47,217 nucleotides of DNA from an uncultured Porphyromonadaceae bacterium (lineage in GTDB: Bacteria > Bacteroidota > Bacteroidia > Bacteroidales > Muribaculaceae). A program made the translations under genes and the position numbers. Where the stretch lies: assembly GCA_947177035.1 (NCBI GenBank), contig CAMWSS010000017.1, positions 1 to 47,217 of the forward strand, given 5' to 3'. Below the pieces are notes generated by a model that saw nothing but the letters and a program-made list of their open reading frames with translations, was not told the origin of the DNA and ran no database searches. Positions 1 through 47,217 of this stretch are shown here, piece after piece. Position 1 is the first letter of the stretch. Each line of letters opens with the position of its first letter.

Positions 1-52
1 ATTTTATACCCGTGCCGATCCACATATGCCCGCCCTCGGCCGGGAGTGGATT

Positions 53-105
53 ATACGAAATCTATCCTTCGAGTCTGACGATACATGAAAAATTTCGTAT
101 CTTTG
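53..105 (+). promoter_or_regulatory. Promoter of sufC with overlapping inverted repeat
   Basis: TATCTTTG at 98-105 matches the Bacteroidetes -7 consensus TAnnTTTG and lies 11 bases before the first sufC start codon. No clear -33 TTTG is seen. A perfect 9-bp inverted repeat, ATACGAAAT at 53-61 and ATTTCGTAT at 92-100, brackets the upstream region, and its right arm enters the -7 box, the position expected for a repressor operator. That the repeat is an operator is inference. The gene on the far side of position 1 is not visible, so whether sufB lies just upstream cannot be told. Confidence 0.55.
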
Positions 106-116
106 CAGCAATATAA

Positions 117-917
117 ATGAAAGTTTTGAGTATGAATCAGGATGATATACTTCTGGAAGTGCGCGGACTGCGTGCTTCTGTTGAATCAAAAGAGATATTG
201 AAGGGAATTGATCTGACTGTGCGTCCGGGAGAGGTTCACGCCATCATGGGGCCGAACGGATCCGGCAAATCGACGTTGAGTGAGGTGCTGGCCGGAGATC
301 CGGCGTTTACCGTCACTGGCGGATCGGTGCGTTTTCACGGCATTGATCTTTTGTCGCTTTCGCCTGAAGATCGCAGTCATGAGGGTCTTTTTCTTTCGTT
401 TCAGTATCCGGTGGAGATTCCGGGAGTGTCAATGGTGAATTTCATGCGTGCTGCTGTCAATGCGAAGCGCAAATATTTTAACGAACCGCCGCTCACTGCC
501 GCTGAATTTCTGAAGATGATGCGCGCGAAGCGCGAGGTCGTGGAGCTTGACAACAAGCTTGCTTCGCGTTCGGTCAACGAAGGTTTTTCGGGCGGAGAGA
601 AGAAGAGAAACGAGATTTTCCAGATGGCGGTGCTTGAGCCGAAGCTCTCGATTCTTGACGAGACGGATTCGGGCCTTGATATCGATGCGTTGAGGGTGGT
701 TGCCGGAGGCGTGAACAAGTTGAAGACAGACCGCAACGCCACGATTGTCATAACTCACTATCAGCGTCTGCTGGATTATATCCGTCCGGACTTTGTCCAT
801 GTGCTTTATAAGGGACGCATTGTGCGCACCGGAGGCCCGGAACTCGCTCTTGAACTGGAGGAGCGGGGCTATGACTGGATCAAGCAGGAAATCGATGCCG
901 GAGAGTCTGCCATATGA
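117..917 (+). CDS. sufC: SufC, ABC-type ATPase of the SUF Fe-S cluster assembly complex
   Basis: Cytosolic ATPase that works with SufB and SufD as the scaffold on which Fe-S clusters are built. Visible motifs are Walker A GPNGSGKS (residues 45-52), the SufC-type signature SGGEKKR (158-164), Walker B LSILDE (178-183) followed by the D-loop region, and a switch histidine in ITHYQ near residue 220. Length 266 aa is slightly above the usual ~250, because there are two possible starts: ATG at 117 or ATG at 132. I keep 117, as it sits just after the promoter, but 132 is nearly as good. The stop overlaps the sufD start (ATGA). sufB, usually adjacent, is not in the window. Confidence 0.96.
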   Translation: MKVLSMNQDDILLEVRGLRASVESKEILKGIDLTVRPGEVHAIMGPNGSGKSTLSEVLAGDPAFTVTGGSVRFHGIDLLSLSPEDRSHEGLFLSFQYPVEIPGVSMVNFMRAAVNAKRKYFNEPPLTAAEFLKMMRAKREVVELDNKLASRSVNEGFSGGEKKRNEIFQMAVLEPKLSILDETDSGLDIDALRVVAGGVNKLKTDRNATIVITHYQRLLDYIRPDFVHVLYKGRIVRTGGPELALELEERGYDWIKQEIDAGESAI

Positions 918-2200
918 GTACTTCTGTAAAACAGTATGTCGACCTCTATGAGGCGAACCGCGACAAGTTCGGTGACCGAGATGAAGCGCTGAAGGCGCTG
1001 TCGGGGGCTATGCTTCCGGATCTGTTTGCGCCGGACTATGGGCTTAATGTCGGTCGCGTCAGGATTCCTGTGGACGTGGCCGAGTCGTTTCGCTGCGATG
1101 TGCCGACGGTCAGCACTCTGATGGGACTGGTGCTTAACGATACGTTTGTGCCGTCGACCACTCTGGCCGGACGTCTGCCCGAGGGGGTGGTTTTCGGGCC
1201 GCTTTCGGAGTGTATGGACCGCCTGCCGGCGATGACTGATCCGACGGTGCTCACCGCGCTCAACGATCTGTTGCTTCAGGAGGGCGTGATTGTCTATGTG
1301 CCGGACGGGGTGACGCTTCACAAACCGTTGCAGCTGGTCAATATATTTTCCGCTCCGGTCGATCTGATGGCCGTCAGGCGGCTTGTGGTCGTTCTCGGCG
1401 AGAATGCGCGCGCGCGTATGCTTGTCTGTGACCACACACAGGATGATCTCAGAAAATATCTTTCGCTGGAAACTGTGCAGATCTCGCTTGCCCGCGGTTC
1501 GCATTTTGATCTGGTGAACGTCGAGGAGGCTTCGCCGCTGACAGGTCGTCGCCTTGAAATGCGCGCGCGTCTGGCGGCCGATTCGTCGCTGGCGGTGACA
1601 ATGGCCCATCTTGGCGGCGGTGACTCGGCGGCTGATATACGGGTGCATCTCGACGGCCAGGGAGCCGAAGCCCGCGTCAACGGAATGATCATTGCCGGAG
1701 GTGAGAGCCGGGTAGCCAATGCCACCACTGTGTGGCATCACGGTGAGCGCACCCGGTCGGAGCAGTTGTTCAAATATGTGGCCGACGGTGCTTCTATGTG
1801 TGATTTCCGTGGGCGCATAGTGGTTGACGAGGCGGCCCGGTTTACGGAAGCTTATCAGAACAACCGCAATGTGCTGGCCAGCGACAAAGCTGCGATACAC
1901 ACCGAGCCGACCCTTGAGATATATTGTGACGACGTGAAGTGCTCGCACGGCGCGGCCACCGGACAGCTTGACACCGAGGCGCTGTTTTACATGCGTTCCC
2001 GCGGTATTCCCGAGGAGCAGGCGCGGCATATGCTGATGGAGGCGTTTATGGCCGATGTGATCGACGGAGTGTCGGTGGAAGGTCTGCCCGACCGTCTGCG
2101 GCTGCTGGTCGAGCGCCGTTTCAATGGCGTGGACTCTGCCGTCTGTGCGAACTGTGTGCCGAATAATGATCTTGCCACTCCGAACTGCGGCCATGTTTGA
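914..2200 (+). CDS. sufD: SufD, Fe-S cluster assembly scaffold protein
   Basis: SufD partners SufB and SufC in the SufBC2D complex in the cytosol. The 428-aa protein has the family pattern: a variable N-terminal third, then a right-handed beta-helix core (about residues 110-360) with the conserved stretches around VWHHGERTRSEQLFK and IYCDDVKCSHGAATGQ. The latter is the SufB/SufD signature near the end of the helix, followed by the C-terminal helices with RGIPEEQAR. It starts in the ATGA overlap with sufC and its last 8 bases overlap sufS, so the three genes are translationally coupled. SufB is the alternative, but length, lack of SufB cysteine motifs and position between sufC and sufS favour SufD. 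Confidence 0.95.
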   Translation: MSTSVKQYVDLYEANRDKFGDRDEALKALSGAMLPDLFAPDYGLNVGRVRIPVDVAESFRCDVPTVSTLMGLVLNDTFVPSTTLAGRLPEGVVFGPLSECMDRLPAMTDPTVLTALNDLLLQEGVIVYVPDGVTLHKPLQLVNIFSAPVDLMAVRRLVVVLGENARARMLVCDHTQDDLRKYLSLETVQISLARGSHFDLVNVEEASPLTGRRLEMRARLAADSSLAVTMAHLGGGDSAADIRVHLDGQGAEARVNGMIIAGGESRVANATTVWHHGERTRSEQLFKYVADGASMCDFRGRIVVDEAARFTEAYQNNRNVLASDKAAIHTEPTLEIYCDDVKCSHGAATGQLDTEALFYMRSRGIPEEQARHMLMEAFMADVIDGVSVEGLPDRLRLLVERRFNGVDSAVCANCVPNNDLATPNCGHV

Positions 2201-3416
2201 CGTCGAAGCGCTGAGAAAGGAGTTTCCGGGCCTGGAGCGCACCCTCTATGGGCGCCCGATGGTTTATCTGGACAATACTGCCACGTCGCAGACTCCGCGC
2301 TGCGTGATCGACGCGGTGGAGTCGGGCTATGTTAATGCCAAGGCGAATGTGCACCGCGGGGTGCACACGCTCTCTCAGGAGGCGACCGCGCTGCAGGAGG
2401 CGGCGCGCGAGCGGGTCAGAGCATATATCAATGCCGCATCGGCCTCAGAGATCATCTTCACCCGCGGCACCACCGAGGCGATCAATCTGGTGGCCGCAAG
2501 CTATGGTTCGCTTCTGGAGAGCGGCGACGAGGTGGTCATCACTGTGATGGAGCATCATGCCGACATCGTGCCGTGGCAATTGCTGGCCATGCGTCGGGGC
2601 ATCGTTGTCAAGGCTGCGCCGCTGCTGCCCGACGGCAGTCTCGATCTGGAGGCATGGAAGGCTTTGTTTACCGAACGCACCCGCGTGGCTGCGTTCTGCC
2701 ATGTCAGCAACGTGCTCGGCACGGTCAATCCGGTTCGCGAAATGGTGGAGTGGGCACACGCTCATGGCGCTGTGACAGTGGTGGACGGCGCTCAGGCGGT
2801 GCCTCATGCCCGCGTCGACATGCAGGCATTGGGTGCTGATTTTTATGCTTTTTCGGCTCACAAGATGTATGGTCCGACTGGCACCGGAGTGCTTTACGGG
2901 CGCGAGTCTTTGCTTGAAAAAATGCCGCCCTGGCAGGGTGGCGGAGAGATGATAGCCCACGTGAGTCTTACGGAGCCGACGACGTTTGCCGATCTGCCTT
3001 ATAAGTTTGAGGCCGGCACTCCCGATTTTGTCGGCATCGGGGCATTCAGTTCCGCGATTGATTTTATAGAGAGTGTGGGTATGGAGAATATCGCGGCCCA
3101 CGAACATGAACTGCTGGAGTATACCACAGCGCGCATGCTCGCCGAGGTGCCAGGCATCAGGCTGTTCGGCACCGCACCGGGCAAAGATGCTGTGATCTCG
3201 TTTCTTATCGGCCGGCATCATCACTATGACACGGGGATGCTTCTCGACAAACTCGGTGTCGAGGTGCGCACGGGCCACCATTGCGCTCAGCCTCTGATGA
3301 AGGCTCTGGGCATCGAGGGCACTGTCAGGGCCGGATTCGCGGCCTACAACACGCGCGCCGAAGCCGATGCGTTTATCGCGGCTTTGGTCAGGACCGCTGC
3401 GATTCTCGGGCAATAA
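2193..3416 (+). CDS. sufS: SufS, class II cysteine desulfurase
   Basis: PLP enzyme that removes sulfur from cysteine as a persulfide and supplies it to the SUF scaffold. The ATG at 2193 gives 407 aa, the normal SufS length; in-frame starts upstream would only read through the sufD tail. Visible residues are the PLP-stacking histidine in MEHH (121-122), Asp198 in VVDGAQ, Schiff-base Lys224 in FSAHKMYG, catalytic Cys364 in GHHCAQPL and Arg379 in TVRAGF. The Cys and Arg numbers coincide with those of E. coli SufS. The family's RASF is RAGF here, a mild change. No SufE or SufU is seen in the window, so the sulfur acceptor must be elsewhere. Confidence 0.97.
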   Translation: MFDVEALRKEFPGLERTLYGRPMVYLDNTATSQTPRCVIDAVESGYVNAKANVHRGVHTLSQEATALQEAARERVRAYINAASASEIIFTRGTTEAINLVAASYGSLLESGDEVVITVMEHHADIVPWQLLAMRRGIVVKAAPLLPDGSLDLEAWKALFTERTRVAAFCHVSNVLGTVNPVREMVEWAHAHGAVTVVDGAQAVPHARVDMQALGADFYAFSAHKMYGPTGTGVLYGRESLLEKMPPWQGGGEMIAHVSLTEPTTFADLPYKFEAGTPDFVGIGAFSSAIDFIESVGMENIAAHEHELLEYTTARMLAEVPGIRLFGTAPGKDAVISFLIGRHHHYDTGMLLDKLGVEVRTGHHCAQPLMKALGIEGTVRAGFAAYNTRAEADAFIAALVRTAAILGQ

Positions 3417-3444
3417 TATGCGCTGTCGCCGCGTTAATTAGATT

Positions 3445-6372
3445 GTGAAGATAAGGCCGCATAGGAGAGTCGCCGCAGTGTGGATATGGACGTTTGCCGC
3501 CATCGCCATGCTCGCGCTCGTGTCGTGTTCTGCCAGGAAGAACACCGCCGCCTCGCGCCGTTATCAGGCATTTATCACGCGCTATAACGTTTATTACAAC
3601 GGCAATGAGCATTATGTGGAGTCTCTGAAGGAGATGGAGTCGAAATATCAGGACGACTATACCACGCTGCTCTTCACTCATCCGGCCGAAGCCAAGGCGG
3701 CCCCGAAGGCTCCGCAGCCTTCCGGAAACTTTGACCGTTCGATCGAGAAGGCCCAGAAGGCTATCCAGCTTCATTCAATCAAGAAGCGCCCCAAGCGCAA
3801 GGCCGGAAAGACTTCATCGGAGCAGAAAGACTGGCTGAAACGCGAGGAATACAATCCGTTTCTGCATAACGCATGGCTGATGATGGCCCGGAGCCAGTAT
3901 ATGAACGGCGATTTTACGGGCGCAGCCGCCACGTTTTATTACATTTCGCGTCATTTCGGATGGTTGCCGCATGTGGTGACCGAGGCGCAGCTATGGCAGG
4001 CGCGCAGCTATGTGGCCATTGACTGGGTCAATGAGGCGCAGGCGATCGTGGATCGCATCAAGCCCGAAAAACTTACCGACAGTAAGCTCAAGAATCTTTA
4101 TGCGCTGACCGCGGCTGCCGTTGCGGTCAGAGAGAAGGACTTTGAGCGCGCCATTCCCCGTCTGCGCGAAGCCGCTGCCGGAGCCAAGGGCACACAGAAG
4201 GTGAGACTTAATTTTTTGCTGGGCCAGGCGCTTGCCGCCATCGGCGACAATGCCGGGGCCTATGCGGCCTATGCCGCGGCAGCCAAATCGGGCGCGGCGC
4301 CTTACCGCACCAAGCTCAATGCCCGCATAAAGCAGAGCGAGGTTTTTGCCGGCTCTGATCCGGAGCCTGAGGTCAGATCGTTGAAGCGCATGGCCCGCAT
4401 GGGTCGCAACGCCGAGTATCTCGATCAGATATACTATGCCATCGGAAATCTCTATCTGAGCCGCAATGACACGGCAAAAGCGATTGAAAACTATATTCTT
4501 GCGGCCGAAAAGTCTACTCGCAACGGAATCGAGAAAGCGATCTCCAATGCGACTCTCGGTCAGGTCTACTATGCGCGCGGGCAGTATGATCTCGCTCAGC
4601 CGCGACTCAGCGAGGCTGTGCCGCAGTTGCCCGAGGATTATCCTGACTATAAGTTGCTGAAGCGCCGTTCCGACGTGCTCGACGAGCTTTCGGTCTATTC
4701 CCAGAACGTAACCCTTCAGGACTCGTTGCTGCGTCTGTCGGAGATGACCGAGGAGCAGCAGCTGGCCATTATTGATAAAATCATCGAGGAGCTGAAGAAA
4801 AAAGAGAAAGAGGAGGCCGAGGCCGCCGCGCTGGCCGAGTTCGAGGCCAACAAGCCCGGGCAGTCGCAGCTGGCCGGGGGTGCCAACGCCCCGCAGCAGT
4901 TCATGCTCAATAATGATGATTCATGGTATTTCTACAACACGGCCACTCTGGCGGCCGGCCGCACGGAGTTCCAGCGCCGATGGGGTTCGCGAAAGCTTGA
5001 AGACGACTGGCGCCGCCGCAACAAGGCTTCTTTCTCGTTTGACGACTTCGCCTCTTCCGAGTCCGACGGCGATGATGACGCGCAGAATGCCGATTCCGAC
5101 GGAAGCGGCGGCGAGCCGGCCCAGGAGATGACCGATGAGGAGAAAGAGGCGATTGAAAGGGCTTCAGATCCGCATTTCCCGGAATATTATCTTGCCCAGA
5201 TTCCGAAAACAGAACAGGATAAGCTCACGGCCAACGATGTGATCCAGGAGGGTCTGTTCACGATGGGCTCTATTCTGCGCGACAAACTTGATGACTTTGC
5301 TTCGGCCCGCGCCCGCTGGGACGAACTGCTCGGCCGCTATCCCGACAATATCTACCGGCTTGATGTCTATTATAATCTCTACATGATGTATCAGCGCATG
5401 CAGCGTCTCGATGAAGCCGAGCGATGGCGGCAGCTGATCATTTCTGAATTTCCTGAGTCGAAATATGGTGTGGCTCTTCGTGATCCGGACTATATAGAGA
5501 ACCTGAAACGCATGCCTGAAGAGCAGAGCAGGATGTATGACGCGGCCTATGAAGCCTACCTCGACAACCGCAATGCTGATGTGCACGAAGCTTATGCCGA
5601 GATGATGCGGCTCTTCCCGCTCAGCGACGCCATGCCGAAGTTCATGTTTCTGCACGCGCTGAGCTATGTCACCGAGAAGAAGCCTGATGAGTTCAATGCC
5701 ACGCTGCGCGAAATGCTTGAGCGTTATCCCGACACTGACGTCACCTCGCTCGCTTCGTCGTGGCTCAAAGGCATGGCTGCCGGACGAAAGCTGCAGCAGG
5801 GAGCCGGCAACGCACGCGGCATGCTCTGGGACATACGCCTCGGTGCGGACTCTATCAGCGGAGACACCGCCTTGGATGCCGCGCAATTTGATTTCGACCC
5901 AGAGCAGCCGCAGATTCTGGTGATGGTTTATCCGACTGACAGCGTTTCGGCCAACGAACTGCTTTTTCAGGTGGCCCGCCACAATTTCAATTCTTTTGTG
6001 GTCAAAGACTTCGACCTTGAGCAGATGACTTTCGGCCGTCTTGGCATGCTGTTGGTCAAAGGGTTTGAAAACGAGGCTGAAATGAACCACTATCGCTCCG
6101 TGCTCGGTCAGTCAGAGATAATGACCCTGCCTCAGCAGGTGACTTTGGTGCCGATCTCGGCGGCTAATTTCAACACGTTGATCTCACAGGGCCGCACATT
6201 TGAAGAATATTTCAATGCCGCCCGCGCCGCCGCTCTGGAATCAACGGAGACCTCCGTAATTCCCGACATGGAGTATACCGCCGACGACCCGTCTGATCCG
6301 GCTGAAGAGGTCATTGACGATTCGGCGTCAGACGAGTCCGGATCTGAACCTGAGTCTGAGTCAGAACAGTAA
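3445..6372 (+). CDS. PorW/SprE-like TPR lipoprotein
   Basis: Large periplasmic lipoprotein of 975 aa. A GTG at 3445 gives a basic N-terminus, a hydrophobic segment and a lipobox ending at Cys28 (ALVSC). The next in-frame ATG would cut into the signal peptide, so GTG is preferred. The mature N-terminus, with a YNVYYNGNEHY motif, matches what I know of PorW of Porphyromonas and SprE of Flavobacterium, which belong to the type IX secretion and gliding machinery. TPR-like helical pairs fill residues ~130-430 and ~600-760, separated by an acidic Glu/Ala-rich linker (~445-580); the last ~40 residues are almost all Asp, Glu and Ser. Family is seen, function inferred: some Bacteroidales carry this protein without an obvious T9SS. 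It may be cotranscribed with the suf genes 28 bases upstream. Confidence 0.75.
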   Translation: MKIRPHRRVAAVWIWTFAAIAMLALVSCSARKNTAASRRYQAFITRYNVYYNGNEHYVESLKEMESKYQDDYTTLLFTHPAEAKAAPKAPQPSGNFDRSIEKAQKAIQLHSIKKRPKRKAGKTSSEQKDWLKREEYNPFLHNAWLMMARSQYMNGDFTGAAATFYYISRHFGWLPHVVTEAQLWQARSYVAIDWVNEAQAIVDRIKPEKLTDSKLKNLYALTAAAVAVREKDFERAIPRLREAAAGAKGTQKVRLNFLLGQALAAIGDNAGAYAAYAAAAKSGAAPYRTKLNARIKQSEVFAGSDPEPEVRSLKRMARMGRNAEYLDQIYYAIGNLYLSRNDTAKAIENYILAAEKSTRNGIEKAISNATLGQVYYARGQYDLAQPRLSEAVPQLPEDYPDYKLLKRRSDVLDELSVYSQNVTLQDSLLRLSEMTEEQQLAIIDKIIEELKKKEKEEAEAAALAEFEANKPGQSQLAGGANAPQQFMLNNDDSWYFYNTATLAAGRTEFQRRWGSRKLEDDWRRRNKASFSFDDFASSESDGDDDAQNADSDGSGGEPAQEMTDEEKEAIERASDPHFPEYYLAQIPKTEQDKLTANDVIQEGLFTMGSILRDKLDDFASARARWDELLGRYPDNIYRLDVYYNLYMMYQRMQRLDEAERWRQLIISEFPESKYGVALRDPDYIENLKRMPEEQSRMYDAAYEAYLDNRNADVHEAYAEMMRLFPLSDAMPKFMFLHALSYVTEKKPDEFNATLREMLERYPDTDVTSLASSWLKGMAAGRKLQQGAGNARGMLWDIRLGADSISGDTALDAAQFDFDPEQPQILVMVYPTDSVSANELLFQVARHNFNSFVVKDFDLEQMTFGRLGMLLVKGFENEAEMNHYRSVLGQSEIMTLPQQVTLVPISAANFNTLISQGRTFEEYFNAARAAALESTETSVIPDMEYTADDPSDPAEEVIDDSASDESGSEPESESEQ

Positions 6373-6413
6373 GTTAGTCGGCTGACCTGGAGTCGGTCAA
6401 GGGCAAAAAAAAT

Positions 6414-6452
6414 ACGCGCCCGCGTCGTGAGAGAGAAACGGCGCGGGCGCGT
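6414..6452 (-). terminator. Terminator between convergent units
   Basis: A 14-bp stem with one G-U pair (arms 6414-6427 and 6439-6452, loop 11) lies between the TPR lipoprotein gene and the META gene. On the minus strand the stem is followed by a run of eight T, so it is a strong intrinsic terminator for the M16-META operon. On the plus strand the following tract is weak, but the hairpin may also stop plus-strand transcripts. Confidence 0.85.
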
Positions 6453-6483
6453 GTGGTCTATTCAGTGAGATCGATCCGTGGAA

Positions 6484-7353
6484 TCAGAGATCTGATTTGT
6501 CGAGACGGTTCAGAGTGATCAGCACTTTGCCTGACGCAGAGAGCAATTCAACCCTGTCGGGGTCGCCTTCGGCGCGGCGGGCCGTTGCTGTCTCTTCAAG
6601 GGCGATCAGGAGCTGCTGCTCGGTGTTGTCGCCCGGAGGGCAGGCCATGCGGGTAGTGGCCAGAGCGCTGAACTGTACGGACGAAGTGACTTGCGGGTCC
6701 TGAGTGATGGATCCGTTAAGCAGATTGCATCCGGTGTTTCCGTGAACGAGGCCTTCGGTCACGTCAAACACCAGTCTGACGTCGGGGTTGCTGACGTGGG
6801 TTTTGCCGATGGCTGCTACCTGCCACGGGCCGTTGAGGAAGATGATGTCGGGGTTACGCAGAGTCATGACAGTGATATTCTGTTCATTGTTGAGCGAAAG
6901 CACTTCCGATCCGCCCTTTCTCGAAATCGAGAACGATCGAGTGGTGTCCAGAGCGATACTTATCGGCATTGCCAGAGTGTCGTCCGGACAGAACCGCATT
7001 GTCGAGGCAACCTGTGAGAATGTCAGTTTCTGTCCAGGCTCAACAGTGAAGCTGCCGTTGATGATGTTGCAGGCGTCAGAGCCATAGAAGCGTCCTTCCG
7101 AGTCGGAAAATTCAAGATAAGGCCATTCGTCCTCATAGCCTTTCACCTGGGTGTTGCCCACCGAGCTGATGATCCATCTGCCCGACAGGGAACGCACCTG
7201 ATTGTCAGGTGCGGCCTGTGGAGCCTGCTGTTCGGTTTTTGCCGGAGTTGCGGTCTGCTGTTGCTTCTTTCCGGTCAGACCCTGTATGGAGGAGCATCCC
7301 GAAAAGAGAGATGCAGCTCCGATGGCAGAGAGTATTATTAGTTGCTGTTTCAT
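6484..7353 (-). CDS. Lipoprotein with two META domains
   Basis: A 289-aa lipoprotein starting at ATG 7353, which gives a short signal peptide with lipobox LFSGC (Cys20). A longer frame would run into the M16 gene and bury the signal. After a Gln/Ala/Pro-rich linker come two META domains (PF03724-like), about residues 55-165 and 170-285. Each starts with an L-x-G-x-W motif (SGRWIISS and NGPWQVAA), holds a GSDACNIINGS or GNTGCNLLNGS turn and ends with a T-R-M/F-C-P motif. This is the HslJ/META fold, often linked to outer-membrane or stress proteins; the exact role is unknown. Each domain has two cysteines (DAC/RFC and TGC/MAC), possibly disulfide-bonded. It follows the M16 protease by 19 bases and is probably cotranscribed with it. 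Confidence 0.85.
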   Translation of the reverse strand: MKQQLIILSAIGAASLFSGCSSIQGLTGKKQQQTATPAKTEQQAPQAAPDNQVRSLSGRWIISSVGNTQVKGYEDEWPYLEFSDSEGRFYGSDACNIINGSFTVEPGQKLTFSQVASTMRFCPDDTLAMPISIALDTTRSFSISRKGGSEVLSLNNEQNITVMTLRNPDIIFLNGPWQVAAIGKTHVSNPDVRLVFDVTEGLVHGNTGCNLLNGSITQDPQVTSSVQFSALATTRMACPPGDNTEQQLLIALEETATARRAEGDPDRVELLSASGKVLITLNRLDKSDL

Positions 7354-7372
7354 AGGCTGGAAATAGGTGGAA

Positions 7373-10216
7373 TTATTGTTCCGGATCAAGAATGACAACG
7401 CGGTAGTTGCCTTGGGCGTTCACCGACTTAACGAAGTTTTGCACTTGTTCGGCTGAGATTGAATTGACAAGGTCGACGGCGCCGTTAAAGGTGTCGATAG
7501 TGCCTCCGGATGTTGTCCATCTGCTCATCGCGCTGCGCCAAGCCTGGTTGCGCTCCTGGCCTTCTGTCAGGCTCTTGACCAGATATTCTTTCACTTTCGA
7601 AAGCTCTTCGTCGGTGATTTTCTGGGCCATTTTGCCGAACTCGTCGCGGATCACTGCAAGCACTTCGGTTTTCTTGTCGGGGTTCATCGGGAACACGCTC
7701 TCGATCGTGACGTTGCGTCCGTTGATCGAACTCATGCCGCCGTTGGCGAAGATTGAGTAGACAGCGGCCATCTCTTCGCGTACGGTCTTGATCAGACGGG
7801 CCGAGAGGATCTGTCCGGTAATGTCGGCCAGATAATAGTTGAGAGCGTTGACCGGAACTGAGGCACTTTCAATGATCGCACACTGAGTCTGCGGATTCGT
7901 CATCGGGAAAGTGAACGTGTCGGTGCCTTCTCCGCCCACTGTCTCAAAGGCCGGGTCAACCTTCTTCACCGGTTTTGAGGCTTTTTTGGCGTTGGCGGGC
8001 AATGTGGCGAGATATTGCTCGGCGAGCGGACGGAAGGTCTCGGGGTCGATATTGCCGACGAAGATGAAAGTATAGTCGGCGGCATTGGCCACCTGGGCCT
8101 TGACCAGAGTCTCGATGCCCTCGCGGGTGCATTCCGTCAGGGTCTGGGTGGAAATGGTCTGCATGTAGGGGCTTGAGTAGAGAGCCTGGCGCAGATCCTT
8201 TCCGAACTGATACTGGGGCGATGCCTCCTGATTGCGGAGCAGGTTTTCATAGATGTTTTTGGTTGCGGCAAACTCCTGTGCGTCATAGTTGACGGATGTG
8301 AAGTAACCGTATATCATCTCCATCTGCGTGGCCAGGTCCTTCGGAGTAGTCGAGCCGGAAATCGAGCGGCTGTAGAGGTTGAACGACGGATTCAGCGACA
8401 CTTGTTTTCCGGTCATCAATTTGGTGAGGTCGGTGTTGTTGTATGCGCCGATCGCGTAGCGGCTGCTCATCTCGTCAAAAGCCACGAAGTCGGCCACCGA
8501 TGCGAGTCCGGTGTCGCGGCTCATTCCCTGCGGGGCAACTGCGTTGAACAGGATCTCGTCGTCTTTGAATCCGGTGCTCTTGATCATCACCTTCACTCCG
8601 TTTGACAGAGTCCAGACAGTCGCGTTCCAGAGGTTGTCGGTTTCGGTCTTGACGATCTTGCCGGGAGCCGGGAGCTGCGGAATGAGCGGGTCGGTGCGGG
8701 TCTGGTCGACAAACGCCTGTATCTCCTCGCCATCCACTGCTGCCATGGCTTCGGCCAGTTGTTCCTGAGTCGGGATCAGGTAACCTTCGGCTTCAGGCAT
8801 GAAGGCGATGACCACGCGGTTGTCTTTGCCGGTGATCTCATTGAAAATGGCGTTGATGGTCTCCACGCCAAACATCGGATTGTCGGCAATCTCCTTCATC
8901 AGGGGATATGTCACGGAGATGTCGGCGGCAGGGGTGTTGTCAAGGAAGTGGCGCACATACTTCGATGTCAGCGAGCCGGTTTCCTGTGAATTGCGGTTGT
9001 TGTAGAGCTTTTCAAGTCCTGACAGATATTCCTGCTTGGCTCTGTCAAGCTCGCTCTGATTGAATCCGGCTTTTGTGCGGAGCACTTCGCGATAAAGAGC
9101 CTGGAGAGTCGGGCGCAGGTCGCCTTCTTTTGCTATGCCGAGCATGGCGAACATATCTTTTGTGTTGCTGAACAGGAAGTTTCCGATAGTGGCCTGTCCT
9201 ACGGCAAACGGGGTTTCGGGCTGGCTCATCATGTCGGAAAGGCGCTGGTTGAGCATGGCGGAGATCATCTCTTTGGCATAGTCCATAGCCACCGCCGGAA
9301 TCGACGAACGCATTTCGCGCGGCATCGTGTCAAATTTCCAGAGCAGGTAGAGAAGAGCGTTCTGCTGCTCCTTGTCGCTGCCGATGGCATAGATGGTTCC
9401 GGGGGTGTCGGGCACGTCGAAAACTGTGCGTTCCGCAGCATTTTCAGGCATTTCGATGTCGGCAAACATCTCCTTGATCTTCTGCTCAGTGCGTTCGGCA
9501 TCAATGTCGCCGACAACGATGATTCCCTGAAGGTCGGGGCGATACCATTTCTCATAATAGTCACGCAGGGCCTGATAGGGGAAATTGTCGACCACCTCCA
9601 TTGTGCCGATCGGCATGCGCTCGGCATATCGGCTTCCGGGATAGATTGTCGGGAGCAGGTCCTCAAGGATACGCTGAGTGCCGTTGGAGCGTGACCGCCA
9701 CTCTTCGTGGATCACACCGCGCTCCTTGTCGATCTCCTCCGGTTCGAGCAGCAGCTCGTTGGCCCAGTCATGGAGAATGAGCAGGCAGGAGTCGACGGTC
9801 TGGGTGCGGTTTGTGGGCACATTGGTGATATTATAGACGGTTTCGTCGGTGGCGGTGTAGGCGTTGAGATGGGCGCCGAACTTCACGCCGACGCTCTCAA
9901 GCCAGCTTACCAGCGAATTTCCCGGGAAATTCTTTGTGCCGTTGAAACACATATGCTCCAGGAAGTGTGCCAGTCCGCGCTGGTTGTCTTCTTCCAGCAC
10001 CGATCCGACCTTCTGCGCGATATAGAAATCGGCCTGGCCTTTGGGGTATGCGTTGTGGCGTATGTAGTATGTTAGCCCGTTGGGCAATGTGCCGGTGATG
10101 ACAGCGGAGTCCATCGGCACCTGAGGCAGCTGGGCCGGCATCTGCTGGGCCGAAGAGGCTTCGGAGAAGGCCAGCGCGGCCAGCGCCATTACGGCGCATT
10201 TAAAAAACTTTTTCAT
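7373..10216 (-). CDS. M16 family zinc metalloprotease (two-domain, secreted)
   Basis: A 947-aa secreted peptidase of the pitrilysin/insulinase clan. The start at ATG 10216 gives a clear signal peptide (MKKFFKC..., cleavage near SSAQQ). The inverted zinc motif HxxEH is HFLEH at residues 84-88, and the third ligand glutamate is expected in the later ERGVIHEEW segment, so the N-terminal M16 domain should be active. A second, inactive M16 domain fills about residues 500-930, with the usual R/Y motif region near VREEMAAVYS. It probably degrades peptides in the periplasm. It is the first gene of a two-gene minus-strand operon with the META lipoprotein and has a well-formed promoter just upstream. 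Confidence 0.93.
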   Translation of the reverse strand: MKKFFKCAVMALAALAFSEASSAQQMPAQLPQVPMDSAVITGTLPNGLTYYIRHNAYPKGQADFYIAQKVGSVLEEDNQRGLAHFLEHMCFNGTKNFPGNSLVSWLESVGVKFGAHLNAYTATDETVYNITNVPTNRTQTVDSCLLILHDWANELLLEPEEIDKERGVIHEEWRSRSNGTQRILEDLLPTIYPGSRYAERMPIGTMEVVDNFPYQALRDYYEKWYRPDLQGIIVVGDIDAERTEQKIKEMFADIEMPENAAERTVFDVPDTPGTIYAIGSDKEQQNALLYLLWKFDTMPREMRSSIPAVAMDYAKEMISAMLNQRLSDMMSQPETPFAVGQATIGNFLFSNTKDMFAMLGIAKEGDLRPTLQALYREVLRTKAGFNQSELDRAKQEYLSGLEKLYNNRNSQETGSLTSKYVRHFLDNTPAADISVTYPLMKEIADNPMFGVETINAIFNEITGKDNRVVIAFMPEAEGYLIPTQEQLAEAMAAVDGEEIQAFVDQTRTDPLIPQLPAPGKIVKTETDNLWNATVWTLSNGVKVMIKSTGFKDDEILFNAVAPQGMSRDTGLASVADFVAFDEMSSRYAIGAYNNTDLTKLMTGKQVSLNPSFNLYSRSISGSTTPKDLATQMEMIYGYFTSVNYDAQEFAATKNIYENLLRNQEASPQYQFGKDLRQALYSSPYMQTISTQTLTECTREGIETLVKAQVANAADYTFIFVGNIDPETFRPLAEQYLATLPANAKKASKPVKKVDPAFETVGGEGTDTFTFPMTNPQTQCAIIESASVPVNALNYYLADITGQILSARLIKTVREEMAAVYSIFANGGMSSINGRNVTIESVFPMNPDKKTEVLAVIRDEFGKMAQKITDEELSKVKEYLVKSLTEGQERNQAWRSAMSRWTTSGGTIDTFNGAVDLVNSISAEQVQNFVKSVNAQGNYRVVILDPEQ

Positions 10217-10252
10217 TGTTGTAAGACTTGAAATTATGGTAATAATAAACCA

Positions 10253-10284
10253 CAAATATACGCTGTAATTGTGGATTATGCAAA
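10253..10284 (-). promoter_or_regulatory. Promoter of the M16-META operon
   Basis: On the minus strand, TTTG (10284-10281), exactly 20 bases, then TATATTTG (10260-10253) matches the Bacteroidetes -33/-7 consensus in full. It lies about 36 bases before the M16 start. The rest of the gap to the divergent sigma-54 activator gene (about 10285-10402) is GC-rich with a hairpin of CCGGCT/AGCCGG arms near 10286-10314 and no gene. Confidence 0.8.
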
Positions 10285-10402
10285 TCCGGCTGGCCGGCCT
10301 GGCCAGCAGCCGGCCGCATCAACCGCTTGTCTGACAGTCCGGGAGTCGGTCCGGCCTGAGAAATGCCGGCGGGCGTAATGACTGAAATTCGGGAAAATTT
10401 TG

Positions 10403-10410
10403 TAAATTTG
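10403..10410 (+). promoter_or_regulatory. -7 element of the sigma-54 activator gene
   Basis: TAAATTTG matches TAnnTTTG and ends only 5 bases before the ATG at 10416. No TTTG is seen at the usual upstream distance. The short gap implies an almost leaderless mRNA. Confidence 0.6.
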
Positions 10411-10415
10411 CACTC

Positions 10416-11651
10416 ATGAACAGAATAACAGATTCCGATATTCAGGCAGCCAAGCTGCGTCTCGGCATAGTGGGGTCGTCGCCATTGCTGCTGGAGGCGG
10501 TGGGCCGTGCTCTTCAGGTCGCGCCGATTGATCTGTCGGTGCTGGTGATTGGTGAAAGCGGCACCGGCAAGGAATTCTTTCCGAAGATCATACATCAGGC
10601 CGGATCGAGAAAACATGCCAGATATATAGCGGTGAACTGCGGAGCCATTCCGGAAGGCACCATCGACAGCGAGCTGTTCGGTCACGAAAAAGGCTCGTTC
10701 ACCGGCGCTATCGCCTCTCGCAAAGGATATTTTGAAGAAGCCGACGGCGGCACCATATTTCTTGACGAAGTGGCCGAGCTGCCGCTGACCACTCAGGCAC
10801 GCCTGCTGCGTGTGCTCGAGACCGGCGAATTCCTGAAAGTCGGCTCCAGCCAGGTGCAGCGCACCAACATACGCGTCGTGGCCGCCACCAATGTCGACAT
10901 GTCGCAGGCCGTGGCCGAGGGGCGCTTCCGTCAGGATCTGTATTACAGACTGTCGACCGTTCAGATCAACGTGCCGCCGCTGCGCGACCGTGGCGGCGAC
11001 ATCATAATGCTGGCGCGCAAGTTCGCTTCCGATTTTGCCGAACGCTATTCCACGCCTGAGATCGAACTTACCGACGATGCCCGCTCCGCGATACGCGGCT
11101 ATCGCTGGCCCGGCAATGTGCGCCAGCTCAAAAACGTCGTCGAACAGATCTCGCTGTTTCATGCCGGCGACAGGGTTGACGCCGCGGCGCTTGCCCCCTA
11201 CCTGCCATCGCCCAACTACACTCCGGCGCTGGTTGGCGGAGCCGATGCCGGCGCAGGCGGTTCGGATGCCGGCGGAAGGCAGTCGTATGCCCGCGAACGC
11301 GAAGTGCTGTTCAACATGATCTTTCAGTTGCGCAACGAAGTTGACGCCCTGCGGGCCGAACTTGACGGCGGTCGCCTTGCCGGCGGCCTGACCGTGTCGG
11401 CCCGTCCGTCGTCGGCGTCGGGCGTGGGCCACGGACCGTCGCTGGCTCTGTCGCTTCCGGAGGAAGTGGCCGTGACCGAAGTGACCGACCGCTCCGTCGG
11501 CCACGTCACACGCTCGCTGGAAGACACCGAGCGCGAGACCATCCGCGAGAGCCTTGAGCGCAATGGCGGCCGCCGCAAGGCCACTGCCGCCGAACTTCAC
11601 ATATCGGAACGCACCCTTTACCGCAAAATCAAAGAATATGGGTTGGAGTAA
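10416..11651 (+). CDS. Sigma-54-dependent transcriptional activator without receiver domain
   Basis: A 411-aa bacterial enhancer-binding protein. The AAA+ domain begins almost at once: Walker A GESGTGKE (residues 46-53), the sigma-54 contact loop GSFTGA (93-98, Ser in place of Ala in GAFTGA), Walker B GGTIFLDE (111-118), and the R-finger/sensor region RQDLYYRLS. After the AAA+ domain there is a Gly/Ala-rich linker with a short coiled-coil-like stretch (~290-325), then a Fis-type helix-turn-helix at 375-411. It lacks a receiver or other sensory domain, so control is probably by partner protein or expression level. It heads a conserved-looking run with LptE-like, TPR, secG and prfB genes, and its end overlaps the next start by 14 bases. 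Confidence 0.93.
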   Translation: MNRITDSDIQAAKLRLGIVGSSPLLLEAVGRALQVAPIDLSVLVIGESGTGKEFFPKIIHQAGSRKHARYIAVNCGAIPEGTIDSELFGHEKGSFTGAIASRKGYFEEADGGTIFLDEVAELPLTTQARLLRVLETGEFLKVGSSQVQRTNIRVVAATNVDMSQAVAEGRFRQDLYYRLSTVQINVPPLRDRGGDIIMLARKFASDFAERYSTPEIELTDDARSAIRGYRWPGNVRQLKNVVEQISLFHAGDRVDAAALAPYLPSPNYTPALVGGADAGAGGSDAGGRQSYAREREVLFNMIFQLRNEVDALRAELDGGRLAGGLTVSARPSSASGVGHGPSLALSLPEEVAVTEVTDRSVGHVTRSLEDTERETIRESLERNGGRRKATAAELHISERTLYRKIKEYGLE

Positions 11652-12162
11652 ACTGCTTGGAGCCGTGCTGCTCTCGCTCTGTGTGCTGGCGCCGTTGCCG
11701 GCATGCCGCATAAGCTATAAACTGAACGGATCGGCGCTCGACTATAACGTCTACCGCACCATCTCCATCGGAGAGTTCCCGATTCGCGCCGCGATGGTCT
11801 ATCCGCCGTTGCAGACCACATTCGAGAACGCTCTCACCGACTATGTGCAGCGCAACACCCGTCTGCAGGTGATGGACTCCGGCAATACTGACCTGCAGAT
11901 CGAAGGCGAGATCACCGGCTATTCGCTCTCGCCGCAGGCGGTGGGCGCCGACGGATGGGCCTCGCAGACAAGGCTCACTGTGACGGTGAGGGTGCGCTAT
12001 ACCGACAATCGCGACGACTCAAAAGATATGGACCAGACGTTTTCGGCCTATCGCGACTTTGATGCTTCGGAGATGCTGACCGACGTGCAGGACGAATTGT
12101 GCACACAGATCTCCGACGAACTTGTGGAACTGATTTTTAACGCCACTCTTGGCAACTGGTGA
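11638..12162 (+). CDS. lptE: LptE-like lipoprotein (LPS assembly)
   Basis: A 174-aa lipoprotein starting at ATG 11638, inside the end of the activator gene; a longer in-frame start at 11554 would bury the signal peptide. The lipobox is LPAC with Cys23. The mature part matches the Bacteroidetes LptE family (lipopolysaccharide-assembly, PF04390-like): an LNGSALDY start, a YPPLQTTFENALTDYVQ helix, TDLQIEGEITGY strand and a C-terminal DELVELIFNATLGNW. LptE plugs the LptD barrel at the outer membrane and helps place LPS or LOS. Assignment rests on sequence pattern and on its position next to the sigma-54 activator, which I recall as common in Bacteroidetes. Its stop overlaps the next start by 4 bases. 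Confidence 0.82.
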   Translation: MGWSKLLGAVLLSLCVLAPLPACRISYKLNGSALDYNVYRTISIGEFPIRAAMVYPPLQTTFENALTDYVQRNTRLQVMDSGNTDLQIEGEITGYSLSPQAVGADGWASQTRLTVTVRVRYTDNRDDSKDMDQTFSAYRDFDASEMLTDVQDELCTQISDELVELIFNATLGNW

Positions 12163-12953
12163 CGAGCGCTATGTCCGGTATTGACGACGAAGTGTCAGGA
12201 TGGCTGAGCGGTGACGATCCGCTGGTTCCCACGCCGGAACGCGTGGCCGAACTCGAAGAGACCATGCCGTGGTTTCTGCTGCCTGCGGTGTTGTTGCTCA
12301 GGCGCCGCGGCGGAATGATCGACGACAATCTGCGTCGGCGCCTTCTGGCGCGTCTGGCTGTGGCCGCTCCTGACCTGCAGGCCATGGAGATGGCGGCCGA
12401 CTCCGATCTTTCGGCCGAACTGTCGGGCTTCTATCCTGAAAGCGAACCTGCGCCGAAGCCTTCGACCACCAGTGCCATAGATAAATTCATCTCCACCTAC
12501 GGTTCGCCCGATCCCGGCGAGGAGGAACTGCTTACGCGCCTGATTTTCAATCCGGCACCGGATTATGCGCAGATCCTTTCGCGGGAAGAGGAGCGGAGCC
12601 TGCCGAAGGACGGAGACGCGCCGGCCGGATCGCAAGACGCCCGAATCAACACGTTCATCATCAAGAGCAAAGCCTCTGACGGCAGATTCCCTTCCGTTGA
12701 GCCGGAGCCGGAGCCTGCGGCTGCGCCGGCAGTGTCGCCGGTGGCCAGACCTGAGCCTGCCGACGACGTGCTTCCCTCCGAAAGCCTGGCGCAGATCTAT
12801 ATCCGCCGGGGCAATTATGCGCGTGCTTTTGAAATTATAACTCAATTAAATTTGAATTTTCCCGAAAAAAGTATTTACTTTGCAGACCAATTACGCTTCC
12901 TTGGCAAGCTCATGCGCCTGACCGGCGCCTCCGGGCCATCAGGGGAGCAATAG
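12159..12953 (+). CDS. TPR-like protein of unknown role
   Basis: A 264-aa soluble protein of a type often found between lptE and secG in Bacteroidales. No signal peptide is seen. The N-terminal ~75 residues form an acidic helical domain with a WFLLPAVLLLRRRGG segment; the middle is Pro/Ala/Glu-rich and low complexity (about 170-210); the end carries one TPR-like hairpin, SLAQIYIRRGNYARAFEII. The start is GTG 12159 overlapping the lptE stop, or ATG 12171. Residues near the end are encoded by an AT-rich patch (12835-12890) unlike the rest of the gene, which may serve as a promoter for secG. Function is unknown. Confidence 0.75.
   Translation: MTSAMSGIDDEVSGWLSGDDPLVPTPERVAELEETMPWFLLPAVLLLRRRGGMIDDNLRRRLLARLAVAAPDLQAMEMAADSDLSAELSGFYPESEPAPKPSTTSAIDKFISTYGSPDPGEEELLTRLIFNPAPDYAQILSREEERSLPKDGDAPAGSQDARINTFIIKSKASDGRFPSVEPEPEPAAAPAVSPVARPEPADDVLPSESLAQIYIRRGNYARAFEIITQLNLNFPEKSIYFADQLRFLGKLMRLTGASGPSGEQ
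12851..12882 (+). promoter_or_regulatory. Possible internal promoter for secG-prfB
   Basis: Inside the 3' end of the TPR-like gene, TTTG (12851-12854), 20 bases, then TTACTTTG (12875-12882) gives a full -33 and a -7 box with one mismatch. It sits in an AT-rich patch in otherwise GC-rich coding sequence, about 115 bases before secG. Function is inferred. Confidence 0.4.
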
Positions 12954-12996
12954 CTGTTAAGAATTATAAACAATTATCACATAACTGATTACATCA

Positions 12997-13368
12997 ATGA
13001 ACCTGATCCACACCATTGTCATTGTCCTGACTATCATCGTGGCTATTCTGCTCATCGGCATCGTGCTCATCCAGAAGTCAAAAGGAGGCGGCCTGTCGTC
13101 GCAGTTCGCCGGCACAAACCAGATCATGGGCGTGCGCCGCACCAACGATGTGGTTGAGAAAGTCACCTGGTGGCTCGCCGGTCTTGTCGCTCTGCTTTCG
13201 ATCGTGAGCGTGTTTACAGCTCCCTCGCTGACCCGCGGCACCGAAGTGCGCACTACCATGGAGACCGCAATGCCTGCCGACATTGACCTTAACAGCCCCG
13301 CGCCTGCCGCCGTTTCCGACGCTCCCGCTGCTGCTGAAGAAGCTGCGCCTGCCGAACAGGCCCAGTGA
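12997..13368 (+). CDS. secG: SecG, preprotein translocase subunit
   Basis: A 123-aa membrane protein of the SecYEG channel. It has two membrane helices (about residues 5-23 and 57-76) joined by a loop with the SecG pattern LIQKSKGGGLSSQFAGTNQ, then a cytosolic Ala/Pro/Glu-rich tail typical of Bacteroidetes SecG proteins. SecG assists SecA-driven export. It is 43 bases after the TPR-like gene and 108 bases before prfB. The tail is low complexity and ends with alternating Ala and Glu. Confidence 0.93.
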   Translation: MNLIHTIVIVLTIIVAILLIGIVLIQKSKGGGLSSQFAGTNQIMGVRRTNDVVEKVTWWLAGLVALLSIVSVFTAPSLTRGTEVRTTMETAMPADIDLNSPAPAAVSDAPAAAEEAAPAEQAQ

Positions 13369-13416
13369 TTTTCCGGCCGGATTTTCTGCAAAAAAACTCA
13401 CAGACTTTATGAACTT

Positions 13417-13456
13417 GAGGCGGGATCGCCCGACATGCAGCGGACGCCCCCGCCTC
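13417..13456 (+). promoter_or_regulatory. Hairpin in the prfB leader
   Basis: GAGGCGGG (13417-13424) and CCCGCCTC (13449-13456) can form a perfect 8-bp stem with a 24-base loop, ending 20 bases before the prfB start. It has no T-tract, so it is not a standard terminator. Its role is unknown. Confidence 0.3.
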
Positions 13457-13476
13457 TCCATTGTGCCTATAAACAG

Positions 13477-14593
13477 ATGATTACACAAGAACAATTAAAA
13501 GAGACTTTTGAGCGCAAGCTGGCGCTGAGGAGGTATCTTTGACATCGACAGCAAGAAAATACAAGTAGAAGAAGAAGAACTTCGCACCCATGTGCCCGAC
13601 TTCTGGGAACACCCGAAGGAGGCCCAGGTGCAGATGAAGAAAATCAAGGATCTCCAGGCGTGGATCAACGGCTATGCCGAAGTGGAAAAGGCAGTCGATG
13701 AACTCGGCCTGTCGTTTGATTTCTACAAGGAAGAGCTTGTGACCGAAGAGGAGGTCGACGCCCTGTATGCCGACGCGATTGCCAAAATCGAGTCGCTGGA
13801 ACTGCGCAATATGCTGCGCCGCGAAGAAGACAAACTCGGAGTGGTGCTCAAGATCAACTCCGGCGCGGGTGGCACCGAGAGCCAGGACTGGGCCTCGATG
13901 CTCATGCGCATGTATCTGCGCTGGGCCGAAAAAAGCGGCTACAAGACCTCGATCGCCAACCTTCTCGACGGCGAAGAGGCCGGCATCAAGTCGGTCACCA
14001 TCAACGTCGAGGGTGACTTTGCATACGGCTATCTCAAAAGCGAGAACGGAGTGCACCGTCTGGTGCGCGTCAGCCCGTATAACGCCCAGGGCAAGCGCAT
14101 GACGTCGTTTGCTTCGGTGTTTGTCGCTCCGCTGGTCGACGACACCATCGAGGTGAAGGTCGAGCCGGCTCTGCTGTCGTGGGACACCTTCCGCTCTGGC
14201 GGCGCCGGCGGTCAGAACGTCAACAAGGTGGAATCGGGCGTGCGCCTGCGCTACCAGTTCACCGACCCCTACACCGGAGAGAAAGAAGAGATTCTGATTG
14301 AAAACACCGAAACCCGCGACCAGCCCAAAAACAAAGAGAACGCCCTGCGTCAGCTCCGTTCGATTCTCTATGACAAGGAACTGCGCCACCGCATGGAGGA
14401 GCAGGCCAAAGTCGAAGCCTCGAAGATGAAGATCGAGTGGGGTTCGCAGATCCGCAGCTATGTGTTCGACGACCGTCGCGTCAAAGACCACCGCACCGGC
14501 CATCAGACGGCCGACGTCAACGGCGTCATGGACGGCGACATCGACGGCTTCATCAAGGCATTCCTGATGGAATTTGCGGGCGCTGAAGAGTAA
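13477..14593 (+). CDS. prfB: Peptide chain release factor 2, with programmed +1 frameshift
   Basis: RF2 reads UGA and UAA stop codons and triggers release of the finished protein. The ATG at 13477 encodes 21 residues, then an in-frame TGA at 13540-13542. A +1 shift on CTT (skipping T13540) joins the second frame, giving 371 aa, the usual RF2 length. The second-frame part alone would begin at an internal ATG (13592) and lack the true N-terminus. GGQ is at residues 244-246 (14207-14215). The stop-recognition tripeptide SPF is SPY here (VRVSPYNAQ), a variant I recall from other Bacteroidetes. Because low RF2 favours the shift, the protein limits its own synthesis. Confidence 0.97.
13528..13543 (+). 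promoter_or_regulatory. prfB programmed +1 frameshift site
   Basis: AGGAGGTATCTTTGAC holds an internal Shine-Dalgarno-like AGGAGG, the slippery CTT codon, an in-frame TGA and the following C that makes termination weak. This matches the classic RF2 site of other bacteria. It is notable because genes here otherwise lack Shine-Dalgarno motifs, so the anti-SD of the 16S rRNA is probably still used for this signal. Confidence 0.95.
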
Positions 14594-14609
14594 TTTAGAG
14601 TCAAAATGT

Positions 14610-14640
14610 TTTGTCACGCCCGAAAAATAATGTATCTTTG
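14610..14640 (+). promoter_or_regulatory. Promoter of the PpiD/SurA-like gene
   Basis: TTTG (14610-14613), 19 bases, then TATCTTTG (14633-14640) matches the Bacteroidetes consensus at both boxes, 53 bases before the ATG at 14694. It separates the foldase gene from prfB. Confidence 0.8.
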
Positions 14641-14693
14641 TGGGCCTATAAATCAGAAAAAAAGTTAACGATACTACATACCTCCAATCACAA

Positions 14694-16730
14694 ATGGCAA
14701 CACTCGAAAAAATCCGCAGCAAATCGGTGCTCTTAGTGAGCGTGATTTTCGTTGCACTTTTCCTGTTCATCATCACCATCGTCGACAATCCGCTGGGCCT
14801 GTTTCAGGATCAGACCTCGGTGGCCAGAGTCAAAGGCGAGAAAATCAATTATGAGCAGTATCAGCAGCGCGCCAACCAGATGCGCGAAACCAACCCCGAG
14901 GCCGAAGGCACCGACACCCAGGCTCTCGAGAGCCTGATCATGGAGTCGCTCTTCAACCAGGAACTCGGCAAACTCGGCATCGTCGTGACCGACCGCGAAC
15001 TGAGTGACGCTCTGGTCGGCGACAATGCCTCGCAGATGGTGACCTATCAGTTCCGTCAGCGCTTCGGCTCCTCACCCGAGGAATTTTTCCAGGCCATGAG
15101 CAACCCCGACGCCTATGGCATCCAGCCCGAACAGGCCGAGGCCATGCGTGCCGAATGGATATCGTTTGAAAACAATGTCGAGCAGATGCTCCTCGGCCAG
15201 AAGCTCTATTCGCTGCTCACCGGCACTATCCGCGCCAACAAGATCGACGCCAAGGCCATGCAGGACGAAGGCGCCACGACATACACCATCCTGGCTGCTT
15301 CGAAAAACGTGTTCAGCGTCACCGACTCGCTGACCGACGCCGACGCCAAGCAGTATTATGCCGACCACCGCGCTCAGTATCGCATCGACGAACCTTCGCG
15401 CTATGTGCGCTTCGTCAACCTCGACGTGCGTCCCTCGTCGGCCGACCAGGCCGCTGCCGTGTCAGCCTCGACCAAAGCCCTGCGCGATCTCAATGACCAG
15501 CCCGCAATGGAGGGCCTGGCCGGAAACTCGACCTTCACAGTGAGCATGGCCACCGCGGCAGCCGACGACCTCGACCGCCTCAACCAGCCCCAGCTCAAAA
15601 CTTTCCTCACCAACCCTGAAACCGAAGTGGGCAAAGCCTTGATCATCACCAACACCGCCTATGCGATGAAGGATCCGCAGATTGTCATCGCCAAGCTGCT
15701 CGGCAAAGAAAACCGCGTGAACGGCGCCACAATCAAGCAGGTGGCCATTGATCCCACTTTTGCCCCCGACACCGTGATCGCCCAGCTTAACGCCGGTGTG
15801 GCCGACGTCAAAGGTCTGGTTGGTGAAGCTCAGTCCGCTCCCATCAAATTCTCGCAGCTCCCCGCTGAAGTGGCCGACACGCTTCTGTCCATCGGCACCG
15901 GCCGCTACATTGCCCTCGGCGGCGCAAACTCCGCCATCGCTGTGGCCGTTGAAAGCTACGACGCTCCGGTTGACGTGTATGACTATGCCACCGCCACTTA
16001 CGTTGTTGAGCCTTCGAAAACAACCGTCGACGGCCTTCGTGACCGTATGCGCGCCTTCCTCGAAGTGGCCAGCTCGGCTGCCGCTTTCAATGAAGAGAAC
16101 GCCGCTGTCAACGGACTTGTCATCAACGACGCTCTTGTGACTCCGTCGTCGGCCGCAGTGGGCCGTCTGGCCGACAGCCGCGGACTTGTGGCCTGGGCCA
16201 TGGACGCCGACAAAGGCGCCGTCAGCCCGATGAACCAGGACTCGCGCAACAGCCGCATTTCGGCCGTCGCCGTTGTCGACATCTATGACAATGAATACGT
16301 GCCCCTGTCATTCCCCCAGGTGAGAAGCGAAGTCGAACTTCAGGCCCTCAACCAGAAGCGCGCCAACTCCCTCATCGCCGAATATCAGGGCAAGGGCAAC
16401 ACCGTGGCTGAATATGCCGCCGCAATGGGCGTTTCGGCCGACACTATCTCCAACGTCAACTTCTCGGGCAACAGCGCATCGCGCTTCAGCCCCCTCGCCG
16501 CCATGCGTGCCCACAAGACGGGCGACGTTGTCGGCCCTGTGCGCTGGAACACCAATGTGGTGGTCTATGAGATCCTTGACGCCAAGGAGAGCGAGATGCC
16601 TTATGACGAAGCCGCCAACATGACCAACTTCAGCAACCGCATGCAGTCGCTTGTGCTCGGTGACATGCGCTCGCTCCTGCTCGGCAACGGCAAGGTCGAG
16701 AACCGCATCCTCCGTTTCACACGTCAATAA
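14694..16730 (+). CDS. PpiD/SurA-like membrane-anchored periplasmic foldase
   Basis: A 678-aa protein with one N-terminal membrane helix (residues ~12-32) and a large periplasmic part. The segment right after the helix (VARVKGEKINYEQYQQRANQMRE ... ALESLIMESLFNQELGKLGIVVTDRELSDAL) is a SurA_N-like chaperone module. The middle and C-terminal parts match the long Bacteroidetes peptidylprolyl-isomerase family, but I cannot find a well-kept parvulin active site, so it may act mainly as a chaperone for newly exported outer-membrane proteins. It is rich in Ala, Asp and Ser with few repeats. It stands alone between its own promoter and ychF, near secG, which fits a role in export. Confidence 0.82.
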   Translation: MATLEKIRSKSVLLVSVIFVALFLFIITIVDNPLGLFQDQTSVARVKGEKINYEQYQQRANQMRETNPEAEGTDTQALESLIMESLFNQELGKLGIVVTDRELSDALVGDNASQMVTYQFRQRFGSSPEEFFQAMSNPDAYGIQPEQAEAMRAEWISFENNVEQMLLGQKLYSLLTGTIRANKIDAKAMQDEGATTYTILAASKNVFSVTDSLTDADAKQYYADHRAQYRIDEPSRYVRFVNLDVRPSSADQAAAVSASTKALRDLNDQPAMEGLAGNSTFTVSMATAAADDLDRLNQPQLKTFLTNPETEVGKALIITNTAYAMKDPQIVIAKLLGKENRVNGATIKQVAIDPTFAPDTVIAQLNAGVADVKGLVGEAQSAPIKFSQLPAEVADTLLSIGTGRYIALGGANSAIAVAVESYDAPVDVYDYATATYVVEPSKTTVDGLRDRMRAFLEVASSAAAFNEENAAVNGLVINDALVTPSSAAVGRLADSRGLVAWAMDADKGAVSPMNQDSRNSRISAVAVVDIYDNEYVPLSFPQVRSEVELQALNQKRANSLIAEYQGKGNTVAEYAAAMGVSADTISNVNFSGNSASRFSPLAAMRAHKTGDVVGPVRWNTNVVVYEILDAKESEMPYDEAANMTNFSNRMQSLVLGDMRSLLLGNGKVENRILRFTRQ

Positions 16731-16760
16731 GCATTCCCCCTAAAGGTATATAAAAAACAC

Positions 16761-16806
16761 GCAAGTGTGGAGTCTGGAATCTGAGAGTTTCAGGCTTCAC
16801 ACTTGT
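16761..16806 (+). other. Long hairpin before ychF
   Basis: Arms 16761-16776 and 16791-16806 can form a 16-bp RNA stem with three G-U pairs and a 14-base loop. It lies between the foldase stop and the ychF start. On the plus strand no T-tract follows, so it is a weak terminator candidate or a leader structure of ychF; a T-run follows only on the minus strand, where no gene ends. Confidence 0.55.
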
Positions 16807-16829
16807 CACAAAAGAAAGATTCTTCCCTT

Positions 16830-17930
16830 ATGTCACTTCAATGTGGAATTGTCGGACTCCCCAACGTGGGCAAGTCCACTCTGTTCAATTGTCTCTCCAA
16901 CGCCAAGGCCCAGTCGGCCAATTTCCCGTTCTGCACGATCGAGCCGAACGTGGGTGTGATAACCGTGCCTGACGACCGGCTCACCCGTCTGGTCGAACTC
17001 TGCCAACCGCGGTCGGTAGTGCCCGCCACGGTGGAGATCGTCGACATTGCCGGCCTGGTGAAGGGTGCCTCCAAAGGCGAAGGCCTCGGCAACAAATTTC
17101 TTGCCAATATCCGCGAGACGGACGCGATTCTCCACGTGCTCCGCTGCTTCGACAATGACAATATCACCCATGTGGACGGATCGGTCGACCCTGTCAGAGA
17201 CAAAGAGATAATCGACTATGAGCTTCAGATCAAAGACCTCGAGACGGTGGACGCCCGCCTGGCCAAGACAATGAAGCAGGCCGCCACCGGCGACAAGACG
17301 GCCCGCATGCAGGCCGACGTGCTCGCGCGCGTCAAAGAGGCGCTTGAGGCCGGCCATGCCGCGCGTTCGGTGCAGTTCGACACCCCCGACGAACAGAAAT
17401 TCTTCCGCGAACTGTTCCTGCTCACCGCCAAGCCTGTGCTTTACGTGTGCAACGTCGATGACTCGGCCGCCGCTTCGGGCAACGCCTATGTCGACGCCGT
17501 GCGCAAGGCCGTTGAAAACGAAGGCGCCGGAATCCTTGTCGTGGCTGCTCAGACCGAAAGCGAGATCGCCGAACTCGACACCTGGGAAGAGCGTCAGGAG
17601 TTCCTGGCCGAAATCGGACTCGAGGAATCGGGTGTGTCGCGACTGATACGCGCCGCCTATGCTCTGCTTGATCTCCAGACATATTTCACCGCCGGCCCTG
17701 ACGAAGTGCGCGCCTGGACGTTTATCCGAGGCAGCAAGGCACCGAAATGCGCCGGAATAATCCACACCGATTTTGAAAAAGGTTTCATTCGCGCCGAGGT
17801 GATCAAATATGACGATTATGTGACCCTTGGATCGGAAGCCGCCGTGAAGGAGGCCGGAAAAATGGGCGTGGAAGGCAAGGAATATGTTGTGCAGGACGGC
17901 GACATAATGCACTTCAGATTCAACGTGTGA
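16830..17930 (+). CDS. ychF: YchF (Obg-like ATPase 1 family P-loop protein)
   Basis: A cytosolic P-loop NTPase of the OLA1/YchF family that prefers ATP and binds ribosomes. The ATG at 16830 gives 366 aa, the standard length, starting MSLQCGIVGLPNVGKST with the G1 loop at residues 9-16. DIAGLVKGASKGEGLGNKF is the G3/switch region, and a coiled-coil insertion (~130-200) precedes the C-terminal TGS domain (FIRGSKAPKCAGIIHTDFEKGF). Frames extending upstream use a TTG and enter the hairpin. It is followed closely by the DUF1460 gene, and the two may be cotranscribed. Confidence 0.97.
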   Translation: MSLQCGIVGLPNVGKSTLFNCLSNAKAQSANFPFCTIEPNVGVITVPDDRLTRLVELCQPRSVVPATVEIVDIAGLVKGASKGEGLGNKFLANIRETDAILHVLRCFDNDNITHVDGSVDPVRDKEIIDYELQIKDLETVDARLAKTMKQAATGDKTARMQADVLARVKEALEAGHAARSVQFDTPDEQKFFRELFLLTAKPVLYVCNVDDSAAASGNAYVDAVRKAVENEGAGILVVAAQTESEIAELDTWEERQEFLAEIGLEESGVSRLIRAAYALLDLQTYFTAGPDEVRAWTFIRGSKAPKCAGIIHTDFEKGFIRAEVIKYDDYVTLGSEAAVKEAGKMGVEGKEYVVQDGDIMHFRFNV

Positions 17931-17932
17931 AA

Positions 17933-18796
17933 ATGAAAACTCTCCGCCATCTCATTGCGGCGACGGCGCTCACTGCGGCTTTTGCGGCCCAGGGGGCGCC
18001 GTGCGTGCGTTTTCACGATGCCGCCGCCGACACTCTCGCAATCAACTCCCGGCTGATCGATGCTTCGCGCATAGCCTCTGCCCCTGAGAGGATGGTGATG
18101 CTTGCACGGAGCTTCGACGGCACTCCCTATGTCGGCGGGACGCTCGACGGCGACTCGACCGAGTGTCTGACCATCAACCTCGCTCAGCTCGACTGCACCA
18201 CCTTTGTCGAGACCGTGGTCGCTCTCTGCAACACCGCCGCCGACCGCCGTGTGTCGTGGCGCGACTTTCTCGGCGCTCTCGAGTCAATACGTTACCGCTC
18301 GGGCGAGCTGACGGACTATGCCTCGCGCCTGCACTATATCTCTGACTGGGCGCTCGACAATATTCACCGCGGAAATTTCCGTGAGGTAACCGGCATGATC
18401 TCTGGCTCGACCGGACTCACCCGGTCGCTCGACTATATGTCGACCCACGCCGGATCATACCCCCGTCTGGCCGATCCTGGCCAGCTTGAGCGAATCAAGG
18501 CGGTGGAGCGCAATCTGAAGAACCACAGGTTCAACTATGTCAGGTCTTCCGATGCCGGAAAGCGCGAGTTTGCCGATGCCGTCCGTCCTGGCGACATCAT
18601 CGCCTTCGTCACCCGCACCAAGGGACTCGACGTTACCCATGTGGCCATTGTTGACCATGTGGCCGACGGTCACGTCCGCCTGATCCACGCCTCATCGGCC
18701 GCGGGCAAGGTGCTGGTCGATCCGCTTCCGCTGGCCACCTATCTCAAGCGCCGTCCGTCGGTGATGGGAGTGCGCGTTTTCCGCACAGTGCGCTGA
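17933..18796 (+). CDS. DUF1460 N-acetylmuramoyl-L-alanine amidase-like protein
   Basis: A 287-aa exported protein of the DUF1460 family (PF07313), a Cys-His cell-wall hydrolase family common in Bacteroidetes. The ATG at 17933, 2 bases after the ychF stop, gives a signal peptide cleaved near AAQGAP; a GTG at 17927 is an alternative. The likely catalytic Cys is Cys88 in QLDCTTFVE, the His is in DVTHVAIVDH (~residues 228-237), and a PYVGGTLDG substrate loop lies near residue 66. It probably cuts peptidoglycan stem peptides in the periplasm. Its last 53 bases overlap the end of the convergent glycosyltransferase gene. Confidence 0.88.
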   Translation: MKTLRHLIAATALTAAFAAQGAPCVRFHDAAADTLAINSRLIDASRIASAPERMVMLARSFDGTPYVGGTLDGDSTECLTINLAQLDCTTFVETVVALCNTAADRRVSWRDFLGALESIRYRSGELTDYASRLHYISDWALDNIHRGNFREVTGMISGSTGLTRSLDYMSTHAGSYPRLADPGQLERIKAVERNLKNHRFNYVRSSDAGKREFADAVRPGDIIAFVTRTKGLDVTHVAIVDHVADGHVRLIHASSAAGKVLVDPLPLATYLKRRPSVMGVRVFRTVR

Positions 18797-19715
18797 GCCG
18801 GTGGAGCAGATGGCGCAGGCGGGATTTCATGGTGGGGCGCAGGCCGATGGCGCGGCGGACTGACTCGAGTTCGTGGAGCATGCGGCTGTTGCCTGACAGG
18901 ATGGCGAGATAGAGCGCCCAGGAGTGTAAGCGGCGCAGTCCGCCTGCTATTTCGCTGATAGCTACTCCGTATTTTCGCGCCAGCATGCCAGTGAGTTCGA
19001 GCGAGTTGCGATAGAATCCGGCGGCGCGGGCGGCGCGGGCCGGATTGCTGACGGAATCACCGCCCACCGAGTAGTCGAGCGTCACGCTTCGCTCGTATCC
19101 GAACGGATGAGACGCCGCAAGCGCTGCGATGACGGATATGTCTTCGGCACACCGCCCGCGGAACAGGGCCTTGTCGGCTTCATATTCAGTCATCATCATG
19201 GCGCGCCTGTAGGTGGCTGTGCAGAGATGCACCGGCCAAGGGGAGTCGTGGCGCAGCACGCGCAGCAGCACTTCGCGCCCGGGCGTTATTTTGCCGAAAT
19301 CCATTATTGTGGCCTCGCCGGTTTCTCCGGTGGAGGCGTTGACCGGGCGCCAGGCCGAGTGGACCAGCGCCACTTCGGGGTGTGATTCCAGAAAACGCAC
19401 CTGACGTTGCATTTTCAGCGGGTCGCTCCAGCGGTCGTCGCCCGCGCAGTCGGCGATGAACTCGCCGCTTGCCGCTTCAAGGCAGTCGAAATAATTGTCG
19501 GCCACTCCTTTGTTTGGCGCCTGGGGCATGATGCGCAGTCGGTCGGGATGGCGCTGTTGATATTGAGTGCAGATCTGTCGGGTGCGGTCGGTCGACGCGT
19601 CGTCGCCGACAATGATCTCATAGTCGAAATCGACCTGCTGGGCCAGGATCGAGTCAAGTGTTCGTGAAATTGTGTCTTCCTGATTGTAGGTCAGGACTAT
19701 TACTGAGACTTTCAT
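18744..19715 (-). CDS. Family 2 glycosyltransferase
   Basis: A 323-aa GT2 enzyme with the GT-A fold. The N-terminus MKVSVIVLTYNQEDTISRTL is the nucleotide-sugar binding start, followed by VGDDASTDRT (~37-46), GEFIADCAGDDRWSDP (about 85-100, with the metal-binding DD) and an acceptor region with CAEDISVIAAL (~190). No membrane helix is seen. It is the last of four genes in the minus-strand rlmN-glycosyltransferase operon and its start overlaps the GT4 stop by 4 bases. The 3' end overlaps the amidase gene tail to tail. Sugar and acceptor cannot be told; a surface glycan or protein glycosylation are possible. Confidence 0.9.
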   Translation of the reverse strand: MKVSVIVLTYNQEDTISRTLDSILAQQVDFDYEIIVGDDASTDRTRQICTQYQQRHPDRLRIMPQAPNKGVADNYFDCLEAASGEFIADCAGDDRWSDPLKMQRQVRFLESHPEVALVHSAWRPVNASTGETGEATIMDFGKITPGREVLLRVLRHDSPWPVHLCTATYRRAMMMTEYEADKALFRGRCAEDISVIAALAASHPFGYERSVTLDYSVGGDSVSNPARAARAAGFYRNSLELTGMLARKYGVAISEIAGGLRRLHSWALYLAILSGNSRMLHELESVRRAIGLRPTMKSRLRHLLHRLSALCGKRALPSPTDGA

Positions 19716-20935
19716 GGCAACATATTTCTGATCTCATGAGCGAATTCTCTCCGGAGCCGGCTGGCGTCGAAATTTTCGGCCCATCGCATCCTGGCCTCCG
19801 GTCTCATCTGCGGCAGGCGCGGCATCGCTTCGTCGAGCCGCCTGGCGAATTCTTCGGGCGTGGGGTCGGGCGAGAGCAGCACTCCGGTGCGGTCGTTGAT
19901 CGTTTCGGGCAGACCTCCAACGTCGGTGGCCATGACCGGCACTCCATATGCCATTGACTCGCAGGCGGCCAGGCCGAGTCCTTCGCTTCGGCTGAGCATG
20001 GCGGTGATGTCGACGTGGCGCGTGGCGAGCAGCCGGTGCACTTCGGCGTTGGGCAACGCCCCAGTCAGTTCTATTGTGAGGTTGGCTGGCGCTTTGGCGG
20101 CCTCGCGGCGCAGGGTGTCCGTCAGCGGGCCGTCGCCGACGTGAATCCAGCTGACCTGTCGCGAGGGGTGAGTTCCGGCCCAGTGGCACAAGCACCGGCA
20201 GAGCAGGTCGACGCGCTTTTCGGGCGCGACGCGGGCTATGCTCATCAGCGTGAACGCGCTGTCGCCGCCGGCGGCGGCAGGAGGGTTGATGCCGACGGGG
20301 GGTGCGGAGCCGAGCCGCCGGGAGTGGATTTTTGCGGCATATTCCGGGTAGTCGGTCCTGATATAATCTGTTCCGAAGTCCGACACCGGGAAGCAGGCTG
20401 CCATCCGCGCGAGAGCCGCTTGCCGCCAGCTGTGGCTGAGAAACGGATTTTCGGAGTCATAGATGTCATAACCGTGTGCCCGGGTGATGAATTTCGCTCC
20501 TTTGATTCCGGCCAGAGCGGCGGTGTGATAGTCAAACCAGAAAGAGTAGAAAAGCGTGTCGGTCAGATCGAGCGAATGGCGCCTGACCAGCTTGCGGATC
20601 TGGCGGCGATAGTGGCGGGCATAGGCCGAGAATGCCAGTGCGGCCAGGGCCTGTCGCGGCGAGTGGATGAAGCTGCGGTCGGCCCATATGTGTCGCCAGG
20701 TCTCGGGCCAGAGCAGGGCGGCTGCTTTGTCGGTCGGCGATGGCCGGCGGGTGAGAAATGAGAGGTCGGCCGTCACGTTTGGCGGAAGCGGATGCTGAGG
20801 CCCCCGGTCGAGCACCGGGACTATGATGACGCGGTCGAACTCTGCGGCCAGCGCGTCGATTTCCGGGCCGACGAAGCTCGGTTCGGTCTGGCCCCCCAGA
20901 GGGTATGATTCGGTGAGAAGGACGAGGGTGCTCAT
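19712..20935 (-). CDS. Family 4 (GT-B) glycosyltransferase
   Basis: A 407-aa retaining glycosyltransferase of the GT4 family. The C-terminal half carries the nucleotide-sugar binding pattern VAPEKRVDLL, then the EX7E motif in SRSEGLGLAACESMAYG (~315-331) and PVMATDVGGLPETI. The N-terminal half, LLTESYPLGGQTEPSFVGPEI, is the acceptor-binding lobe. The sequence is cytosolic without membrane helices. It lies 18 bases after the upstream GT2 gene and overlaps the downstream GT2 by 4 bases. It probably adds a sugar to a lipid-linked glycan along with its neighbours; the exact product is unknown. Confidence 0.92.
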   Translation of the reverse strand: MSTLVLLTESYPLGGQTEPSFVGPEIDALAAEFDRVIIVPVLDRGPQHPLPPNVTADLSFLTRRPSPTDKAAALLWPETWRHIWADRSFIHSPRQALAALAFSAYARHYRRQIRKLVRRHSLDLTDTLFYSFWFDYHTAALAGIKGAKFITRAHGYDIYDSENPFLSHSWRQAALARMAACFPVSDFGTDYIRTDYPEYAAKIHSRRLGSAPPVGINPPAAAGGDSAFTLMSIARVAPEKRVDLLCRCLCHWAGTHPSRQVSWIHVGDGPLTDTLRREAAKAPANLTIELTGALPNAEVHRLLATRHVDITAMLSRSEGLGLAACESMAYGVPVMATDVGGLPETINDRTGVLLSPDPTPEEFARRLDEAMPRLPQMRPEARMRWAENFDASRLRREFAHEIRNMLP

Positions 20936-20953
20936 GTTGCCAGCGATAAAGGT

Positions 20954-21847
20954 TCAGCGTAACAGATTGGCGATAATGGCCACTCCGCGGCCTCCTGCGG
21001 CCACATAGCGGCAGATGGCGCGCATCAGCAGTGGGCGGTGGCGTATGGTGGCGAGCAGGGCTTCGGCGGCTTCGGTGGCGCCTTCGCGCCGGTAGTTTCC
21101 GGCCAATATCGCGCGCCGGTAGTCCACGAGCGGGGCCAGTTCAGGTCTCGATGCCCGCAGGTCGGTTTCGATGCGGTCAAGAGATTTTTCCCATATCCCC
21201 GCCTTGTGGCTGAAGCTCGTGCCGGTAATTGATTCCGCGCCCGAGATGTTGCGTCCGGGCTGGCGCATCGGCAGCCACACGGGGGTGTTGCGCAGAGCCA
21301 GACGTATGCCCATCTCGAGGTCGTTCCAAGCAGGCAGCTCCTCGTCCCATCCGCCGGCGCGTCTGACTTCGTCGGCCAGCACGACGGTGCGCATCGTGGC
21401 CAGGCAGGCATGAAACAGATGATTGATCACGGGGTCGCCATTTTTTCGGTAGGCCATCATGCTGATCCGGCCGTCGATGCTCTGGTGCTCGATGTCGAAA
21501 GTGGCGAGCGGCGGCATGTTTTCGCGCTTCAGCCCCTCGGTGATGTCTTCAATCATTGTTGGCGACATGGTGTCGTCGCTGTCAAAAAAGTAGACATATG
21601 GCGTGTTGACTTCGGCGAGACCGCGGTTGCGGGCGGCAGCCGCTCCTGGGCGCGGTTCGCTGGCAATGACCACGTTCTCCCTGCCGTCGGCCCATTGCCG
21701 GAGCACCTGCATGGTGTTGTCGGTCGAACCGTTGTCGACCAGCACCACTTTTGCCGGAGCAACGCTCTGGGCGTCGATCGAGGCGAGAGTCCGCCCGACG
21801 ATGCCGGCGCGGTTGCGCACGGGGATCACTACCGTCAGCAGGTTCAT
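20954..21847 (-). CDS. Family 2 glycosyltransferase
   Basis: A 297-aa GT2 enzyme starting MNLLTVVIPVRNRAGIVGRT. Motifs are VLVDNGSTDNT (~35-45), PGAAAARNRGL (~68-78) and VYFFDSDDTMSP (~89-100), the metal-binding acidic cluster. The catalytic base region (WDEELPAWNDLEMGIRL) lies near residues 170-186. It overlaps rlmN by 4 bases (ATGA type), so it is coupled to a housekeeping gene, and leads the glycosyltransferase trio. Substrate unknown. Confidence 0.91.
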   Translation of the reverse strand: MNLLTVVIPVRNRAGIVGRTLASIDAQSVAPAKVVLVDNGSTDNTMQVLRQWADGRENVVIASEPRPGAAAARNRGLAEVNTPYVYFFDSDDTMSPTMIEDITEGLKRENMPPLATFDIEHQSIDGRISMMAYRKNGDPVINHLFHACLATMRTVVLADEVRRAGGWDEELPAWNDLEMGIRLALRNTPVWLPMRQPGRNISGAESITGTSFSHKAGIWEKSLDRIETDLRASRPELAPLVDYRRAILAGNYRREGATEAAEALLATIRHRPLLMRAICRYVAAGGRGVAIIANLLR

Positions 21848-22893
21848 TGTTTGCGGGCCTCTCCGGCCAGCATTCCGCAGGCCGCTTGAATGTCTTCTCC
21901 GCGCGATGCGCGGATTGTGGCGGTGATTCCCAGCTCGTTGAGCCTGTCGCGAAAAGCTGTCATCGTTTCTTCGGGCGCAGTGTGCAGGTCGGAATCAGGC
22001 AGCGAGTGGTAGCGGATCAGGTTCACGCGGCAGTCAAGTCCGCGGAGCAGGCGTCCGAGCGCGTCGGCGTGGCGTCTGTCGTCGTTGAGTCCGCGCCAGA
22101 TGATGTATTCAAACGAGAGCCGGCGCTGGTGGGCGAAGTCATAGTTTCGCAGCAGTTCGATCACTCTGACGATCGGGTAGGCGCGTTCCACCGGCATCAG
22201 GCTCTCGCGTTCGGCGGAGTAGGGCGAGTGGATGCTGATGGCCACGTGCACCTTGGTCTGTTCGATCAGAGTGCGGAGTTCCTGGAGCTTTCCGATGCTC
22301 GACACCGTGATGCGCTTTGGGCTCCATGCCAGGCCCCACGGGGCCGTTAGGATCTGGATTGCCTTCATCACCTCCGGCAGATTGTCCATCGGTTCGCCCA
22401 TGCCCATGAACACCAGGTTGGTGAGCTGATCGCTGTCGTCGACCGACAGCACCTGGTTGATTATGGCCGAGGCCGGCAACTGGCCGTGAAAGCCCTGCCG
22501 TCCGGTCATGCAGAACCGGCAGCCCATGCGGCATCCGGCCTGCGACGACACGCAGAGCGTGGCGCGGTCGCGGTCGGGGATGAACACTGCTTCCACGTCG
22601 CGGCCTCCGGCGCCGTCAAACAGATATTTCACCGTGCCGTCAGTGCTGCGCGCCGCAGCTTTCGGGGCCTGTCGGCCGACGCAGTATGACTGCTCCAGTC
22701 GTTCGCGTCCGCGTTTGCTCAGATCGGTCATCTGGCCGATTTCCGTGGCCCGCTTCTCATAGAGCCATCTTGCCATCTGTCCTGCGGCGAAAGCCGGCAG
22801 GCCGCATTCGGCGGCCACCGCCCGCAGCTCTTCCAGAGTCAAGCCGATCAGCGGCTTGCGCCCGGATGCTGGTGTTGAATTTGTCATCGTCAT
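21844..22893 (-). CDS. rlmN: RlmN, dual-specificity 23S rRNA/tRNA adenine C2-methyltransferase
   Basis: Radical SAM methyltransferase that methylates C2 of A2503 in 23S rRNA and A37 of some tRNAs. The start at ATG 22893 (or 22887) gives 349 aa; longer frames cross the divergent promoter region. The radical SAM cluster cysteines are Cys121, Cys125 and Cys128 in GCRMGCRFC. The methyl-carrying cysteine is expected at Cys339 in IQAACGM, with Cys114 (TLCVSSQ) equivalent to E. coli Cys118. FMGMGEP is the SAM-binding GGE-like motif. It is first in an operon with three glycosyltransferases, an unusual pairing that may only reflect shared promoter use. Confidence 0.96.
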   Translation of the reverse strand: MTMTNSTPASGRKPLIGLTLEELRAVAAECGLPAFAAGQMARWLYEKRATEIGQMTDLSKRGRERLEQSYCVGRQAPKAAARSTDGTVKYLFDGAGGRDVEAVFIPDRDRATLCVSSQAGCRMGCRFCMTGRQGFHGQLPASAIINQVLSVDDSDQLTNLVFMGMGEPMDNLPEVMKAIQILTAPWGLAWSPKRITVSSIGKLQELRTLIEQTKVHVAISIHSPYSAERESLMPVERAYPIVRVIELLRNYDFAHQRRLSFEYIIWRGLNDDRRHADALGRLLRGLDCRVNLIRYHSLPDSDLHTAPEETMTAFRDRLNELGITATIRASRGEDIQAACGMLAGEARKQ

Positions 22894-22905
22894 TTTTGTT
22901 TTTTG

Positions 22906-22913
22906 CAAAATTA
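22906..22913 (-). promoter_or_regulatory. -7 element of rlmN
   Basis: TAATTTTG read on the minus strand (22913-22906) matches TAnnTTTG and ends 12 bases before the ATG at 22893. No good -33 TTTG is visible. It is back to back with the phosphatase promoter, whose box is 22 bases away on the other strand. Confidence 0.55.
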
Positions 22914-22935
22914 CGAATTTATTGTCAGAATTGCA

Positions 22936-22943
22936 TAACTTTG
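22936..22943 (+). promoter_or_regulatory. -7 element of the tyrosine phosphatase gene
   Basis: TAACTTTG matches TAnnTTTG and ends only 5 bases before the ATG at 22949, so the mRNA is predicted to be nearly leaderless. No TTTG is seen at the normal upstream spacing. Confidence 0.6.
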
Positions 22944-22948
22944 TAGTC

Positions 22949-23419
22949 ATGGATAAGACGAAAATACTGTTTGTTTGCCTCGGCAACATCTGTCGCTCTC
23001 CGGCTGCCGAGGAGGTGATGCGTTCTCTGGTGGCCGAACGTGGTCTTGACGCGATGTTCGAGCTTGATTCGGCCGGCATAAGCGGCTATCACAGCGGCGA
23101 GCTGCCCGACAAGCGGATGCGTGTCCACGCGCTCAGGCGCGGCTATGGGCTGACTCATCGCAGCCGGCAGGTCTCGGCGGTTGATTTTCCTGACTTCGAT
23201 CTGATAATCGGGATGGACGCGGCCAATCTTTCGGCCTTGCGCGGAATGGCTCCGTCGGTCGAGGATGCCCGCAAGATTCATGCCATGGCCGAGTATTTTC
23301 CTGAAGGCTGTGCTTATGACCACGTGCCTGATCCTTATTATGAAGGTGCGGAGGGTTTTGAGCTTGTGCTCGATCTGCTTGAAGACTCCTGCCGCCGCCT
23401 GCTCGACTCTCTTTCCTGA
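22949..23419 (+). CDS. Low-molecular-weight protein tyrosine phosphatase
   Basis: A 156-aa cytosolic phosphatase. The P-loop C-X5-R-S is CLGNICRS with nucleophile Cys10 and Arg16 close to the N-terminus, and the general-acid loop is VPDPYY with Asp128, which fits the family's usual length and spacing. The start at ATG 22949 places Cys10 at the expected position. A frame beginning further upstream would cross the promoter. Members dephosphorylate tyrosine kinases that control capsule and exopolysaccharide, which would suit the nearby glycosyltransferases, but no such kinase is in the window. Confidence 0.95.
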   Translation: MDKTKILFVCLGNICRSPAAEEVMRSLVAERGLDAMFELDSAGISGYHSGELPDKRMRVHALRRGYGLTHRSRQVSAVDFPDFDLIIGMDAANLSALRGMAPSVEDARKIHAMAEYFPEGCAYDHVPDPYYEGAEGFELVLDLLEDSCRRLLDSLS

Positions 23420-23463
23420 GTGCGTCGCAATTTTTGGCCGCCGCAGTGCGTTATTATGTCAGA

Positions 23464-24840
23464 ATGAAAAGATCATACCTCTGCCATATTATAATATGTG
23501 CGCTGTCGGCGGTGTTTATGCTTGCCGGGTGCATTGAAGACGGGTTTGAGACGTCGCCTTCCTCGCAGCCGCGTTTTTCGGTCGACACTCTGGATATGGG
23601 CGTGCAGTTTGCCGGCCGCCCGTCGCCGACGTATTCCTTCACCATACGCAACCCCCATTCGCGTCAGCTTTGTCTCAGTTCGGTGCGCCTGCGTTCCGGC
23701 GAGCATTTCCGCATCAACGTCGACGGAATGTCGGCCAGCGAGTTCTCCGACGTGGAGATCCGCGCCAAAGACTCTGTCTATGTGTTTGTGGAGGGCACGT
23801 TTCCGCCATCGGGGCTGCTGGGCGAGCAGACGGTCACCGACCTGATCGACGTGGTCACCAACGGTGTGACCAGTTCGGTGGTGGTGGCGGCCCGGTGTGT
23901 CGACGCCGTGGAGTTTGACGGTGTGACAGTCGGCGAGGATATGCGCCTGACGGCCGATCGTCCCTATCTTGTGTCGGACACTCTGAGGGTGAGTCGCGGA
24001 GCCACGCTGACGATCGAGGCCGGCGCTTCGCTGCTTTTTCACGACAAAGCCGCTATGGTGGTGGAGGGAACGCTGTTGGCCGAGGGAACGGCCGACGCGC
24101 CGGTGACCATGCGGGGCGACCGCACCGGCAATGTCGTGGCCGACATTTCGTTTGAGGTCATGTCCAACCAGTGGGAGGGTGTGAGGTTTGCCGAGGCTTC
24201 TGCCGGCAACCGCCTGAGCCACACTCAGATAATCAACACCTGCCAGGGGCTGATGCTCGACTCGCTCAGCGATCTGACCATGATCAACTGCCGCATAACC
24301 AATTCAGGATCGGTTCTGGTGGAGGCCCGCGCCGCCACTCTGACGGCGGTCGGCTCGGAGCTGAGCAACGCGCGCGACGCGCTGGCTCTGCTGCATTCCG
24401 GCCGATTTTTGTTTGACCGCTGCACTCTGGCCAACTGGTATCTGTTTGCCTATCCGTCGCTTGCCATCGTGGAGATGGTTCAGCCCGATTCAATTGCTTT
24501 CGATGCGGTCAACTCGGTGATCTATGGCCGCGGGGCGCCGGTTGGCTTCGGAGGCGCCGATGCCGAAGCGCTACTTGAGATGCCGCTCAGATTCCAGCGC
24601 TGCATGTTTGCGGTCGATGGCGAGGATGACGCCAATTTTGTCGACTGCATCTGGAAGGAAGATCCCGCTCTGGATTATTCGCTGACGGATTATGTGTTCA
24701 CGTATCTGCCTCTGCCGGAGTCTCCGGTCATTGACGCGGCCGACGCAACACTGGATTCGCCGCTGTTGCCTGCTGCCGATTTCCGTGGGCGTGTGCGCGG
24801 AAACACGCTCGGAGCATATGCTCCTGTTGATAATTTGTAA
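23464..24840 (+). CDS. Beta-helix-like surface lipoprotein
   Basis: A 458-aa lipoprotein starting at ATG 23464, with lipobox MLAGC (Cys23) and an acidic IEDGFE start after the Cys, a pattern seen in surface-exposed Bacteroidetes lipoproteins. The N-terminal ~120 residues look like an immunoglobulin-like strand domain (YSFTIRNPHSRQLCLSSVRL). From ~150 to 410 runs a repeated short-strand pattern (LTIEAGASLLFHDKAAMVVEGTLLAEGTADAPVTM, MLDSLSDLTMINCRITNSG) typical of right-handed parallel beta-helices. It ends with the PVIDAADATLDSPLLPAADFRGR type of motif seen in choice-of-anchor Q proteins. Substrate is unknown; polysaccharide binding or cleavage is possible, but no catalytic residue can be named. 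It follows the phosphatase by 44 bases. Confidence 0.78.
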   Translation: MKRSYLCHIIICALSAVFMLAGCIEDGFETSPSSQPRFSVDTLDMGVQFAGRPSPTYSFTIRNPHSRQLCLSSVRLRSGEHFRINVDGMSASEFSDVEIRAKDSVYVFVEGTFPPSGLLGEQTVTDLIDVVTNGVTSSVVVAARCVDAVEFDGVTVGEDMRLTADRPYLVSDTLRVSRGATLTIEAGASLLFHDKAAMVVEGTLLAEGTADAPVTMRGDRTGNVVADISFEVMSNQWEGVRFAEASAGNRLSHTQIINTCQGLMLDSLSDLTMINCRITNSGSVLVEARAATLTAVGSELSNARDALALLHSGRFLFDRCTLANWYLFAYPSLAIVEMVQPDSIAFDAVNSVIYGRGAPVGFGGADAEALLEMPLRFQRCMFAVDGEDDANFVDCIWKEDPALDYSLTDYVFTYLPLPESPVIDAADATLDSPLLPAADFRGRVRGNTLGAYAPVDNL

Positions 24841-24850
24841 AATTAACACT

Positions 24851-24962
24851 TAGGCTGTTGTATAGTTCTGGAAAAGTGTGTAATTTTGCGGCGTTGATTT
24901 AAAAAAACAGGATTCAAACCAATCTGATTCTTATCTAAGGTAAATGGACATGCAACAGCCTA
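24851..24962 (+). repeat. Inverted repeats bracketing the fimbrial promoter (possible invertible element)
   Basis: TAGGCTGTTG at 24851-24860 and its exact reverse complement CAACAGCCTA at 24953-24962 flank 92 bases. Outward-inward extension gives 12 of 13 matching positions. The left arm supplies the TGTTG used as the -33 box. This geometry fits invertible promoters known from Bacteroidales surface loci. That it inverts is inference; no recombinase gene is nearby. Confidence 0.45.
24857..24888 (+). promoter_or_regulatory. Promoter of the fimbrial operon
   Basis: GTTG (24857-24860), 20 bases, then TAATTTTG (24881-24888) forms a Bacteroidetes promoter pointing toward the fimbrial genes, with the -33 box inside the left inverted repeat. 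As given, the sequence would be in the ON orientation. Confidence 0.6.
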
Positions 24963-25090
24963 TACTTAATCATTATGTCGTAAGCGCCATAATGGGAGGA
25001 TTTTTGCAGAAAGGTGTGAAAATACCCCCCCCCAATTACCATAATCTCTTGTCTGATAAGAGGTTGCGTTGCGCGTCTGCTTTTGGCTGA
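24944..25090 (+). CDS. Possible 48-aa leader open frame
   Basis: ATG at 24944 opens 48 codons ending at TGA 25088-25090. The frame spans the right inverted repeat and the C9 tract, which reads as three proline codons. No family is recognised and codon use is not telling at this length. It may be chance, a leader peptide, or, given the C-run, a frame prone to slippage. Confidence 0.2.
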   Translation: MDMQQPILNHYVVSAIMGGFLQKGVKIPPPNYHNLLSDKRLRCASAFG

Positions 25091-25284
25091 CGGTCGTGGC
25101 GCGTTTTGTCGTGCTCTTTTTGATCTGAAGCGCACGACCGCTTCTGTGTGTATTGCTGTGCCGTGATGGAGCTTATCCGTTGTGTCGCAGTCTGCTGTGA
25201 AATGCCGATCTGAAATATAAATTTTAATTTAATTCGTCGAAAAACAATTATATAGAAGCCGATGCGGCTACACTTCATGACATT

Positions 25285-25866
25285 ATGAAACTGAAGTTAT
25301 TATCGTTTATGCTTATGCTTGTCAGCTGTGCTGTCGGAGGACGGGCCCAAAGCGTGGCGCTGAAGACAAATCTGCTGTCGGACGTAATGCTCACTCCGAC
25401 TCTCGGCATTGAGACCGGGCTTGCTCCGAAATGGAGCGTGGAGCTGACCGGCATGCTGAACGCCTGGGAAGTCAATGACCACATATTCAAGCAGTGGCAG
25501 CTGAAACCTGAGCTCCGCTATTGGTTCTGTCAGCGCTTTTCGGGACATTTTGTCGGGGCGCATCTGATTGCCGGTCAGTTTAATTTCGGCAACATCGACA
25601 ATGGCATAAAATTTCTCGGCACCGACTTTTCAAAGCTTTCCGACCGGCGCTATCAGGGCTGGGATTTCGGCGCGGGGCTGGCCTATGGTTATGCCTGGAT
25701 CCTTTCAAAGCACTGGAATCTTGAAGCCGAGATAGGCCTGGGCTGGATTCATGCCCGATTCGACGAGTTCCGGTGTGCCGACTGCGGCAAAAAACTCCGT
25801 TCAAACCTCACGCACAACTATTTCGGTCCGACAAAGGCCGCTATAAACCTGGTCTGCACCTTCTAA
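25285..25866 (+). CDS. DUF3575 outer-membrane beta-barrel-like protein
   Basis: A 193-aa exported protein with a signal peptide cleaved near GGRAQS and the DUF3575 opening VALKTNLLSDVMLTPTLGIETGLAPKWSVELTGMLNAW. Alternating polar and hydrophobic strands with aromatic girdle residues, and the ending AAINLVCTF, fit a small outer-membrane beta-barrel. A pair of cysteines (CADCGKK) sits near residue 165. DUF3575 genes commonly open Bacteroidales fimbrial operons next to DUF3868 genes; role in pilus export or anchoring is inferred. It is the first gene after the putative invertible promoter and is 15 bases before the next gene. Confidence 0.85.
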   Translation: MKLKLLSFMLMLVSCAVGGRAQSVALKTNLLSDVMLTPTLGIETGLAPKWSVELTGMLNAWEVNDHIFKQWQLKPELRYWFCQRFSGHFVGAHLIAGQFNFGNIDNGIKFLGTDFSKLSDRRYQGWDFGAGLAYGYAWILSKHWNLEAEIGLGWIHARFDEFRCADCGKKLRSNLTHNYFGPTKAAINLVCTF

Positions 25867-25881
25867 ACAGCATACTCTCGG

Positions 25882-27393
25882 ATGAAACGTTTTATCCCAA
25901 CAATCGTTGCCTGCCTGCTGGCCTTCGTCCCCGGGCAGGCTCTCCGGGCCAAGACTCCGGATTCGGCTCTGAAAGTCTATGACATGGAAGTCGCAGTCGA
26001 CGATCAGGCGCGTCAGCTCAACATCGACATCGACCTGCGTCTGTCGGAAATCAGCCTTGGCCGTGACCGCGAGACAATATTCACTCCGGTGGTGGTCAGC
26101 GCCGACGGTTCGGAATCAGTGAACCTTCCGTCGATCATCGTGGCCGGACGCAACCGCTGGTACTGGCATCTGCGCAACGGCGGTCTGACCACCGACGAGC
26201 GCCGCGTTTATCGCGCCGGCCAGGATCAGCAGCATGTGACCGTGTCGCAGACCCTTCCCTTTGAAGACTGGATGGGCGACTGCACCGTCGAAATGCGCGA
26301 AGAGTCGGGCAACTGCTGCGCCACTCCCCGCCCTGTGCCCGGTTCCAGCGAACACGGCATGATCGAGCTGGCCCGCATCTCAACCTCCCGTCCGGCCCTG
26401 CTCGAGGAGTTTGTGTTTGCTCCGCCGGTCAATGCCGGTCCTGTTGTCAAGGAGCTGAGCGGCAGCGCGTTCATCACCTTCGTGGTCAACCGCACCGAAC
26501 TGAAGCCCGACTATATGATCAACCGTGCCGAACTTGCCAAGATCATCAACTCCATCGACTTTGTGCGCCAGGACTCCGACGCCACTATCACCCACGTCCA
26601 CATCAAAGGCTTCGCATCGCCCGAAGGTCCTTATGACAACAACGTGCGTCTGGCAAAAGGCCGCACGGAGACCCTGCGTCGCTATGTGCGCGACCTCTAT
26701 AACTTTGCCGACACCACCATCACCTCCAGCTATGAGCCAGAGGACTGGGCCGGACTTACCTGCTATCTGCGCGACTCGATGGACTATAAGATCGACCATC
26801 GTGCCGAAATTCTTGAAATCATCGACTCTCCGCTCGGATTCGATGCCAAGGACCACACCATTCGCCAGCGCTTCCCCCAGGATTATTCCGTGATTCTTAA
26901 GCAGATATATCCCTGGCTGCGTCATTCGGACTACACCGTGCGCTATTCAATCCGCACCTACACCAGCGTCGAAGAGATACGCCGCGTCTATGATGTCGAT
27001 CCAACGCGCCTGCGCAACGTCGACTTCTACACTCTGGCCCAGTCCTATCCCGAAGGCTCGCCCGAATATTGCGCAGTGTTTGAAAAGGCGGTCGAGGTAT
27101 ATCCCGACGATCCGGGCTCGAATCTCAACGCCGCCAACATCGAGATGAAGCGCGGAAACTATGACCGCGCCCAGAGTCACCTGTTGCGCGCCGGACGCAC
27201 GCCCGAGGCCGACTTTGCCCGCGGAGTGCTCGCCGCCCGCCGCGGCGACTATGGCGAGGCTCTCCGCCTCTTCTCCATCGCAGCCGAGGCCGGAGTGCCA
27301 CACGCCGATGAATATATCAGCAATGTCAGCGCCATGCGTGACTATCACCCCGTCACCTATTCAATTGAGCGCTCCCGAGAAACTGAACAATAA
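25882..27393 (+). CDS. DUF3868 / OmpA-like / TPR protein of the fimbrial operon
   Basis: A 503-aa exported protein. After the signal peptide (cleavage near ALRAKT) comes a DUF3868-like beta domain (~30-190). An OmpA-like peptidoglycan-binding domain follows (~195-285), with FVVNRTELKPDYMINRAEL, then IKGFASPEGPYDNN and LAKGRTETLRRYV. The C-terminal quarter (~385-490) has TPR-like helices (AVFEKAVEVYPDDPGS, GNYDRAQSHLLRAG, GDYGEALRLFSIA). It probably ties the fimbrial assembly apparatus to the cell wall. It lies between the DUF3575 gene and the major fimbrillin, the usual order in Bacteroidales fimbrial loci. Confidence 0.85.
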   Translation: MKRFIPTIVACLLAFVPGQALRAKTPDSALKVYDMEVAVDDQARQLNIDIDLRLSEISLGRDRETIFTPVVVSADGSESVNLPSIIVAGRNRWYWHLRNGGLTTDERRVYRAGQDQQHVTVSQTLPFEDWMGDCTVEMREESGNCCATPRPVPGSSEHGMIELARISTSRPALLEEFVFAPPVNAGPVVKELSGSAFITFVVNRTELKPDYMINRAELAKIINSIDFVRQDSDATITHVHIKGFASPEGPYDNNVRLAKGRTETLRRYVRDLYNFADTTITSSYEPEDWAGLTCYLRDSMDYKIDHRAEILEIIDSPLGFDAKDHTIRQRFPQDYSVILKQIYPWLRHSDYTVRYSIRTYTSVEEIRRVYDVDPTRLRNVDFYTLAQSYPEGSPEYCAVFEKAVEVYPDDPGSNLNAANIEMKRGNYDRAQSHLLRAGRTPEADFARGVLAARRGDYGEALRLFSIAAEAGVPHADEYISNVSAMRDYHPVTYSIERSRETEQ

Positions 27394-27434
27394 TAACAAA
27401 TACACATAATCAAAACTTAACTAATTATCAACAC

Positions 27435-29276
27435 ATGAACAAGTTTGCTAAATTGTTTGCAGGCATGGCCGTGATCTCGCTCGCCGCCTCCTGCTCAAGC
27501 GACGAACCGATGGGTACTACCGGCGGCAACGACAACGCCGAAGGATCGACCCTTTATCTGGCTGTCAATATTCAGGACGCAACCTCATCCATGGGGCTGG
27601 CTTCAGCCCCGTCCAAGGGCCGTGCCGAAGAAGAAGATGGCGACCGTACTGGCGCTGACGGCGGCTATGGAAACCTCAATAATGCTGACACCGAGCACAA
27701 AGTAAATTCTGCCCGCTTCTTCTTCTTCGACGAAGGAGGCGTGTTCGTGACCGAAGCCAACGTATGGTCCGATGGCGCTCCGACTGACGGCAATGTCAAC
27801 AATGTGGAGTTTAAAAGCACTGCCATGGTCGTGCTCAAGGGTCTCAAGGAAAAGAGCCTGCCCAAATATATGTTCACTATTGTGAACTGCCCGGCTGATT
27901 TCCAAGCCGCCGCAACTCTGGAAGAAACTGCACGTCAGACTGCTGACATCAATAACGGTCAGGACTATTTCGTTATGTCGACATCGTCGTTCAATCCGAA
28001 CGACACACAGTTGGCTGACAAGACATACAACTCGAAGTATCCCTATGCCAACTATGTAACGGAGAACAGTTTCTACACTGAACCCAAGGAGATTGCCGAT
28101 ATTGCCAATCCGGTGATTGTCTATGTTGAGCGTCTGGCCACAAAGACCACTTTCGAAATGGTCAATAAGACTCAGCCTGTGACCGTGACCGTTGCCGGTA
28201 ACCCCAATGGAGAGGATGAGGAAAAGAACGATAATGTTGCCAAAACCACTCTCTATGTGACCATCGACGGTTTCGCTGTGACCAACGTTGAAACTGAAAG
28301 CTATATTGCCAAAAACATCGACGGCTTCAAAGGTCTTGAATCAACGTTCGGTGCAAATGCTCTCGGCAAATGGTCGTGGAACAAGGCCGATGATTTCCGC
28401 AGCACCTGGGGCATGTCCACAACCTATGGCCAGGCCGCTCCCGCACTCAAGCACATCGCTTTTCCCGAAGCGGCCAAGCATGATGTTGCGGCTCCCTACT
28501 ACTCTTATGAAACCACCAACACTCTTGCCAACGTTGACACCGAGACCCATCGCGTGAAGGACGCCAACGTGCCCTGCGTGATCTTCTCCGCTACCGTGAC
28601 AAGCGATGCCGAAGGAAAGAATCCTGTGAATCTCGTTGAATACAACGGTGTATACTTCCTCGAGCGTACTTTCGTTGAATATGGCCTGAACCGTCTGAAA
28701 GGCGACTCCAAAGGTCTGAACTTCTATACTTATGTAGGCACAAGCACCGATCCCTCGACCGACAACGATATCAAAAACTATGAAGGTATTCCCGCAAACT
28801 TCGTGACCATTCAGAAAAAAGGCACCAGCGCCGGTGTGGTTGAGCTTTGCGCAGATAAACAGAAAATTGGCAGCACAACGCTTTATGCCAAGAATGGCGA
28901 GAAGTTTGAACCCACCACAATTGAAGCTCTCAACACCCGTCTGGCTGAGTTCACCGCCGAGGGAAGCGCACAGGCTATCGCCGCCCGCACCGGTAAAACC
29001 TACTATACCGTTCCTGTGAAGCACCTCCGCGCCAACACCGCCCTGACTGAAGATAAGCCCTATCAGGTGAACGCCGAAGGTCAGTACGGCATGGTCCGCA
29101 ACCACTGGTATCAGATCTCTGTGGACAAGATCATGAAGCTCGGTCATGGCGTGTATGATCCCGATAACGATAACGAAATCATCGAACCGGAAGATCCCGA
29201 GGACGACACCTATGGTCTCGGTGCCAAGATCAACATCCTCTCTTGGAAGATTGTCAAGCAGAATGTCAATCTCTGA
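27435..29276 (+). CDS. Mfa1-like major fimbrillin
   Basis: A 613-aa lipoprotein precursor: MNKFAKLFAGMAVISLAASC with Cys20 and then SSDEPMG, acidic after the Cys. The N-terminal beta domain (ARFFFFDEGGVFVTE) and the C-terminal domain with VRNHWYQISVDKIMKLG, ending INILSWKIVKQNVNL, match Mfa1/FimA-type subunits. These are matured by an Arg-specific protease and polymerise by strand exchange through the C-terminal strand. A candidate cleavage site is Arg63 in SKGRAEEE, leaving an acidic new N-terminus. GC content is lower and Asn/Thr/Lys higher than in its neighbours, as expected for a highly expressed surface subunit. A strong terminator follows, so it should be the most abundant product of the operon. 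Confidence 0.85.
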   Translation: MNKFAKLFAGMAVISLAASCSSDEPMGTTGGNDNAEGSTLYLAVNIQDATSSMGLASAPSKGRAEEEDGDRTGADGGYGNLNNADTEHKVNSARFFFFDEGGVFVTEANVWSDGAPTDGNVNNVEFKSTAMVVLKGLKEKSLPKYMFTIVNCPADFQAAATLEETARQTADINNGQDYFVMSTSSFNPNDTQLADKTYNSKYPYANYVTENSFYTEPKEIADIANPVIVYVERLATKTTFEMVNKTQPVTVTVAGNPNGEDEEKNDNVAKTTLYVTIDGFAVTNVETESYIAKNIDGFKGLESTFGANALGKWSWNKADDFRSTWGMSTTYGQAAPALKHIAFPEAAKHDVAAPYYSYETTNTLANVDTETHRVKDANVPCVIFSATVTSDAEGKNPVNLVEYNGVYFLERTFVEYGLNRLKGDSKGLNFYTYVGTSTDPSTDNDIKNYEGIPANFVTIQKKGTSAGVVELCADKQKIGSTTLYAKNGEKFEPTTIEALNTRLAEFTAEGSAQAIAARTGKTYYTVPVKHLRANTALTEDKPYQVNAEGQYGMVRNHWYQISVDKIMKLGHGVYDPDNDNEIIEPEDPEDDTYGLGAKINILSWKIVKQNVNL

Positions 29277-29323
29277 TAAAACTGCATACAATATCCTATT
29301 CTCTATATTTAACTGATCAGAAC

Positions 29324-29371
29324 CCGGGCGCGACCTCACTTGGCGTGCCGTCGCGCCCGGTTATTTTTTCT
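29324..29371 (+). terminator. Terminator inside the fimbrial operon
   Basis: CCGGGCGCGAC (29324-29334) pairs perfectly with GTCGCGCCCGG (29350-29360), 15-base loop, followed by a T-rich tract TTATTTTTTC. It sits after the major fimbrillin and before the anchor subunit, and no consensus promoter is seen in the following 120 bases. So the downstream minor subunits are probably made from read-through. Confidence 0.88.
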
Positions 29372-29490
29372 TTCTCCCACCTCTCTGCTCAAAACTGTAG
29401 ATTCTCCTCGCGGAATGCTGACCAGGTCTCCGTTCCCACCAAAACCGACAAACCATAAGCCGAAAGGCCACATCATATATATCCAATCAG

Positions 29491-30507
29491 ATGAAACTAT
29501 TTCACAACATATTCACCCGACTGACTCTGGCCATGGCCGGCTGCGTGGCTCTGGCCGGCTGCGACGGGCTTATCTATGACGAAGAAGGTGACTGCGACTA
29601 CCGGATCCGCTTTGTTTTCGACAAGCATCTGCATCATTCTGACGCATTCGCCTATGAAGTCAACGCCGTCACGCTCTATCTGGTCGACGACGCCACCGGC
29701 CGGATCGTATGGCAGAAGTCGGAGTCCGGGCCTGAGCTGAAGAGCGGCCATTACCGCATGACCATTCCCGACGACATGATTCCAGCCGGCAACTATTCGA
29801 TGATCGCATGGTGTGGCGATGGAGTCGGCACTCATTTCTCAGTTGCCGATGCCGATCATTATGCCGGGCTGAACTGCCGGCTTGAACGTCAGTATGACCA
29901 GAGCGGCCGCGCGTTTTCAGACTGCAATCTCAACCGCCTGTATCACGGACGTCTCGACGCCGTGCGTCTGGCCCCCGACGTCACGGTGCGCGATTTCACC
30001 GTGCCTCTGACCAAGGACACCAACGACGTCACCATTCTGCTTCAGAACCTTGACGGAGTTCCCATTGAAGACGGTGACTTCACCTTCCAGATCATCGACG
30101 CCAACGGACACATGGACTGGGACAATTCCATTATGCCCGACGAAGAGATCGTCTATCGTCCGCACCACGTCAGCTATGGCATGGCCCAGCCGCTCGATGC
30201 TCCGGCCGCGCGAGCCTCGGTGTCGATGCCGGTATGTTTCGCCGAATTCTCCGTTGGGCGCATGATGGCCGACCGCGATATGCGCCTGGTGGTTCTCGAT
30301 GCCGCCGGCGACACCACCGCCAACTTCCCCCTGATCAACTATGCCCTGATGGTCAAGGGCACCAACAATCTGAAATATGACGATCAGGATTTTCTTGACC
30401 GACAAGACAAATTTGACCTCACGCTGTTCATGAAAAACGACCGTTGGCAGCAGGTGCAGCTCAACATTCTGTCGTGGCAGCTGGTGATTGACCATATAGA
30501 CCTTTAA
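29491..30507 (+). CDS. FimB/Mfa2-family fimbrial anchor subunit
   Basis: A 338-aa lipoprotein of the FimB/Mfa2 family (PF08842-like). Signal and lipobox are VALAGC with Cys24, followed by DGLIYDEEGDCDYRIRF, the family's opening pattern with a second Cys. Family motifs continue with VNAVTLYLVDDATGRIV and AGNYSMIAWCGDG. The C-terminal strand LNILSWQLVIDHIDL resembles the end of the major fimbrillin. Mfa2/FimB proteins anchor the fimbria base to the outer membrane and set its length. It is preceded by the terminator and 131 bases without a clear promoter. The stop overlaps the next start (TAATG). Confidence 0.88.
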   Translation: MKLFHNIFTRLTLAMAGCVALAGCDGLIYDEEGDCDYRIRFVFDKHLHHSDAFAYEVNAVTLYLVDDATGRIVWQKSESGPELKSGHYRMTIPDDMIPAGNYSMIAWCGDGVGTHFSVADADHYAGLNCRLERQYDQSGRAFSDCNLNRLYHGRLDAVRLAPDVTVRDFTVPLTKDTNDVTILLQNLDGVPIEDGDFTFQIIDANGHMDWDNSIMPDEEIVYRPHHVSYGMAQPLDAPAARASVSMPVCFAEFSVGRMMADRDMRLVVLDAAGDTTANFPLINYALMVKGTNNLKYDDQDFLDRQDKFDLTLFMKNDRWQQVQLNILSWQLVIDHIDL

Positions 30508-32096
30508 TGCCTGTAATTCCGATTAAAATGATTTCACGGATCCGACATATCTATCTGGCTCTGATCGCGGCTCTGGCTGTGACTGCGGCTTTGTGTGCCT
30601 GTGTGCCTGCCGACGTGATCGATGATGCCGGCTCCAGTCCGTCGGACTCGGCCGCCACACTGGCGTTTGTCATCAGCACGGGCGACACCCAGGACTCGGC
30701 TGGCACTCCGGCTGCATCAAGTCTCTCGAAAGCCACTCCCGCTGATGGTCCATATGATCCCGGAACAGGCTTTGAAAACTACATACACATCGAAGCCGAG
30801 CCTTCGGACATTGCCGTCTATCTGTTTGACGGCGACGGCAGATTCCTGTTTCAGGCCACCGATCCCAAGCTGGTCAGACTCAATTCCTATCCCTCGGCAA
30901 AATCATATGAACTCTACTTTTCGGTGCAGCAGGCCGACAAAGACCGCATAGACCGACAGAACATCAAGGTGGTGCTTCTGGCCAACTGGCGCCGGTATCC
31001 GTCGCTGTCGGCCGGCAACACCGTGGCCGATCTCGTTGCCGCCTCAGAGGCGGTGATGGACTATTCTCCCGTCGGACTCATCGCCTCCGTCGCTGACCGC
31101 ATACCGCTCTTTGGCGTGATCCACATTGACCGGCTCAGCCTTCTCCCCTCGGGCAACACCACATGGCTCGGAACTCTCCATCTGCTCCGCTCGCTGGCCA
31201 AAGTCACAGTGGCAGACTCCGACCTGCTGGCCGGAGTGGGCGACGGCCTGAAAATCCAGTCAGTGGAACTGACGCGCTATAACACCCGCACTGTCAAGGC
31301 TCCCTCCGGAGTGACTCATCAGGACCAGTATGTCAAAGGCTCCTATGCCAAGGACTATCTCGACTGGGTCACTGTGGCCGACGGCGCCGAGGCCGCCATT
31401 CCGCTTGCTTTTGCCGAAATTTCGGCCGGCGTATTCCAGATCTATTGTCCGGAGTATCCCAACATAGGCCGCGGCGACGCGCAGCGCTCGCGCATCAGAG
31501 TCACCTACAACGACAACGAAGAGTTCTACATTGACTTCAAATTCTACTCCGGCCCCTCCAAAAACTCCGCCTTCGACGTCTGCCGCAACAACTGGTACCA
31601 GTTCGACGTCATGCGCAGCAAAGCCTCGATAAATTGTGAAGTTCAGGTAATACCTTATTCTATAATTGAACTGAATCCAGGATTCGGTGTGTCGATAGAC
31701 AGGCCGCTTGTGCCTATAAGAAACGATAACGGGCAGCTTGAATATTGGTATGATCCCGAGACTGGCAAATTTTATGGTCTGGATAAGAAAACGGAGATTC
31801 CAAATCCGAATTTCAGTTCAGACCCGATTAACGGATGGGTGCTGATGCGTGATGAAAACAGCCAGTTCGTCTGCTATAACGACCAAGTGTCCGGTCGGTT
31901 TTATGGCTGGGACAGAACAACTGAGATTGCAGATCCATTTGAAACGGATCCGCAGGGCACAGGCTGGCTTATAATTCAAAATCCGGAGAAAACCAGAGTC
32001 TACTATTATTACCATCGTTCAAGCAGTACATGGTATCTGCCAGACAAAACGACCAAGGTCGAGAGGCCTTTTGATAATAAATCAGAAATATCCTGA
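30507..32096 (+). CDS. Accessory or tip fimbrillin with C-terminal WW-like repeats
   Basis: A 529-aa lipoprotein. It starts at ATG 30507 in the TAATG overlap; ATG 30528 also works and gives a neater signal peptide. The lipobox is ALCAC. Residues ~75-390 look like the Mfa-type two-domain fimbrillin fold: IAVYLFDGDGRFLFQ, a RSLAKVTVAD strand, NNWYQFDVMRS and IIELNPGFG, the usual end of the second domain. Beyond it come three tandem repeats of about 43 residues (~401-521). The gene is GC-rich up to about 31,640 and clearly AT-richer after, so the repeat tail may be a later addition. Likely role: minor subunit near the fimbria tip, with the repeats as a ligand-binding module (inference). Confidence 0.75.
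   Translation: MPVIPIKMISRIRHIYLALIAALAVTAALCACVPADVIDDAGSSPSDSAATLAFVISTGDTQDSAGTPAASSLSKATPADGPYDPGTGFENYIHIEAEPSDIAVYLFDGDGRFLFQATDPKLVRLNSYPSAKSYELYFSVQQADKDRIDRQNIKVVLLANWRRYPSLSAGNTVADLVAASEAVMDYSPVGLIASVADRIPLFGVIHIDRLSLLPSGNTTWLGTLHLLRSLAKVTVADSDLLAGVGDGLKIQSVELTRYNTRTVKAPSGVTHQDQYVKGSYAKDYLDWVTVADGAEAAIPLAFAEISAGVFQIYCPEYPNIGRGDAQRSRIRVTYNDNEEFYIDFKFYSGPSKNSAFDVCRNNWYQFDVMRSKASINCEVQVIPYSIIELNPGFGVSIDRPLVPIRNDNGQLEYWYDPETGKFYGLDKKTEIPNPNFSSDPINGWVLMRDENSQFVCYNDQVSGRFYGWDRTTEIADPFETDPQGTGWLIIQNPEKTRVYYYYHRSSSTWYLPDKTTKVERPFDNKSEIS
31707..32069 (+). repeat. Three tandem ~43-residue WW-like repeats (coding)
   Basis: Residues 401-521 of the accessory fimbrillin form three units starting near Leu401, Trp444 and Trp487. 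Shared core: an aromatic triplet (YWY, VCY, YYYY), a Ser/Thr-rich turn, [FW]-Y, a Gly/Leu, an Asp, a Lys or Arg, one or two Thr, [EK]-[IV], and Pro. In unit 3 Trp487, Trp509 (22 later) and Pro512 (3 after that) match the spacing of a WW domain. Units differ too much at DNA level to be recent copies. Confidence 0.7.
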
Positions 32097-32099
32097 CGA

Positions 32100-35000
32100 A
32101 TGAACATATTGCATAAAAAACTGATATATATATTTGTCTGCCTGTTTTTTGCCGGTAGCATTGCTTCGTGTGTCGATGATTTCGATCCGAATCTGGGCGA
32201 ACTGGATGGAAGCGTGCGTGACATCAATGTTTTGGTAAACTTCGAGCCGAATCAAGATGCCTCGTTGCAATCACGGTCAGCCGACGGCAACAGCATACAG
32301 GATATTTCCTCACTACGTATGCTGATATATGATGAATCTGGCACGAATCTCATATACGATTATCTTGTGTGGGAAAACGGGAAAAAAGCCGGACTGAACC
32401 CCGATGCCATATCGTCTGAGAGTTACTCTCCATATGTGGCCGACGAGGATGGAATGAAAGACAATGCGACTGCCATGTTGTCTTATAACCTTAAATTGAA
32501 AACAGGCGATTATTATATATATGCTGTAGCCAATGCGGAAAAGGAATTGGCGGGTTCAGATTATTCTACCGTTGAAAAACTGAAAGCAGTGAATTGTGTC
32601 TGGAATTTGGATAATGTGAAGGACAACAGCCAGATGTTTGGTATCTTCTCTCTGACCAGCGACCAGACTGCGTATAAAGACGACAAGCCTGTAAGAGTGT
32701 CGAACACCACGACTACTCTCCATAGTTGGGTGCGTCGTCTGGCATCAAAGATAACTGTTGCTTTTGATGGCTCAGAATTATATGATAATGTGCAGATTTT
32801 CATTGAATCTGTTTCCATCCATGACATTGCCAAACAATGCGCACTTGGGGTGCCTAACGTGGCGGGCATAGATCCAGGCGAAGCGGCGAATTATGATTAT
32901 CGCAATCTTACAGATGAAACCAAACAGCCTAAAATGCTTGCAGCCGATAAGCGTTATGCTGTGGAAAACGGCGTTATAGCTATAGGTGATATTGACGAAA
33001 TACAGAAAGTAGACACTTCGCGGCCTGTTGTCCCTGATGAATATTACCATATCTGCAACAAATCCCATCCATATATGGGAATGGAGACCGGCAACGGAAA
33101 TTCATCAGACGAGTCTATTTTAGAACATAGCCATGCTCAGAAAGCAAAGGCCTTTTTCTTCTATGAAAATCTTCAGGGCGTGAGCGCTGAGGGCCGGTCA
33201 AAATATCAGGATGGCGACGGAGATGGAAAGATTGACAATCCGGATCCGGAAGAAAATGATCTGAACAGTGGTTGGAAAGATGGAAAAGCATATGGCACGT
33301 ATGTCGAGGTAATAGGTTACTATCGTTGTACGGAAGCCGACGAACACGTTAACTCAGGCCCGATACGTTATCGCTTTATGTTGGGCAAGGACGTTGAAAA
33401 GGATTTCAATGTGGAGCGCAATCACCATTATCAGCTGACGCTCAAATTCAAAGGCTATGGCAATGAAGCCGACTGGCATATTGTTTATGAGCATGAACGC
33501 AATATAGAGGTGCAGTCGCCCATGTATATTTCCTATTTGTTCAACAAGAAGTCGATGGCTTCTATGAGAATTTCAGGCAAGTTGCCTGAAGGCGCTAAAT
33601 TGCGTGCCGAGATTGTTGAATGTGACTGGCGTCCGTGGGGTCTTGTCGGTTCGACAGCTTTTCCTCCTGTTCCGCAGGAGGCATACTCTCCGGTGTCATG
33701 GACTGAAAAAGACGGACCATGGAACAGCTTTCTATCGCTTCGCATGACCAAGGTGGTCAAAATCGAAATTCCGGGCAAAGAGGGCATGCCGTCCAACCAG
33801 TATGACTGGGAAGAGTCATGGAATTATAATAAAACTTATTATGTAACCGAGCATAAAGGCTGGCGCACATATGATCTGATGCTGCCGAAGGGTGAAAACG
33901 GCAAGGACGAAGGTTCTACAAGCTATGATTCCCAGGATAGCAAAGGGCAAAGCGAGGGGCTGTATTTTGTATCTAAGCTGGCGGAAGATGCTGCGGGAAA
34001 CACGGTTGAAAGGCTTGTCACTATACCATTGTTTACCCGCGCGAAGGAATTGATTACCCGAATAGGTTTTACTGGCAATAATCCATACACTGCTTATCCA
34101 CGCAACGCGATAGTTAAATTGCAGATTGTGCAATCAGACGGTGTGACTCCTGTGGATGGCTTTAAGCCTCAGACTATGCAGGTGATACAGGTGCGTCGTG
34201 TTGTTAACCCTAAAGGCGTTTGGCGTCGCTCGGGATCGACTGAGCCTTTCCGTGTCACCTTGATGCGTTTGCTGGACGAGGAGTCTGATTTCGTAGAGTT
34301 TAAATCAGAAGGTAAATGGTATGCCGAAGTTTTCCAGGGAAATACGTCGGGAACTATATCTCTTTCATCAACAGAAAAAGGTAGTGGCGTAGGCAACCGG
34401 CCCCAGTCGTTTGTTAATCGCATTGAAGGTGAATCGGAGCATCCGATTGATTTTATGATCAATTTTCATGGGGTTGATGGGTCGGCAATTGTGAGAGTGC
34501 GCTATCATAACGGCACTTGTGAGCACGACATATTCTGCCGGGAAGGTTATGACCCTATTGATGTCAGCGGTGCCAACAACTGTCTATGGCCGTCATATAA
34601 TGTTGCATATTTCAATGGTAAAACCCCGGTCTATACAAAATCGCCTTTGCAGCAAGGTTCTTATTTTCGCCTTCAAAATTATACGGCCATATGCGCTAAT
34701 AATGACGGATCTCCTGATGGTAAAGGCGCATTGGGCTTTAACAAACGACCGTATTCAACGATGTTTGACGTTATTGAATCCGATAAAAATGGGGCGGTGT
34801 CTAAGAAACAATGGGGTAGTATCACTCCGTCTGCTTCCGTTGTTAATGCACAGGGCTTTTCCGAATGGGAGATAAGTAGCTCTCAGAGCCATATACCCGC
34901 AACTCATCCTGATTATCAGGAGCACGTTGCGACTGGTACAGATTTTTATGAATTTATCTCAGCTGACGCTAACGATGTGGATTTCCCAATAAGTAAAGGC

Positions 35001-35525
35001 TATGGCGTGCTGTATGGTGACGGTGCGCGTGAGACGCAGAGCAGTCTGTCGCAGGCATATGGCTATGACCGCACTGATGGAGCAGATGATCCGAGAGGAA
35101 TGCGAGGTGTGTTTGTCTATAATATCAATACGGCGGCACAGATCTTTTTCCCGATCGGCATAACCGGATATGGCCACAGACAGTCCTGGAATATGGGTGG
35201 TTCTGGCGCTGATGTTGATGGGACATTGCGTTATGCAGGCAGATATAAAATCATGGCAACAACCGGAGATCTGCTGGATAAGCGCCCCATGTTCTATGAT
35301 CTTTACCGGCGGCCTGGAGCGGTATATTGGATGGCGCATTTCTATCCGAGTATGCCTAGTTTGCCAGGGACGAAATTCATTGACGTGAAGAAGTCATCGG
35401 CTTTTGATATGAATTATTTTTCGATGAGTTTTGAAGGGTATGGTGGTAATGATGCCGTTCCCGGAAATAATCCGGCAAACAGCCACGGATGTCTCATGCG
35501 TACAGTCTTGAGCAAAAAGAAATAA
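32100..35525 (+). CDS. Large DUF4906-type fimbrial tip protein
   Basis: A 1141-aa lipoprotein with signal and lipobox SIASC (Cys24) followed by VDDFDPN. The first ~470 residues follow the fimbrillin pattern (VLVNFEPNQD, LRMLIYDESGTN, ASKITVAFDG, KDFNVERNHHYQLTLKFKGYG). From ~480 on the sequence fits the DUF4906-type extension seen in large Bacteroidales fimbrial proteins, probably an adhesin domain. Residues 371-379 (DGDGDGKID) form an EF-hand/dockerin-like calcium loop between them. GC content is clearly below that of the housekeeping genes, suggesting transfer. It starts 3 bases after the previous stop and is the last gene of the operon. Target unknown. Confidence 0.75.
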   Translation: MNILHKKLIYIFVCLFFAGSIASCVDDFDPNLGELDGSVRDINVLVNFEPNQDASLQSRSADGNSIQDISSLRMLIYDESGTNLIYDYLVWENGKKAGLNPDAISSESYSPYVADEDGMKDNATAMLSYNLKLKTGDYYIYAVANAEKELAGSDYSTVEKLKAVNCVWNLDNVKDNSQMFGIFSLTSDQTAYKDDKPVRVSNTTTTLHSWVRRLASKITVAFDGSELYDNVQIFIESVSIHDIAKQCALGVPNVAGIDPGEAANYDYRNLTDETKQPKMLAADKRYAVENGVIAIGDIDEIQKVDTSRPVVPDEYYHICNKSHPYMGMETGNGNSSDESILEHSHAQKAKAFFFYENLQGVSAEGRSKYQDGDGDGKIDNPDPEENDLNSGWKDGKAYGTYVEVIGYYRCTEADEHVNSGPIRYRFMLGKDVEKDFNVERNHHYQLTLKFKGYGNEADWHIVYEHERNIEVQSPMYISYLFNKKSMASMRISGKLPEGAKLRAEIVECDWRPWGLVGSTAFPPVPQEAYSPVSWTEKDGPWNSFLSLRMTKVVKIEIPGKEGMPSNQYDWEESWNYNKTYYVTEHKGWRTYDLMLPKGENGKDEGSTSYDSQDSKGQSEGLYFVSKLAEDAAGNTVERLVTIPLFTRAKELITRIGFTGNNPYTAYPRNAIVKLQIVQSDGVTPVDGFKPQTMQVIQVRRVVNPKGVWRRSGSTEPFRVTLMRLLDEESDFVEFKSEGKWYAEVFQGNTSGTISLSSTEKGSGVGNRPQSFVNRIEGESEHPIDFMINFHGVDGSAIVRVRYHNGTCEHDIFCREGYDPIDVSGANNCLWPSYNVAYFNGKTPVYTKSPLQQGSYFRLQNYTAICANNDGSPDGKGALGFNKRPYSTMFDVIESDKNGAVSKKQWGSITPSASVVNAQGFSEWEISSSQSHIPATHPDYQEHVATGTDFYEFISADANDVDFPISKGYGVLYGDGARETQSSLSQAYGYDRTDGADDPRGMRGVFVYNINTAAQIFFPIGITGYGHRQSWNMGGSGADVDGTLRYAGRYKIMATTGDLLDKRPMFYDLYRRPGAVYWMAHFYPSMPSLPGTKFIDVKKSSAFDMNYFSMSFEGYGGNDAVPGNNPANSHGCLMRTVLSKKK

Positions 35526-35551
35526 CGGCCAGCTTGATGGCGGGCAGATAT

Positions 35552-35604
35552 AACGACCGGCAGGTGTTTTGATCATCATGTGACCGAAACGTCTGCCGGT
35601 TGTT
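35552..35604 (+). terminator. Terminator of the fimbrial operon
   Basis: AACGACCGGCAG (35552-35563) pairs with CTGCCGGTTGTT (35593-35604), 12 bp with one G-U, 29-base loop. The following T-tract is weak, so it may be bidirectional and also serve the convergent GNAT gene. Confidence 0.6.
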
Positions 35605-35635
35605 ATTGGATATAGTGGCTTGTTCGGGGGAGGGG

Positions 35636-36772
35636 TCAGATGTCGCGGCGGAAGGCCTGGCGGCGACGGTGCTGGCGGTGGTTGAAGTATTGCCACTGGG
35701 CCTGCACGTTGGCGTTTGACGCCAGTTCCGGATTGCTTTCAGCCCATTTGTAGCCATAGCGGTTGTAGACCGGAATCAGTTGCTCGAACAGCAGCGCGTT
35801 GACGCCTTTGTTCTGATACTCCGGCGACACAGCCACCAGCAGCAGGTCGACCACGTCGTTGCCCTTTTTGGCGGTGAGGGCCTTGAGCAGAGGTATCCAC
35901 CCGAAGGGGAAGAGGCGTCCGCGAGCCTTGCGCAGCGCCTTTGAGAATGACGGGATGGATATGCCGATGCCCTGTATCTTGCGGTCTTTGTCGGCTATGA
36001 CGCAGACGGTGTCGAGGCGTATCAGGCCCAGATACAGGCCGATATAGTAGTCGATCTGGCGTTGTGTCAGCGGAGAGTAGCCATAGAGCTTGTCGTATGC
36101 ACGGTTGATCAGCTCAAACAGCGGTTGGCCGAACTCTTCCTTCAGGGCCTTGCGCGAGGTGAAGGTGATGCACTGCAGGCCATATTTCGCTTTGACCAGA
36201 GCGGCTATGCGCTTCATCTTTTCGGGCACTTCGGCCGGCACTTCCATGCGGAATTCGAGCCATTCGGCTTCCGGTTTGAAGCCCATGCGCTCGAGCTGGC
36301 GCGGATAGTAGGGATGGTTGTATATGGTGGCCATCGTGCCCATTTCGTCAAATCCGTCCACCAGCATGCCCTCATGGTCCATGTCGGTGAAGCCCATCGG
36401 GCCGAGCATGGTGGTCATTCCGTGGGCGCGTCCCCAGTCGGCCGCGGCGGCAAACAGAGCGTCGACCACTTCATTGTCGTCGATGAAGTCAACGAAGCCG
36501 AAGCGCATTTCCTTCTGGCCGGTGCGTGCGTTGACTGCGGTGTTGATTATGGCTGCGATCCGTCCGACCGGTTTGCCATCGCGGTAGGCCATGAAGGCGG
36601 CCGCCTGGCAGAAGTCAAACGCCGGATTTTTTGACGGCAGCAGGGTGTTGACGTCGTCGAGTATGAGCGGCGGCACGTGGCAGGGATTGTCCCTGTAAAG
36701 GTCGACCCCGAATTTCACAAAGCGGCGCAGGGGGCCGCGCTTCAGCGGGATCTGCTTTATTTCTACTGACAT
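35636..36772 (-). CDS. GNAT-fold acyltransferase-like protein
   Basis: A 378-aa cytosolic protein of a conserved Bacteroidetes family with a GNAT acyltransferase fold. The N-terminal half has FMAYRDGKPVGRIAAIIN, a strand pair typical of GNAT domains, and ends in MLGPMGFTDMDHEGMLVDGFDEMGT. The C-terminal half (~250-378) has LLLVAVSPEYQNKGVNALLFEQL, close to the acetyl-CoA binding motif V-x-P-x-x-x-x-x-G. So it may be a double GNAT. Substrate unknown. It is the last gene of a three-gene minus operon after the pseudokinase, with a 4-base gap. Confidence 0.8.
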   Translation of the reverse strand: MSVEIKQIPLKRGPLRRFVKFGVDLYRDNPCHVPPLILDDVNTLLPSKNPAFDFCQAAAFMAYRDGKPVGRIAAIINTAVNARTGQKEMRFGFVDFIDDNEVVDALFAAAADWGRAHGMTTMLGPMGFTDMDHEGMLVDGFDEMGTMATIYNHPYYPRQLERMGFKPEAEWLEFRMEVPAEVPEKMKRIAALVKAKYGLQCITFTSRKALKEEFGQPLFELINRAYDKLYGYSPLTQRQIDYYIGLYLGLIRLDTVCVIADKDRKIQGIGISIPSFSKALRKARGRLFPFGWIPLLKALTAKKGNDVVDLLLVAVSPEYQNKGVNALLFEQLIPVYNRYGYKWAESNPELASNANVQAQWQYFNHRQHRRRQAFRRDI

Positions 36773-36776
36773 ATAT

Positions 36777-37553
36777 TTATGGTCTTAGGCAGAGAATCAC
36801 GGTGAGAATCACCACCACCACCGTCAGAAACGCGATTATAGCCAGATAGAGCCTTATGGTTGAGCGTTCGGCCACTGCCATTTGCAGCTGCTGCACGTTC
36901 CGGTAGGGGAACGGGCTTAGACATCTGTCGGCCACGGCCCTCAGATGCGGGAAGTTTTCGCCCGGGCAGGCGTCGAGCGCTGCGCTCAGCACCTGTCCGT
37001 AGCTGCGTATGTCGTCGGCCACGTCGGTTGGCTCCAGCTGGTTTTTCTGGTCAAACCCGACGTCGATCAGTTTCAGGTTTCCGATGTTTTCCGTGAAGAT
37101 CACTGTCTCCGGGCGGATGGGGTGGTGGATGATATGGTTTGTCTGGACATAGTCCAGAGCTTCCGGAAGCTGTCGGCTCACTTTCTGCACGATTTCAGGC
37201 GTGACTTTCCCTGTGTCGATCAGTTTGCGCAGGGAGTCGCCGTAAACGTCGTCGGTGATGATGCAGCGTCCCAGTCCCGGCACCTCCTCCAGATCATTGA
37301 TCATCACGATTCGGGGATGAGCCAGATTATACCTGACCTCGAATTCCCGTTCAAGCATGGACTCATATTCAGGCTTGCCCTTGAATTCCTGCTTCAAGGT
37401 TTTGAGCATCACCCATTTGCCGAATTTTTTAGCGGTGTATACGTCATAAAACGTCTCGTCCCATTCCGGCAGATGCTCGATCTCGGTCCATTTTCCCCCT
37501 TGCGGGGCCGGAGGCTGTTTGGAATCCGCGGCGGTGTTGGCTTCGTTCATCAC
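36777..37553 (-). CDS. Membrane-anchored protein kinase-like pseudokinase
   Basis: A 258-aa protein with a Ser/Thr-kinase-like domain (residues ~25-225) and one C-terminal membrane helix (234-256). The ATP lysine is probably Lys51 in VMLK, and the metal-binding motif is DVG (Asp164), but the catalytic loop HRDLKPEN reads HHPIRPET (143-150). The catalytic Asp is Pro and the Asn is Thr, so activity in the usual way is unlikely. The domain is shorter than a full kinase (little C-lobe after residue 225). It probably binds a partner at the membrane. Its start overlaps the Lrp gene stop by 4 bases. Confidence 0.8.
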   Translation of the reverse strand: MMNEANTAADSKQPPAPQGGKWTEIEHLPEWDETFYDVYTAKKFGKWVMLKTLKQEFKGKPEYESMLEREFEVRYNLAHPRIVMINDLEEVPGLGRCIITDDVYGDSLRKLIDTGKVTPEIVQKVSRQLPEALDYVQTNHIIHHPIRPETVIFTENIGNLKLIDVGFDQKNQLEPTDVADDIRSYGQVLSAALDACPGENFPHLRAVADRCLSPFPYRNVQQLQMAVAERSTIRLYLAIIAFLTVVVVILTVILCLRP

Positions 37554-38017
37554 TCTTGCTCTGACTGGATGGGGATTTCGCGGTTGATGCTGCTGTCGAG
37601 CGAGATCAGTGTTTCGGTGCCGGTCACGCCGGGAATCATCTGAATGCGGTCGTTGAGCAGGCGCATCAGGTGTTCATTGTCGCGGGCATAGAGTTTCACC
37701 AGCATGGTGTACGGGCCTGTGGTGTAGTGGCATTCCACTACTTCGGGAATCTGCTCCAGATAGGGAAGCGCGTCGCGATACATGGCACCGCGTTCCAGAT
37801 TCACTCCCACATAGGTGCAGGTGCTGAATCCGAGCGTTTTGGGATTGACATTGTAGCCCGAGCCTGTGATGATGCCCATATCGGCCAGGCGCTGTATGCG
37901 CTGGTGGATGGCGGCGCGGCTCACGCCGCACTCTTCTGCCACGTCTTTTGACGGAATTCGGGCATTGTAAATGATTATGCTCAGAATTTTACGGTCTAAT
38001 GCATCTATTTTGTCCAT
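37550..38017 (-). CDS. Lrp/AsnC family transcriptional regulator
   Basis: A 155-aa regulator with an N-terminal AsnC-type helix-turn-helix (residues ~4-50: LDRKILSIIIYNARIPSKDVAEECGVSRAAIHQRIQRL) and a C-terminal RAM/AsnC ligand-binding domain (~70-145: YVGVNLERGAMY, VVECHYTTGPYTMLVKLYARDNEHL). Members sense amino acids or related molecules. It leads the operon with the pseudokinase and the GNAT protein, but its targets are unknown. Confidence 0.93.
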   Translation of the reverse strand: MDKIDALDRKILSIIIYNARIPSKDVAEECGVSRAAIHQRIQRLADMGIITGSGYNVNPKTLGFSTCTYVGVNLERGAMYRDALPYLEQIPEVVECHYTTGPYTMLVKLYARDNEHLMRLLNDRIQMIPGVTGTETLISLDSSINREIPIQSEQE

Positions 38018-38051
38018 ATTTCACACAATATAGTAATTATAAATTCGCTGA

Positions 38052-38082
38052 CAAAATTAGTGTTTTTTCTTCATTCTACAAT
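38052..38082 (-). promoter_or_regulatory. Promoter of the Lrp-pseudokinase-GNAT operon
   Basis: On the minus strand ATTG (38082-38079), 19 bases, then TAATTTTG (38059-38052), 34 bases before the Lrp start. The -33 box differs from TTTG by one base. Confidence 0.65.
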
Positions 38083-38216
38083 CATTTTGCCACTAAAATC
38101 TCACCAGTCTCCTGATTTTCCCATTTCAGAGTGTCTTTGTCTGCGGGATTTCTGAATCATGCGGTCCGGTTTGATGGATTTCTGAGCCTGAGGCGGGAAA
38201 TGTGTGACATATTGCG

Positions 38217-38224
38217 TATCTTTG
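38217..38224 (+). promoter_or_regulatory. -7 element of the FKBP gene
   Basis: TATCTTTG matches TAnnTTTG, 20 bases before the ATG at 38245. No TTTG is found at -33. Confidence 0.6.
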
Positions 38225-38244
38225 CAGCCTGTAATTATAGAATT

Positions 38245-38643
38245 ATGAGCAAACAGGAATATATTGAAAGAAACCGGGCCTGGTTGCGCCAGAAGGCGGC
38301 CGAGCCTGGCGTGATGTCGCTTGACAAGGGCATATATTATAAGGTGATGAAGCGCGGCGACGGAAAATTGCCTTCGCCCGGACGTAACAGCGTGGTGACG
38401 GCCCATTATACCGGATCGCTGATCAACGGCAAGCGGTTTGACAGCAGCCGCGGCTCGACAGCCCCGGCATTCCGCCTGCGCGAGCTGATTGCCGGATGGA
38501 TCATAGCCCTGCAACAGATGCATCCGGGCGACCGGTGGGAGATCTACATTCCTGCCGAGCAGGGCTATGGCCAGCGCAGTCAGCCGGGCATTCCCGGAGG
38601 CTCCACTCTGATTTTCGATGTGGAACTGATCAGTGTGTATTAA
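38245..38643 (+). CDS. FKBP-type peptidyl-prolyl cis-trans isomerase
   Basis: A 132-aa protein with an FKBP domain (~30-132): VVTAHYTGSLINGKRFDSSRG, FRLRELIAGWIIALQQMHPGDRWEIYIPAEQGYG and GSTLIFDVELISVY. Active-site aromatics are kept (Tyr of HYTG, FDSS, the GW of the V-I-x-G-W-like AGWI, and YG). The start at ATG 38245 leaves no signal peptide, so it is likely cytosolic; in-frame starts further upstream cross the promoter. It is followed after 49 bases by the CNNM-type gene, which has its own promoter. Confidence 0.93.
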   Translation: MSKQEYIERNRAWLRQKAAEPGVMSLDKGIYYKVMKRGDGKLPSPGRNSVVTAHYTGSLINGKRFDSSRGSTAPAFRLRELIAGWIIALQQMHPGDRWEIYIPAEQGYGQRSQPGIPGGSTLIFDVELISVY

Positions 38644-38675
38644 ATCTTTTACGTGTCATATTCGCCGGGAATAGG

Positions 38676-38683
38676 TAACTTTG
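38676..38683 (+). promoter_or_regulatory. -7 element of the CNNM/CorC gene
   Basis: TAACTTTG matches TAnnTTTG and ends 9 bases before the ATG at 38693, predicting a very short leader. Confidence 0.55.
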
Positions 38684-38692
38684 CAATCATAT

Positions 38693-39979
38693 ATGGAAGC
38701 CTCTTGGTTAGCAATCGCTCTTGTGTCGCTCCTGCTCTCGGCAATGTTTTCGGGAGTAGAGATCGCCTTTGTGTCGGCCGACAGGGTCAGGGCCGAACTT
38801 GACACCCATAAAGGAGGTGTCACCTCCCGCATTATCGACCGCTATTTTTCGCGGCCTGATTTTTTTATTTCCACTCTGCTCGTGGGCAACAACATCGTGC
38901 TGGTTTTCTATGGCATGGCCGGTGCTGCACTGCTTGACCCATGGCTTCAGAGTTTCTGCGGCAGCGATGCGCTGAGCCTTTTGCTGCAGACCCTGATCAC
39001 GACGATGATCATCATTGTTACCGGCGAGTTTTTCCCGAAGACACTGTTCCGCATCAATCCCAACACCTCGCTGCGCGTGTCGGCCATGCCGATGTATCTG
39101 TTCTATCTGCTGCTCTATCCATTGTCGTCGTTCACGACGTGGCTCTCGCGCTCGCTGATGAAAGTGGCGGGCATACGTCGCGGTGATAACGACAGCGACT
39201 CCTCGCTCAGCGTCGTTGATCTCAACGCCTACATCGAGCGCACTATCGACCAGCAGACTCTCGCCGAGAGCCAGGGGGCGGAGATTGAAAACGAAGTCAA
39301 GATCTTCCACAACGCCATTGACTTCTCGACCATACACCTGCGCGACTGCATGATTCCGCGCAACGAGATCGTGGCCGTCAATATCGACTCAACCGACCGC
39401 CGCCAGCTTTCCGATCTGTTCACTTCCAGCGGGCGCTCCAAGATCATCGTCTATAAGGGCGACATAGATTCAGTGCTCGGCTATATCCACGTGAGCGAAC
39501 TGCTGCATCCTGGTGCTGACTGGACGGAAAACCTGAAGCCGGTGCTGTTTGCCCCCGAAAGTCTGCTGGCCAACAAGATGATGCGCCGGCTGTTGGCCGA
39601 AAAGCGTTCGGTGGCCGTGGTTATCGACGAGTTTGGCGGCACCTCCGGCATGGTCACGCTCGAAGACCTGGTGGAGGAGATTCTGGGCGACATACAGGAC
39701 GAACACGACCGCTCGGACGTCGTGGCACGCCGCCTCCCCGACGGTTCATTTGAATTTTCGGGCCGGGTGGAAGTGGAGTTGCTGCGTGACCAGTTCCACC
39801 TCGACATTCCCGAGAGCGACGATTACCAGACCCTTGCAGGCTACATTCTCTTTGCCACCGGCACAATTCCCGCGCAGGGCGACACCGTCACCCTCGGCCA
39901 GCTGAGCTTCACCATTCTCCGCTCCTCGGCCACCAAGCTCGAGCTGATCGCCGTCGCCCCCGTCGACACTCCGGAATAA
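38693..39979 (+). CDS. CNNM/CorC-type membrane protein (hemolysin family)
   Basis: A 428-aa membrane protein starting at ATG 38693. It has a DUF21/CNNM transmembrane domain (four helices in about residues 5-150, with MFSGVEIAFVSADRVRAEL and LLVGNNIVLVFYG), a tandem CBS domain (~200-320, with RDCMIPRNEIVAV and VVIDEFGGTSGMVTLEDLVEEILGDI), and a C-terminal CorC/HlyC domain (~340-425). Such proteins export Mg2+ or Co2+ or sense it through the CBS pair; in Bacteroidetes one paralogue is GldE. The hemolysin name is historical. It is followed 25 bases later by the Vat-like gene and may be cotranscribed with it. Confidence 0.92.
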   Translation: MEASWLAIALVSLLLSAMFSGVEIAFVSADRVRAELDTHKGGVTSRIIDRYFSRPDFFISTLLVGNNIVLVFYGMAGAALLDPWLQSFCGSDALSLLLQTLITTMIIIVTGEFFPKTLFRINPNTSLRVSAMPMYLFYLLLYPLSSFTTWLSRSLMKVAGIRRGDNDSDSSLSVVDLNAYIERTIDQQTLAESQGAEIENEVKIFHNAIDFSTIHLRDCMIPRNEIVAVNIDSTDRRQLSDLFTSSGRSKIIVYKGDIDSVLGYIHVSELLHPGADWTENLKPVLFAPESLLANKMMRRLLAEKRSVAVVIDEFGGTSGMVTLEDLVEEILGDIQDEHDRSDVVARRLPDGSFEFSGRVEVELLRDQFHLDIPESDDYQTLAGYILFATGTIPAQGDTVTLGQLSFTILRSSATKLELIAVAPVDTPE

Positions 39980-40004
39980 AATGTGATCTGGCCTATTGAC
40001 AGAT

Positions 40005-40658
40005 ATGAAGATTTTTCCTGACAAAGACAAGGCGTTTCCAAATCCGGCGATTCCGAGCCTGTGTTATATCAAGAATGTGGTGAAGAATCCGCGGATTATT
40101 GTCGGCGACTATACGTATTATGACGATGCGGACGGCGCCGACCGGTTTGAGGAGCACGTTACTCATTTCTATGATTTTATCGGCGACCGGCTGATCATCG
40201 GCAACTTCTGCGCCATAGCCAAGGGCGTGACTTTCGTTATGAACGGCGCGAACCACCGGATGGATTGTGCAACAACTTATCCGTTTTACATTGTGGGCGG
40301 TGACTGGGGCGGCGCCATTGCGCCGGTGATGAGCGAATTGCCGTTGAAGGGCGACACAGTGGTCGGCAACGACGTGTGGATCGGTCAGAACGTGACAATC
40401 ATGCCCGGAGTGCATATCGGCAACGGCGCCATCATCGGCACAAACGCCACCGTGGCGTCAGACATTCCGCCATTCTCCGTTGCCGTGGGCAATCCCGCGC
40501 GGGTTATCCGCCGCCGGTTTGACGACGAAATGATTGACCTGCTCGAGCGTCTTCAGTGGTGGAACCGCCCAATAGAGGAGGTGGACCGCCTGATTCCCAT
40601 CCTTTCCGATCCCGACCTCGCCGCCGCCAAAGCCGCCATCAGAGAATATCTGCAATAG
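40005..40658 (+). CDS. Vat-type xenobiotic (streptogramin A) acetyltransferase-like protein
   Basis: A 217-aa left-handed beta-helix acyltransferase of the Vat/CatB family. The start is ATG 40005; an upstream TTG would add only three residues. Hallmarks are FPNPAIPSLCYIKN near the N-terminus, IIGNFCAIAKGVTFVMNGANHRMD with catalytic His84 (matching His82 of VatD), and VWIGQNVTIMPGVHIGNGAIIGTNATVASDIPPFSVAVGNPARVI. Vat enzymes acetylate streptogramin A, but many chromosomal relatives act on other or unknown hydroxyl groups, so a resistance role is not shown. The convergent CotH gene begins 11 bases after its stop. Confidence 0.9.
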   Translation: MKIFPDKDKAFPNPAIPSLCYIKNVVKNPRIIVGDYTYYDDADGADRFEEHVTHFYDFIGDRLIIGNFCAIAKGVTFVMNGANHRMDCATTYPFYIVGGDWGGAIAPVMSELPLKGDTVVGNDVWIGQNVTIMPGVHIGNGAIIGTNATVASDIPPFSVAVGNPARVIRRRFDDEMIDLLERLQWWNRPIEEVDRLIPILSDPDLAAAKAAIREYLQ

Positions 40659-40669
40659 GCGAATGGCGG

Positions 40670-42355
40670 TCAGAGGATGATCTTGTCGGTAGAATCGCCG
40701 GCTTTGATGATATAGACGCCTGATTCTGGAAGTCGGATCCGGGTGCCTTTGCCGATCCGTGTGCCCGATATGCGGTAGACTTCGACTGGAATATATGAGA
40801 CGACGGTATTCCCTTCGACTGTGTATGATTTGACGAATTCAACGTCGATGCTTGCGTCTTCGGTGATGTCGCAGAGGGAAAGCTTGCCTTTGTTGACAGA
40901 ATCAAGGCGATCTTCTCCATTGACAGTTAGCGAATGCAGGCACATGCCGCGAGCCGGTTTCATCGAGATGACAACATTGTCGCCGTCAAACACCTCGACA
41001 TCGGGGTAATCATGTCCGCCGATAGTCGCGGTCCCTTCTCCGTCAATGTTGACGGAGACGTTGTGCGTCAGGTCACCGTTGCCCCACACCTTGTCGAGCC
41101 ATTCAATGTGTTGCAATAGCCGACGGATCGTGTAGTTCAATCTTTCAGTAGAATCGTGGCCACGATGATATTTCCATACTTTCTGATTCTGGGCTTCGGC
41201 CAGTTTTATGGAGTTGTTCCATTCTGTCAGGAAATCTATCCAGACTGAGCTGTCGATTTCGCGGAATTCACGCCAGACCTCTTGCACAAGTTTCACAAAT
41301 CGGGGAAACTGGTATGTCTGGGTAATCCATGTTTTGCGATAGGGGGTGGTGTTGAAAGTAAAGTCTTCCTTATAAGGGTCGAAGAAATCTCCTGTATCCC
41401 AAAGCGGGCCGAACGTCCACGGCTTTCCGAAGTCTTTGTGTAATTTGACAGATCCGTTATAGGCGTCGTAATTGTTCATGATTTCCTGAACGACGAAGTG
41501 GCGGGCATATGATTCCGCGTCAACCAGCTCTTCCCAGTCGCGCGACAGTTTGTCGTCACTGTAGATTGCCTTGTTGATGTTGCTGAACTGCTTTGTCAGG
41601 TATTTTTTATGGACAGCGTTCATCTTGCCGGGCGTGTCGACTGAAATCAAAAGCGGTGTTAATGGATCTTCCATAAGCTTGATCTGATTTTCCTCTTGAG
41701 TGTAATTGTCGATTTCCACGAGATAGCCGCCGTCGATCATTTCCTTGTCGGTGTTATTGTCGGATTGTTCGGCTATTTCAATGCGCCCTTTGTCTATTCT
41801 GACGGTTTCGGTCAGGATGTATAGCCCGATATATTGACCGTTCAGCTCGACTTCAACAGGAATCATGTGTGGAGTCCATCCTTTCATGAGGTGTCGGCCG
41901 ATCTCCATGCCGAGCGGGTGGGAAAAGTAAGACGAGAAGCACCCCACTAATGGCAGCAGGGCGAAATGTTTGTTTGCCGGCATTCCGAGCAGCTTCTGTT
42001 TTTTGGCGAATTTCAGCTTGTAGGGCTTTTTGTCAAAATTAGCCCATGAAGAGTTGCCACGGCCTTTGATGCCGAGCGCCATTGAAATTCCGTCTGTTTT
42101 ACTCTCCCCCCATTGATTATTGTGTAAGTGTATGGTCTTCAGTTGTAATTCGCTGTTGATGTAGGTTTCTTTCTGGTCGATCACCTTGCCGTTTTCCGTA
42201 AAAATAGATAGTATTGGCAGCGTATATGACGGCTCCACGCCGGCTTTCGCGGCCTCATGGTCCCAATTCTCTCCTCCGATGAAAGCAGAGGCCGAGAGCG
42301 GAAAAAGCAACAGCGTCGCGAATGTCAACTTGAACAGCGCTTTACGAAAATACAT
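40670..42355 (-). CDS. Secreted CotH-kinase-family protein
   Basis: A 561-aa exported protein with a signal peptide (MYFRKALFKLTFATLLLFPLS, cleavage near ASAF). The CotH kinase domain spans ~70-390, with IKGRGNSSWANFDKKPYKLKF (lysine-rich nucleotide-binding strand), LLPLVGCFSSYFSHPLGMEI, VEVELNGQYIGLYILTETVRIDKGRIEI and GPLWDTGDFFDP. Bacterial CotH proteins are atypical kinases linked to spore coats or secreted proteins. The last ~60 residues (VYRISGTRIGKGTRIRLPES, then GVYIIKAGDSTDKIIL) resemble a type IX secretion type A sorting domain. GC is a little lower than in its neighbours. Confidence 0.85.
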   Translation of the reverse strand: MYFRKALFKLTFATLLLFPLSASAFIGGENWDHEAAKAGVEPSYTLPILSIFTENGKVIDQKETYINSELQLKTIHLHNNQWGESKTDGISMALGIKGRGNSSWANFDKKPYKLKFAKKQKLLGMPANKHFALLPLVGCFSSYFSHPLGMEIGRHLMKGWTPHMIPVEVELNGQYIGLYILTETVRIDKGRIEIAEQSDNNTDKEMIDGGYLVEIDNYTQEENQIKLMEDPLTPLLISVDTPGKMNAVHKKYLTKQFSNINKAIYSDDKLSRDWEELVDAESYARHFVVQEIMNNYDAYNGSVKLHKDFGKPWTFGPLWDTGDFFDPYKEDFTFNTTPYRKTWITQTYQFPRFVKLVQEVWREFREIDSSVWIDFLTEWNNSIKLAEAQNQKVWKYHRGHDSTERLNYTIRRLLQHIEWLDKVWGNGDLTHNVSVNIDGEGTATIGGHDYPDVEVFDGDNVVISMKPARGMCLHSLTVNGEDRLDSVNKGKLSLCDITEDASIDVEFVKSYTVEGNTVVSYIPVEVYRISGTRIGKGTRIRLPESGVYIIKAGDSTDKIIL

Positions 42356-42391
42356 ATGATGGCGATTGAGAGTGCGTTGTGAACTATACTA

Positions 42392-42399
42392 CAAAGTTA
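42392..42399 (-). promoter_or_regulatory. -7 element of the CotH gene
   Basis: TAACTTTG on the minus strand (42399-42392), 36 bases before the ATG. No TTTG at -33. It is divergent from the GH92 promoter with about 54 bases between them. Confidence 0.55.
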
Positions 42400-42452
42400 T
42401 GGAATTTTTTTTGCTTTTAACTGATCTTCCGTAAATTCTTCTGTCTGGTGGA

Positions 42453-42484
42453 TTTGGGGGGTAAGGGAATTTTGTGTAACTTTG
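42453..42484 (+). promoter_or_regulatory. Promoter of the GH92 operon
   Basis: TTTG (42453-42456), 20 bases, then TAACTTTG (42477-42484), 30 bases before the ATG at 42515. Both boxes match consensus. Confidence 0.8.
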
Positions 42485-42514
42485 GGGCAGTAAAACCAAT
42501 CTCACACAAGATAT

Positions 42515-44791
42515 ATGCGCCTTAAGTCTTTTTCGCTGACGGCCGCGTTGCTGCTGTCGTCAAGTCTTGCGTCTGCCGCCACCCCGGCCGAACTTGTCAA
42601 TGTGTTTGTCGGCACCACTAACTTCGGAGCCACAAATCCCGGTGCTGTGGTGCCCAACGGCCTGATGTCGGTCAGCCCGTTTAACGTGACCGGCTCCGAA
42701 AATAATAAATTTGACAAAGATGCTCGCTGGTGGTCAACTCCTTATGAGTTCCACAACAGCTTTTTTACCGGATTCAGCCACGTCAATCTGAGCGGCGTGG
42801 GCTGTCCGGATCTCGGATCTATTCTGACCATAGCCACTACAGGATCGCTTGAGCCTGACTATAAGCTGTATGGCTCGGAATATGCCGACGAAACGGCCCA
42901 TCCGGGCTATTATGCTCTGCGCCTGCCGAAGTATGACATCACGGCCGAGGTGACAGCCACCGAACGCACCTCGCGTGAGCGCTTCACCTTTGCCTCCGGA
43001 GGCAAGGGCAACATTCTTGTCAATCTTGGCCAGCAGCTCAGCAATGAGTCGGGCGCAACAGTGCGTCGCGTCAGCCCCACCGAGATCGAAGGCTCGAAAC
43101 TGCTCGGCACCTTCTGCTACAATCCCGGCGCCGTTTTTTCCATCTATTTTGTGGCGCGGGTCAACCGCACGCCCTCGGAATCAGGCTATTGGAAAATGCA
43201 GCCCGAGATGACCGGAGTGGAGGCCGAATGGACTCCCGACAATGGAAAATACAAAATCTATCGCAACTATGGCCGCGAACTGAGCGGCGACGATATCGGC
43301 TATTGGTTCACGTATGACTCGCTGGCACCGGGCGAAACGGTGGAGCTGAGCGTGGGCGTTAGCTTCACTTCGGTCGAGAACGCCCGCCGCAATCTTGATG
43401 CGGAACAGGCTGGAGGAGTGACATTCGATGCCCTTGCCGCTGCCGCAACCGATCGCTGGAACACCGATCTGGGCAAAATCGCCGTGACCGGCGGCACGGA
43501 GGAGCAGCAACGGGTATTTTACACCGCACTGTATCATTCGCTGATACACCCCAGCGTGCTTTCCGACGTCAGCGGCGACTATCCGCTCATGGAGACCATC
43601 GGCACCGGAAATTCCGCCTCGCCGCGCTATACCGTTTTCTCTCTCTGGGACACATACCGCAACCTGCATCAGCTGCTCACACTGCTCTGGCCCGACCGTC
43701 AGACTGCGATGCTCCGCACGATGGTCGACATGTATAAGGAATGGGGCTGGCTGCCGAAGTGGGAACTGTTCGGTCGCGAGACGTTCACCATGGAAGGAGA
43801 TCCGGCCACGTGCGTGATCGTCGATTCATGGCGCAAGGGACTGACCGACTTCGATGTCGACGCAGCCTATGACGCAATGGTCAAATCGGCCACTACTCCG
43901 GGCGAGCGCAACGCCATGCGCCCTGACATCGATCCATATGCCAAACTGGGTTATATCCCCGTTGGCTTCTATGCCGGCGATAATTCCGGCGATAACTCCG
44001 TGAGCCACGCTCTGGAATATTATGTGGCCGACGCCGCTCTGGCCCATATGGCCCGCGAGCGCGGCCACATGCAGCTGGCCGATTCGCTCGACCGTCGTTC
44101 CAGAGGCTATCGCCACTACTACTGCCCTGAGGCCGGCACTCTGCGCCCGATCAATCCCGACGGCAAATTCTTTGCGCCGTTCAACCCCGATGACGGAGCC
44201 AACTTTACGAATGCCACCGGATTTCACGAAGGTTCCGCCTGGAACTACACGTTTGCCGTGCCTCACGACGTGGATGGCCTGATCGAGCTTAACGGCGGAC
44301 CGGCCAAGTTTACAGAAAAACTGCAACACGTTTTTGACGCCGGTCTCTATGACCCGGCCAATGAGCCTGACATTGCCTATGCCTATCTGTTTTCGCGCAT
44401 ACCAGGCGAGGAGTGGCGCACTCAGCGCGAAGTGAGCCGCCTGCTGGCCCGGCACTACACCACCGCGCCTGACGGCATTCCCGGCAATGACGACTGCGGC
44501 ACCATGTCGGCCTGGGCCGTTTTCTCGATGCTCGGATTCTATCCTGACTGTCCGGGCGATCCGGCATACACTCTGACGTCGCCCGCGTTTGACCGCGCCG
44601 AACTGAAGCTGCCTGACGGCACTCTCTCCATCACGGCCCGGCGCAGATCGCCGGATGCGGTCTACATCAAGGAGGTGACTCTCGACGGCAAGCGCCTCGA
44701 CTCGCTCCGCATTCCCCACGACGCGATCGCCCGTGGAGATCACAAACTGCATTTTGTGCTTGACAAGAAACCATCCGCCAGGAAGAAATAA
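42515..44791 (+). CDS. GH92 alpha-mannosidase, secreted
   Basis: A 758-aa exo-alpha-mannosidase of glycoside hydrolase family 92, calcium-dependent and inverting. It has a type I signal peptide (cleavage near ASAATP). GH92 motifs: VNVFVGT... near the N-terminus (VGTTNFGATNPGAVVPNGLMSVSPFN), FHNSFFTGFSHVNLSGVGCPD, FSLWDTYRNLHQLL, HEGSAWNYTFAVPHDVDGLI (near ~570-590, likely acid site) and GNDDCGTMSAW with the acidic base residues (~650). The usual EGNAW is EGSAW. It probably trims alpha-mannose from N-glycans or mannan in the periplasm. It is 15 bases before a second GH92 gene. Confidence 0.95.
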   Translation: MRLKSFSLTAALLLSSSLASAATPAELVNVFVGTTNFGATNPGAVVPNGLMSVSPFNVTGSENNKFDKDARWWSTPYEFHNSFFTGFSHVNLSGVGCPDLGSILTIATTGSLEPDYKLYGSEYADETAHPGYYALRLPKYDITAEVTATERTSRERFTFASGGKGNILVNLGQQLSNESGATVRRVSPTEIEGSKLLGTFCYNPGAVFSIYFVARVNRTPSESGYWKMQPEMTGVEAEWTPDNGKYKIYRNYGRELSGDDIGYWFTYDSLAPGETVELSVGVSFTSVENARRNLDAEQAGGVTFDALAAAATDRWNTDLGKIAVTGGTEEQQRVFYTALYHSLIHPSVLSDVSGDYPLMETIGTGNSASPRYTVFSLWDTYRNLHQLLTLLWPDRQTAMLRTMVDMYKEWGWLPKWELFGRETFTMEGDPATCVIVDSWRKGLTDFDVDAAYDAMVKSATTPGERNAMRPDIDPYAKLGYIPVGFYAGDNSGDNSVSHALEYYVADAALAHMARERGHMQLADSLDRRSRGYRHYYCPEAGTLRPINPDGKFFAPFNPDDGANFTNATGFHEGSAWNYTFAVPHDVDGLIELNGGPAKFTEKLQHVFDAGLYDPANEPDIAYAYLFSRIPGEEWRTQREVSRLLARHYTTAPDGIPGNDDCGTMSAWAVFSMLGFYPDCPGDPAYTLTSPAFDRAELKLPDGTLSITARRRSPDAVYIKEVTLDGKRLDSLRIPHDAIARGDHKLHFVLDKKPSARKK

Positions 44792-44806
44792 TCTCACCGC
44801 AATATA

Positions 44807-46909
44807 ATGAAGACATCACTTTTCACACTGATTTCACTCGGGTTGGCCGCTGTGGCCCTCCCGTCGTGCGACAGCAACAAGGCCACCGAGACAGTGTCGG
44901 TGCTCGACTATGTTGATCCCCTGATCGGAACCGGCGACCACGGCCACGTGTTTGTCGGAGCCAACGTGCCCTTCGGCATGGTGCAGCTCGGCCCCACATC
45001 CGTCCCCGAATCGTGGGACTGGTGCTCGGGCTATCATGAAACCGACAGTACCTGCATCGGCTTCAGCCACACCCACCTGAGCGGCACCGGTATCGGCGAC
45101 CTCTTCGACGTCACCATTCTTCCCGTGCTCGCCAAGCCCGCAGACCTGAGCCGCGCCGGACTGGCCGACATCGCCCTGCGCAGCCGCCAGACAGCCCGCC
45201 CCGGCTACTACTCCGTGCCCCTGGCTTCGGGCATCAACGCCGAGATGACCGCTACAACCCGCACCGGCCTGAGCCGCTACGTCTTCCCCGACAGCGCCTC
45301 GTCGCAACATCTGGTGATCGACCTGCAGAACGGCGGTTGCTGGGACAAGGTGACCGGCTCGACGCTGGAAGGCTATGTCGACGGCACCCTTGTGGGCTGG
45401 CGCCGCTCCACCGGCTGGGCAAAGGACCAGAAGGTCTATTTCGCCATCCAATTCTCTCGTGGCGGCTATAATACGGAGATGCTTTCCGACCACCAGTATC
45501 TGGTCAATTTCCCCGACAATGCCGAGCCTCTGATGGTCAAGGTTGGCATCTCGCCAGTTTCTGAGCAGGGCGCCATAGCCAATCTGGAAGAGAATCCCGG
45601 CTGGGACTTCGACGCCGTGCGCTCGCAGGCCACCCGGGCATGGGAGAAGGAGCTCGGCAAGATCCGCGTCGAGAGCGATTCGCCCGAAGATCTGCGCACG
45701 TTCTACACCGCTCTCTATCACACTCATTTCTTCCCCGCCACGTTCAGTGACGTTGATGCCGAAAAACCGGCCTACACCATTTATTCGCTCTGGGACACGT
45801 ATCGTGCCGAAATGCCGCTGCTCAGCATCGTGCAGCCCGAGCGCTACTCCGAAATGGTGAATGCGATGCTCGACATACACGATGCCCAGGGCCGTCTGCC
45901 GGTGTGGCATCTCTGGGGCAACGAAACTGACTGCATGGTCGGCAATCCGGGCATTATTCCCGTGGCCGATGCTGTGGTCAAGGGCACTCTCGGCGTTGAT
46001 CCCCAGCGTGCTCTCCGCGCAATGACCGAGACCGCGGCCGACACCGCACGCGGCGGCGCACTGCGTCAGCAGTACGGCTATATTCCCTGTGATCTTTTCA
46101 ATGAGGCTATTGCCTTCGATATGGAATATGCCATCGCCGACGGTGCCATTGCCAACGCCGCCCGCGCCATGGGTGCCGACAGCGTGGCCGACGCATTCAC
46201 CGCCCGTTCCCGTTCCTGGCGCAACTATTTCGACCCTTCGACCGGATTCGTGCGCGGCAAGATGGCCGACGGTTCCTGGCGCACTCCGTTTGACCCGAAT
46301 TTCGCTCAGCACCGCGCCAACGACTATTGCGAAGGCAATGCCTGGCAATACACCTGGCTCATTCCTCAGGATCTCGACGGGCTGATCGAGGGCTTTGGCT
46401 CGCGCGAAGCCACAGTGGCCGCTCTCGATTCGCTTTTCGTGGCTCCGATGGTGATCACCGGCGCTGACGCATCGCCTGATATCTCTGGCCTGATCGGCCA
46501 GTATGCCCACGGCAACGAGCCTGTGCATCACGTGATCTATCTTTACTCCATGCTCGGCGAGCCGGACCGTGCCGCCGACCGCGTGCGCCAGACCCTCGAC
46601 GAGCTTTACAGCGACCGCCCTGCCGGCCTTTCGGGTAATGAGGATGCCGGTCAGATGTCGGCATGGTATGTGCTTTCGTCGCTCGGCCTGTATGAAGCCG
46701 AACCGGCATCGGGTCGCTATTGGTTCGGATATCCGAAATGGAACCGTGCCACGGTCAGCACAGCTGGCGGCGACTTCACCATCACCCGCGCCGGCCAGGG
46801 CAACCACATAGACTATGCCGAACTTAACGGCCAGCGCCTCGACCGCCACTACATCACCCACGACGAACTGACAGCCGGCGGAACCCTCACCTTCCACATG
46901 GCCGACTGA
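44807..46909 (+). CDS. GH92 alpha-mannosidase, lipoprotein
   Basis: A 700-aa GH92 enzyme with lipobox ALPSC (Cys21) followed by Asp, so probably outer-membrane-anchored. Motifs: YVDPLIGTGDHGHVFVGANVPFGMVQLGP, GFSHTHLSGTGIGD, YSLWDTYRAEMPLL, CEGNAWQYTWLIPQDLDGLI (where the family often has PHD) and GNEDAGQMSAWYVLSSLGLY. It differs clearly from its neighbour in sequence and anchor, so the two are not recent duplicates and probably act on different alpha linkages. A terminator follows. No SusCD pair or glycan sensor is in the window. Confidence 0.95.
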   Translation: MKTSLFTLISLGLAAVALPSCDSNKATETVSVLDYVDPLIGTGDHGHVFVGANVPFGMVQLGPTSVPESWDWCSGYHETDSTCIGFSHTHLSGTGIGDLFDVTILPVLAKPADLSRAGLADIALRSRQTARPGYYSVPLASGINAEMTATTRTGLSRYVFPDSASSQHLVIDLQNGGCWDKVTGSTLEGYVDGTLVGWRRSTGWAKDQKVYFAIQFSRGGYNTEMLSDHQYLVNFPDNAEPLMVKVGISPVSEQGAIANLEENPGWDFDAVRSQATRAWEKELGKIRVESDSPEDLRTFYTALYHTHFFPATFSDVDAEKPAYTIYSLWDTYRAEMPLLSIVQPERYSEMVNAMLDIHDAQGRLPVWHLWGNETDCMVGNPGIIPVADAVVKGTLGVDPQRALRAMTETAADTARGGALRQQYGYIPCDLFNEAIAFDMEYAIADGAIANAARAMGADSVADAFTARSRSWRNYFDPSTGFVRGKMADGSWRTPFDPNFAQHRANDYCEGNAWQYTWLIPQDLDGLIEGFGSREATVAALDSLFVAPMVITGADASPDISGLIGQYAHGNEPVHHVIYLYSMLGEPDRAADRVRQTLDELYSDRPAGLSGNEDAGQMSAWYVLSSLGLYEAEPASGRYWFGYPKWNRATVSTAGGDFTITRAGQGNHIDYAELNGQRLDRHYITHDELTAGGTLTFHMAD

Positions 46910-46937
46910 CCTGCCGATTCCGTGATCATAATATAAA

Positions 46938-46974
46938 CCGATACCCCGCCGACATCATGCCGGCGGGGTATCGG
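46938..46974 (+). terminator. Terminator of the GH92 operon
   Basis: CCGATACCCCGCCG (46938-46951) pairs perfectly with CGGCGGGGTATCGG (46961-46974), 14 bp and a 9-base loop. The following tract (CTCTTATATA) is only moderately T-rich. Confidence 0.82.
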
Positions 46975-47062
46975 CTCTTATATATGCACAAGCACTTCGT
47001 TATGCCTCAACATCAAAATGCTATGATCAAGTAGCAATAAGGTCGCAATATAAATGCGATAA

Positions 47063-47094
47063 TTTGGTCTACTGAAACAAATATGTTACCTTTG
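47063..47094 (+). promoter_or_regulatory. Strong promoter near the right edge
   Basis: TTTG (47063-47066), exactly 20 bases, then TACCTTTG (47087-47094) matches the full consensus. It reads into the small open frame at 47120 and whatever follows beyond the window. Confidence 0.78.
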
Positions 47095-47119
47095 CAGAAA
47101 CGAGAATTTTGAGTAATCT

Positions 47120-47188
47120 ATGGACGAAGAAATCATAAGCCCCATATTCGACGAAGAAATTGAGACCCCGTTCCCCAATATTTGTTAA
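47120..47188 (+). CDS. Possible 22-aa peptide with duplicated motif
   Basis: ATG at 47120, 26 bases after the -7 box, opens 22 codons ending TAA (47186-47188). The peptide holds two DEEI motifs nine residues apart (DEEIISP and DEEIETP), encoded by the repeated 11-mer GACGAAGAAAT (47123-47133 and 47150-47160), and ends PFPNIC with a C-terminal Cys. No family is recognised. It may be a signalling or modified-peptide precursor, a leader peptide, or chance. Confidence 0.35.
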   Translation: MDEEIISPIFDEEIETPFPNIC

Positions 47189-47217
47189 CGCTGGGGTCGC
47201 ATATCTCTGAGTGATTT

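Follow-up and report, generated by a model that had tools for sequence, protein, structure and literature searches.

A tandem-repeat tail on a probable type V tip pilin appears to vary in step with the giant protein encoded downstream

The window, meaning the whole 47,217-nucleotide stretch of DNA analyzed here, from an uncultured Porphyromonadaceae bacterium, contains a fimbrial gene cluster with the following features.

25285..25866, + strand: DUF3575 outer-membrane protein, which opens the fimbrial cluster (Pfam PF12099, E=1.2e-66)
25882..27393, + strand: DUF3868/OmpA/TPR protein (PF12984, 26.8 bits with a cut-off of 27; OmpA and TPR matches weak)
27435..29276, + strand: shaft (stalk) pilin, Mfa1-like (PF15495 Fimbrillin_C, E=3.7e-15)
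29491..30507, + strand: anchor pilin of the Mfa2 family (PF08842, E=2.4e-44)
30507..32096, + strand: probable tip pilin of Mfa3 type, 529 amino acids, ending in a repeat tail (translation; Foldseek match to Mfa3, 5nf4)
30660..31682, + strand: pilin core, about residues 52-392 (core common to relatives, ending at an FG(L/I/V) motif)
31707..31811, + strand: repeat unit 1, residues 401-435 (predicted strands 7-10, 16-21 and 26-28 of the tail model)
31833..31940, + strand: repeat unit 2, residues 443-478 (predicted strands 50-53, 59-64 and 69-71 of the tail model)
31962..32072, + strand: repeat unit 3, residues 486-522, the unit proposed to be a WW domain (predicted strands 92-96, 103-108 and 113-115 of the tail model)
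32100..35525, + strand: putative giant tip protein downstream, 1141 amino acids (PF06321 P_gingi_FimA, 22.4 bits with a cut-off of 21.4; DUF4906, 24.2 bits with a cut-off of 27.7)

The order of the genes, running from the DUF3575 protein through the DUF3868/OmpA/TPR protein, the Mfa1-like shaft, the Mfa2 anchor and the tip pilin to a FimA/DUF4906-like giant, is that of a type V (Fim/Mfa) operon. The shaft pilin also matches the NCBIfam family fim_Mfa1_fam (E=3.6e-29), its 102.3 bits lying below the cut-off of 130. The same order of DUF3868-like, shaft, anchor, tip and giant genes is present in Bacteroides acidifaciens DSM 15896 (locus L061), with the likeness of the neighbors judged by eye. 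The giant proteins of both loci (32100-35525 in the window and 6675-10073 in L061) are thinly annotated, with a DUF4906-like middle region under cut-off in each, a FimA-like start in the window giant only and no Pfam match to a VWA domain in either. In the window, the gap from the end of the shaft gene (29276) to the beginning of the anchor gene (29491) holds a GC-rich 16-nt stem (88% complementary) with a 5-nt loop at 29324-29360, which could tune expression of the shaft against that of the tip.

The product of 30507..32096 probably serves a type V fimbria as a tip/adaptor pilin resembling Mfa3, with its location at the tip presumed. The best match of the pilin core among solved structures is the Mfa3 tip protein (PDB code 5nf4, Foldseek E=5.7e-11), and the 17 chains found with E<=0.001 all come from Bacteroidales, their descriptions being fimbrial or adhesion protein and, for one, putative polysaccharide-binding protein. 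The structural model of the tip pilin is modest (mean pLDDT 67.4). Both the type V two-domain pilin fold and the operon with shaft and anchor pilins that characterize an Mfa3-like tip or accessory pilin are present, and the Mfa3 fold match agrees with the initial annotation, which had placed the protein as a fimbrial accessory subunit. The protein reaches the cut-off of no NCBIfam family, scoring only 17.4 bits against fim_Mfa1_fam (cut-off 130) and showing no match at E<=1 to the FimD tip adhesin family NF052322 (cut-off 170 bits), against which the B. acidifaciens homologue scores 19.7 bits (E 0.00029), also below the cut-off. Cys32 lies in a lipobox-like context as judged by eye.

Following the core, residues 401-522 comprise three tandem units with starts spaced by 42 and 43 residues. 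Global alignment gives z=10.6 for units 1 and 2 and z=8.7 for units 2 and 3, with 0/2000 shuffles as high in either case, and z=4.8 for units 1 and 3 with 1/2000 shuffles as high. A 27-unit profile searched against the window's own genome at E<=1 finds these three units and no other place, with E = 2.5e-17, 2.8e-17 and 3.1e-13, values that arise partly by construction as the profile includes the three window units. The repeat consensus is GWxxxRDDNGxxxYYYDxxTGxYYxxDxxTxIxxP. AlphaFold prediction of the tail alone (mean pLDDT 84, pTM 0.71) has three strands per unit as defined by DSSP, and the full-length model shows the same. The unit alignments, the profile and the Foldseek match of the core bear out the initial description of three tandem units of about 43 residues after a fimbrillin fold; Trp487, Trp509 and Pro512 are found where they had been placed, and, with three strands predicted in each unit, the absence of a three-stranded sheet that had been named as grounds for abandoning the description did not occur. 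Neither the units nor the tail match a Pfam family over cut-off, and from their sequence the units are taken to be an uncatalogued repeat.

It had also been proposed that the units are WW domains, with a host or partner protein as the possible target. That they are WW domains, or act like them by recognizing proline-rich segments in a host, neighboring or fimbrial protein, we consider very improbable; the units are probably not WW domains. A WW motif has two tryptophans 20-23 residues apart with a proline three residues after the second. Three predicted strands are common to the units and the WW domain (PF00397), as is the W487-W509-P512 spacing of unit 3, and weak WW matches are given by 5 of the 27 units (best E 0.015) and by the B. 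acidifaciens array (13.5 bits, E 0.075). A WW-like domain has been proposed, supported by mutants, in a bacterial mannosyltransferase (available part of PMC12331936). The scores of the units lie below the curated cut-off of 26.9 bits, however, and Pfam gives no WW match at E<=10 for the full tip protein and no match of any kind for unit 3 alone. The pattern W-x(18-24)-W-xx-P occurs in only two of the 24 proteins that bear the repeat, nearly copies of one another (the window protein, where the spacing is confined to unit 3, and that of a 97%-identical congener), and the relatives do not conserve the second Trp and the Pro. In a search of 99 genomes none exceeds the PF00397 cut-off, and the window's own genome has no match at E<=1. 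The unit profile matches 16 PDB sequences at E<=10, none of them a WW chain, and no WW chain is present among the best 50 of 154 Foldseek matches of the tail or the 50 VIA-align matches listed for it, small folds being easily missed in these two fold searches. By sequence the WW reading is not supported, given the Pfam scores, the spacing in 2/24 proteins and the 0/99 genomes. A proline-rich partner within the operon likewise finds no support, as the maximum number of Pro per 20 residues in the shaft and giant proteins of 24 operons is 3-6, with no class difference and no class-specific proline-rich stretch seen by eye (the giant is unrecovered in three of these operons and the shaft in one, and the ORF taken as the shaft in L019 looks wrong).

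The OCRE domain (PF17780) of RBM5/RBM10 has the motif YYYDPxTGxYYD in common with the units and is matched by 13 of the 27, the best of which (E 0.0003, 21.2 bits) does not reach the cut-off of 24.7 bits, nor does the window tail at 20.3 bits. OCRE is described as an octamer repeat (available part of PMC5127646), whereas the units hold one YYYDPxTG-like motif per ~43 residues and not serial aromatic octamers. Among PDB sequences the unit profile finds AFFinger p17 (PDB code 3wkn) best, with E=1e-4 over a best stretch of 11 residues, followed by the RBM5 OCRE domain (PDB code 5mf9) with E=1.4e-4 over 14 residues, both being short motif matches. The search with the tail fold gives no significant match (best E 0.27), the top two being a teneurin chain and an Rhs chain. 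The NG-YYYD-TG pattern of the units resembles YD repeats; no Pfam RHS match is found for the units or the tail.

Within the window's family the repeat profile matches 21 of 297 genomes, and in all 21 the match is on the same contig as a fimbrial protein. Among 393 genomes drawn from the order it matches two, both in the window's family, and among 395 drawn from the phylum only the window's own genome. A scan of named genomes gives ten loci, eight in Muribaculaceae/Porphyromonadaceae MAGs and two in Bacteroides, with B. acidifaciens DSM 15896 carrying the repeat. The number of units per protein ranges from 2 units up to 11 profile matches. The longest array seen belongs to a 1179-amino acid relative (L049 208-3744, G296:C13), in which two of the 11 matches are weak (i-E 3.3 and 4.7). 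One giant protein, at L043 2863-4800, itself contains a single unit-like stretch, the iterated profile giving the protein E 1.8e-7. Among viruses, five pattern matches to the B. acidifaciens tail were obtained, none of them confirmed.

Comparison of the tip proteins shows that the core is followed by tails of several kinds. The tip-protein search has matches in 72 of the 297 genomes, from which 30 loci and 20 stretches were taken, mostly best matches, and 49 tip proteins including that of the window were placed in trees (L031, a copy of the window gene, L048, with a core under threshold, L049, with a partial core, and the distant L050 were left out). Tail labels come from single-linkage BLAST clustering, with four rows (L004, L013, L024 and L046) assigned by hand as the core profile extended into the tail. 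The window protein and 22 of 48 sampled relatives have two or more tandem aromatic units of ~43 residues, and elsewhere there is an unrelated tail or none, so that the classes are repeat (23), no tail (8, with 3-21 residues after the core), 'RDxDGN' (8), 'ELYIVG' (4), 'GDL' (3) and others (3). One representative each of the 'RDxDGN', 'ELYIVG' and 'GDL' tails matches no Pfam family at cut-off. An 'ELYIVG...EFWFALGLNTELEPERFYSHGNQ' tail domain is seen in L020, L021, L023 and L042, the last with two copies, and a 'GDYYAIHRGTDGTMA' tail domain in L024, L035 and L038.

One pair of genomes gives a clear exchange at high identity, the only such case. The cores of L012 (repeat tail) and L035 (GDL tail) are sisters on short branches (0.12 and 0.10) with unrelated tails, and their genomes (G119 and G092) share 90% identity along 8.8 kb that end within the tip gene. 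Past this breakpoint the tail and the entire next gene differ, the giants being 30% identical, and 80% similarity returns just after the giant gene. The tail thereby appears, from sequence comparison, to be a swappable cassette. Retroelement diversification of tip pilins is reportedly the subject of one paper cited in a review. Within 23000-40000 of the window the sole direct repeat of at least 30 nt found is a 34-nt, 71% pair, and the arms of the inverted repeats around the operon measure 14-21 nt; repeats of these kinds give no support for a diversity-generating retroelement or cassette repeats.

Every tip gene (49/49) is followed by an ORF whose start lies from 40 nt upstream to 95 nt downstream of the tip stop codon; this ORF extends beyond the stretch read in 47 of the 49. 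In longer stretches the downstream protein has 1,026-1,186 amino acids in 21 of 24 operons, including those of the window and B. acidifaciens. Tail class requires 19 changes on the core tree; the downstream-protein tree, built from at most the first 460 residues of the giant, requires 9, with a minimum of 5 and a shuffled mean of 24.2 for the 49 rows. Its distribution is non-random on the core tree too (0/200 shuffles are as low as 19), and the repeat class by itself makes 5 changes on the downstream tree. Thirds of the core (95, 109 and 122 columns) give 18, 18 and 19 changes and short downstream pieces (115 and 92 columns) keep 9 and 9, so resolution does not account for the gap between core and downstream trees. 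With the same 41 rows the anchor gives 15 changes, the core 15 and the downstream protein 9, the anchor tree containing doubtful ORFs and very long branches. Core and downstream protein are equally divergent, with mean distances of 0.62 against 0.61. The trees argue that tail type follows the downstream ~1,100-amino acid protein and not its own pilin core.

Within the repeat class the same association is seen in a Mantel test on 12 canonical repeat proteins (the main repeat clade on the downstream tree has 15 rows, from which the near copies L002, L006 and L018 were dropped). Tail and downstream distances correlate with r=0.45 (2/5000 permutations as high), tail and core distances with r=0.15 (673/5000) and core and downstream distances with r=0.05 (1633/5000), and the partial correlation of tail with downstream protein given the core is 0.45 (2/5000). 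Tandem tip-giant-tip-giant arrangements with differing tail classes occur in three genomes (L115 6760-17001, L033 814-10501 and L040, reverse strand, 675-8019), the two pairs being separated by neither a shaft nor an anchor ORF and the second giant extending past each stretch. In L115 a single shaft and a single anchor gene lie ahead of the two pairs; the L033 and L040 stretches end before that region. A further genome, G118, has two tip-protein matches on opposite strands of one contig. Tail and giant thus appear to be exchanged, inherited and duplicated together, with the core not following the tail.

This co-inheritance suggests that tail and giant work as a matched pair. That the gene encodes a tip/adaptor pilin whose swappable C-terminal tail pairs with its own giant tip protein, with contact, tip location and ligand presumed, has in our view nearly an even chance of being correct, and a tail matched to the giant would explain why it moves, diverges and is duplicated along with the giant gene. 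The strongest rival is linkage together with selection for varied surface proteins; the tail adjoins the downstream gene, so linkage could yield co-segregation through block exchange in which the two products never touch. The core is equally adjacent and divergent yet does not co-segregate, which speaks against linkage alone but is not proof. In a related reading, credible but on balance doubtful, the tail itself would be an adhesin domain that binds a gut glycan or protein by its aromatic faces, with block exchange of exposed specificity genes producing the co-segregation. Close cores with different tails, the variable number of units and the G119/G092 exchange fit this, whereas the core-independent correlation of tail and giant distances fits pairing better, though linkage could mimic it, and neither by fold nor by family does the tail significantly match any known adhesin or lectin. 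The 8/49 tail-less relatives also count against an adhesin tail, and for pairing they mean that a tail is not always required beside a giant protein. A purely passive role for the repeats, as a stalk or spacer that lengthens the tip and binds nothing, is unlikely, since such a spacer has no need of a tie to the sequence of the downstream protein or of the conserved aromatic positions of the consensus, even though small β units in variable tandem number are typical of spacers.

Returning to the matched pair, a route by which it could work is suggested by the Mfa1 fimbriae of Porphyromonas gingivalis. There Mfa3, named an adaptor, binds Mfa1, Mfa2, Mfa4 and Mfa5 in vitro, while neither Mfa4 nor Mfa5 binds Mfa1 (available part of PMC5954841); the C-terminal 105 residues of Mfa3 are absent from the crystal, lost to proteolysis, and its polymerization does not need the final nine residues (available part of PMC5789003). 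By analogy with this adaptor role and the missing C-terminal segment, the window core would be joined to the shaft via the strand exchange customary in type V fimbriae. The tail would project and offer a surface, matched to its own giant tip protein, that serves for docking or as a co-receptor. A strain could then change the tip specificity of its fibre by the swap of one tail and giant cassette. We tentatively extend this, as a proposal falling somewhat short of probable, to Bacteroidales type V fimbriae that change tip specificity by such two-part cassettes, with the repeat tail forming a socket that mounts its own giant and tandem pairs providing alternative tips on one shaft. Against pairing, mfa5 genotypes vary independently of mfa3 in P. 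gingivalis, though some of its strains, too, have two mfa5 genes in tandem (available part of PMC8313007); Mfa5 and the window giant are likened by analogy.

Tip pilins with extra C-terminal domains are already known. For coupling of tail to giant, no report was found in the open-licence PMC papers surveyed, including the available parts of PMC4789730, PMC7835359, PMC5789003, PMC5954841, PMC8313007 and PMC12632263, the last of which indicates that little is known of the ligands of gut Bacteroidales fimbriae. A tail that tracks the neighboring giant and not its own pilin leads directly to a testable hypothesis on tip assembly and tip switching, and B. acidifaciens DSM 15896, with the gene order of the window, is a named strain in which it could be tested.

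Among known systems, the Bacteroidales type V tip pilins that carry a ligand-binding domain at the C-terminus have, as here, a core and an extra C-terminal domain (available part of PMC12632263). The window protein differs from them in that its units and tail match no Pfam family over cut-off. With Mfa3 it shares the two-domain pilin fold, a C-terminal part beyond the solved core (available part of PMC5789003) and a tip gene placed after the anchor gene, as mfa3 follows mfa2 in P. gingivalis (available part of PMC8313007). Unlike P. gingivalis, the window has no Mfa4-sized gene between the tip and giant genes (32096 to 32100), and, unlike in Mfa3, the tail is composed of tandem aromatic units and varies between strains along with the next gene.
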